37,303 nucleotides of DNA, from the IMG/VR virus record IMGVR_UViG_3300033150_001386, positions 1 to 37,303 of that record; one strand, written 5' to 3'. Positions within the stretch are counted from its first letter, which is position 1, and every line of letters begins with the position of its first letter. The notes below the pieces were generated by a model that did no database searches, was not told the origin of the DNA, and saw nothing but the letters and a program-made list of their open reading frames with translations. The DNA is from a virus. Shown one piece after another: positions 1 through 37,303 of this stretch. The translations under genes and the position numbers were made by a program.

Positions 1-106
1 GTTCTCGCTACACACACAAGTTCTCGCTACACTCACAAGTTCTCGCTAAACCCGTACGACCTCGCTATACTCCCATGTTCTCGCTATACACGAGAACTCG
101 CTATGC
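1..106. repeat. 19-bp iteron-like tandem repeats (consensus GTTCTCGCTAYAC plus spacer)
   Basis: The core CTCGCTA recurs in units beginning at 1, 20, 39, 58 and 77 (exact 19-bp period), then at 94 in a slightly shifted unit, with a further isolated copy at 158-172. Most units read GTTCTCGCTA followed by CAC, AAC or TAC. The array touches the window edge and may continue upstream. Regular spacing of under two helical turns resembles iterons or an operator array, but no binding protein can be assigned. Confidence 0.8.
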
Positions 107-207
107 TCTCGAGAGAAGCGAGCGCTCTCGTTACTCGCGAGAGGAGTGAGGGCACAAGTTCTCGCTATACACGTGCGCAGGGACGTGTGTGCTCACTGCA
201 CGACTTT

Positions 208-300
208 GTGAAGACTTTTGTGAAAGTGCGAGGCGCTCTTGTGAAGACTCTCGTGAAGACTCTCGTGAAGACTCTCGTGAAGACTCTCGTGAAGACTCTT
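208..300. repeat. 12-bp tandem repeat array (GTGAAGACTCTC)
   Basis: Five contiguous copies of GTGAAGACTCTC lie at 241-300 (the last ends in TT), preceded by degenerate copies at 208-219 and 220-231. The unit length is divisible by three, so it stays open in several frames and gives artefactual peptide repeats on both strands. This probably arose by replication slippage; a binding-site function is possible. Confidence 0.85.
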
Positions 301-822
301 GCGTTGTTTCTGGTGTTGGAAGTAGCGAGAATAACACGTGTATATATTAGACGTATATACGCGAGTTACGTTGTACGCCGTATATCACGTCTTCGTTTTC
401 GTCGGGCCTGCCAGATGAGCACGCTGAAACGAGCGAGCACGCTACACGCGAGCGTCGAGAACGACCATAGTCTTATAGAGCGTATTGTCGGAAGAAGGCA
501 CTTACTGCGTTGTACGGTGGGCTGTAGTATGGATATAGGTAAGGATATAGGTATGGACACCCTATTGGGAAGGCAGATGAGGTGTCTCCGGCATTACGTA
601 CGGGAGTCTTCTGAGAGACTTCTGACAGTATGCTTGACGTTGTACGAGGGTGTTCTTGGGTGGCTTTTAACGTCTACTCACATGAGAGTAGTGAGAGCAC
701 ATGTAGCGAAGGGCAACTCTGTCATACTAGAGCAGAGTTCTCATGAGCGTTATGGTGTCGATTCGCATAAAAAACATCTGCGTAACGAGTTAAGGGCGTC
801 TAGTTATTCCCTCATCACGTCG

Positions 823-858
823 TGTCGATTTTTTCGCGCGTGTCGATTTTTTCGTGCG
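823..858. repeat. 18-bp direct repeat, two tandem copies
   Basis: Two adjacent copies of TGTCGATTTTTTCGYGCG (823-840 and 841-858) differ at one base; a decayed third copy starting TGTCTGC follows. The T6 tract in each copy would put bends in phase about every 18 bp. Function unknown. Confidence 0.7.
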
Positions 859-1093
859 TGTCTGCTTTTTCTGACTGCTTCGTTGTACGGAGTCCGTGCT
901 GCTTCTACTGGGAAGACTACACAAATATTTCAGATTTCAAACATTTGTTCTTCAGTAGCAGAGGCTGTTCATGAAGCCCTACAGAGGGCAAAGAGTGGTC
1001 TTCCTACTGCTGTTGTTGTTACTGTAGGGAAGGGAAGTGGAAGTTGTCCTTCTTTCATGGGAGGGTTGGGCGTCTTATCGGGAGGTGTGTACA

Positions 1094-3196
1094 GTGGGTC
1101 GTGAGAAGCGCCTATCGTCGCCGCCTTCGATGGAAGAGTTCGGGATAGAGGCGGAGCGCTATTTGCATGAAGTAGCAGCTAAGTGCGGCCTCAGCATCCG
1201 AGAGTTGTACGAAGAGTGGTTCGAGAATAAGTATGAGCGTGAACCTGTCGATCCTGTACGGTGGCTGAACGACCCCTACTATTTTGGAGCTGTAGGGCAG
1301 CGCACCTATCCTGGGGTCAAAGACAACTTCTACCGTGTAGTACTGGTCGATCCCCGTCCGATGAGGGTCATCCTTAAAGGCTCTATCGGTTGGGGCAAGA
1401 CGTGGCTTTCTGCGTTGTTGATTTCTTACATGGCTTACGAGCTGAGCTGCTTGAAGTCTCCCCAAGCCTACTTCGGGCTGGCCCCGATGACTCAGATCAG
1501 TTTCATGAATCTCTCTGTTTCAGCCCAGCACGCCCAACGTGTCCTCTTCAAATTGATTAAAGATATGATCGACGAGAGTCCTTATTTCCAGAAGGACTTT
1601 CCGAGGAACAAGTACATCCAGTCCATCATCGACTTTCCGCAGAAGATGGTCAGCATTGTGCCGGGGTCTTCTTCCGAACTGGCTCCTCTTGGGGAGAACC
1701 TCTTCGGAGGCGTTATTGAGGAGGCAAACTTCTTTCAGGTTGTCAAGGGGAGTTCGAAGATTACAAACCCCGCCGAACGTGAGTGGGATCAGGCAAAGAA
1801 GCTGCATGACAGCATCTGGAGGAGGATGAAGTCCCGTTATCAGAACTTGGGACGTGTCCCAGGGATGTTGATTCTCAATTCTTCAGCCAAACATCCTGAC
1901 GACTTTCTGGAGCGACTCTCCAAACATGCCGACGGAAGGGAGACTGTCGTTTTCGAGCATTCTGAGTGGGAGACGAAACCTGAGTCACGATACAGCGGTC
2001 GGAAATTCTACCTTTTTATAGGTGATCAGCATACGCCTCCGAAAGAAATTCCCTCTGAAGAGGTGGAGAATTACAAGAAGCGTGGAGAGGTCTGTGCCAT
2101 CCCGATTGAGTACAAGCGCGACTTCGAGGTTGATATGGAGGGGGCAATTCGAGACATTTTGGGGAAGAACGTTAGATCGTTGAATCGTTTCATCCCCGAC
2201 GACTCAAGAATCGTGGCGATGTTCACGTCTCAAATTCCTTCTCCTCTTTCTGACAATTGGCCTGAGGGCATTCCGTACGACAGACTGTTGGATGCTGTCA
2301 TTCTTGATCGTCTCATCAAGAAGCCTCCAGAAGGGAAGTCTTTCGACATTCCGAGAATGAAGCTTCACCCAGGGGCTTTGAGGTGTGCACACATTGACCT
2401 TTCGTCAACAGGAGACTCAACGGGAGTGGCGATCGTGCACGTTGGGCAGGTCAAAGAGGTGCCTCGCAAATATCACAGACGTGGACACCATAGACACGAG
2501 TCAGAGTTCGTCTCCAGCTCCGAGGAAGACGACTACGAAGCGACGATGGAGGTTGTCCCTATCGTGTTTGTCGATCTGGTGCTGCGAATCAACCCTCCTT
2601 CTGAGGGTGAGATCGAGTTTGAGTACATCAGGGAGATACTCCATCGGTTTAGAGACGTTTGCGGAGTACGCTTTTCTTCTATCACATACGACTTGTACGG
2701 TTCGAGGGAGTCGCAACAACTTCTCCGTAAGCGTTTCGGACAGGAGGTAGTCGGACACCAGTCGGCTGATCGTTCACCGGACCCTTACCTAGTGCTCAAA
2801 GAGTGTATTTACGAGGGGCGTCTGAAATGTTATCCTTATAAACCTTTGATGGAGGAGCTTAGGACGCTCCAGAGAGATTTGAGAACAGGGAAGATTGATC
2901 ACCCTCCTGGAGGGTCGAAGGATGTGAGCGACGCTCTTGCTTGCGCCGTTTTCGCTGCCACTAAGCAGTTCGATCTTGGGGTCGCAGACCTCCCTCAGTT
3001 AGGAGAGTTTGCAGACACCGAGACGTTGGAGGAGAAGCTTGAGCGTGAAACGAAGGAGTGGTTGTTGGGAGGAACGAAGCGGAGTCGTCCCAAGCGAATT
3101 GAGACGGAAGAGATGCAGATTATGAAGGCGATAATGTCGGGAGAGCTGGACGACGAAGACGACTTTCTTGCCGACGACGAGCCAGACTTTCTTTAG
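1094..3196 (+). CDS. terL: Terminase large subunit (packaging ATPase and nuclease)
   Basis: This is the DNA-packaging motor: it hydrolyses ATP to translocate DNA into the prohead through the portal and cuts the concatemer. A Walker A motif GSIGWGKT lies at residues 96-103 and a Walker B-like GVIEEA with acidic residues near 209-210. The C-terminal RNase H-like nuclease begins at HIDLSSTGDS with its first acidic residue near 435, and a late DVSDALA segment supplies another metal ligand. The start is chosen as GTG 1094 because a perfect GGAGGT (1081-1086) lies 7 bases upstream. ATG 1130 is an alternative with no clear ribosome site, and the longer frame from 1037 lacks one too. About 700 residues is longer than many TerL proteins; the acidic tail is rich in Asp and Glu. 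Confidence 0.93.
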   Translation: MGREKRLSSPPSMEEFGIEAERYLHEVAAKCGLSIRELYEEWFENKYEREPVDPVRWLNDPYYFGAVGQRTYPGVKDNFYRVVLVDPRPMRVILKGSIGWGKTWLSALLISYMAYELSCLKSPQAYFGLAPMTQISFMNLSVSAQHAQRVLFKLIKDMIDESPYFQKDFPRNKYIQSIIDFPQKMVSIVPGSSSELAPLGENLFGGVIEEANFFQVVKGSSKITNPAEREWDQAKKLHDSIWRRMKSRYQNLGRVPGMLILNSSAKHPDDFLERLSKHADGRETVVFEHSEWETKPESRYSGRKFYLFIGDQHTPPKEIPSEEVENYKKRGEVCAIPIEYKRDFEVDMEGAIRDILGKNVRSLNRFIPDDSRIVAMFTSQIPSPLSDNWPEGIPYDRLLDAVILDRLIKKPPEGKSFDIPRMKLHPGALRCAHIDLSSTGDSTGVAIVHVGQVKEVPRKYHRRGHHRHESEFVSSSEEDDYEATMEVVPIVFVDLVLRINPPSEGEIEFEYIREILHRFRDVCGVRFSSITYDLYGSRESQQLLRKRFGQEVVGHQSADRSPDPYLVLKECIYEGRLKCYPYKPLMEELRTLQRDLRTGKIDHPPGGSKDVSDALACAVFAATKQFDLGVADLPQLGEFADTETLEEKLERETKEWLLGGTKRSRPKRIETEEMQIMKAIMSGELDDEDDFLADDEPDFL

Positions 3197-3204
3197 GAGG
3201 TGTT

Positions 3205-3594
3205 ATGGGTAAAAAGCATAAGCGCTTGGGAGGTGTACCTCGTCCTAAGTCCCAAGCGGCTAAGACGAGGCTGTTGGAAGATCGTCTTCGATTCATTCTT
3301 GGCCGGACGATCATGTATCGAGATGTCTTGCAGGAAGGGCACGCTAGACTGGCAAGAGAAAGAAGGCTGACGAAGCAAGCTCACGCAACTCTCAAAATAC
3401 AGATTGCGACGCTGAACGCTGTCATTTTTGACTGTCTGAGGTCTCCTCCTGATGAGGTGTCGTACTTCCAAACGCACAGAGACAAGAAGCTGTTCGAGCA
3501 AGAGGTTGAGAAGATGATGAACGCCGTCACTCCCCGTATAATCACACCCCAGATGTTGGTGAGGAGACCTGAGCGGATAATTTTGACGGAATGA
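3205..3594 (+). CDS. Small basic helical protein next to the terminase, function unknown
   Basis: A 129-residue protein starts 8 bases after terL with a good site (AGGAGG just before the ATG). The N-terminus is strongly basic (KKHKR, then Arg/Lys-rich), the middle is predicted helical and possibly coiled, and no catalytic motif is visible. I do not recognise a family. Its place beside terL makes a small-terminase or packaging accessory role possible, but nothing in the sequence proves it. Confidence 0.75.
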   Translation: MGKKHKRLGGVPRPKSQAAKTRLLEDRLRFILGRTIMYRDVLQEGHARLARERRLTKQAHATLKIQIATLNAVIFDCLRSPPDEVSYFQTHRDKKLFEQEVEKMMNAVTPRIITPQMLVRRPERIILTE

Positions 3595-3669
3595 TTTTGA
3601 AACGTCGTTGTCACGGTTGTCGGGCGCGTATCCGACTCGTGATAACATATTTTTGAATTGGAGGTTGAA

Positions 3670-4293
3670 ATGGTTGAGGCAGCGTCATCGAGAGCGGTTG
3701 TTCCTGTCGACTCACTCAAGGAGCCTGATTGGAATTGCCGCATCCACACAGAGAGGGGCATAGACGCTCTGTGTGAGTCGATAACCAAGGTTGGGTTCAT
3801 CGACCCGATTGTTGTTTGGCGCGACGGAGTGATTCTTGCCGGGGCCGCTCGATGGAAGGCGGCACAGAAGCTGAATCTTCCGGAAGTGCCTGTTATCGAC
3901 AGAAGCGATTTGACGGAGGCGCAGGCGAAGTGGTACTCGCTGGCATCGAATCGTATCCCGGAGTTCAACGGGTATGACGAATTGGCGAGATACCAACTTG
4001 CCAAGTCTCTGGAAGAGATGGAGGAAGTTGATCTCGACACTCTTTTCACTCCTGACGAGTTGGAGGAGCGTCGAAACTGGGCACAGATTGATGTCGAACC
4101 TCCTGCGAGCGAAGAGATGGCAGAAGGGGGAGAAGAGGCGGAAGGGGAGCGACTCATACAGAATGTCGAAGTGACGATTCGCATTCCGGCTGGCCTCTGG
4201 CCTTCTGTCTCAGACGAGGTGGCGTCTCTGGTCAAGGGACTTCAGGAGCGACACCCCGAGATACTCTACACGATACAGGAAGTGACGGAATGA
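3670..4293 (+). CDS. ParB-like N-terminal domain protein
   Basis: A 207-residue protein with a ParB/Srx-type fold at residues about 10-80: an opening VPVDSL strand, a GFIDPIVV strand, and the segment ILAGAARWKAA in the place of the family GEHRWKA box. The acidic Glu/His pair of the usual box is replaced (GAAR), which may matter for nucleotide binding or hydrolysis. The C-terminal half is acidic and then beta-rich. ATG 3670 is chosen because GGAGG at 3660-3664 is 5 bases upstream; a TTG at 3658 overlaps that site. Phage ParB-domain proteins often sit near terminase genes; their role there is mostly unproven. Its stop overlaps the next start by 4 bases. Confidence 0.8.
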   Translation: MVEAASSRAVVPVDSLKEPDWNCRIHTERGIDALCESITKVGFIDPIVVWRDGVILAGAARWKAAQKLNLPEVPVIDRSDLTEAQAKWYSLASNRIPEFNGYDELARYQLAKSLEEMEEVDLDTLFTPDELEERRNWAQIDVEPPASEEMAEGGEEAEGERLIQNVEVTIRIPAGLWPSVSDEVASLVKGLQERHPEILYTIQEVTE

Positions 4294-4502
4294 GAGTCGG
4301 TGAATCAACTCCTGCTTTGGTTGCGCTTGTCGGTACACTGTTCGGCTTGCTGGCGACGATCAAGGTGTTGTGGTGGCTCTTGGGGCTTCGTTGGTGGTGT
4401 CCGCTGGCGGGCATTGGAGCCACCTTCATCTTTTGGATGGTGGCTGGCGTTCTGCAACTCAGTGTCAACAAGCGTAAGGACAGAGAGATGCGAGAGCTGT
4501 AG
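4290..4502 (+). CDS. Small two-helix membrane protein
   Basis: A 70-residue protein with two hydrophobic segments (about residues 8-29 and 34-57) separated by a short Arg/Trp turn, and a basic C-terminus (NKRKDRE). The start overlaps the ParB-like stop (ATGA type). The topology is that of many class II holins and other tiny phage membrane proteins, but its location before the modification genes gives no support for a lysis role. Function unknown. Confidence 0.6.
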   Translation: MRVGESTPALVALVGTLFGLLATIKVLWWLLGLRWWCPLAGIGATFIFWMVAGVLQLSVNKRKDREMREL

Positions 4503-4512
4503 GGAGGGCAAG

Positions 4513-4947
4513 ATGTTTGCATTGACTTTGGAAAGCGACTTTGCGGCGGCCCACCACCTTGAGGGCTATCATGGAGCTTGTGCGGCGTTGCACGGGCATA
4601 CATGGAAGGTGGCTGTGACTATTGTCGCCAACAAAACGCGAGAGATCGGCATGGTGCTCGACTTTCGGGACATCAAACGCTACATCACGAAGGTAACGTC
4701 ACAACTTGACCACGGATATCTGAATCGTATTCTCCCCGAGGGACTCAATCCGACTGCAGAGAATCTTTCAAAGTGGATTTACGAGGAGCTGCAAAAGCTT
4801 CTAGCTCCTTTTGAGGCAAAGAAAATTTGCAAGCTTTGGAGTGTCACTGTGTGGGAGAGCAGCAACGCCAGTTGTACGTACAACGAGCAGAAGATTGTCT
4901 GGCCGAGGAGACGACGTGTCAAAGCCAAAGAAACTGCAGGTAAATGA
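4513..4947 (+). CDS. queD: 6-carboxy-5,6,7,8-tetrahydropterin synthase
   Basis: QueD converts dihydroneopterin triphosphate, made by FolE, into 6-carboxytetrahydropterin, the second step of 7-deazaguanine synthesis. In this 144-residue protein the zinc histidines are H14 or H15 (AAAHHLEG), H27 and H29 (LHGHTW), and the catalytic Cys is C23 (GACAALHGH). A VLDFRDIK strand and the LDHGYLN segment with its catalytic His are also typical. ATG 4513 follows GGGAGGG at 4502-4508; longer readings of this frame have no ribosome site. It overlaps queE by 32 bases, so the two are probably translationally coupled. Confidence 0.95.
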   Translation: MFALTLESDFAAAHHLEGYHGACAALHGHTWKVAVTIVANKTREIGMVLDFRDIKRYITKVTSQLDHGYLNRILPEGLNPTAENLSKWIYEELQKLLAPFEAKKICKLWSVTVWESSNASCTYNEQKIVWPRRRRVKAKETAGK

Positions 4948-5527
4948 GGTTTTCTACTCCATACAAGGAGAGGGAGCTTGGACGGGGTTGCCTGTTGTGT
5001 TTGTGAGGTTCGCTGGATGTAATCTTCGTTGCTCCTGGTGTGACACGAAATACGCCTGGAAGTCAGGAAAGAAATACACAGTCGGTGCGTTGATAACTAA
5101 AGTCGCGTCGTACTGTGTTCCGCGCATAGTGTTGACCGGAGGGGAGCCGACGATACAAGACGATGAGCTTATGATGCAGTTCGTTTGCGGCGTACGTGAG
5201 AGGGGCGTGCGGTGGATAGCGGTCGAAACTAATGGAACAAACTCCCCTCGATGGTTGGAGTGCTATGTCGATTGGGTTACGGTCAGTCCGAAAAGAGGGT
5301 CGGCTTACAACGTTCAATTGGCGAAAGAGGTCAAAGTGGTGTTTGACAACCACACAGATAGCGAGCTGGAGGAGTTCGAAAGGGCGTCAACCGACAAGGG
5401 CCTTCATCTTTTCCTTCAGCCGAAAGACAATGACCCAGACGAGATTAGAAGGTGCGTTGAAATTGTGAAACGGAGGGAAGGATGGAGGCTCAGTCTTCAA
5501 CTTCACAAGATACTGCAGATAAGATAG
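4916..5527 (+). CDS. queE: 7-carboxy-7-deazaguanine synthase (radical SAM)
   Basis: QueE rearranges 6-carboxytetrahydropterin into 7-carboxy-7-deazaguanine (CDG) with a [4Fe-4S] cluster and AdoMet. The cluster motif CNLRCSWCDT is a standard CX3CX2C (C35, C39, C42), followed by the LTGGEPT box near residue 73. The early YSIQGEG segment is a QueE hallmark. At 203 residues it matches compact QueE enzymes. The start is GTG 4916 with GAGGAG at 4905-4910; an upstream in-frame start inside queD would add an unrelated basic stretch. It ends inside the beginning of the folE fusion gene. Confidence 0.95.
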   Translation: MSKPKKLQVNEVFYSIQGEGAWTGLPVVFVRFAGCNLRCSWCDTKYAWKSGKKYTVGALITKVASYCVPRIVLTGGEPTIQDDELMMQFVCGVRERGVRWIAVETNGTNSPRWLECYVDWVTVSPKRGSAYNVQLAKEVKVVFDNHTDSELEEFERASTDKGLHLFLQPKDNDPDEIRRCVEIVKRREGWRLSLQLHKILQIR

Positions 5528-6432
5528 CTCTTTCGTGGAAAGGGCTGGGAATGCTTTGCGATGAGCTAAGGAACGAGCTGACAATTGAAGTCGCACGAAG
5601 AGGGCTGCGAACCGTGTTCGGAATTCCTGTCGGAGGGTGGTTCGTTGCTCGAGAAATCGTGAGAACTTTAGAGGCGCTTGATTCGTCCCCCGATGTTTCT
5701 CGCACTGTGATTGTGGATGACATTGTTGATAGTGGGGAGACGATTCGTCCGTATGTTGAGAAGGGCTTTTTGACGGCGGCGTTGTACGTGAAGGAAGGAG
5801 CGGCGATCAAGCCCGACATCTTCCTCAGAACGGTGGCGCGCGGTAAGTGGATTGTGTTTCCCTGGGAGTCTCCGAGAGAAATTGAAGATAGCGTACGACG
5901 AATCATCGAGTACATCGGAGATGACCCAAACAGAGAGGGGTTGAAGGATACGCCGACAAGAGTCGTTAAGAGCTGGGGCAAGCTCTTCGGTGGGTATCGC
6001 GACAACATCTCTGCCATCGTCAAACTTCAAGCTCAGTTCTCTGAAACGCTTCACTATGATCAGATGATAGTGCTGAAGAACATCGAGTTCTTCTCAACGT
6101 GTGAGCATCACATGATGCCCTTCTTTGGAAAAGTGCATATCGGCTATCTTCCCAAAGACAAAGTTGTCGGAATTTCGAAGTTGATAAGACTTGTTGAGTG
6201 CTATGCGAGACGCCTGCAGATACAGGAGCGACTTACACAACAGATAGCAAGTGCTATTACAGAAACGTTGCGCCCCATGGGAGTCGGAGTTGTCATCGAA
6301 GCTCAGCATCTTTGTATGATGGCTAGAGGTGTTGAGAAGCAAACTTCTGTCATGACAACTTCAGCGATGCAGGGGAACTTCCTCGAAGACAAAGTCAAAG
6401 AGGAGTTTCTTCGCTTGATCGGAGGAAGGTGA
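5482..6432 (+). CDS. folE: Phosphoribosyltransferase - GTP cyclohydrolase I fusion
   Basis: This is a two-domain enzyme of 316 residues. Residues about 15-130 form a type I phosphoribosyltransferase of the xanthine/guanine kind: the PRPP loop VIVDDIVDSGET is at 76-87 and the closing KWIVFPWE at 122-129 is typical of Gpt-like enzymes. Residues about 135-316 are GTP cyclohydrolase I, with zinc ligands C207 and H210 (STCEHH) and C278 (QHLCMM) and the GLKDTP segment. FolE makes dihydroneopterin triphosphate, the entry point to the pathway. The start at ATG 5482 has GGAGGGAAGG just upstream and overlaps queE by 46 bases. My inference is that the PRTase salvages guanine released from DNA by DpdA to GMP. 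Confidence 0.92.
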   Translation: MEAQSSTSQDTADKIALSWKGLGMLCDELRNELTIEVARRGLRTVFGIPVGGWFVAREIVRTLEALDSSPDVSRTVIVDDIVDSGETIRPYVEKGFLTAALYVKEGAAIKPDIFLRTVARGKWIVFPWESPREIEDSVRRIIEYIGDDPNREGLKDTPTRVVKSWGKLFGGYRDNISAIVKLQAQFSETLHYDQMIVLKNIEFFSTCEHHMMPFFGKVHIGYLPKDKVVGISKLIRLVECYARRLQIQERLTQQIASAITETLRPMGVGVVIEAQHLCMMARGVEKQTSVMTTSAMQGNFLEDKVKEEFLRLIGGR

Positions 6433-7034
6433 TGGTCTACGTGGTCGATATTGACGGAATACTGTGTGACGCTCCTCCAACCCATTCTGTCGAAGCGTTT
6501 CGTTCCCGAGTTCCAAACAAAGAGAATATCGCTCTTGTTAACGCGCTCTATAATGCGGGGCACAAAATCATACTCTTTACATCTCGCCGAAGCTCTGACA
6601 AGGGCGTAGTGAAGGTGACAAAGGGGTGGCTGGCGAGTTGGGGTGTGAAGTACCACGAGCTGAAGTTTGACAAACCTCAAGCTGACCTTTATGTCGACGA
6701 TCACGCGACGTGCAACTTCCCTCAGAGGAGGGGGCTGTTTATTCACGAGCGAAAGTCAAGCGAAGAGATGTGGATTTTTGCGTATCTCCACAATGAGCGC
6801 CTCCAGGATTCCAAGTTGGTACTGAAGCTCCCTGATCGCTATGTTGTGCGAATCTCGAAACACGGACTCGAAGTCTCAGCGCAAGGCGAGTTTCTTCGAG
6901 ACAAAGATTTGAAGGAGGAAGCGATAACTTACATCAAGATCATCATTGACACGCTGGCTAAGGCGGGGGCGTTTGAACGCCCCAAAACTTTTGTGCTTCC
7001 TATGGTCGAAATGAAAGGAAAATCGGAGCATTGA
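6432..7034 (+). CDS. HAD-superfamily phosphatase-like protein
   Basis: A 200-residue protein begins with motif I DIDGILC (Asp6, Asp8), followed by a FTSRR segment as motif II and a YVDDHA segment as motif IV. The layout resembles small HAD phosphatases and the phosphatase half of phage polynucleotide kinases. The C-terminal 80 residues are not recognised. ATG 6432 overlaps the folE stop by one base and has GGAGG at 6421-6425. Within this operon a role in dephosphorylating a pterin, nucleotide or sugar intermediate is possible; the substrate cannot be read from sequence. Confidence 0.8.
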   Translation: MVYVVDIDGILCDAPPTHSVEAFRSRVPNKENIALVNALYNAGHKIILFTSRRSSDKGVVKVTKGWLASWGVKYHELKFDKPQADLYVDDHATCNFPQRRGLFIHERKSSEEMWIFAYLHNERLQDSKLVLKLPDRYVVRISKHGLEVSAQGEFLRDKDLKEEAITYIKIIIDTLAKAGAFERPKTFVLPMVEMKGKSEH

Positions 7035-7738
7035 GAAACGTTTGCCCGTTGTGTGGAGATGACTCGTGGGGGAGTTTGCGCGAAGGGGCGTTTCGTAAGT
7101 GTTTCTCTTGCGAACTTGTATGGAGCGTCAACCCCGAGAGAGTTGACTACAGGCTTGGAGAAGACGCGAAGTGGATAGAAGAGCGGTTGGAAGTGTACAA
7201 ATGGCTAAATCGATTGAACACAGAGATGGTGTTGAAGCGGCTTAACGTCGTACGTCGTCCCAAGTTTGCGGTGCTTGACATCGGTGCGGGCAAGTCCCAG
7301 CATACGCTTCGTCAGATACGAGAAAGACGGCGCAATTGGGACTTAGTCGCCGCCGATTTCTATACAGACGACGATATGCTGGAGGCGCGGAGCCATCGCA
7401 TCGATCTCATCGATGTTTCAGAGAATCTTTTTGCGTGGGCTGAGTTTGGGGAAAGATTTGACGTGATTATCTGTTCACATACGCTTGAGCACATCATTGA
7501 TCTGAGCGCATTTGTTGAGCATTTGGGGAAGGCGCTTGATGGAGACTTCTTCGGGATTGTGCCGATGTTTCCCGACTTCAGGTGGGATGTGCTTGAGATG
7601 TCTTACAACCGCGAACATGTGCAGATGTTTCACGAAGACTCCATTGAAGTGCTGGGCAAGAAGCTTGGACGAAGTGTAAAGGAGATAATTGTGAGAGACA
7701 CCTACGATTGCTTCTTTTGGATTGGAGGAGAGCAATGA
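7031..7738 (+). CDS. Zinc-ribbon class I SAM-dependent methyltransferase
   Basis: A 235-residue protein with an N-terminal CPLCGDD...CFSC four-cysteine ribbon (residues about 5-27), then a Rossmann methyltransferase core: motif I VLDIGAGKS near residue 79, an acidic residue ending strand 2 (AADFY), and VIICSHTLEH as motif IV. The start appears to be TTG 7031, overlapping the HAD stop, because the ribbon begins five residues later and no other in-frame start exists upstream; the ribosome site is poorly spaced. It ends by overlapping the next start (ATGA). The substrate is unknown; the operon suggests a modified base or its precursor. Confidence 0.85.
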   Translation: MRNVCPLCGDDSWGSLREGAFRKCFSCELVWSVNPERVDYRLGEDAKWIEERLEVYKWLNRLNTEMVLKRLNVVRRPKFAVLDIGAGKSQHTLRQIRERRRNWDLVAADFYTDDDMLEARSHRIDLIDVSENLFAWAEFGERFDVIICSHTLEHIIDLSAFVEHLGKALDGDFFGIVPMFPDFRWDVLEMSYNREHVQMFHEDSIEVLGKKLGRSVKEIIVRDTYDCFFWIGGEQ

Positions 7739-8748
7739 GTGTCTTTGCAAAACCACCCGTTGTGACCTGGTTACCGACGCGGAGGTGCAATCTGAGGTGC
7801 GAGTACTGTCGTATTCGAGACAATCAGTTTGATGAGCTTACCGAGGAGGATGTCTATCGGGTCATCGCTGTTTTGAAGAGACACTTCAGCGACTCGTTTA
7901 TCGTCATACTGGGAGGGGACGTAACTGTTTGGGGGAAGAAGCGATTGAAGCGTTTCGTCAAGCATTTAGGTGACCTAAGCTATGCTATTGTGACAAACGG
8001 GATGCTGCTTGACGAACAGTATATCCGCGAGCTTAAGGCTTGCGGGTTGAAGAATCTTAGTCTCTCAGCCGATCCCATGGGGTGTCAAGATAGAGCGCGA
8101 AAGACGAGCAACGCTCTAAGAGTGATCGAAGTCGCTAAGCGTTTGGGTGTGGAAGACTTACACGCAACGCTTACTCTCGATCGTGAGAACTACAAGGGCG
8201 CGACCATGCTTGTCAAGCTCTTATCGAAGGAGGGTTGTTGGTCGGAAATAACGCCCTACATCGCTTATCCGTCACACGACTATGACTTCGGCTTCTACGA
8301 TCGCAAGTTTGCGTTTCGTATGTCTGACTGGCACGCGTTGAACGCTGTTATGAAGAGGCTCGTGAGAATGAAGAGGGAGGGATACCTCATCCACAACACC
8401 TCAGAGTATCTGCTCAAGTTTGCATCCAACGTCTGTCCAGACGAGTATCGTTACAGATGTTTGGGAATGACGAACTTGGTGATTGACGCGGATGGAACAC
8501 TGCGACCTTGTTTGCACCTTCGGGGCAACAAGATTCGTCGATACAACGTTCTCGAGTGGGCCAGTGTCAGAGAGATACCGTTCGGAAGGATACACCTAGA
8601 CTGGAAGCACGATTTTAAGGCGCAGTGTCACGGATGCTATTGGAACTGTCAGGTCGAGACGGAGTGGGTCTACAAGAAGTACAAACATTTGGGTGTCGAT
8701 CGGGCACTCAAGAAAGTGCAAGACTACTTTCAGCACCGCTCAAATTAG
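7735..8748 (+). CDS. Radical SAM enzyme with SPASM-like C-terminus
   Basis: A 337-residue radical SAM protein. The cluster motif CNLRCEYC (CX3CX2C) lies near residues 19-26 after a TWLPTRR strand. ILGGDVT stands where the family GGEP box is expected, with Asp in place of Glu. The C-terminal third has extra cysteines (YRCLGM, LRPCLHLRG, CHGCYWNC) that look like a SPASM/twitch domain holding an auxiliary Fe-S cluster. ATG 7735 overlaps the previous stop and has GGAGGAG upstream. SPASM enzymes usually modify peptides or small molecules by C-C, C-S or C-N chemistry. Its place between two methyltransferases in the deazaguanine operon suggests a tailoring step; that is inference. Confidence 0.88.
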   Translation: MSVFAKPPVVTWLPTRRCNLRCEYCRIRDNQFDELTEEDVYRVIAVLKRHFSDSFIVILGGDVTVWGKKRLKRFVKHLGDLSYAIVTNGMLLDEQYIRELKACGLKNLSLSADPMGCQDRARKTSNALRVIEVAKRLGVEDLHATLTLDRENYKGATMLVKLLSKEGCWSEITPYIAYPSHDYDFGFYDRKFAFRMSDWHALNAVMKRLVRMKREGYLIHNTSEYLLKFASNVCPDEYRYRCLGMTNLVIDADGTLRPCLHLRGNKIRRYNVLEWASVREIPFGRIHLDWKHDFKAQCHGCYWNCQVETEWVYKKYKHLGVDRALKKVQDYFQHRSN

Positions 8749-8757
8749 GAGGAGAAG

Positions 8758-9315
8758 ATGTCTGGTTTTGACAAGAAGTACTATGAAAGATACGGGGGGT
8801 TGCGACGCTCGGAGATAGCGTTTTGGGAGGAGCATCAAAGCAAGCTTGACTACATGAAGAGCTTTCTTTTTTGTCCGTGCGAAAGCATTGAAGGGCTACA
8901 CCTTCTCCATAGTTTGGGGAAGACAGTCTTAGGTGTCGAGTACAACGAAGAGATTGTCAAGCGCTGTCCGCTCCCAGAGTTGATCAAGCTCGGAGATGCG
9001 CGCATTCTTTCCGAGACGGTCGGAGGAGATGACGCGTTTGAGTGCACAATCTCGTTTGATCTTCTTGAGCATCTCACGACTTTGGACATCTACAAAACGA
9101 TGAAAGAGTTCACTCGAGTTTCGTCGATGTGTGTTGTCGTCGGATTTTGCTCTATCGAGCACAAGTGGTTCTACAACGATCCGTCTCACATAACGTGGTG
9201 GTCGTACAACACTTGGAGAGAAGTTCTTAGCAGCATTGCGGCGGAAGACGGCTTCAAACTCACATACGAAGACCCGTCTGAGGAGCTTTTCATCTTCAAG
9301 TATTTCGAGGGGTGA
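8758..9315 (+). CDS. Class I methyltransferase-like protein
   Basis: A 185-residue protein with a methyltransferase-type core: a degenerate strand-1 loop (LFCPCESIEG), an acidic strand-2 end (VLGVEYNEE), a LIKLGDA segment and the motif IV-like TISFDLLEHL. The usual GxGxG loop is not intact, so AdoMet binding is uncertain. ATG 8758 has AGGAGGAG immediately upstream, 9 bases after the radical SAM gene. It may act with the radical SAM enzyme or with the SpeD-like protein that follows. Confidence 0.72.
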   Translation: MSGFDKKYYERYGGLRRSEIAFWEEHQSKLDYMKSFLFCPCESIEGLHLLHSLGKTVLGVEYNEEIVKRCPLPELIKLGDARILSETVGGDDAFECTISFDLLEHLTTLDIYKTMKEFTRVSSMCVVVGFCSIEHKWFYNDPSHITWWSYNTWREVLSSIAAEDGFKLTYEDPSEELFIFKYFEG

Positions 9316-9317
9316 CG

Positions 9318-10139
9318 ATGGAAATTTACGATCCAAAATCAAAGCATTTGATGGTAGACTGCTGGATGGACATGCGTGCTGCGAGCATTGTCGCGAACAC
9401 AGGGCAGTTGAAGAACATCATCGCCAAGCTCTTGATGAAGCACCAACAGATGATTCTCAACTACACCCAGTGGGACTACTATCCTCAGGGAGCTTCGGGA
9501 GTCTTTCTGATTGCCGATTCGCATTGCTCCTTTCACACTTATCCAGAGCACGGATACATCTCTTTCGACGTTTACACGTGCAAATTCGACACTGACGTAC
9601 AGCGCCTAGCTTCAGATTTGCGCGAAGCGCTGGGAGAGTTTGGAGAGATTGTCGAGTGGCGGGTGCAAGAGAAGATTCGTGGAGTCAGGGAGAAAGACAG
9701 ACTGACTGACAAGATTTACGACGAACTCTACTGGATGGGCGGGAAGTTTGAGGATATCGGCGAATGCAAGAAATGTGGTGTTTGCAACTCCCGCCCATTC
9801 ATCTTTCTTTATCCGGGGGAGTTTGAGTATCGTAAGCGCCGCCAGTTGAAGCCTGAGTTTACCAAGAACGAATTCAAAGTCGAAAACGGAGACGTGCTGT
9901 ACAAATGTCCGATTCTCAAAAAGAAGGACATCCCGAAGCTGTGCCTGGATGCACCTCTTGTTTGTAAGCTGAGTCCGATACAAATCTTCAAGCGTCCCAA
10001 CAGTCCGGCTTTCGTAAAACTCACTGACGACCCTTGCACAATGAGCACTTGTCCCAAGAAGACATTTGAAAAGGAGTGGGTCGTCAGTGTCGTTAAACTG
10101 ATCGTAGAGTTGTACGTCAACCTACGAGTGGGGGAGTAG
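9318..10139 (+). CDS. speD: AdoMet decarboxylase (SpeD-like) with Cys-rich C-terminal extension
   Basis: Residues about 5-120 match the prokaryotic pyruvoyl-dependent AdoMet decarboxylase. The self-cleavage site is DSH (Asp67-Ser68; Ser68 would become the pyruvoyl group), with H73 and C88 spaced exactly as Ser63, His68 and Cys83 of the Thermotoga enzyme. The residue before Ser is Asp rather than the usual Glu. Residues 120-273 are an extension not found in SpeD, with a CKKCGVC cluster near 150 and further cysteines to the C-terminus, suggesting a metal or Fe-S site. SpeD makes decarboxylated AdoMet, the aminopropyl donor for polyamines; some phage relatives have become Orn/Arg decarboxylases. 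The start ATG 9318 has GAGGGG upstream. Its context points to DNA modification. Confidence 0.87.
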   Translation: MEIYDPKSKHLMVDCWMDMRAASIVANTGQLKNIIAKLLMKHQQMILNYTQWDYYPQGASGVFLIADSHCSFHTYPEHGYISFDVYTCKFDTDVQRLASDLREALGEFGEIVEWRVQEKIRGVREKDRLTDKIYDELYWMGGKFEDIGECKKCGVCNSRPFIFLYPGEFEYRKRRQLKPEFTKNEFKVENGDVLYKCPILKKKDIPKLCLDAPLVCKLSPIQIFKRPNSPAFVKLTDDPCTMSTCPKKTFEKEWVVSVVKLIVELYVNLRVGE

Positions 10140-10141
10140 AA

Positions 10142-11626
10142 ATGTGTGGAATCGGAGGAGCAGTCTTTTACAGAAAGGTAGATGGGCGTCTCCTTGAGCA
10201 CATGGTTTTGGAGACAGAAAAGCGTGGACAGGACGCCTTCGGAATTGTTGATGTCAAGGTGTCGGGTCGTATCAAAACGCTAAAGCGTCCCACAACCGCG
10301 AGTAAAGTGCTCGCCTCACCGGAGTGGAGACAGTTTGTCAATGGCATTGAGCCCGAAGACTTTCTTATCTGGAACTGTCGAGCGCAACCTCTGACTGAAG
10401 TGGGAAGCTTTGATGAGCGGTCTGTGCAGCCCATCATTCGTGACTATCACGTCATTTCTCATAACGGTGTAGTTGCGAATGACGAAGAGCTGATCAAACA
10501 GCACAAGCTTGAGCCGATAACAGAGATAGACAGCGAAGTCCCGTTTCTTCTCTATCAGAAGTTTGGAGACTTGTTAAAGGCTTTTAAGGAGTGTAGTGGG
10601 GGCTTCGCCTACTTGTTGTACGACATTAAGAGGCGGTGTCTGCACTTCATCAAAGACTTCAAAACTATGGTTGTCGGCGAAACAGACGAACTGTTTTTCA
10701 TCCTCAGCGAAGAAAGATTTGTTCGCACAATCTTCGGAGATCATGCCTTTCCGTTCTGGAGACAGGTTGAGTCCTACACCTGTGGCACGTACGACGTAGA
10801 CAAAAGGGAGTTCAAATTTCAGGAGCTACAGACAAAGCTCATTTCTCAACTTCCTGCTCAAGAAGACAAAGTGCTCGTTTGTTCAAGCGGTGGGATAGAT
10901 TCAACGACAGCGGCGTACGTATGTAAGAAGTTGTGGCATAAAGACGTTGTGCTTTGCCACATTGATCACGGACAGAAGAGTGAAGAGGGAGAGAGGCGGG
11001 CTGTTAAGCGCATTGCCGTTGATCTTGGAGTTGAGTTCATGTTTCTCGACATGAAGTGGCTCGGTGCTCTCGGACACAGCGTGTTGACTGAGAAGAGTCT
11101 TCCTGTGCCCAAAGCTAAGAGACAAAACTTGAAATCTACGATCTGCTGGACTCCTGCTCGCAACCTCGTGATGATAGCTTCTCTGATGGCGGTCGCTGAA
11201 GCGAAGGGAGCGAAGTACATTACGGCAGGCTGGACGTTGGAAGAGGAGGGAAGCTATCCAGACAACTCCATTCTGTTCTTCCAAAAGTTCAATGAGCTTT
11301 CTGACTACGGAACGCTGATGCGACCGAAACTCGTTATGCCCCTCGAACGATTGATGAAAACAGAGATCATACAGCTCGGAAGCTACCTTGAAGTTCCGTA
11401 CAACATCACTTACTCTTGTGACAACGCGCCGAAGGATGGAAAGGCTTGTGGAGTCTGTGGAGCTTGCACTCTTCGACGAATGGCGTTTGAAAAAGCAGGA
11501 GTTACAGACGCGACGCGTTACGCGTCAGACTACAAGAAGCTCTATGTGGCTCCTTGGATGAAATCTAAGATGCGTCCGCCCAGACACTCGGTGCAAGAGA
11601 TTCTCAAGAGGCTTGTAAATGATTGA
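10142..11626 (+). CDS. gat-queC: GAT-QueC: class-II glutamine amidotransferase fused to 7-deazaguanine synthase
   Basis: The 494-residue protein begins MCGIGG, placing the amidotransferase nucleophile at Cys2, with WNCRAQP near 77-83 and SHNGVVAND at 106-114 as glutamine-binding elements. From about 240 it is a QueC: PP-loop SSGGIDST at 248-255 and zinc cysteines C426, C436, C439 and C442. QueC makes preQ0 from CDG with ATP and ammonia. GAT-QueC in Crenarchaeota converts preQ0 in tRNA to archaeosine, and the same fusion is known in phages with deazaguanine DNA. Here it could make preQ0, convert it to G+, or both. The start is 2 bases after the speD-like stop, with GGGGGAG upstream. It ends the first modification operon before an AT-rich intergenic stretch. 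Confidence 0.93.
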   Translation: MCGIGGAVFYRKVDGRLLEHMVLETEKRGQDAFGIVDVKVSGRIKTLKRPTTASKVLASPEWRQFVNGIEPEDFLIWNCRAQPLTEVGSFDERSVQPIIRDYHVISHNGVVANDEELIKQHKLEPITEIDSEVPFLLYQKFGDLLKAFKECSGGFAYLLYDIKRRCLHFIKDFKTMVVGETDELFFILSEERFVRTIFGDHAFPFWRQVESYTCGTYDVDKREFKFQELQTKLISQLPAQEDKVLVCSSGGIDSTTAAYVCKKLWHKDVVLCHIDHGQKSEEGERRAVKRIAVDLGVEFMFLDMKWLGALGHSVLTEKSLPVPKAKRQNLKSTICWTPARNLVMIASLMAVAEAKGAKYITAGWTLEEEGSYPDNSILFFQKFNELSDYGTLMRPKLVMPLERLMKTEIIQLGSYLEVPYNITYSCDNAPKDGKACGVCGACTLRRMAFEKAGVTDATRYASDYKKLYVAPWMKSKMRPPRHSVQEILKRLVND

Positions 11627-11654
11627 AAATAAACGATTTGCGAGAGGGAGGCTA

Positions 11655-11683
11655 TGTAACCTATTGAAAATAAATAGGTTACA
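11655..11683 (+). terminator. Perfect 11-bp hairpin after gat-queC
   Basis: TGTAACCTATT (11655-11665) pairs exactly with AATAGGTTACA (11673-11683) around a 7-base GAAAATA loop. It lies 28 bases after the gat-queC stop and lacks a following T tract, so it could be a terminator-like or mRNA-protecting stem. Because the likely -35 box of the next operon is inside it, it could equally be a protein-binding palindrome. Confidence 0.5.
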
Positions 11684-11692
11684 CGATAAAAT
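11664..11692 (+). promoter_or_regulatory. Sigma70-type promoter for the QueC-like/DpdA operon
   Basis: TTGAAA (11664-11669) and TAAAAT (11687-11692) are separated by exactly 17 bases, each one mismatch from consensus. The region is much more AT-rich than the surrounding genes. Transcription would start near 11699, giving a leader of about 110 bases before the ATG at 11808. The -35 box overlaps the loop side of the 11655-11683 palindrome, a layout suited to repression. Confidence 0.55.
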
Positions 11693-11712
11693 GCTAACTT
11701 GTGAGAACAGTT

Positions 11713-11774
11713 CTCCACGAAGTTTTCGGTAGCGTTAATACTTAGATATTTAAGCGATAAAAAACTTCGTGGAG
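11713..11774 (+). promoter_or_regulatory. 14-bp perfect inverted repeat in the leader of the QueC-like/DpdA operon
   Basis: CTCCACGAAGTTTT (11713-11726) is the exact complement of AAAACTTCGTGGAG (11761-11774), with a 34-base AT-rich loop. In RNA this gives a long stem ending 24 bases before the GGAGG ribosome site at 11799-11803, which stays free. It could be an RNA processing or stability element, or a cis-regulatory structure. I see no match to known preQ1 riboswitch layouts. Confidence 0.6.
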
Positions 11775-11807
11775 GATCGAGGACATTAGGTGATTTTTGG
11801 AGGAAAC

Positions 11808-12497
11808 ATGGTCGGAGGCAAAAAGTCGGAGATTTTGTTGTTTTCTGGCGGATTGGACAGCTTCATACTGTATTTCTATCTCAAGAAGCCACGTACCCTC
11901 TATTTTAACTTGGGACATCGTTACGCGCACAAAGAGCTGGAAGTAGTGTCGAAGCTTATCAAAAATACAGAGGTTGACTTTAGCTACACGCTTACAGATT
12001 GGGAGTTACCAGACGCTCACATTCCGTTTCGGAACGTGCTGTTGGCGATGGGGGCCAGCCGCTATGCTGACATTGTGTATCTTGGAGGAGTGTCTGATGA
12101 TCGTGTGAACGACAATACGAGGGTCGCTCACGCTGATATGACTTCTTTCATTTCCCGTTATGCCGGGCGTTTTGTTAGAGTAGCGGCCCCCTTCGCCGAG
12201 CAGGGTTGGAGCAAATTCGATGCGGTAAGATGGTTCAAGCGGGAGCTTGGAAAGAAGGCAGATAGGCTACTTCTGCAAACGCTCTCATGCTACTCTTCAA
12301 GAAGTGGGCGCTGCATGAAGTGCGCGGCGTGCTTCCGTTGGTGGGTAGCTTTGAAGTGGTGTGGCGTGCAAGGCGTTCCTCAATTTCAGAACGCAACGCA
12401 TGTCGCACGATACGTTGACAAGGTAGAGAGAGGTGAGATTACAGGTGAGAGAGCAAAAGCCATCATAGAAGGAGCGAAAAAATGGATCAACGAGTAA
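11808..12497 (+). CDS. QueC-like PP-loop ATPase (second QueC paralogue)
   Basis: A 229-residue protein with the PP-loop FSGGLDS at 12-18, a YFNLGHRYAHKE segment resembling the QueC strand after the loop, and a C-terminal zinc site of the form C-x7-C-x2-C-x2-C (SCYSSRSGRCMKCAACF). It is more diverged from textbook QueC than the domain in GAT-QueC and lacks the amidotransferase. Start ATG 11808 has GGAGG at 11799-11803. It may make preQ0 while GAT-QueC makes G+, or may have another adenylation role on CDG or a related base. It leads an operon with DpdA 10 bases downstream, so a direct role in the DNA-modification path is likely. Confidence 0.85.
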   Translation: MVGGKKSEILLFSGGLDSFILYFYLKKPRTLYFNLGHRYAHKELEVVSKLIKNTEVDFSYTLTDWELPDAHIPFRNVLLAMGASRYADIVYLGGVSDDRVNDNTRVAHADMTSFISRYAGRFVRVAAPFAEQGWSKFDAVRWFKRELGKKADRLLLQTLSCYSSRSGRCMKCAACFRWWVALKWCGVQGVPQFQNATHVARYVDKVERGEITGERAKAIIEGAKKWINE

Positions 12498-12507
12498 AGG
12501 ATGACTG

Positions 12508-13419
12508 ATGAGAATCTTTCTGTGTGTTGCTGACTGGGACGATCAGCCGAAATCTCTTGATGCCGCACACGCAAAGAATCGCCTCTACGCCTTCAGCAAT
12601 CTGTGGGAGTTTCCCTTTACGAAGAGGGGAATGATGGAGGTGCTGAAGGGCTTGACGCGAGTGAAGGGCAACGGAGAGATGTTGATGATTGATTCGGGTG
12701 TAGCGGTTTTGAACAATCGCTACTTCGTTACCGACATTCTCCGTCGTAGAGGGAAGTATGCTTTTGATCAGCACGAGCTAGAGGAGCTTGTATCGAAGTA
12801 CTGCGTGCTCCTGAAAGCGGGGGCACAGGCAGGGATCATCGACTGCGCTGTTGAGATGGATGTTGACCACTTTGTTGGGTACGAGAAGGTGAAGGAGTAC
12901 CGCAGACGTTTCGAAGACACCGGAGCGCGAATCATTCCTGTTTGGCGTCCAACAATCGGGAAGGAAGCGTACTTAGAACTGATTGAAGAGTACGATTGGA
13001 TCGCTCTCTCAGAGGGTTTTGCTGGAGTGTCGATCAATTCTCAACGGACTGTTGAGTTTCTGCGTAAAATGGTCGAGGACGGAGTGAAACGTGGGAAGAA
13101 ATATCACTTCTTCGCAGGACTTCGGCGCTCCCTTCTTTTCGGTTGTCCGCTTTACTCGGCGGATTCAACAACTTGGTCGGCATTTACTCGGTGGGCATTA
13201 ACAACGTATTTTGACCCAAAGACGAAGTGGATACACTGGGAGAATGCGAGCGAGGGTGTTGTAGCTTACAGACATCCAAAGCAGATCGGTCTTGAAGGGA
13301 TTTCTTTTGATCCGCGCGATCCTGTTTATGTCGATGCTGTTTCTGCGCTTGCCTATCGCGAGCTTGAAGACTACGTTACGAAGTTCTGGGCGAGGCGAGG
13401 TGTGGTGTTCAACGACTGA
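12508..13419 (+). CDS. dpdA: DpdA-like DNA guanine transglycosylase
   Basis: DpdA is a tRNA-guanine transglycosylase relative that swaps guanine in DNA for a free 7-deazaguanine. This 303-residue protein shows a TIM-barrel-like pattern: MLMIDSG at 58-64, VEMDVDHFVG at 116-124, LSEGFAGVS at 168-175, and YSADSTTW at 216-223, where D219 is in the place of the barrel Asp next to the substrate. The DST-W segment is typical of phage DpdA proteins. It lacks the zinc-binding tail of tRNA TGTs, as expected for this branch. The ATG has a weak AAAGG site 7 bases upstream. The complete precursor route is encoded just upstream, which strongly supports the call. Confidence 0.88.
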   Translation: MRIFLCVADWDDQPKSLDAAHAKNRLYAFSNLWEFPFTKRGMMEVLKGLTRVKGNGEMLMIDSGVAVLNNRYFVTDILRRRGKYAFDQHELEELVSKYCVLLKAGAQAGIIDCAVEMDVDHFVGYEKVKEYRRRFEDTGARIIPVWRPTIGKEAYLELIEEYDWIALSEGFAGVSINSQRTVEFLRKMVEDGVKRGKKYHFFAGLRRSLLFGCPLYSADSTTWSAFTRWALTTYFDPKTKWIHWENASEGVVAYRHPKQIGLEGISFDPRDPVYVDAVSALAYRELEDYVTKFWARRGVVFND

Positions 13420-13435
13420 AGATCGGAAGGCTTCG

Positions 13436-13744
13436 ATGGAACGAGTTGTAAGTAGCGACTGTCCGCTGTGCAATCTTGAAAAGAAGACACGATGGTACTA
13501 CGAGGATGACAAGTATGTCGTGTGTGACTGTTTGACATGCAAAGTGCCTATGGTTGTGCTGAAGTCTCATCTGCAGTGCACCTGTCCGACGTGCACCTTT
13601 TGGAAGATGGTTGAGAAAGAAGTGACGGACATCTGTCGCGACTTATTCGGTGACGCTTTTGTCGGATTCAGAAAGGAGCAACGCCAGATCAAGTTTCATT
13701 GGCACTGGCATGTGCTGTTAGGAGGAGAGAATGCAAGAGCTTGA
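13436..13744 (+). CDS. HIT-like zinc protein
   Basis: A 102-residue protein with CPLC at 9-12, a VPMVVLKSH strand-turn at about 37-45, and the C-terminal FHWHWHVLL at 87-95, the His-x-His-x-His signature of HIT nucleotide hydrolases and transferases. Extra cysteines (CDCLTC, CTCPTC) suggest a second metal site. ATG 13436 has GGAAGG at 13425-13430. HIT proteins hydrolyse or transfer nucleoside monophosphates from phosphoester or phosphoramidate bonds. Here it could clean up an adenylylated intermediate from the QueC step; that is inference. The start of the next gene overlaps its end by 14 bases. Confidence 0.75.
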   Translation: MERVVSSDCPLCNLEKKTRWYYEDDKYVVCDCLTCKVPMVVLKSHLQCTCPTCTFWKMVEKEVTDICRDLFGDAFVGFRKEQRQIKFHWHWHVLLGGENARA

Positions 13745-14357
13745 AGAGCTGAAGAGGCGGATTGCGTCAACGCCAGAGACTTTGGTGCTGACAAAGAACA
13801 TCAAGCCGAACAGATGGAACTTCAATGTGCAGAGCGATCGTCTTTTCAACGCGCTGAAGAACGCATTGAAGAAGTTCGGGAAAATTTATCCAGTCATTGT
13901 GAGAGAAACTGGGTCTGGGAAGTACGAGATCATTGATGGAGAGCATCGCTGGAAAGCGCTCCTTCAGTTGAAGGTGAAGTTCACTCCAGTCAAGAATCTC
14001 GGTCGGGTTCCAGACATCCTTGCGAAGGAACTGATGATGATACTCAACAGAACTCGAGGTGAAGCTAACGTGGAAAAGCTGGGACTCTCACTTTCGAGGA
14101 TTGTTCACACAATGGAAGAGGAAGGCGAGAATCCGCTTGATGTCCTTCCGTATGACGAAGAGCAGTTGAAAAGGTTGATCGTGGTGAGTGAGGGCTTTGA
14201 GCCTGAAACTGAAGTCGAGGAAATAGCGCCTGAAGAGTGGAAGGAGATGGCCGAGTCGACTCGTTTGTGCTCAAGACATCAATTCAAGAAAGTCAAAATG
14301 AGGAGATGCAAGAAATGCGGAATCTTAGAAGAATCAAGCAGTCCATCGAGCGAGTAA
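13731..14357 (+). CDS. ParB-like protein with C-terminal zinc-finger tail (first of a tandem pair)
   Basis: A 208-residue protein with a ParB/Srx N-terminal domain: KPNRWNFN near 23-30, a YPVIVRE strand, and the intact box IDGEHRWKA near 65-73. A helical middle follows, and a short C-terminal finger with LCSRH and RRCKKCG cysteines. A GGAGGAG site stands directly before ATG 13731. The next gene is a paralogue with the same order of elements. ParB boxes of this form bind and hydrolyse CTP or act as nucleases; which applies here is unknown. The shared operon with DpdA suggests binding to phage DNA, perhaps to guide or follow modification. Confidence 0.82.
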   Translation: MQELEELKRRIASTPETLVLTKNIKPNRWNFNVQSDRLFNALKNALKKFGKIYPVIVRETGSGKYEIIDGEHRWKALLQLKVKFTPVKNLGRVPDILAKELMMILNRTRGEANVEKLGLSLSRIVHTMEEEGENPLDVLPYDEEQLKRLIVVSEGFEPETEVEEIAPEEWKEMAESTRLCSRHQFKKVKMRRCKKCGILEESSSPSSE

Positions 14358-14956
14358 AGGAAGAGATCGTAGACATCAATCGAGTCTTCCCGAATCGGTG
14401 GAATTTCAACGAGCAAAAGCCGCACGTTTTCAAGGCTGTTGTAGCGTCGATTCGTCGTTACGGAAATCGTCTCTATCCTGTGATCGTCAGAGACATCGGG
14501 CGGAATCGGCTGGAGATCATTGACGGAGAACATCGTTGGAAAGCCTGCAAACAGCTCGGAATGAAGAAGCTGTATGTGAAGAATCTTGGAGAGGTAGACG
14601 ATCGCACGGCTGAAGAGTTGATGCTGCTTTTGAACGAGAATCGTGGAGAGGCAGACTTGTTGAAGCTGTCAAAGCTCGTGGATGAGTTCAAGACTGAGTT
14701 CGGAGAGGAAGATGTCAAGGAGCGCTACCCGTTCACGGATGCTGAGCTACGTGACATGGAAATCTTCGCCAAGGTAGACTGGAAAGACTTTCCCGACGAA
14801 TGGGAAGCCGCAAGGCGTCCTCGCACTCAGTCAGCGGTAGATGCGTGTGCTCATGACTGGGAAGAGGTCGAAGTCTACAAGTGTGAGAAGTGCGATCTCG
14901 TGCGTGCTACACCGGAAGACGCCGAGGAGGTCGTTGACAACAAGTCTGGTGCCTGA
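14315..14956 (+). CDS. ParB-like protein with C-terminal zinc-finger tail (second of a tandem pair)
   Basis: A 213-residue paralogue of the preceding gene. It repeats the segment FPNRWNFNE, the YPVIVRD strand and the box IDGEHRWKA, and ends in a C-terminal finger (CAHDWEEVEVYKCEKC). ATG 14315 is chosen because AGGAG at 14301-14305 is 9 bases away; ATG 14306 sits too close to that site. The frame remains open further upstream inside the first paralogue. The 43-base overlap and parallel architecture point to a local gene duplication followed by divergence. Confidence 0.82.
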   Translation: MRNLRRIKQSIERVKEEIVDINRVFPNRWNFNEQKPHVFKAVVASIRRYGNRLYPVIVRDIGRNRLEIIDGEHRWKACKQLGMKKLYVKNLGEVDDRTAEELMLLLNENRGEADLLKLSKLVDEFKTEFGEEDVKERYPFTDAELRDMEIFAKVDWKDFPDEWEAARRPRTQSAVDACAHDWEEVEVYKCEKCDLVRATPEDAEEVVDNKSGA

Positions 14957-14989
14957 TACGCTGAAAAGAGGTGTGAATAGGAGATAAGA

Positions 14990-16576
14990 ATGTCAGATAT
15001 CAGACGAGCACGGGATGCACTCGTTGCAAATATCTCCAGCTTATGGCGCTCTGTAACACCGTTGTATCTAGCATCTGACGTAAGTACGACGGAACGTCTT
15101 CCCGATACGACTCCACTCAAATGGGCTGATACCGCCAAACTGATAGAGCTTTCGCCTGATCGCACGAAAAAGTATAACGACTACAAGGAGATGGACGAGG
15201 AGGTTGTCGAACTTTCTTCTGCACTCGATTTGTACGCTGACTTTGTTGTATCGGGGGCACAAGAGAGTGATGAGTCGTACAACTTTGACAGTGACTCTGT
15301 TTCTGAAGCGTTGAGGACGACGATCAAAGACTTTGAAGAGCGTCTTGAGTTGAAGTCTCGAGTGTGGTGGATGGCACGTGAAGTGTGCAAGTTTGGTGAT
15401 GCGTTCTATGAAGTCATTGCGACCATGAAGAACATTGTTAAGCTGCAGAAACTTCCCGTCGAGACAATTTGGTACAACTTCGACAAAAACGGAAAGATAG
15501 ATGTTGAGTTTCCGTATGTGCAGAAGGAGTATGAGGGCGCGATGCAGAACATAGCGAAGTTTGCTCCGTGGGAGATTGTGCACTTCAAGGTCGGCGAAGA
15601 GCTTTACGGTGTGAACGCTGGGGTGCTTGCTAAGTTGCGACGGTTGTACCGTGTCGAGCGTATGTTAGAAGACTCAATGCTCATCAATCGATTGACACGA
15701 GCGCACCAACGCCTAATCTACAAGATTGACGTTTCAAATATGGGAGTAATGGAGGCGATTGCCTACATTCGCCGACTGAAGAGGTTGAACAGACGCCGAA
15801 GATATGTTGACTCTGAGGGCAAGCTTAAGATGGAAGAAAACCCGATGGCTCCACAAGAAGACATCTACCAGCCTGTACGACGCGGAGGAGTCGGAGACAT
15901 TGATGTCATACAAGCCGATACGTCTGTGGCGGCTATTGCAGACATTGAGCACTTTCACAACAAGCTTTTCTCTGGAACAAAGGTGCCGAAAGCTTATCTT
16001 GGGTTCGAACGGGATGTTAACGCAAAAGCGACCCTTGTTCAGCAGTCACTTGCATTTACGAAAGTTGTGCGAAGAATGCGCAGCGTTGTCGCGAAAGGGC
16101 TTCGAAAGTTGTATCGTCTGGAGATGATCTTGCACGGAATCAATCCCAACACTGTCTCTTTCAAACTGCGCTTTCCTGGGTTTGGGGTCGCTGATGAGGA
16201 GCTACGTTGGAAGATCGAGCAGTACAAATCTACTATTGTGCGCAACTACGTAGAAGCTGGGATTGACCTTCCTACCGAGTGGGTTGTGCGACATCTCATG
16301 TTTGGGCTTTCTCAAGCGGAAGCGAATGAACTTTTGAGTCTGTTGAAAAAGCACGGGCCAATGGTGCCCAAAAAGAAAGCGCGAGCTGGTGCTCCTGCCG
16401 TTCCCACCGGACGACCTCCTTCAGGAGGCAGAACAACGTCTCCGACTGGCCCAGAAGACAGCGTAGATTTGGCTGCATTGGTGAATCGAGTTGGCGGCGA
16501 CGGGAAGTTACAAGATATGGTGGATGAGCTTCGTCATATTCTGCGCACGGGTCGTACAAGACCTGAGCTCTATTAG
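14990..16576 (+). CDS. Portal protein (T4 gp20-like)
   Basis: The 528-residue protein forms the dodecameric ring at the capsid vertex through which terminase pumps DNA. Recognition rests on the T4-type portal pattern: an ALDLYADFV helix near 80, the FGDAFYEV segment, the INRLTRAHQRLIYKIDV stretch, the QEDIYQPVRRGGVGDIDVI segment (T4 family: EDFWLPRREGG-like) and KVPKAYLGFE. The C-terminus is Pro/Gly/Ala-rich and probably flexible. The start has AGGAGATAAGA before the ATG. It opens the head module and is followed after 9 bases by a small structural-type gene. Confidence 0.9.
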   Translation: MSDIRRARDALVANISSLWRSVTPLYLASDVSTTERLPDTTPLKWADTAKLIELSPDRTKKYNDYKEMDEEVVELSSALDLYADFVVSGAQESDESYNFDSDSVSEALRTTIKDFEERLELKSRVWWMAREVCKFGDAFYEVIATMKNIVKLQKLPVETIWYNFDKNGKIDVEFPYVQKEYEGAMQNIAKFAPWEIVHFKVGEELYGVNAGVLAKLRRLYRVERMLEDSMLINRLTRAHQRLIYKIDVSNMGVMEAIAYIRRLKRLNRRRRYVDSEGKLKMEENPMAPQEDIYQPVRRGGVGDIDVIQADTSVAAIADIEHFHNKLFSGTKVPKAYLGFERDVNAKATLVQQSLAFTKVVRRMRSVVAKGLRKLYRLEMILHGINPNTVSFKLRFPGFGVADEELRWKIEQYKSTIVRNYVEAGIDLPTEWVVRHLMFGLSQAEANELLSLLKKHGPMVPKKKARAGAPAVPTGRPPSGGRTTSPTGPEDSVDLAALVNRVGGDGKLQDMVDELRHILRTGRTRPELY

Positions 16577-16585
16577 GAGGGCAGT

Positions 16586-16993
16586 ATGTCAGATGAGCAA
16601 ATCGAAGGATTGTCCGAAGTCGCTGAAGAGAGGGAGTACGACAGTATTGAGGCGGTGCTCGATGAGTTGAGAGAATTCTCGTCAGCTGTTACGAGTGAGA
16701 GAAGCGCGATAGCGAAGGCTCTTCGTATTGGGAGGGAGTTTCGTGAGACTCGACTGCTTGAGCCAGGAATTGATGTTACGCCCAACTGGTATCGCGTACG
16801 ACAAGCACCTCCAGGTAACTACTCTAAGTTTCGTATAGGATGGATTAGTCGATCGAAAGGGATTCGTGCTGTCTACGGGAAGAACAAGAAAACTGGGAAG
16901 TGGGACATTCAGTCTCTCTTGTTTGACAAGAAGAAGTGGACACGGGCTGCCGTGCGTAAGTGGGTAAAAAGCCACAACTTTAAGATACTGTAA
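16586..16993 (+). CDS. Small phage protein with a conserved C-terminal KWVKSHNF-type motif
   Basis: A 135-residue protein with a helical acidic N-terminal half and a beta-rich basic C-terminal half. The end (KKWTRAAVRKWVKSHNF) matches a motif found at the ends of several phage head proteins, where W-T-x-A precedes a short helix and a Lys-Ser-His turn. AGGAGGG lies before the ATG. It probably belongs to the head module, but no specific function can be assigned. Confidence 0.72.
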   Translation: MSDEQIEGLSEVAEEREYDSIEAVLDELREFSSAVTSERSAIAKALRIGREFRETRLLEPGIDVTPNWYRVRQAPPGNYSKFRIGWISRSKGIRAVYGKNKKTGKWDIQSLLFDKKKWTRAAVRKWVKSHNFKIL

Positions 16994-17019
16994 GATCAAG
17001 AGTGAGGAGGTGATAGACG

Positions 17020-17172
17020 ATGGCTAGGTACGGACAAAGACGAGGTGCTGGCGCAGGGAGAGGGATGCCTGGGGGAGGCCGCAGAAACGCAAATCGGGGT
17101 AGATGTGCGAGAGGAGGCCCTGGGTACGGACGTGGCAGAGGCAGAGGTGCTGGAACTGGGAGGCGAGCGTAA
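17020..17172 (+). CDS. Tiny Arg/Gly-rich protein (50 residues)
   Basis: This short open frame is preceded by AGGAGGTGAT at 17005-17014, a complete match to the anti-Shine-Dalgarno sequence, 9 bases from ATG 17020. The protein is almost entirely Gly, Arg and Ala with RGR, GRG and RGG runs and a single Cys; it is strongly basic and probably disordered. It lies in the 200-base gap between two head-module genes. RGG-rich peptides often bind nucleic acids, so packaged DNA is one possible partner. The ideal ribosome site is the main reason to accept it. Confidence 0.68.
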   Translation: MARYGQRRGAGAGRGMPGGGRRNANRGRCARGGPGYGRGRGRGAGTGRRA

Positions 17173-17196
17173 ATTCTGTTTTTAAAGTGAGCAAAG

Positions 17197-17508
17197 ATGC
17201 CTGTGCACAAATGCCCCAACGGGAAGTATCGCATCGGGAGCGGCCCGTGTATCTACAAAACGAAGAAGGCGGCTGATCGAGCATATGCAGCGTATCGGGC
17301 GATACGACACACGTATCAATCGCTTCAAAACATGTCTACTTGGCAAAGAAGACTGTTCAACTATCGTATTGAACTCGCGCAGGAGTGGTTGGGCTACTAT
17401 GAAGAAGGAATAAGGATCGGAGCGCCGGACTGTGATCTGTACGCTTGGGACAGATTTCGAGACAAGTACGCGAAGGATGAGTTTGGACGATGGATATTGA
17501 GGCGGTAG
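17197..17508 (+). CDS. Small phage protein with CPNGKYRIG N-terminal motif
   Basis: A 103-residue protein. Its first 35 residues (CPNGKYRIGSGPC, then AADRAYAAYRA) form a compact motif seen in many short phage proteins, often fused to or adjacent to head genes. The remainder is aromatic and helical (WQRRLFNYR, EWLGYYEEG). The ribosome site is weak (GTGAG). It overlaps the next gene by 19 bases. Function unknown. Confidence 0.72.
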   Translation: MPVHKCPNGKYRIGSGPCIYKTKKAADRAYAAYRAIRHTYQSLQNMSTWQRRLFNYRIELAQEWLGYYEEGIRIGAPDCDLYAWDRFRDKYAKDEFGRWILRR

Positions 17509-19151
17509 ACAGAGCGCTTTACGAAGCGAGTGGAGCTGACGCTAAAGCTCTACCGAAACAGCTCGATGCATGGCGCAGTTTTCAAACAGACATCTCTTAC
17601 GAGCTGGGAGGGTTCACTCCTGTCGGGACAGAAACGATCTTACAACAACTCGCGGGCCTCCAATCAGGGTATGCAAGGGCGTTGACTCGCGTTGTCGACC
17701 AAATGGCAACAGTTCCTGGAGCGGGAACTCAGTGGAACAAATTTCGACTAGAAACTGAACGGTTGATGAGGAAGACTTTCGCCAAAGCTTACAGATTGGG
17801 CGCTAACTTTACTGGAAATCAAGCATACGTCAAGGAGGGTCTCACGGCAGCCGACATTCGCTTCATACACAAGGCGGCAAAAGCGGAGATGAACTTTTTT
17901 AAGCAGTTCGCTGTTAAGACACTAACACACACTCCTCGGATGCCTCGACAGCTTCAGACTCGTATGTACGTCGACTCAATTCGAGCACAATTCTGGAATG
18001 GGTTTGTTGCCGCCACTCCTGACAGCACTCTCATCTATTGGAAGTTGGGAACTGTTCGTCATGCTCACTGTCCTGACTGTCTTGCGATATACGCTGGCTC
18101 TCCATACACAAAAGAGACACTCCCTTCAGTGCCAGGAGCAGGACATACGCGATGTCTTACTAACTGTCGTTGTCGACTTTGGATTCCGACACACCGTGGA
18201 GCTGGAGGCGAAGCAGAAATGATGCGAGGAGGCTTCCCTCCTTCAGCAACTGTAACACTGAGTGACGGAACTTCCGTTACAGGAGCTGTAGCAGAACTTT
18301 TCGAGGGTTTATACGACGAGATAAATCGGTTTCGACAGTTGATTGAGCTTACATCAGGAGAGGTAAAACTTAACTATGTGCAGCTTCATCGAGAGTTGGT
18401 GAAGCAAGTGATAGAACTGCAGGCGCAGTACGGAGTACGTGTTGTTCCAACATACAGCGTGTCGGAACTTGTTAAAGTTGTGGGATCACTTCAAGAGCAG
18501 GGGCTGGAGGTCTTCTTAGAGAGTAGAGGGCTTGTCGCAGGTCAGCCAGTCTGGACTGTAAACAACTTGTTGATTCGCTCCGGAGAGCTGGTGCGTGTCG
18601 TTGATGCGAATACCGTAGTGATGCGATATCGAGGGGCTGAGATCACTGTCAAATTGAACGAGTCGATTGTGATGGGAAGAGCGAAACCGACTTGGGCTCC
18701 GTTTATGTCAGAAGAGGAAGCAACTAGATTTGCAAGTGGAAGTGCTATTACAGACACACTCTTTCATACTACTCGTGTTGGAAGTGCGAACAACATCATA
18801 AAGACAGGGTTTGATCCACAATTTATTGGCTCGGGTATTGACAGAGGAGTTACAGGATTTTCTGGACGGGGCTTCTATCTTTCTCTTGATCAGAAGTGGA
18901 CACGGGGATATGGGCTTCCGGTTGAGCTTCACGTAAAGGTCAACGTAAGAAAAGTGGCCGATGTTGGTGTTTGGGGTGATACACTGGATGCTATGAGAAT
19001 GAAGTATCCGCAAAAGGATTCGTGGCAAATCGTAGAGGTGGCTACAGAAGAGATCAAAAGGCGGGGGTATGACGCGATACTCGTTGGCAAGGAGCTCGTG
19101 GTTTTTGACCCTAAAAATATAGTAGTCTACAAAGTGGAGAAACTGCCGTGA
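17490..19151 (+). CDS. Mu gpF/SPP1 gp7-like minor head protein fused to an ADP-ribosyltransferase-like domain
   Basis: A 553-residue protein. Residues 1 to about 235 resemble phage head morphogenesis proteins: a helical region, then HAHCPDCLAI near 190-199 and GHTRCLTNCRCRL, the Cys/His pattern of the Mu F domain. From about 423 there is an ART-like fold: LFHTTR (His), GFSGRGFYLS (Tyr) and a final GKELVVFDPKNI strand whose Glu suits an H-Y-E triad. A spacer domain lies between. ADP-ribosyltransferases fused to minor head proteins can be carried in the virion and injected to modify host proteins. Start ATG 17490 lies within the previous gene. The MuF assignment is firm; ART activity is inferred from motifs. 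Confidence 0.82.
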   Translation: MDIEAVDRALYEASGADAKALPKQLDAWRSFQTDISYELGGFTPVGTETILQQLAGLQSGYARALTRVVDQMATVPGAGTQWNKFRLETERLMRKTFAKAYRLGANFTGNQAYVKEGLTAADIRFIHKAAKAEMNFFKQFAVKTLTHTPRMPRQLQTRMYVDSIRAQFWNGFVAATPDSTLIYWKLGTVRHAHCPDCLAIYAGSPYTKETLPSVPGAGHTRCLTNCRCRLWIPTHRGAGGEAEMMRGGFPPSATVTLSDGTSVTGAVAELFEGLYDEINRFRQLIELTSGEVKLNYVQLHRELVKQVIELQAQYGVRVVPTYSVSELVKVVGSLQEQGLEVFLESRGLVAGQPVWTVNNLLIRSGELVRVVDANTVVMRYRGAEITVKLNESIVMGRAKPTWAPFMSEEEATRFASGSAITDTLFHTTRVGSANNIIKTGFDPQFIGSGIDRGVTGFSGRGFYLSLDQKWTRGYGLPVELHVKVNVRKVADVGVWGDTLDAMRMKYPQKDSWQIVEVATEEIKRRGYDAILVGKELVVFDPKNIVVYKVEKLP

Positions 19152-19351
19152 GTAAAATTTGGGGGAGTGCTCTTTGTCTCGAATGTGTGCACTTCAATCG
19201 GGACAAATTCGGAACGTGCTCTGCTTTTCCTTCGGGTATTCCACACGCAATTGCTTCGGGAGAGGTTGATCACTTTGACAATGTTGAGGGAGACAACGGC
19301 ATAAAGTTCAAGACAACTAAAGAGAAGAAAATGAGGGCAGAAGAAAAATGA
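19148..19351 (+). CDS. Small Cys-containing phage protein (CxxC...CSAFPSGIP)
   Basis: A 67-residue protein starting at GTG 19148, overlapping the previous stop by 4 bases. The pattern ALCLECVHFNRD, CSAFPSGIPHAI and GDNGIKF is shared by many tiny phage proteins found close to head genes. The three cysteines and His probably bind a metal. Function unknown. Its stop overlaps the start of the next gene (ATGA). Confidence 0.72.
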   Translation: MSKIWGSALCLECVHFNRDKFGTCSAFPSGIPHAIASGEVDHFDNVEGDNGIKFKTTKEKKMRAEEK

Positions 19352-19596
19352 AACTTCCACGAAACTTTGGAAGACGTAAGACGAGAATCTGGGCTTTGAT
19401 TCTCGGATTCGCGCACATCTACGCGTGCATGTGTCTGAGAATTTTCGCAAAGGTTGAGTTTGAACTCATCACGAAAGCCATGGAGTTAGGAGGTGGTCTA
19501 GTTGCGCTGTACATCGTGGGGAGGAGTGCAACTCACTTTGGGAAGCGTTTAAGCGGCGGGGCAAAAGTAGATGATGGGACAGAGCTTGATGTGTAG
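19348..19596 (+). CDS. Small membrane protein
   Basis: An 82-residue protein with a basic N-terminus (NFGRRKTR), a first hydrophobic segment at about 14-33 and a weaker second one at about 45-60, then a polar tail. It starts by overlapping the preceding stop. Together with the next two genes it forms a run of three membrane-anchored proteins, which could be a lysis or injection set; no holin signature is certain. Confidence 0.6.
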   Translation: MKLPRNFGRRKTRIWALILGFAHIYACMCLRIFAKVEFELITKAMELGGGLVALYIVGRSATHFGKRLSGGAKVDDGTELDV

Positions 19597-19605
19597 GAGG
19601 ATTGA

Positions 19606-20001
19606 GTGCTTCAGATAAGCAAAGAAGTTGCGTACGTTTTAGGAGGGGGGATAGCGCTCGTAATTTTGGAGCGGGTTTTTGCGTTCATCAGATGGCTGTG
19701 GAAGACGACACGTGCGGGAAATCCGACGAATCTCTCAGATAGAGAGCTGATGGAACGCATCTTGACAAAGGTTGACGGTGTGTGCGATAACGTCGGACAG
19801 ATGCAGGTTGAGATGGGGGTCGTGAAGACAGAACTCAGCTATTTTGCTCGCAATCAAAAGAAGCAATGGAAAAAGCTCGATGACGCGGCTGCGAAGTTGA
19901 GTGATGTAAGCGAAACGATCGGCAAGCAGATTCTGAAATGCGACAACCGGTTCTCTCTGTTGGAAAGAGCAGTCACGCCAAGAACTAAGAGGGAGAAATG
20001 A
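19606..20001 (+). CDS. Membrane-anchored coiled-coil protein
   Basis: A 131-residue protein starting at GTG 19606 with AGGAGG at 19595-19600. Residues about 8-30 form one transmembrane helix (VLGGGIALVILERVFAF), followed by a Trp/Lys/Arg stop signal and a long heptad-type helical region to the end. The architecture resembles phage holin-like or hemolysin XhlA-like proteins, but the order is reversed relative to XhlA. The stop overlaps the next start. Confidence 0.62.
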   Translation: MLQISKEVAYVLGGGIALVILERVFAFIRWLWKTTRAGNPTNLSDRELMERILTKVDGVCDNVGQMQVEMGVVKTELSYFARNQKKQWKKLDDAAAKLSDVSETIGKQILKCDNRFSLLERAVTPRTKREK

Positions 20002-20702
20002 ACAAGAGTGTTGTACGTTCGCTCTTTGAGATTGTCGTACTGGCTGTCGTCATAGTCGTATTCTTGTGGGTTGTGAACTCAAGAGACAGTAAGCTGGAGC
20101 AGATGGAGAAGGCTTACGAGCAGCAAGTTGAAGCGTATGACAAGCTTGAGAAAGAGCGCGCGAAGGAGCTTGAAAACTACAAAGCTATGCTCGAGGAGGA
20201 GCGACAAAAAAGAGAAGAAGTCGAGAAGCGCATACAACAGAAAGAGAAGGAGAAAGCAGAGATCGTACGCACGTATGAGGAGAGGCTCGAAGAGCTGTCT
20301 GTTGCTCCGCCTAATGAGCTTGTTGCTTCACTCGTTACGTTTACAGGCGCAGAGTGGCAGTATTTGAACAACGGCTATTTTCGTACTACACGCAAAGGAG
20401 CGGAGTTGACATTGCACATTTTTCATGAGAAAGTGAAGTTCGAGGACTTGTATGAGAAGCAACTTACGATTACAATGGATTTTAGAAAGCAGATCGAGTC
20501 GTACGAAGTAAGTGAAGGACAGTGGCGAGAGAAAGAGAAGATTTGGGTTGCGCGATACAATGACGCTATGAGGCTAAGAGAAGTGAGCGAGGAACTCTTT
20601 TCAGAGTGCAAGAAGCATAAGAAGTCGGCTTTTTGGAGAGGTCTCGGTGTGGGAGTCGGAGTTGTGACAGCGGTCTTTGCTACCGCGTCATTAGTCAAGT
20701 AA
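19998..20702 (+). CDS. Membrane protein with a long coiled coil (possible spanin-like or virion protein)
   Basis: A 234-residue protein: an N-terminal hydrophobic helix (about 8-26), a charged Glu/Lys/Arg coiled coil (about 30-98), a folded segment, a second helical region, and a Gly/Ala/Val-rich hydrophobic helix at the C-terminus (about 213-232). An N-terminal anchor followed by a periplasmic coiled coil is the plan of inner-membrane spanins, but the C-terminal hydrophobic helix is unusual for them. I leave the function open. Confidence 0.6.
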   Translation: MNKSVVRSLFEIVVLAVVIVVFLWVVNSRDSKLEQMEKAYEQQVEAYDKLEKERAKELENYKAMLEEERQKREEVEKRIQQKEKEKAEIVRTYEERLEELSVAPPNELVASLVTFTGAEWQYLNNGYFRTTRKGAELTLHIFHEKVKFEDLYEKQLTITMDFRKQIESYEVSEGQWREKEKIWVARYNDAMRLREVSEELFSECKKHKKSAFWRGLGVGVGVVTAVFATASLVK

Positions 20703-20714
20703 GTAGGAGGACAA

Positions 20715-22058
20715 ATGACGAAAGCAAAAGAGAGTGACGCGCTTCAAGAGCTTTGCGAAGTCTCCTGGGAGCCGTTTGAAGTCAAAGAAGAGTTCGATGA
20801 GAAGAGTGGAAAGACGCGTATGCGTGTTGAAGGTGTCATACAGCACGCAGACATCATCAATCAGAACAACAGAATCTATCCGAAGAGTGTGATGGTGAAA
20901 GCTGTCAAAGAGCTTCAGCCCAAGATCGAAGCTGGTCAAGTGTTCGGCGAACTCGATCATCCGACCTTCTACGCGAGCTTGAAGGACACTTCCCACCTCG
21001 TTACAAAAGTGTGGTGGGACGAAAACAATGACAAAGTTCTGCGGGGCGAAATGCTTATTCTGGACACAAAGAACGGGCAGATTCTTCAGGAAATACTGAG
21101 AGCAGGAGGTCGCCCCGGGTTTTCATCTCGTGGAAGAGGCGAACTTGCTAAGAAGAAGGTGAAGGGTGGTGGTGAGGTTTATGTAGTAAAGCCGGGTTTT
21201 AGGTTTTCAAGTTTTGATTTTGTAATCGATCCGTCAGTGAAGTCGGCTCAAATCACTAAGATAATTGAGCAGAATCTTCTCAACAGAACTGATTCTGAGG
21301 AGGAGAGTCACTGCAAAGACGAGTGGTATGAAGACTGCTTCGTTGACGAAACTCCGAAGGAGGAAAAAAGCATGACCAAAAAGAAAGAAGAAGAAGAGAA
21401 GAAAGAACAGACGAGCGCATCTGAGGAGACAGACGACAAAAAGAAGGAAGAGACTGAAACTGAAGTTGAAAAGGGGAAAGAGAAGAAAAAAGAAGGCGAA
21501 CAGGAGGTCGATAAGCTGAAGGCTGAAGTTGAGAAGCTGCGGAAAGAAAAAGCTGATCTCGAATCTCAGATCGCAACGAAGGATGAGCAGATCGAAAAGC
21601 AGTTGAGCGCCTTGTCTGGGGTTGTGGCAGAAGTCGAAAAGATGTCTTCGATCTTGCGGGATGCTGGCTTCATGAAAGCACCCGAAGAGAAGAAGGAAGA
21701 GGAAAAAGAAGAGGAGGAGACCAAACTGGCTGATCTTGAAGCCAAGGTTGAGAATCTTGAGACTGAGCTGAGCGCTACCAAAGAGGAACTCCGCAAGAAA
21801 GAAGTCGAGGCGCACATTGCTAAAGTTCTCGAAGGAGAAGCTTTTGCGGTCGTCTTGAAGGAACGACTGAAAGACTGCAAGACAGTTGAAGAGGTCGACG
21901 CCAGACTCGAGACAGATAGAGCGCTGGTCAAACAAATTCTGACTGAGGGTGAGGTGTTGGCTGCTGGCAAAGGCAGGGTTGTGGTAAAGGGTGAAAGCAA
22001 AATCAAGAAAGATGCCAAAAGGATAGCTGGCATTAGAGAGAAGAAGGAGGAGAAATAA
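20715..22058 (+). CDS. Prohead protease - scaffold fusion (T4 gp21-like protease domain)
   Basis: Residues 1 to about 180 are a T4-type prohead serine protease: IINQNNRIYP near 47-56, ELDHP with His82, the WWDENNDKVLRGEM strand, and GFSSRG with the nucleophile at S137 or S138; an Asp in DFVIDP (168-172) completes the site. The last 250 residues are a Lys/Glu-rich coiled coil typical of scaffold. The protease would cut scaffold and capsid N-termini during maturation. AGGAGG precedes ATG 20715. A strong internal start at 21372 suggests that free scaffold is also made. The gene ends overlapping the capsid start. Confidence 0.9.
   Translation: MTKAKESDALQELCEVSWEPFEVKEEFDEKSGKTRMRVEGVIQHADIINQNNRIYPKSVMVKAVKELQPKIEAGQVFGELDHPTFYASLKDTSHLVTKVWWDENNDKVLRGEMLILDTKNGQILQEILRAGGRPGFSSRGRGELAKKKVKGGGEVYVVKPGFRFSSFDFVIDPSVKSAQITKIIEQNLLNRTDSEEESHCKDEWYEDCFVDETPKEEKSMTKKKEEEEKKEQTSASEETDDKKKEETETEVEKGKEKKKEGEQEVDKLKAEVEKLRKEKADLESQIATKDEQIEKQLSALSGVVAEVEKMSSILRDAGFMKAPEEKKEEEKEEEETKLADLEAKVENLETELSATKEELRKKEVEAHIAKVLEGEAFAVVLKERLKDCKTVEEVDARLETDRALVKQILTEGEVLAAGKGRVVVKGESKIKKDAKRIAGIREKKEEK
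21372..22058 (+). CDS. Nested scaffolding protein (internal in-frame start of the protease gene)
   Basis: AAGGAGG at 21357-21363 stands 8 bases before an in-frame ATG at 21372, exactly where the protease domain ends and the coiled coil begins. Translation from here gives a 228-residue, highly charged helical protein (long Glu/Lys runs, heptads from about residue 45). The lambda C/Nu3 pair is the model: one gene yields protease-scaffold and excess free scaffold. The signal is seen directly; use of the start is inferred. Confidence 0.7.
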   Translation: MTKKKEEEEKKEQTSASEETDDKKKEETETEVEKGKEKKKEGEQEVDKLKAEVEKLRKEKADLESQIATKDEQIEKQLSALSGVVAEVEKMSSILRDAGFMKAPEEKKEEEKEEEETKLADLEAKVENLETELSATKEELRKKEVEAHIAKVLEGEAFAVVLKERLKDCKTVEEVDARLETDRALVKQILTEGEVLAAGKGRVVVKGESKIKKDAKRIAGIREKKEEK

Positions 22059-23182
22059 TGACCTACGACAAATCAATCAGCGAAGTTTTGGAAGAGCAGT
22101 ACGAAGCGCTGACTGAAGACCTCGATCGAGAGGCACGCGAAGAGCCGTTCACCCAGGAGTGGGTTATCGACCGCGCTTTGCAGAACGAGAAGCTATACCT
22201 GTCTGAGCTCGCTGAAGACACCATCAAGAAGGCAGACTTCGCCGTATTCACGACAGTTGCCCTTCCTCTTGTTCGGAAAATCTTCAGTCGTCTCATCGCG
22301 ATGGACCTCGTTTCGGTGCAGCCTATTTCGCAGCCGACAGCAAAAGTCTTCTGGCTCGATTTCACCTGGGGAACGACTGCAGCCGGTGTCACAAAAGGCG
22401 ATAGCGTCTACGACTCCAAACCTACAGCTTACGCAGCGAGGACAACGGAAGGCACCACTCCACGTGATCTGCAGATGAAGCTGACCTCCACCAGCGTAGA
22501 AGCCATTGAGCGAGCTCTCAAAGCTTCGTGGAGCATTGAGTCGCAGCAAGACCTCAAAGCTTACCACGGCTTGAGCATCGAGTCTGAAATTCTCGCAATT
22601 CTTCAAGAAGAGATCGTGAGGGAGATCGACGGTCTGATTCTCGCACAGCTTCTAAGTTGCGCCTCAGCCGGAAACGTCAACTGGGATTGCAACGCTCCGT
22701 CGGACGACAAATCCACCCTCGAAAAGACAGCCTACAAGAAGACGTTGTACGAAGCTATTGTTGACGCCTCGAACCTCATCTACAAAAAGAGGTATCGCTA
22801 CGCTACGTGGATTGTGGGGCATCCTGACGCAATCGTGAGGCTGGAAAAGCTCGAGGAGTTCAAAATTACGCCTTCGGGCACCGCTGGCCCCGCCGCAGAT
22901 CAGTTTACGGTCGGAAGACACCTCATTGGGACTCTCGCTGATCGCTACAAGGTGTACAAAGACCCGTTCTGGCCCGACAGCACGAAGCTCCTGTTGGGAT
23001 ACAAAGGGGCAACTTGGTCAGACACAGTTGGCTATTACGCTCCCTACATCCCTCTGTACACAACTCCAATTCTTGTTGACCCGGACGATTTCACGCCGAG
23101 GAGAGGGCTGTTGAGCAGATTTGCGTACGGCTGCTTGATCTCAGACGGTATGGCTACCGTCACACTGCAGAACGCGAGCTAA
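22058..23182 (+). CDS. Major capsid protein (T4 gp23-like)
   Basis: A 374-residue protein in the canonical position after protease/scaffold. The stretch LPLVRKIFSRLIAMDLVSVQ, followed by PISQPTAKVFWLDF, is the best-known signature of T4-type major capsid proteins. The central Glu-rich helix, the WIVGHPDAI strand and the late GYKGATW and APYIPLYTTP segments agree. It is shorter than T4 gp23 (521), closer to compact members of the group. ATG 22058 overlaps the scaffold stop (TAATG). The N-terminal ~50 residues are acidic and may be cleaved by the prohead protease. A hairpin follows the gene. Confidence 0.92.
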   Translation: MTYDKSISEVLEEQYEALTEDLDREAREEPFTQEWVIDRALQNEKLYLSELAEDTIKKADFAVFTTVALPLVRKIFSRLIAMDLVSVQPISQPTAKVFWLDFTWGTTAAGVTKGDSVYDSKPTAYAARTTEGTTPRDLQMKLTSTSVEAIERALKASWSIESQQDLKAYHGLSIESEILAILQEEIVREIDGLILAQLLSCASAGNVNWDCNAPSDDKSTLEKTAYKKTLYEAIVDASNLIYKKRYRYATWIVGHPDAIVRLEKLEEFKITPSGTAGPAADQFTVGRHLIGTLADRYKVYKDPFWPDSTKLLLGYKGATWSDTVGYYAPYIPLYTTPILVDPDDFTPRRGLLSRFAYGCLISDGMATVTLQNAS

Positions 23183-23219
23183 AGCGACCACGCCTTCTAG
23201 TCACAGATAGAGCGCGAAG

Positions 23220-23250
23220 GAGGGGTGGGCAGCAAGAGCATCCACCCCTC
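23220..23250 (+). terminator. 9-bp hairpin after the major capsid gene
   Basis: GAGGGGTGG (23220-23228) pairs exactly with CCACCCCTC (23242-23250) around a 13-base loop, 38 bases after the capsid stop. The following TACTCC lacks a T run, so it may be a weak or factor-dependent terminator, or an mRNA stabiliser that keeps capsid mRNA abundant. It marks the border between the head module and the glycosylation island. Confidence 0.6.
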
Positions 23251-23285
23251 TACTCCGCTCGGGTATTGGTATGAGGTGAAAAACA

Positions 23286-24260
23286 ATGGGTGTGTACTAC
23301 CAAGGGTCGAACGTGGCTCAGCTTTTCTACACTTCTGAGAGGGAAGTTGTTACGATTTACCCGCGATTTCTGGTAGATGACGCTGACTTTAGCATATCAG
23401 CTCTCACAAAGGTTGAAGACGTTTTCAGATTTTTGGACGAGAGCAAGTGTAAACGGCTTGTCGTTGCAAGACACTACGCACTTGGCGACTTGTTGCTTTT
23501 GATTCCTGTGCTTCGACTTCTCAAAACGAAGCTTTACTACCCACATATCACACTTGTTACGCATCCACGCTTTGTGGAACACTACATACTCAAAACACTC
23601 GGCAAAGGGGTCTATGATGCTTTCGCGACTGATGACGCCTTGGCACGGAATCAAGTTAAGTACGACGTTGGTGTGCATCTATCTGGTGTGCTGGAACGTG
23701 ACCACACACAAGAGCCGTACCAGACAACTCATCGAGTACAGATTTTCCTCGACTGGTTTGGGCTCGACGAGAGTGTAAGTTGGGAGACAGAGCTTTCATG
23801 GAAGAAAAGTGACTACGTTGTACTGCAGACTGGAGGAAGCCATAGACACAAAGAGTTGCCAATTGAAACACGTGAGCACCTCGTGAAGAGACTGCAGAAG
23901 GAGAAGCTGAAGGTGAGGTGTGTGGGCAATGGACATTGGGTAAGCGATGAGAAGTTTCTCAATCTGATCGGTTCGGCGAGATGTCTTATCACTATGGACA
24001 GTGCTCCTTTGTGGATTTCACACTTTACAAAGACGCCGACGGTGCTCATACTCGGCCCTACTCGACACACTGAACGACTGACGATGCATCCACTCTACAG
24101 TAAGGGCAAAGCCGCTTTCGTTGCGTTGAACGAGGAGATTGGATGTGAGAGTTGTTTCGAACGTATCGGGAAGTGCGGAGGAAGGATTGACTGCTTCAAT
24201 GTTGATAAGGGACTCGTCGTGCGGCGAGTTTTGGACGCAGTAAGGAGAGTGACAGCATGA
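23286..24260 (+). CDS. Glycosyltransferase, GT9-like (heptosyltransferase fold)
   Basis: A 324-residue GT-B enzyme. The N-terminal RHYALGDLLLLIPVLRLLK matches the GD-x-x-x-x-P-x-L motif of ADP-heptose:LPS heptosyltransferases, and the C-terminal ITMDSAPLWISH and TVLILGPTRH segments match the second GT9 half, with Cys clusters (CESC, CGGRIDC) near the end. The sugar donor is unknown. ATG 23286 has GAGGTG upstream. Its N-terminal 30 residues weakly resemble the N-terminal module of the next gene (Q-x-x-Y and a later V-x-x-x-P). The stop overlaps the next start. Confidence 0.85.
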   Translation: MGVYYQGSNVAQLFYTSEREVVTIYPRFLVDDADFSISALTKVEDVFRFLDESKCKRLVVARHYALGDLLLLIPVLRLLKTKLYYPHITLVTHPRFVEHYILKTLGKGVYDAFATDDALARNQVKYDVGVHLSGVLERDHTQEPYQTTHRVQIFLDWFGLDESVSWETELSWKKSDYVVLQTGGSHRHKELPIETREHLVKRLQKEKLKVRCVGNGHWVSDEKFLNLIGSARCLITMDSAPLWISHFTKTPTVLILGPTRHTERLTMHPLYSKGKAAFVALNEEIGCESCFERIGKCGGRIDCFNVDKGLVVRRVLDAVRRVTA

Positions 24261-27067
24261 AAGACCCGCTTTTCGGCCCCGGTTCTGTCTTCTTGCTGAA
24301 GAAGCATTTTGAGGTGCCGATAAATGACACTGGTGTTGATCAGATTTTTTACGACTCTCAACGTAACCCTGTTGTTGTACGCCCCGGTGAGCCGATGTAT
24401 CAGAAACTGCGCCAACAGTTCAAGCTGTCTGACTACTTTATCAGCAGTGATCTGTGGGAGGCACAACGCAAGTTGGAAGAGATGCGGAGGAAATGGGGGT
24501 GCAGTGGAAAGAAGCTCAAGCTTGCATTGCGTAATGACGCACCTGGAATCGGCGATATGGTGATGGCGACTTGCATTCCGAAAGCGTTCAAAGAGGCGTT
24601 CGGAAAAGATGTCATCATAACCGTCTTCACAACGGACACGCTGAAGGAAGTGCTTTATGGGAATCCCTACATCGATGAAGTCTCAACAAGACTTCAAGAC
24701 TGCACATCAGCCGCGTTTGATTTGCTCTTAAACGTCAACGAGATGGAGTTGAAATGCGAACCTCGTTGGCATGAGGTCGGTCTGAAGCATAAGCGGAATC
24801 GAACAGCTGTCTTGCTGAGTGAGCTGGGGTTGTGGCTTATCAACAAGACGCCTGTCTATGTTGTAAGTGAGAAGGAGAAGAAGTGGGCAAAGAGACAGCT
24901 TGCGCAGCGAAAGCTGCTTCACAAATCCCCAATAGTAGGAGTGAGCTTGTGCTCTTCTGCCAAAGCCCGAACCTATGCTCACATAGCGGAAGTCGTCAAA
25001 CTGTTGAAGAAGAAAGGGTACAGTGTTGTACTTCTGGACGAGAAAGACTCCGAAGGACGATACGTCTACTCAATCCGGGAAGTGGCAGCCCTCATCAATG
25101 AGTGCGATGTGGTTGTCGCTCCCGACTCAGCGTTACTCCACATTGCTGGTGCACTCAAGAAGAGAATTGTGGGACTTTTTGGGCATACTGACGGGCGTAT
25201 CTTTTGCGAAGACTATGAGAAGGCGTCGGTGCTTCAGGGAACGTGTCCGCTGAAGCGACGGAGCGAGCCGTGTTGGTGGAAGCTGGAGTGTGTGGAGGGT
25301 GGTAAGACGTATCGAGAGCGAAGCAACTTTGGATTTGTGTCGTGTTTGTCGAACATCAAGCCGAACGAAGTTGTCAAGACGGTTGAGAAGCAGCTTCGAG
25401 AGCCAAGTCGGATACTCATCGCGCTTCTAACGTACAACAATCTTGTGATGACAAAGAAAGCATACGAGTCGATTCGCTCTTGGCACAACTACGACGTGTT
25501 CGTGATTGACAATAAGAGCACAGACGGTACAACGAAGTGGCTGAAAGAAATAGGGGTTGAATTTGTGTCAAAGAAGTCGTCTGTGGCTGAAGCTCAAAAC
25601 ATCGCGATCAAGAAGGCGCTGGAAGGTGATTACGACTTTCTTCTGCTTCTAAACAACGATCTGGTGCTAAGAGCAGATTACATCGATGAGATAGTAGCTG
25701 AGGCGAAGGCTACTGGGGCACAGGCGATGGCGGGGACTGTTCTCGCCAAGACACCTCCGTGGGATGTTGATGAGGCGATCGAGTTTGAGAAAGGACACAA
25801 CGAAGAAGTGGTCGATTTGATAGCAGGCGACTTTTCGGCGACTCTCCTCTCTCGGGAGTGTCTTGAGAAGGTTGGGTTTTTTGACGAGCAGTTTACGCCT
25901 CGTTACATTGAAGACAATGACTACATTCTGCGGTTACGACTTGGAGGCGGAAAGTTCTTACGCACTTCTTCCGCTCAGTACTACCACTGTCTTGGGGCTG
26001 TCATACGTACGCTGGAAGATGAGAAAAAGTTGCATGAAGAGCGTTGGAACAAGAACATCGCCAAGTTTGAAGCAAAGTGGGGCATCCATCCACACTCTCC
26101 TCAGGTGCTCCAGCGACTTGGGTTGGAGTGGTTTAGTCGAGTTCGCGGCGTTAAGGTGATAGACGCTATAGAGGAAGCGTTGGGAGGAGGAAAGAGCGGT
26201 CGTATTTTAGTACAGCGCTCAATGGGAGGCTATGGAGATATTATCTTCTCTACTGTTATCGGTAGAGCTTTGAAGGAGCGATATAAAGAGCGGGTGCATA
26301 TACACTATTCTGTTCCTCAAGAGTTCGTCCCTTTGTTGCGTTCCTATCCTTACATCGACTCCGCGTCTTCTGTTGAAGAAACTGTAGGGAGCTTCCTTTT
26401 TACGATCGACATCACGGATTTGGAGTTTCGCGTCGAGCTTCAAGAAATAAGCAAGCACGGAGAGGTGAAAACACCGCGTTCCAAAATTTACCTCGATGTC
26501 TTGGGAGTCGAGGGAGACATCAAGCCTGAGTATTTCCCCACCAAAGAAGAACTTCAGTGGGCAGAAAATGAGTGGGGAGAAAGCGATGGCGCACATCGTG
26601 TAGTCGTCGTTCTGAAGGGTAGCAACAAGCTGAAGGAGTGGCCGGGTATGCCCAAAGTCGTAGAACGGCTCAGAAGCTCTGGTCAGAACGTAAAGGTGCT
26701 GGATGAAGGCGGGAAGTATGCCCACACTTTCAGAGAGGCGTGCGCTCTTGTAGCCAGGGCGGATGTAGTCATATCGCCAGACAGCGGCATATCCAACGCA
26801 GCTGCGGCTCTGAACGTTCCGACTGTCACTATCTTCAGCAATAGGAACGGCAAGGTCTTTGCCAAGATGTTCGAAAGTATGATTCCTGTCCAGGGCAGCT
26901 GTCCGTACTTGGAAGAGGGTTACTGCGACTTTAAGGTGCCGTGTTTCGGCACTGGCCCGCATAGAGCCAAGGAGAACATTGATATCCCTATGTGCTTGAA
27001 GGGATTGTCCGTAGATAGAGTCTACTCAGAGGCGCAGAAAGTGCTTCACAGCGAGGTGAACAAATGA
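24257..27067 (+). CDS. Trimodular glycosyltransferase GT9 - GT2 - GT9
   Basis: A 936-residue protein with three glycosyltransferase modules. Residues about 1-55 are a small N-terminal module shared with the 32313 gene. Residues about 85-380 are GT9-like (APGIGDMVMATCIPKAF; VAPDSALLHIAGAL). Residues about 385-640 are GT2, with ALLTYNN, the acceptor-nucleotide segment VIDNKSTDG, and NND near 466 in the DXD position. Residues about 647-936 are a second GT9-like unit (SMGGYGDIIFSTVIG; ISPDSGISNAAAAL). The architecture would allow one protein to add several sugars in order. Its donors and acceptor are unknown; virion protein or host surface glycan are both possible. It starts by overlapping the previous stop. 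Confidence 0.87.
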   Translation: MKDPLFGPGSVFLLKKHFEVPINDTGVDQIFYDSQRNPVVVRPGEPMYQKLRQQFKLSDYFISSDLWEAQRKLEEMRRKWGCSGKKLKLALRNDAPGIGDMVMATCIPKAFKEAFGKDVIITVFTTDTLKEVLYGNPYIDEVSTRLQDCTSAAFDLLLNVNEMELKCEPRWHEVGLKHKRNRTAVLLSELGLWLINKTPVYVVSEKEKKWAKRQLAQRKLLHKSPIVGVSLCSSAKARTYAHIAEVVKLLKKKGYSVVLLDEKDSEGRYVYSIREVAALINECDVVVAPDSALLHIAGALKKRIVGLFGHTDGRIFCEDYEKASVLQGTCPLKRRSEPCWWKLECVEGGKTYRERSNFGFVSCLSNIKPNEVVKTVEKQLREPSRILIALLTYNNLVMTKKAYESIRSWHNYDVFVIDNKSTDGTTKWLKEIGVEFVSKKSSVAEAQNIAIKKALEGDYDFLLLLNNDLVLRADYIDEIVAEAKATGAQAMAGTVLAKTPPWDVDEAIEFEKGHNEEVVDLIAGDFSATLLSRECLEKVGFFDEQFTPRYIEDNDYILRLRLGGGKFLRTSSAQYYHCLGAVIRTLEDEKKLHEERWNKNIAKFEAKWGIHPHSPQVLQRLGLEWFSRVRGVKVIDAIEEALGGGKSGRILVQRSMGGYGDIIFSTVIGRALKERYKERVHIHYSVPQEFVPLLRSYPYIDSASSVEETVGSFLFTIDITDLEFRVELQEISKHGEVKTPRSKIYLDVLGVEGDIKPEYFPTKEELQWAENEWGESDGAHRVVVVLKGSNKLKEWPGMPKVVERLRSSGQNVKVLDEGGKYAHTFREACALVARADVVISPDSGISNAAAALNVPTVTIFSNRNGKVFAKMFESMIPVQGSCPYLEEGYCDFKVPCFGTGPHRAKENIDIPMCLKGLSVDRVYSEAQKVLHSEVNK

Positions 27068-27663
27068 CGAAGAAAGTGCCTCCTCCGCCCACCTTTTCGG
27101 AGATGGGGATGGACAGAGTGGAGAACGAGTTCTTCAAATTCAAGAATTTTATGGATGAAGTGGGCGAGGAGTTTTTCTTGGTGGCGGGCGTGTGCTTGGG
27201 GCTTGTAAGAGACGGTGGACTGATTGAGTATGACAAGGATTTCGATATTGGGGTGATGAACGAGGGGAGCTTGTACGCGATAGCGCAAGCGGCACGATCA
27301 TTTGCTTACTACGAGGAGATTCATATCACAGAGTGGGAGAAAGGAAAGATTTGCTGGCTGAAGAAGCGTCTCGGTGAGTATGTTTTGCCGATCGAAATAA
27401 TAGCGCATTACGAGAGAGGCGAGTACATTTACTACAATCGAGACCTCGGACCGACGTGGAGGTACAGAAAAGGCAGAGTGGTCTATAACAAAAGGCTGTT
27501 CGATGCCTTTGAGAAAGTCAGCTTTAGGGGCGTCGATTTTAACGTCCCCTCTCCGGTTGCTGAATATCTGACTGCTTTCTTCGGTGACGATTGGGAGACG
27601 CCGAGGAAGTACACTGATTGGAGATATAACTGCAAGAATTTGTACAAGGGCTGGTGGGTGTGA
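27064..27663 (+). CDS. LicD/fukutin-like nucleotidyltransferase-fold protein
   Basis: A 199-residue protein with the LicD pattern: VAGVCLGLVRDGGLIEYDKD followed by FDIGV near residues 41-65, where the Asp residues bind metal, and the C-terminal PVAEYLTAFFGDDWETP segment. LicD enzymes transfer phosphocholine or related groups to cell-surface glycans, and fukutin relatives transfer ribitol phosphate. A TagD-like cytidylyltransferase encoded 1.1 kb downstream would make a matching CDP-activated donor. It overlaps the stop of the preceding gene and has GAGGTGA upstream. Confidence 0.84.
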   Translation: MTKKVPPPPTFSEMGMDRVENEFFKFKNFMDEVGEEFFLVAGVCLGLVRDGGLIEYDKDFDIGVMNEGSLYAIAQAARSFAYYEEIHITEWEKGKICWLKKRLGEYVLPIEIIAHYERGEYIYYNRDLGPTWRYRKGRVVYNKRLFDAFEKVSFRGVDFNVPSPVAEYLTAFFGDDWETPRKYTDWRYNCKNLYKGWWV

Positions 27664-28328
27664 AGAAGGTTGTCTTAATTGCAGGTGCTTCACGCGGAAT
27701 CGGTAGACATCTGTCTGAGTTTCTGCGGAAAGATTTTTTGGTCGGAGTGTGCAGTAGAACCTCGAAACGGGCAGATTGTGATGACTTTTTCTCTCGAAAG
27801 TGCGATTTGACGAAGCGTGGCGATGCGAAATTGCTGATCGACGCTGCGTTAGAGAAGTTCGGTCGGGTAGATGCAGTGATTTACAACGCGGGACTGATGC
27901 TTTACGACGATTTGCTTCATGCAAAGGAAAAGGACCTCGATGCAACCTACGAAATTACTGTGAAGGGATATCTGTTCCTCTGCCAAGAAGTTCTCCCCGT
28001 AATGAGGATGCAGGGGCACGGTCATATCATAAATATTTCATCAACTCGGGGAATCACCGTCGCTCCAAACAAAGGCGTTTACTCAGCTATGAAGCGAGCC
28101 GCAACGTCTTTGACGGATTCTGTGCGGATAGAGAATGCGCAGTACGGAATCAAAGCCACGTCGGTTCATTTTGGGATCGTCGATACTGATTCAAGTCGAG
28201 AAAGATACGGAGACGAGCTGCGGAGACTGAATCCTGTCAGCTTGGAATGCGTGCTTGAGACGATCAGGTTTTTGCTGTTATTCGAGGAGGTTCGCATCGA
28301 CTCGTTGATTGTCGGAGGCAAGCTTTGA
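27660..28328 (+). CDS. Short-chain dehydrogenase/reductase
   Basis: A 222-residue SDR with the cofactor loop GASRGIG near residue 9, the NAG motif near 80, Ser in NISSTRG near 125, and the catalytic YSAMK near 141-145. GTG 27660 is preferred because AAGGG is 9 bases upstream; GTG 27654 is an alternative two codons earlier. It overlaps the licD-like stop. The likely role is oxidoreduction of a sugar or polyol for the surface-glycan path. Confidence 0.88.
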   Translation: MKKVVLIAGASRGIGRHLSEFLRKDFLVGVCSRTSKRADCDDFFSRKCDLTKRGDAKLLIDAALEKFGRVDAVIYNAGLMLYDDLLHAKEKDLDATYEITVKGYLFLCQEVLPVMRMQGHGHIINISSTRGITVAPNKGVYSAMKRAATSLTDSVRIENAQYGIKATSVHFGIVDTDSSRERYGDELRRLNPVSLECVLETIRFLLLFEEVRIDSLIVGGKL

Positions 28329-28819
28329 ACAAGTTGGAGATAAACCCGAAGAGCGATCTGGTGTTCGACTTGAAAGTCAGGGAGATGTGCAGGTCTTGCA
28401 AACGGTACGGGCAGAAAGCGACTTGTCCGCCACACATTGAGTCGGTCGGGTACTACGAGAAGTTGCTCTCTCAATTTGCGCACGGTGTTCTTTACTTCGA
28501 GAAATTCACCCTAACTGACGACGACTTCGCGAGGTGGAGAGAATTGGGAGCGGAGAGCAGTTTGAAGATGCACAGAGAGATTCTGTCAGAAAGAGACAGA
28601 TTGCTTAACGAAGGGCATTATTTCGTTGTGGGATTTGGCGCTGGTTCGTGCAAGTTGTGCGACAAGTGTACAATCCCTTGCAGTGCTCCCCAGAAATCTC
28701 TAGTTCCTCTTGAAGGAGCTGGAGTCGATGTGGTGAAAACTCTGAAGCGGTTCAACACTGAACTAAAATTCCCTGTCAGAGAACGTTTTTACAGGGTGGG
28801 AGCGCTATTCTATGACTAA
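28325..28819 (+). CDS. DUF2284-like metal-binding protein
   Basis: A 164-residue protein with CRSCKRYGQKATCPPH at about 21-36 and GAGSCKLCDKC near 105-115, matching the predicted metal-binding DUF2284 family. Start TTG 28325 overlaps the SDR stop and has GGAGG at 28314-28318. Members are often found beside redox or corrinoid enzymes in bacteria, so its presence in a phage glycan cluster is unusual. It might bind an Fe-S cluster or a corrinoid and support the radical SAM step at 31204; this is only a guess from context. Confidence 0.75.
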   Translation: MNKLEINPKSDLVFDLKVREMCRSCKRYGQKATCPPHIESVGYYEKLLSQFAHGVLYFEKFTLTDDDFARWRELGAESSLKMHREILSERDRLLNEGHYFVVGFGAGSCKLCDKCTIPCSAPQKSLVPLEGAGVDVVKTLKRFNTELKFPVRERFYRVGALFYD

Positions 28820-29240
28820 AAAGAAGATTGTTTACGCTCAGGGTACATGGGATTTGTTCCACATTGGGCACGTGAACATACTGCAGAGAGCTCGCAAGAT
28901 GGCAACCAGATTGATCGTCGGCGTGAACACGGATGAGTCTGTGAAGAAGTATAAGGGCAGCTATCCCGTAATTCCCTATCAAGATCGTGTGGCGATGTTG
29001 GAGGCTTGTCGATTCGTGGATGAAGTGATAGAGAGCGATTTGAGCTTCAATGTTGCCGTCTTGAAGGAGCGCGCAGTCGACATCATTGTTTTGGGCAGTG
29101 ACTGGGAGGGCAAGTATCTGGCTGGAAAAGAGGAGGCTCAAGAAGAGGGCATTGAGGTTGTGTATTTCCCGTATACCGAGGGCGTCAGTACGACCGAAAT
29201 CAAGAACAAGATCAAAAGAAGCTGGCGATGGAGGGAATGA
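28812..29240 (+). CDS. TagD-like cytidylyltransferase
   Basis: A 142-residue nucleotidyltransferase with the GTWDLFHIGHVNIL segment containing the HxGH motif near residues 17-20, and the second signature YTEGVSTTEIKNKI near 119-132. It closely follows glycerol-3-phosphate cytidylyltransferase (TagD) and related enzymes that make CDP-glycerol, CDP-ethanolamine or similar donors. It overlaps the preceding gene by 8 bases. It is likely to supply a CDP-linked donor for the LicD-like protein. Confidence 0.9.
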   Translation: MTKKKIVYAQGTWDLFHIGHVNILQRARKMATRLIVGVNTDESVKKYKGSYPVIPYQDRVAMLEACRFVDEVIESDLSFNVAVLKERAVDIIVLGSDWEGKYLAGKEEAQEEGIEVVYFPYTEGVSTTEIKNKIKRSWRWRE

Positions 29241-30166
29241 TGAGAGTGTTCGTGACTGGTGGTGCAGGCTTTGTGGGGAGTGTGCTTGTGCCGATGATGC
29301 TTGACAGGGGTTGGAGAGTGCGCGTGTACGACAACTTGTTGTACGGCGTTCGGGGACTCTTGTCGTGCTTCCTTCGAAAAGACTTTGAGTTGGTGAAGGG
29401 AGACGTGCGAAATAAGAAGCAACTGCAAAAAGCGGTCGAGGGGTGTGACGCAGTTGTGCATTTGGCGGCGCTTGTGGGATACCCTGTCTGTAAGAAGGAT
29501 GAGAACGCCGCAGTAACGACCAACGTTGGAGGAACAGTTGCGTTGTGCGAAGCCCTCGATGAGAAGACTCCTCTCGTTTTTGCTTCGACAGGAAGTTGTT
29601 ACGGCAATCTTGAGGGCGTGTGCAAAGAGGAGCTTCCGCTCAAACCTTTGACGATCTACGGACAGACGAAGGCTCTTGCAGAAGAGGCAGTGATGCAGCG
29701 AAACAACTACGTCATCTACAGATTCGCTACGGGATACGGCGTATCTTCTCGATTGAGGCTTGATCTGCTTATCAACGACTTCTGCTACAAAGCTGTAAGA
29801 GAGCACAATCTCATTGTGTATGAAAGACACTTTCAGCGCACATTCATACACGTGCAGGATATGGCTAGAGCCTTCATGTTTGCGCTTGAAAACTTTGACA
29901 GAATGAAGGGCGAAGTGTACAACGTAGGCTCTGAGGACATGAATCTGACAAAGCAGTATGTCGCAGAGTTCATCAGGGAGAGAGTCCCTTTCTATCTGCA
30001 CTACGCTGATGTTGGGCACGATGAGGATAGGCGTGATTATGCAGTGTCTTACAAGAAGATTCGCGAAGTTGGATGGAGCGCGAAAACCACGCTTGAAGAG
30101 GGAGTTGAACAATTGATCAACCTCTTCAGAGTTTTCAGAGTCGAACATGATTACACCAATGTGTAA
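29240..30166 (+). CDS. NAD-dependent sugar epimerase/dehydratase
   Basis: A 308-residue extended SDR with GGAGFVGS near residue 7 (GxxGxxG), the HLAALVGYP strand, Ser in STGSCYGN, and the catalytic YGQTK near 139-143. ATG 29240 is chosen for its spacing from GGAGGG at 29230-29235; ATG 29237 is also possible. It probably acts on an NDP-sugar; epimerase, dehydratase or reductase activity cannot be told apart by eye. Its stop is followed by a 26-base gap before the next gene. Confidence 0.88.
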   Translation: MRVFVTGGAGFVGSVLVPMMLDRGWRVRVYDNLLYGVRGLLSCFLRKDFELVKGDVRNKKQLQKAVEGCDAVVHLAALVGYPVCKKDENAAVTTNVGGTVALCEALDEKTPLVFASTGSCYGNLEGVCKEELPLKPLTIYGQTKALAEEAVMQRNNYVIYRFATGYGVSSRLRLDLLINDFCYKAVREHNLIVYERHFQRTFIHVQDMARAFMFALENFDRMKGEVYNVGSEDMNLTKQYVAEFIRERVPFYLHYADVGHDEDRRDYAVSYKKIREVGWSAKTTLEEGVEQLINLFRVFRVEHDYTNV

Positions 30167-30192
30167 TTCTAATAAGCGTTTGAGGTGAGAGC

Positions 30193-31125
30193 ATGTTGAA
30201 ACTTGAAGACAAACATGTCTTGGTGACTGGCGGTTCTGGCTTTTTGGGCAGACAGATCGTCGAGAAACTGCGTAAGCGGGGAACGAGAGTTTCCGTCGTA
30301 CGAAAGCGCGTCTTCGATTTGACGAGTCCGAATCAAGCCTTGATGTGCATGTCTTCTTTTAAGCCGGATGTCGTCATACATTGTGCGGCTTTCTATGGAG
30401 GGCTGGGCATCAACAGGAAGTACCCAGGGCAGATTTACTACGAGAATCTGTTGATGGGGGCCAACGTAATCGAAGCGTGCCGTCAGCATGACGTTGAGAA
30501 GTTTGTGGGAGTCGGGACTGCATGTTCCTATCCCGGCTATCTGGAAGGGGAGTTGAGGGAGGAGGATTTGTGGGGCGGCCCCTGTCATGAGTCCGTCAGA
30601 TGCTACGGTATGACGAAGAAGATGATGCAAATTCAGTGTGAAGCTTACAACAAGCAGTGGGGCTTTAACGGGATTCACCTTCTTTTGGCGAATCTCTATG
30701 GAGAGTGGGACTCCTACAACCCCGAACGTTCGCATGTAGTGGCGGCACTGATACGTAAGTTTGTCGAAGCGAAGATGAACAACGCAAGTGAAGTTGTTGT
30801 CTGGGGTACGGGAAAGCCTATTCGCGAATTTCTGTATGTTGGTGATGCCGCTGACGCTATAATAGAAGCGACACGATGCTACGACGACGTTCGCCCGCTC
30901 AATGTCGGCACTGGGGTCGGTACGTCGATAAGAGAGCTTGTAGAACTTATCTGCGAACTTTCTGGCTTTAAAGGGAAAGTTGTTTGGGACTCGTCAAAAC
31001 CTGATGGGCAGGCGAAGAAAGTGTTCGATGTTTCGAGGATCACGTCGCTTTTCTGGAAGCCCAAGACGACTGTTCGATGTTTCGAGGATCACGTCGCTTT
31101 TCTGGAAGCCCAAGACGACCCTTAG
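30193..31125 (+). CDS. GDP-L-fucose synthase-like reductase, C-terminus altered by a frameshifting duplication
   Basis: A 310-residue extended SDR with GGSGFLGR near 14, an AAFYGGLGINRKYPGQ segment, VGTACSYPGYLEGE and catalytic YGMTK, the pattern of GDP-4-keto-6-deoxymannose epimerase-reductase (Fcl). A perfect 49-bp tandem repeat (31022-31070, 31071-31119) near the end shifts the frame by one. Removing one copy restores a 316-residue protein ending at 31192 with the family-typical end LRQGLQKTIRWFEQN. As the sequence stands, the last 23 residues are replaced by 17 unrelated ones. The catalytic core is intact, but the lost end normally helps fold the substrate domain, so activity is doubtful. 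A sequencing or assembly error is possible. Confidence 0.86.
   Translation: MLKLEDKHVLVTGGSGFLGRQIVEKLRKRGTRVSVVRKRVFDLTSPNQALMCMSSFKPDVVIHCAAFYGGLGINRKYPGQIYYENLLMGANVIEACRQHDVEKFVGVGTACSYPGYLEGELREEDLWGGPCHESVRCYGMTKKMMQIQCEAYNKQWGFNGIHLLLANLYGEWDSYNPERSHVVAALIRKFVEAKMNNASEVVVWGTGKPIREFLYVGDAADAIIEATRCYDDVRPLNVGTGVGTSIRELVELICELSGFKGKVVWDSSKPDGQAKKVFDVSRITSLFWKPKTTVRCFEDHVAFLEAQDDP
31022..31119. repeat. 49-bp perfect tandem duplication
   Basis: Bases 31022-31070 and 31071-31119 are identical, beginning TGTTCGATGTTTCG and ending CCCAAGACGAC. The unit is not a multiple of three. The sequence after the second copy continues the ancestral reading frame to a stop at 31192, 11 bases before the next ATG, which is normal spacing in this operon. 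A recent slippage event is therefore likely. Confidence 0.95.
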
Positions 31126-31203
31126 ACAGGGACTTCAAAAGACGATTCGTTGGTTCGAGCAGAACTACGAGCAGGCGATCGAGAGATGGTGAGGGAGGAG
31201 TGA

Positions 31204-32271
31204 ATGTGGAAAGAGTGGCTCAATCGCTATAATCCTTACAACCCGATGAAGGCACTCTACTGGCAGAAAAGACTGGAGCAGATAGCGCAAGGAGAGATTC
31301 CTGTGCCGATTACTGTTTGGGTCGACCCCGCAAACCTCTGTCAGGCAAACTGCTTTTGGTGTCAGTTTCGGGAGTATCGTCGTACAAAGCCCGTGACGAT
31401 GACTGCAAGTGTGTTGCTTTCGCTTCCTAAATCTCTGGAAGAGTGGGGTGTCGAGGGTGTTGTTGTTGGAGGCGCTGGTGAGCCGTTGATGCACCCGAAG
31501 ATTGTCGAATTTCTCGAAGCGCTAAAGCAGACTCGTCTATCAGTAGCTTTGGAGACGAACGGAATCAAGTTGCGGGATGAGAAGATACGAGCGGCTGTGA
31601 TCGACAGTTGCTCTTGGGTGAGAATCTCACTGGATGCAGCAACACCAAGAACGTATCTCAAAGTGAAGAAGGCGCTCGTCGGCAGCTTTCAGAAGGTTTT
31701 GGATGGGGTCGGCTTGCTAGTTAGAGAGCGGAATGGAAAGTGTCCAAAGATCACGCTTACCTTCTTGATTCACCACACTAACTACGGAGAAATGTATCAG
31801 TTTGCTGATATGGCGAAGAGCTTCAAAGTTGACGAAGTGCACTTTCGTCCTGTCTATCTTAGAAACTATCGCTTCACATCTGGATTGAGAGGAACTTCTG
31901 AGTGGCATTTGCGAGAGTCAAGAAAGGAGCTTGAGGGCGACGATTTCCACATCTATGGGATCGTGCACAAGTTTGATAGAGAGTGGCAGCGAGCGATACG
32001 CTTCAAGCAGTGCTACGCTACCCCACTTGTCGGAGCTTTTGGAGCTGATCAAATCTTCTACATGTGTCCTGACAGACGAGGGGATGACCTACTAAACTTG
32101 GGGAAGTTTCACCCGTTTGAGAAGTTTCTTGCTCGCTGGGGTTCTGATGAGCATAAGGATAAGATTAGTCGCATCTCACCCCCAGCATGTCCTCGTTGTA
32201 CACAGTGTATTACGAACGAGATAATCGAGCGTGTTGTACTTAAAGGTGAGATGATGCTAAAGTTTGTGTAA
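31204..32271 (+). CDS. Radical SAM enzyme in the glycan island
   Basis: A 355-residue radical SAM protein with the cluster motif CQANCFWC near residues 41-48, VVGGAGEPLMHP as the GGEP-like box near 93-104, and RISLDAATP as the following strand. The C-terminal CPRCTQCITN segment suggests an auxiliary cluster in a SPASM/twitch-like tail. ATG 31204 has GGGAGGAG upstream. Close relatives of this type are often annotated near polysaccharide genes. Its substrate could be a sugar nucleotide or a peptide; it closes the island. Confidence 0.85.
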   Translation: MWKEWLNRYNPYNPMKALYWQKRLEQIAQGEIPVPITVWVDPANLCQANCFWCQFREYRRTKPVTMTASVLLSLPKSLEEWGVEGVVVGGAGEPLMHPKIVEFLEALKQTRLSVALETNGIKLRDEKIRAAVIDSCSWVRISLDAATPRTYLKVKKALVGSFQKVLDGVGLLVRERNGKCPKITLTFLIHHTNYGEMYQFADMAKSFKVDEVHFRPVYLRNYRFTSGLRGTSEWHLRESRKELEGDDFHIYGIVHKFDREWQRAIRFKQCYATPLVGAFGADQIFYMCPDRRGDDLLNLGKFHPFEKFLARWGSDEHKDKISRISPPACPRCTQCITNEIIERVVLKGEMMLKFV

Positions 32272-32294
32272 AGCGCACATTCGTGTGCTATAAT
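32264..32294 (+). promoter_or_regulatory. Extended -10 promoter at the start of the connector/tail module
   Basis: TATAAT (32289-32294) is a perfect -10 preceded by TGC in the extended -10 position. The best -35 is TTGTGT (32264-32269) with a long 19-base spacer, so the extended -10 would carry most of the strength. It lies just after the radical SAM gene and before a strong ribosome site at 32298-32305, which would sit at or just after the transcription start. Confidence 0.5.
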
Positions 32295-32312
32295 GGCGAG
32301 GAGGTAAGTAAA

Positions 32313-32609
32313 ATGTCGGTCGAAACTGAAGCTTATGAGATTTATGATGAGGAGTTCGTTAACAACACAAAGGTTGAGCAGGTCATCTACGACTGCTACG
32401 GAAATCCGATTCATGTGATGCCTGGAGAGAAGGCGACTTACAAACAGCGCAGGCGAATTCCTACCAAACACCTAAAGGAAATGTTGGAAAGGGAGGCCAA
32501 TGTCTCTAGACAAGACAACACTAAGGGATCGAGTGCGCAAAATCGTCGGGAACCCAAAGAAGAGCCAACCAGAAGAACTTTCAGACGCTTCAATCGAAGA
32601 CGAACTTGA
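32313..32609 (+). CDS. Small protein sharing the N-terminal module of the trimodular glycosyltransferase
   Basis: A 98-residue protein starting at ATG 32313 with GAGGAGGT at 32298-32305. Residues 19-39 match residues 25-45 of the 24257 protein at 11 of 21 positions without gaps (T, V, Q, YD, NP, V, PGE). The C-terminal third is basic, Arg-rich and disordered, and overlaps the next gene by 110 bases in a different frame. I do not recognise a named family. The shared piece might be a small virion- or partner-binding domain. Confidence 0.68.
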   Translation: MSVETEAYEIYDEEFVNNTKVEQVIYDCYGNPIHVMPGEKATYKQRRRIPTKHLKEMLEREANVSRQDNTKGSSAQNRREPKEEPTRRTFRRFNRRRT

Positions 32610-33198
32610 TGCGTCTTTGAGGCTGCTCGACAAGTACGTTCCTGATTGGAGGCTGTACTACATCACAACGCAAGATGATGTGCAGAGCTACACACCCGAA
32701 TCCGGAGTGACGCAAATTCTGCAAGTTTACTGGTTTGGCACGTCAACCGTTTCGGACGTTTTCGGGGAGGAGTTTGACGTTCTGTTTGGCATCCCGCTGT
32801 ATGACGTTGAAACGGGATACTACGATTGGTGTGTAGACTGGCTGGAGAAGCAGCAAGCTTTGCGGCGATACGACTGGGAGTATAATCCAGGAGAGAACAA
32901 GCTCTACCTGATTCCAGAGCCGGAGGCGGACGACAAGAAGGTGTACTACATTGGAGCGAAACCCTGGACATGGGACAGCATACCGTCGGGAAGACAAGAT
33001 GTCATCGTGCGCTACGCAGTCTCTCAGTGTTTGAAGATTTTGGGGCGGACGAGAGCAAAACTTTCTGGGGTGCAACGTGCGGGAGGCTTGATTGATTATG
33101 GAGCCGTAGACGGACTGACGAAGGACGGAAGGTTAGAAGAAGAAGCAGTAGTTCGCGATCTAGAGGCTGAATCCCAACGCTGGATGATATTACTCTAA
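32500..33198 (+). CDS. Head-tail connector-type protein
   Basis: A 232-residue protein with an N-terminal helical segment (TTLRDRVRKIVG, then LDASLRLLDKYVPDW), a beta-rich middle and a C-terminal helix with RYAVSQCLKILG. This plan resembles phage head-completion and adaptor proteins of the gp6/gp15 type, which follow the capsid gene and contact the portal. GGGAGG at 32489-32494 supports ATG 32500. Its stop overlaps the next start (TAATG). The specific connector class is uncertain. Confidence 0.72.
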   Translation: MSLDKTTLRDRVRKIVGNPKKSQPEELSDASIEDELDASLRLLDKYVPDWRLYYITTQDDVQSYTPESGVTQILQVYWFGTSTVSDVFGEEFDVLFGIPLYDVETGYYDWCVDWLEKQQALRRYDWEYNPGENKLYLIPEPEADDKKVYYIGAKPWTWDSIPSGRQDVIVRYAVSQCLKILGRTRAKLSGVQRAGGLIDYGAVDGLTKDGRLEEEAVVRDLEAESQRWMILL

Positions 33199-33689
33199 TG
33201 GCTGAAAGAGATATTCGCGTTACCATCCCTTGGGGAAAGGTGAACGCTACTATTCGAGAGCTAAATAAGCTCGCCCCAGAAGTCAATGTGCGAATGACAT
33301 CTCTTGCTCATGAGGCGCTTCAACGGTTGAAGCAAGAAACGCCTAGAAGCTCTGGTGCAGGGCGTCATATTGCCGATATGTGGAAGGCGGAGTACAAGAA
33401 GGTAGGGGCTGTGATACGCGAAGTGATTATCAGGAACGATCCAACGAATGAGCTTGTGCTGATGTGTCTGGAGAAAGGGACTAGGCCGCACAGGATTCCG
33501 CGTGTCGGAAACAAGTTGCTGCACTTTAAGGTGGACGGCAGCGAGATATTTGCTCAAAACGTGATGCACCCAGGAAGTCGGGCTTTTAGGTTTATTGAGC
33601 TGACAAGGGAGACGTTGCGAACGAGAGTAGCGGCCTTGATGAAGACAGTGCTTGCGAGCTATGCAAAGAGAGTTGCGAGAGCCAAATGA
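33198..33689 (+). CDS. HK97 gp10-like neck/tail-completion protein
   Basis: A 163-residue protein with the pattern of HK97 gp10/Mu gpG-family neck proteins: an N-terminal helix, LEKGTRPHRIPRVGNKLLHF near 92-111, a strand ending in FAQNVMHPGSRAFRF, and a C-terminal helix. The family normally lies between the connector and the tail terminator, exactly as here. It starts by overlapping the preceding stop and ends with an ATGA overlap to the next gene. Confidence 0.85.
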   Translation: MAERDIRVTIPWGKVNATIRELNKLAPEVNVRMTSLAHEALQRLKQETPRSSGAGRHIADMWKAEYKKVGAVIREVIIRNDPTNELVLMCLEKGTRPHRIPRVGNKLLHFKVDGSEIFAQNVMHPGSRAFRFIELTRETLRTRVAALMKTVLASYAKRVARAK

Positions 33690-34102
33690 GTGTCTATTTT
33701 GCAACTAAAGAGGAAGTAGCAGCGAAACTCTACGACATTCTCGCTGACGCTGCTGTCGGGTTCAAGTCTGTAGATCGTCAGTACAACGAAGTGGGAGATT
33801 ACGACTATCCCAGCATTTTCATCAACGACGTGAGGGAGGCTCGAAACAGGAAGCTGAAGGACGTTGTGTTGGTGACGTGGAACGTCGTACTGGTGTTGTA
33901 CACATACGATGAGCAAGCGACACTCTCAACAACGCTCAATGCTGACATCAAGAAGGCGATTGATGCTATCAAAGACGATGTGACGCTGGGAGGGCTTGTT
34001 TACAACACGAAGATAACGCAGATTGATACCGATGAGGGCTTCTTGCGCCCCCATGCGGTGGCGCTCCTCACTCTGGAGATCACCTACTTGAAGAGGAGTT
34101 GA
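33686..34102 (+). CDS. Tail terminator-like protein (first of a tandem pair)
   Basis: A 138-residue protein of the alpha/beta size and order expected for a tail terminator (gpU/gp17-like): KLYDILADAAV helix, YPSIFIND strand, a long WNVVLVLYTY strand, an LNADIKKAID helix and a final LTLEITYL strand. Position after the gp10-like gene and before the tail tube supports this. The next gene repeats the same layout. Confidence 0.68.
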   Translation: MSVYFATKEEVAAKLYDILADAAVGFKSVDRQYNEVGDYDYPSIFINDVREARNRKLKDVVLVTWNVVLVLYTYDEQATLSTTLNADIKKAIDAIKDDVTLGGLVYNTKITQIDTDEGFLRPHAVALLTLEITYLKRS

Positions 34103-34103
34103 G

Positions 34104-34520
34104 ATGGCGACAGATAGAGCCACTGCCCTTTCAAAGTTGGAAGCGCTCGTAAACACTGCTTCTGTCAACACTGTCGTAAGGGCCAATGAAGCCGTAGAAC
34201 TTGACAAATACACCGAGAGTCAACTCCCTCTGGTCTGCATCATCCCAGGCGACGAAGTTCCAACATACGAAGTGGGACGACACGCGCTTTGGAGGTTTGC
34301 GACTACGATTGTCGTGTACTTTTTGGGTGAGAGAAAAGACGAAGCGACACAGGAGACTCTGGTCGGAGAGATCAAGAATGCACTCGGAGGAGACCCAACA
34401 CTGTCAGACACAGTTGAGATGGTTGACATTCTCAGCATCTCTTCAGGAGGGGAGTTTCCGATTTACACGATCACGTTTGAATGCGAGGTGACTTATGAGA
34501 AACATATCGCAACCGCATGA
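34104..34520 (+). CDS. Tail terminator-like protein (second of a tandem pair)
   Basis: Also 138 residues, with a parallel order: KLEALVNTASV helix, PLVCIIPGDE strand, FATTIVVYFLG strand, TLVGEIKNAL helix and a final ITFECEVTY strand. The likeness to the previous gene is in layout more than identity, suggesting an old duplication; one copy may cap the tail and the other may bind the head. GAGGAG lies 5 bases before ATG 34104. Confidence 0.66.
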   Translation: MATDRATALSKLEALVNTASVNTVVRANEAVELDKYTESQLPLVCIIPGDEVPTYEVGRHALWRFATTIVVYFLGERKDEATQETLVGEIKNALGGDPTLSDTVEMVDILSISSGGEFPIYTITFECEVTYEKHIATA

Positions 34521-34755
34521 GAAACACGGTACGACTAAGAGAAGGACTTCTCGTCGTACGACTTCACGAGTTGCCAAGGAGAAGGGAGTGTATGTTAAAA
34601 TATATCTGTTACAGTCGGTGGACGCAACTCGAACAGTGAAGAGATTCGGTAAGTTCGTAAAAGGCGCGTGGGTAAGGGTGCCTGAAGCGTTGTTCCGCGA
34701 TCTAAAAGACGCGGAAGGTTGGAAGGGTAAAATAGAAAGGCGAAGAATCAAATAG
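34495..34755 (+). CDS. Small basic protein before the tail tube
   Basis: An 86-residue protein overlapping the preceding gene by 26 bases, with GAGGTG at 34484-34489 before ATG 34495. The N-terminal third is very basic (KRRTSRRTTSR). The rest has VKIYLLQS and a GAWVRVPEALFRDLKDAEGW segment that looks folded. Function unknown; location suggests a head-tail joining accessory. Confidence 0.65.
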   Translation: MRNISQPHEKHGTTKRRTSRRTTSRVAKEKGVYVKIYLLQSVDATRTVKRFGKFVKGAWVRVPEALFRDLKDAEGWKGKIERRRIK

Positions 34756-34769
34756 TAGGAGGATGAGAG

Positions 34770-35930
34770 ATGAAAGTCTTCTCACTTGCGAATGAAGAAG
34801 AAATCTATGTGAAGAAAGAAAGCACTGAAGGGACTCTTGTTTACCCCACTGCGACTGACTACCTGCTGGCTGTGGGCGTTTCGGCGTTCGGACAGGATGT
34901 CGAGTTCATCGACGACGAGCAGATTCGTGGAGGCAGAAGCCGACTGTCGCCGATCAAAGGGCGTGTGCATCCGGGCAACTGGAGCTTTACCACCTATGTT
35001 AAGCCCAGTGGGACCAAAGGGACCGCTCCGGAAGCGGATGTGCTTTTCGAATGTCTGCTCGGCAAGAAAGTTGTGAATGCGGGAACGTCTGTTGTCTACA
35101 GTCTCGACTCCGATATCAACCTTCCTTCGTTCTCTTTGTGGGTAAAGAAGGGACACACTGCTTTCGCTATGGCAGGATGCACAGTTAACGTGGGCGAGTT
35201 CACCATTTCTGGAAGTGAGATCGGACAGATTGCGTGGAGCGGACAGTTCATGAAGTGGTACGAGGCTGGCTCCGCAAAGCTGACTCAGGCTGTCAATCCG
35301 TCTGATACTACGTGTGTCGTTGATAAAGCAGAGCGATTCTCGGATGAGAAGATCAAGATCAAATTCACGAACGACGACAACGGCGGCAACGGCTACACGA
35401 TCACGAGTATCGACTACACTACAAACACAATCACCTTTACGCCTGGTTATGCTGGCTCTGGAGAGAGCGCAGGCGACTGGGTTCTTCCTTGGTGGCCCAC
35501 GTCTGGAACTGAAGTTGGAACGCCAGTTCACGGAAAGTTGGGTATCTGCAAAATCGAAAATGTCGACACCAAAGTCCTCAGTTCCACAATCACGATCACC
35601 AACAACATCAAGTACTACGAAGACGAGAAGAACGGACAGTTGTACGCGACCACGTACGAAGCTATCGGGTGGAGAGATGTCAACGGAACCCTGACTCTCT
35701 TCTTTTACAAGGGAGCGAAGGGCTATTTCTACCGAGCTGAGAATCAAGTTCAGAACGCGCTGATCGTTCCATGCGGCGACACGGCGGGCAAGATCATGGA
35801 GATTTCGTGTCCGCAGATTGAGTACAGAACGCCCACTTTGTCTGGAGACGAAGAGATCATCATGGAGCTTCCTTTCATAGCTGTTGGCACAGCTGCCCAA
35901 GACGACGAGATAACAATTACGTTCAAATAA
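34770..35930 (+). CDS. Major tail tube protein
   Basis: A 386-residue beta-rich protein. The N-terminal part has EEEIYVKKESTEGT and the later DDEQIRGGRSRLSPIKGR segment, followed by GNWSFTTYVKPSG, as in siphovirus major tail proteins that open with a loop, an Arg-Gly-rich strand and a Trp-Ser-Phe strand. The length is about twice that of minimal tube proteins, and the extra central domain (about 180-260, Thr/Gly-rich) may be a surface-exposed decoration. It has AGGAGG before the ATG. It is expected to be made in large amount. Confidence 0.8.
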   Translation: MKVFSLANEEEIYVKKESTEGTLVYPTATDYLLAVGVSAFGQDVEFIDDEQIRGGRSRLSPIKGRVHPGNWSFTTYVKPSGTKGTAPEADVLFECLLGKKVVNAGTSVVYSLDSDINLPSFSLWVKKGHTAFAMAGCTVNVGEFTISGSEIGQIAWSGQFMKWYEAGSAKLTQAVNPSDTTCVVDKAERFSDEKIKIKFTNDDNGGNGYTITSIDYTTNTITFTPGYAGSGESAGDWVLPWWPTSGTEVGTPVHGKLGICKIENVDTKVLSSTITITNNIKYYEDEKNGQLYATTYEAIGWRDVNGTLTLFFYKGAKGYFYRAENQVQNALIVPCGDTAGKIMEISCPQIEYRTPTLSGDEEIIMELPFIAVGTAAQDDEITITFK

Positions 35931-35985
35931 GCATAGCTTTTGTACGAACGCAATTCGGCCTGATTGCCACAGGAGGTTTAGGTAA

Positions 35986-36459
35986 ATGGTTGACATTCAA
36001 GCATTGGTCAACAAGGCCCTTGAGAAGGGCATGACTGTTTGGGCCGAGTTCGATGTTGTAGAGGGCTTCGAGGTTGAAGTCGCTTTTGTCGGACGAGAAG
36101 AAATGCAGAAGTTGTACAACAAGTGCACAAAGCGGCAGTACTCGCGACAGACGCGAAGAGTCGAGGATGTCACTAATCGTGACAAGCTCCTCAAACTCTG
36201 GGCTGATCGAGCCATCAAGAGTTGGAAGGGCTTGACGCTCAAGAAGCTGCAGAGGTTGCTCCCCATCGAGCTCAGTTCTGACATTGATCCGAACAGCGCT
36301 GTAGAGTGCACGTTGGAGAACAAGGTGGCGTTGTTGAAGCACAACGCCGAGTTCGATGATTTTGTGCTGGCGATCGCGACAGACTCCGAAGTTTTCATGG
36401 AACATCGCAAAGAGGCCAAACAGCAAGTCGAAAATTTAGAGCAATCGCAAGGTGGGTAG
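35986..36459 (+). CDS. Tail assembly chaperone, short form
   Basis: A 157-residue protein placed between the tail tube and tape measure genes, where the gpG-type chaperone is always found. It contains a beta-rich N-terminus with VEVAFVGREEMQKLYNKCT and the AIKSWKGLTLKKL segment, both typical of this group. It coats the tape measure during tail assembly. The ATG has AGGAGG about 14 bases upstream plus a nearer GG. An in-frame slippery heptamer near its end allows a -1 shift to the longer form. Confidence 0.82.
   Translation: MVDIQALVNKALEKGMTVWAEFDVVEGFEVEVAFVGREEMQKLYNKCTKRQYSRQTRRVEDVTNRDKLLKLWADRAIKSWKGLTLKKLQRLLPIELSSDIDPNSAVECTLENKVALLKHNAEFDDFVLAIATDSEVFMEHRKEAKQQVENLEQSQGG
36432..36438 (+). 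promoter_or_regulatory. Programmed -1 ribosomal frameshift site (A AAT TTA)
   Basis: The heptamer AAATTTA is in the correct register for the chaperone frame (codons AAT, TTA). It is an X XXY YYZ slippery sequence. A -1 slip after TTA resumes at 36438 in the frame that stays open to 36890. The alternative frame has been open since 36360 and has no good start of its own. The same G/GT frameshift is conserved in long-tailed phages. Confidence 0.8.
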
Positions 36460-36890
36460 AGGATGCGAACCGTTGGACGTGTCAACGATGCGAGGAAATT
36501 TTCGGCGAATTGGAGCCGAAACACAGGCCGGATTGCAATAAGCTCGCAGAGGACTTGACATGTCCAAAGGGCGTCCCACGTGTGCATTTTCGCAACTGGG
36601 ACGCTTACGGTATCTTCAGTCTTCTACTCACGTACAGTGTTGAGCCCCATACGGGGCTGGTAAAGTTTGACGTTACTTTGATTAACGCGTTTAGCAACCT
36701 CTCTGAGGTTGAAGAGTCGGAGCGCCTTGAGCTGCTCGCAAAACTGCTCTTCTTAACGGAAAGCGTTAACGTCTCTCGTTTGAAGAGGCTGGAAGAGAAA
36801 CGCAAAAAGGAGGCAGCCAAGCGTGAGCTTGAGGAACTCAAGAAAGGAAAGGTTGAGAAGAGGCGTTCTCGACCGCTAGTTTTGAAGTAG
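36438..36890 (+). CDS. Frameshift extension of the tail assembly chaperone (T part)
   Basis: These 150 codons are read only after the -1 shift at 36432-36438, giving a 301-residue fusion (151 + 150). The extension opens with a CQRC segment, then RPDC and DLTCP, suggesting a zinc finger, continues through a folded region (VHFRNWDAYGIFSLLL), and ends in a Lys/Glu helix (LEEKRKKEAAKRELEELKK). The only in-frame start, TTG 36510, would cut the finger in half and lacks a ribosome site. The T part is expected to bind tape measure or tube. Confidence 0.8.
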   Translation, partial: RAIARWVEDANRWTCQRCEEIFGELEPKHRPDCNKLAEDLTCPKGVPRVHFRNWDAYGIFSLLLTYSVEPHTGLVKFDVTLINAFSNLSEVEESERLELLAKLLFLTESVNVSRLKRLEEKRKKEAAKRELEELKKGKVEKRRSRPLVLK

Positions 36891-36902
36891 AGAGGATGCT
36901 GA

Positions 36903-37303
36903 ATGCCTGCACAAGATATCACCATCGTCCTACGAGTTGATGATCGTGGGACGCGTGTAATCAAGCAGTTTTCTACCAACCTCAGAACTGGATTGAAAGA
37001 CGCCGAAAAGGGTGCGACGGGGGCGTCGGGAAGTTTTTCCAGACTGAAAGAATCAGCGAAGGGCGCTTTTACCATGTTTGCGTCTGGGATGCTTCCTGTG
37101 ATGGGGATTATGGGTGCCATCTCCGCCCTCCGTCGCACTATCGCAGATACGATCAACACAGGACGTGAGTTTGAGAAACAATTTGCTAACGTCACTACGC
37201 TGATCGACTTGAATACGGAGCAGACAGAAGCATTTAGGCGAGGTCTGCTCAATCTGTCTCCTACGCTCGGGAAAGTCACAGAACTCACAAAAGGTATGTA
37301 TCA
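36903..37303 (+). CDS. Tape measure protein, N-terminal part (cut by window end)
   Basis: The frame opens at ATG 36903, 12 bases after the chaperone extension, and stays open to the last base (133 residues seen). A short beta start (ITIVLRVDD) is followed by an amphipathic helix, a hydrophobic segment near 60-78 (FTMFASGMLPVMGIMGAISAL) and the FEKQFANVTTLID...LGKVTELTKGMY region, typical of TP901-type tape measure proteins. The full gene usually sets tail length and runs for several kilobases. Confidence 0.87.
   Translation, partial: MPAQDITIVLRVDDRGTRVIKQFSTNLRTGLKDAEKGATGASGSFSRLKESAKGAFTMFASGMLPVMGIMGAISALRRTIADTINTGREFEKQFANVTTLIDLNTEQTEAFRRGLLNLSPTLGKVTELTKGMY

Follow-up and report, generated by a model that had tools for sequence, protein, structure and literature searches.

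A GT9-GT2-GT9 glycosyltransferase chain beside the major capsid protein gene of a tailed-phage lineage: a candidate locus for glycosylation of the virion head

The protein A111/114R of the chlorovirus PBCV-1, which is conserved in all chloroviruses, carries three glycosyltransferase (GT) domains of about 300 amino acids each on a single chain; they are interpreted as a galactosyl-, a xylosyl- and a fucosyltransferase and have been assigned to the core of the capsid-protein glycan (PMC7826918). The protein O-heptosyltransferase TibC depends for its activity on four cysteines which bind iron as well as on an N-terminal beta domain, and its Asp110 is regarded as candidate catalytic base (PMC4358343). 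Mycobacteriophages, according to the account of Freeman 2023 contained in PMC11256854 and PMC12619734, encode glycosyltransferases and bear glycans on the capsid and tail-tube proteins of their virions. From this literature, both viral chains comprising three GT domains (PMC7826918) and, in the accounts just cited, phage capsid glycans are already known.

The locus described here is located in a window of 37,303 nucleotides, which is the whole stretch of DNA that was analysed (positions 1 to 37,303 of IMG/VR virus record IMGVR_UViG_3300033150_001386). Compared with the open-access literature, four of its properties are apparently new, namely the order GT9-GT2-GT9, the lineage-wide place of this chain at the side of the major capsid protein (MCP) gene together with a GT9 partner, an exchangeable cassette of sugar genes and a sequence motif shared with a protein of the head region.

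Architecture and predicted folds of the fusion and its partner

The first-pass annotation, made from the nucleotide sequence, had proposed three glycosyltransferase modules in the order GT9-GT2-GT9 on one chain at 24257-27067, and the open reading frame, the Pfam scores and the AlphaFold2 folds all agree with this proposal. On the plus strand this segment constitutes an open reading frame of 936 amino acids (P0001) which starts with ATG and is free of internal stops, the opposite strand containing many of them. Pfam GT9 (PF01075) matches the protein in three stretches with 82.8 bits (cut-off 22) and Pfam GT2 (PF00535) matches residues 390-502 with 39.2 bits (cut-off 23.3). An N-terminal region (residues 1-82; 24257-24502), which harbours the beta motif QxFYDxxxxPxxVxPGE as recognised by a motif HMM and by profile comparison, precedes GT9 module 1 (residues 83-382; 24503-25402) with GD at 99-100, D290 and H295 and the cysteines C330, C339, C345 and C363. 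It is followed by the GT2 module (residues 383-622; 25403-26122) with D418, NND at 466-468, D553/D555 and H577, and by GT9 module 2 (residues 645-936; 26189-27064) with GD at 660-661, D842, N847 and the cysteines C882, C890, C896 and C913, all of these regions being read from the plus strand.

The AlphaFold2 model of the fusion, calculated with ten relatives as input, reaches a mean pLDDT of 80.0 and a pTM of 0.65, the residues up to 80 being of low confidence (pLDDT 33 to 73). Residues 87-385 of this model align with WaaF (1psw, Z 21.9), residues from about 383 to 628 with GT-A enzymes (Z about 19) and residues 631-935 with the GT9 protein 3tov (Z 22.4). The structure prediction of the modules, which had been suggested as a check, hence yields the fold order GT-B, GT-A, GT-B, and profile searches of the sequences of solved structures with the individual modules return the same GT families as the fold matches. 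The fucosyltransferase WrtF, which uses GDP-fucose, leads the GT-A fold matches (Z 19.2) and was considered as a model for the GT2 module; since rival GT-A enzymes follow at a distance of at most 1 Z, we do not assign a donor to this module. A relative of GDP-fucose synthase is encoded near the fusion. With regard to NCBIfam, the fusion stays below the equivalog cut-offs of the lipopolysaccharide (LPS) heptosyltransferase models TIGR02195 (82.4 bits, cut-off 134.6), TIGR02193 (62.5 bits, cut-off 185.3) and TIGR02201 (48.9 bits, cut-off 170.2).

Active-site columns were compared over 19 diverged relatives of the fusion, each module being considered where it is present. Within module 1, G99, D100, H295 and all cysteines are invariant, and D290 is exchanged for Asn in five of the 19 relatives. 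The GT2 module invariably retains D418, N419, N466-N467-D468, D553 and D555, the latter two belonging to the base region PRYIEDND at 548-555. G660, D661, D842, N847 and the four cysteines of module 2 do not vary either; N847 occupies the position of the histidine in the D-x-x-x-x-H motif of WaaC/WaaF, and Asn is kept there in all relatives which possess module 2. The GD pairs of both GT9 modules, which include the catalytic Asp, as well as the NND of the GT2 module had already been noticed in the first-pass annotation, and they are present and invariant as described there. Degenerate active sites, which it had named as an observation speaking against its proposal, are not seen, as the motifs are invariant and the predicted folds are those of GT-B and GT-A enzymes. 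Sequence and models thus support the view that all three modules on the chain look active.

Between the MCP gene and the fusion a further gene (23286-24260, plus strand), which overlaps the start of the fusion by 4 bp, encodes a stand-alone GT9-like enzyme of 324 amino acids, designated GT0, with an N-terminal beta motif, GD at 67-68 and the cysteines C287, C290, C297 and C303. Four cysteines near the C-terminus are, accordingly, conserved in all three GT9 domains of the locus. GT0 is a diverged GT9 whose sequence match is weak (E 0.008). Its model (pLDDT 92.8, pTM 0.92) has TibC as top Foldseek match (TM-score 0.63 by query length) and aligns with GT9-fold enzymes at Z 17 to 19. Among the leading GT9-fold matches only the alignment with TibC reaches the N-terminal beta region, with the strands of GT0 aligning from residue 6 onwards. 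The NCBIfam TibC/AAH (BAHT) model TIGR04414 gives any match at all in one out of ten fusion members and in one out of nine GT0 members. Since the fusion obtains 17.8 bits against the cut-off of 200 of this model, TibC is to be understood as a likeness of these enzymes and not as a family assignment.

The motif Q-x-[FI]-Y-D-x-x-x-N-P-x-x-V-x-P-G-E is common to the fusion (residues 26-47, approximately), to the start of GT0 and to a small protein (KVEQVIYDCYGNPIHVMPGE) encoded at 32313-32609 (plus strand) directly before, and overlapping, the neck gene. In hhalign comparisons the small protein matches the fusion with a probability of 95 and GT0 with 87.5, GT0 and the fusion match each other with 95, and 33 control windows do not exceed 36. 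Column shuffles scored below the motif with the exception of one value, which did not recur in 150 repeat shuffles; the shared stretch is short (22 to 36 aligned columns). The small protein, which yields nothing significant in Pfam or PHROGs, precedes the neck gene immediately in many relatives and stands right after the MCP gene in L039, a contig of 5 kb where no GT was detected. Judged from these alignments, the motif might serve to dock the enzymes on the head; convergence of a short hairpin is possible as well.

The head gene block, the sugar cassette and the relatives

The genes for a head maturation protease (20715-22058, phrog_207) and for an MCP of T4-gp23 type (22058-23182, phrog_138), the latter matching 2504 phage records, lead into the locus on the plus strand. 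The gap between MCP and GT0 contains a strong hairpin (23219-23251, plus strand; z of the gap -3.2 versus shuffles), and promoter and terminator consensus scans gave results at chance level. Seven sugar or accessory genes, also on the plus strand, follow the fusion, and together with GT0 and the fusion they make up a cassette of about 9 kb. They encode a LicD-family, phospho-alcohol transferase-like protein (27064-27663; Pfam 31.3 bits, cut-off 22.6), an SDR-family reductase (27654-28328), a predicted metal-binding protein with DUF2284 (28325-28819; 97.9 bits), a CTP:phospho-alcohol cytidylyltransferase-like protein (28812-29240), an NAD sugar-nucleotide enzyme (29228-30166), a member of the GDP-L-fucose synthase/C4-reductase family (30193-31125), the 3' end of whose gene has been changed by a 49-bp tandem duplication (31022-31119), and a radical SAM protein (31204-32271). 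The PHROGs name first given to the protein at 28812-29240, HldE-like, was discarded, as its best PDB matches are ethanolamine-phosphate cytidylyltransferase (111 bits) and glycerol-3-phosphate cytidylyltransferase (87 bits), and for this reason the window lends no support to an ADP-heptose pathway. The protein at 29228-30166 matches PDB entry 6vo6, which we take to be Campylobacter jejuni Cj1427, with 282 bits, the next entry scoring 102. Cj1427 is a GDP-heptose C4-dehydrogenase (PMC10680097), and the C4-reductases of its pathway resemble GDP-fucose synthase (PMC10680097, PMC7949155).

A protein at the position of a neck or connector protein (32500-33198, plus strand), lacking a PHROGs name and syntenic in relatives, and a tail or neck gene (34770-35930, phrog_290) are situated behind the cassette. 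The first-pass annotation had described the fusion as lying between capsid and connector genes. It does reside in the head block, but it does not stand there alone, being preceded by GT0 and followed by the seven genes mentioned, and the connector is identified by its position only.

Scanning IMG/VR with profiles of the fusion, GT0 and MCP retrieved many contigs, from which 39 distinct MCPs were ranked by profile score, those above 450 bits being taken as close relatives (n = 22). In each of these 22 a GT9 gene is found at most 1.1 kb downstream of the MCP gene. Sixteen possess the full GT9-GT2-GT9 gene and three a GT9-GT2 gene of 627 to 644 amino acids, and the remaining three contigs are truncated before the end of the gene. 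The three MCPs next in rank (335 to 384 bits) have GT0 alone behind them; for one MCP scoring 277 bits a relative of GT0 lies at 784 bp, and the other distant MCPs show no GT9 within 5 kb or up to the contig end. One further contig (L078) encodes GT0 followed by a GT9-motif-GT9-GT2 chain of 997 amino acids. The parts hence look modular, with the stand-alone enzyme being the most widely kept, and the fused chain may have grown stepwise. The downstream sugar cassette varies in size and content among relatives and the GT0-fusion pair stays. In one cassette (L005) sulfotransferase-like, sulfatase-like and methyltransferase-like open reading frames were recognised from their translations. The divergence of the MCP correlates with that of GT0 (Mantel r 0.72) and of the fusion (0.45), with 0 of 2000 permutations reaching these values, as is to be expected from linked inheritance.

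Beyond this lineage, neither the fusion nor GT0 has a match in 50,697 phage records, and the pair of one relative (L018) has no relative among phage records by blastn. In cellular genomes the GT2 part alone was matched, among the matches listed, and none of 80 cellular loci examined contains a GT9-like match to the fusion or GT0 profiles. Among T4-type phages, those whose annotated MCPs are nearest (Microcystis phage Mel-JY01 and Flavobacterium phage immuto) have no annotated GT beside the MCP gene. The earlier verdict that such a fusion is unusual therefore needs to be divided: it applies to isolated phages, going by the phage records searched, but within this lineage, known from metagenomes only, the arrangement is the rule (a GT9 gene behind the MCP gene in 22/22), and viral chains with several GTs are known (PMC7826918, BFVD).

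Proposed glycosylation of the virion head and competing explanations

Since all close relatives found retain the pair, the virus, whose host is a bacterium or an archaeon, probably equips its own particle with a sugar chain. The explanation we favour, at a probability of roughly 0.58, is that GT0 and the fusion together furnish the virion head with a short glycan, GT0 starting and the fusion extending it. GT0 would place the first sugar on a protein of the head, the likeliest candidates being the MCP and proteins associated with the head, and the GT9-GT2-GT9 chain would extend the glycan by up to three sugars, one per module. The downstream cassette would make or decorate the sugars: the Cj1427-like and Fcl-like enzymes might furnish a modified GDP-heptose or GDP-6-deoxyhexose, and LicD might use a CDP-activated donor to attach a phospho-alcohol group. 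Acceptor, donors and order are what we infer. The invariant catalytic columns, the predicted GT-B/GT-A/GT-B folds, the linkage to MCP in 22 of 22 relatives, the correlated divergence and the variable cassette support this explanation, and so do the resemblance of the GT0 model to TibC and the match of the N-terminal motif to the small protein before the neck gene. The capsid and tail-tube glycans of mycobacteriophages provide a precedent by analogy. Against a head target it can be held that adjacency to MCP could be plain linkage within a late operon and that the GT9 resemblance covers LPS as well as protein heptosyltransferases.

That the chain might attach several sugars in fixed order, as suggested earlier, is plausible. 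The exchange of His for N847 in the D-x-x-x-x-H of module 2 speaks against a full three sugars, and it may tentatively be considered that only some modules are active, module 2 for instance being a scaffold or acceptor-binding part, in which case the chain would add fewer than three sugars, possibly still on the head. Asn at this position in all relatives with module 2, and the absence of the whole module in three of them (L015, L037 and L079), would fit such partial activity, whereas the invariant GD (660-661), D842 and four cysteines of module 2 argue against it. Equally tentative is a more elaborate version of head glycosylation, a capsid glycosylation machine which targets itself. Both enzymes would carry at their N-termini a copy of a small head-protein motif by which they dock on the prohead or MCP; the chain, having grown from GT9 alone through GT9-GT2 to GT9-GT2-GT9, would write a lineage-specific glycan with sugars from a cassette exchanged at one fixed position of the head operon.

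If the target were not the particle but the host surface, the locus would act in the course of infection on the LPS core, the O-antigen or the capsule; such remodelling might, for instance, prevent superinfection or stop released virions from binding to debris again. GT9 is indeed the family of LPS heptosyltransferases, and the Cj1427-like and Fcl-like enzymes as well as LicD resemble enzymes decorating capsule or LPS (PMC10680097). Yet the genes reside inside the head block directly after MCP in all close relatives, the enzymes share a motif with a head-region protein, and among those genes of the cassette that are annotated no flippase, polymerase or lipid-carrier glycosyltransferase was noticed, which makes host-surface remodelling unlikely. 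A still smaller chance is given to tail or fibre proteins as acceptors, whose modification would alter adsorption. Genes for tail and neck do lie behind the cassette, and tail-tube glycans are reported for mycobacteriophages in the account of PMC12619734, but the closest and most constant neighbour of the pair is MCP and not a tail gene. Glycosylation of modified bases in the phage DNA appears least probable and would come as a surprise. It is brought into play by genes of 7-deazaguanine (preQ0) type in the window (FolE, QueC and a TGT-like protein) and by phage GTs which are reported to hypermodify DNA (Pyle 2024, as cited in PMC12619734). Relatives of FolE and QueC, however, occur in only three of ten records with the pair or the fusion, these records being possibly fragmentary, and a search for the TGT-like gene, run without positive control, was negative for all ten. 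That 7-deazaguanine genes accompany the pair in so few relatives lowers the likelihood of DNA glycosylation. Moreover, the closest fold relatives of the enzymes act on proteins and lipopolysaccharide.

Comparison with known systems

GT0 resembles TibC/AAH (BAHT; PDB 4rap/4rb4; PMC4358343) in its predicted GT-B fold and early catalytic Asp, and its N-terminal strands and four conserved cysteines may correspond to the beta domain and the four-cysteine metal finger of these enzymes. TibC/AAH enzymes, dodecamers with ADP-heptose as donor, are, however, single-module proteins acting on autotransporters, the spacing of their finger differs from that in the enzymes described here, and the window contains, as far as noticed, no gene for an autotransporter. 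The GT9 modules of the fusion share Pfam GT9 and Z values of 18 to 22 with WaaC/WaaF; unlike these, the fusion reaches no NCBIfam equivalog cut-off, is joined to a GT2 module and is encoded in a phage head block. The top BFVD matches of the fusion are large viral chains annotated as glycosyltransferases, including A0A6J5SVC1 ("Aah/TibC", uncultured Caudovirales phage, 924 amino acids), whose full-chain TM-score versus the fusion is low (0.23). The transferases of mycobacteriophage Maravista are placed towards the 3' genome end and are not described as lying beside MCP, whereas the present pair adjoins it.

Should head glycosylation prove true, virion glycosylation in phages would be a heritable, evolving trait rather than an occasional accessory, and it could bear on encounters of the particles with antibodies, host defences and cell debris; the shared motif would offer a testable route for targeting an enzyme to a capsid. 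In A111/114R as in the fusion, a single chain encoded by a virus combines three GT domains, which is a likeness of architecture, the former stemming from a eukaryotic algal virus and the latter from a virus with a bacterial or archaeal host. If head glycosylation holds, an entire tailed-phage lineage would maintain a glycan-building locus in its head block, much as chloroviruses keep the enzymes for their capsid glycans.

Stem-loop between the capsid and glycosyltransferase genes

A strong stem-loop is present in the gap which separates the major capsid protein gene from that of the stand-alone GT9-like enzyme (window 23183-23285). In relatives, all 19 of the gaps folded at this position have low folding energies. 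Of six gaps compared with shuffled sequences, five gave z values between -3 and -7. The stem-loop sequence itself varies among relatives. Perhaps this element acts as a leaky terminator which keeps glycosyltransferase expression below that of the capsid protein.

Sugar and accessory genes

In contig L020 (5056-6333) a single 425-aa ORF comprises a LicD relative fused with an SDR relative, a sequence arrangement which suggests that both proteins work as partners. The gene of the DUF2284 predicted metal-binding protein (28325-28819) adjoins the cytidylyltransferase gene, as it does in L019 and L020. In the sequence as assembled, the GDP-fucose-synthase-like gene is altered at its 3' end by a perfect 49-bp tandem duplication (31022-31119), and its product comprises 310 aa. 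Contig L003, which is near-identical, harbours the 49-bp unit in single copy, and there the product has 316 aa. The duplication may be a genuine change or an assembly artefact.

7-Deazaguanine-type and ParB_N genes

Positions 4811-13419 of the window harbour a group of 7-deazaguanine-type genes encoding a radical SAM protein, FolE (GTP cyclohydrolase I), QueC fused with a glutamine-amidotransferase-like part, a TGT-like protein and an AdoMet_dc-domain protein. Two ParB_N-domain proteins (3658-4293 and 13731-14357) are encoded on this single phage fragment.

Module order and N-terminal motif in relatives

The short beta motif found at the N-terminus of the GT9-GT2-GT9 fusion also starts a 226-aa protein of L005 (2378-3058; IRQVRYDQYGIPHMAEPGE), whose gene lies 5' of the protease gene. 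A 997-aa ORF of L078 (2046-5039) comprises a GT9 resembling the stand-alone enzyme, the motif, GT9 and GT2. Compared to the window fusion, its module order differs, and the motif, N-terminal in the former, is located internally.
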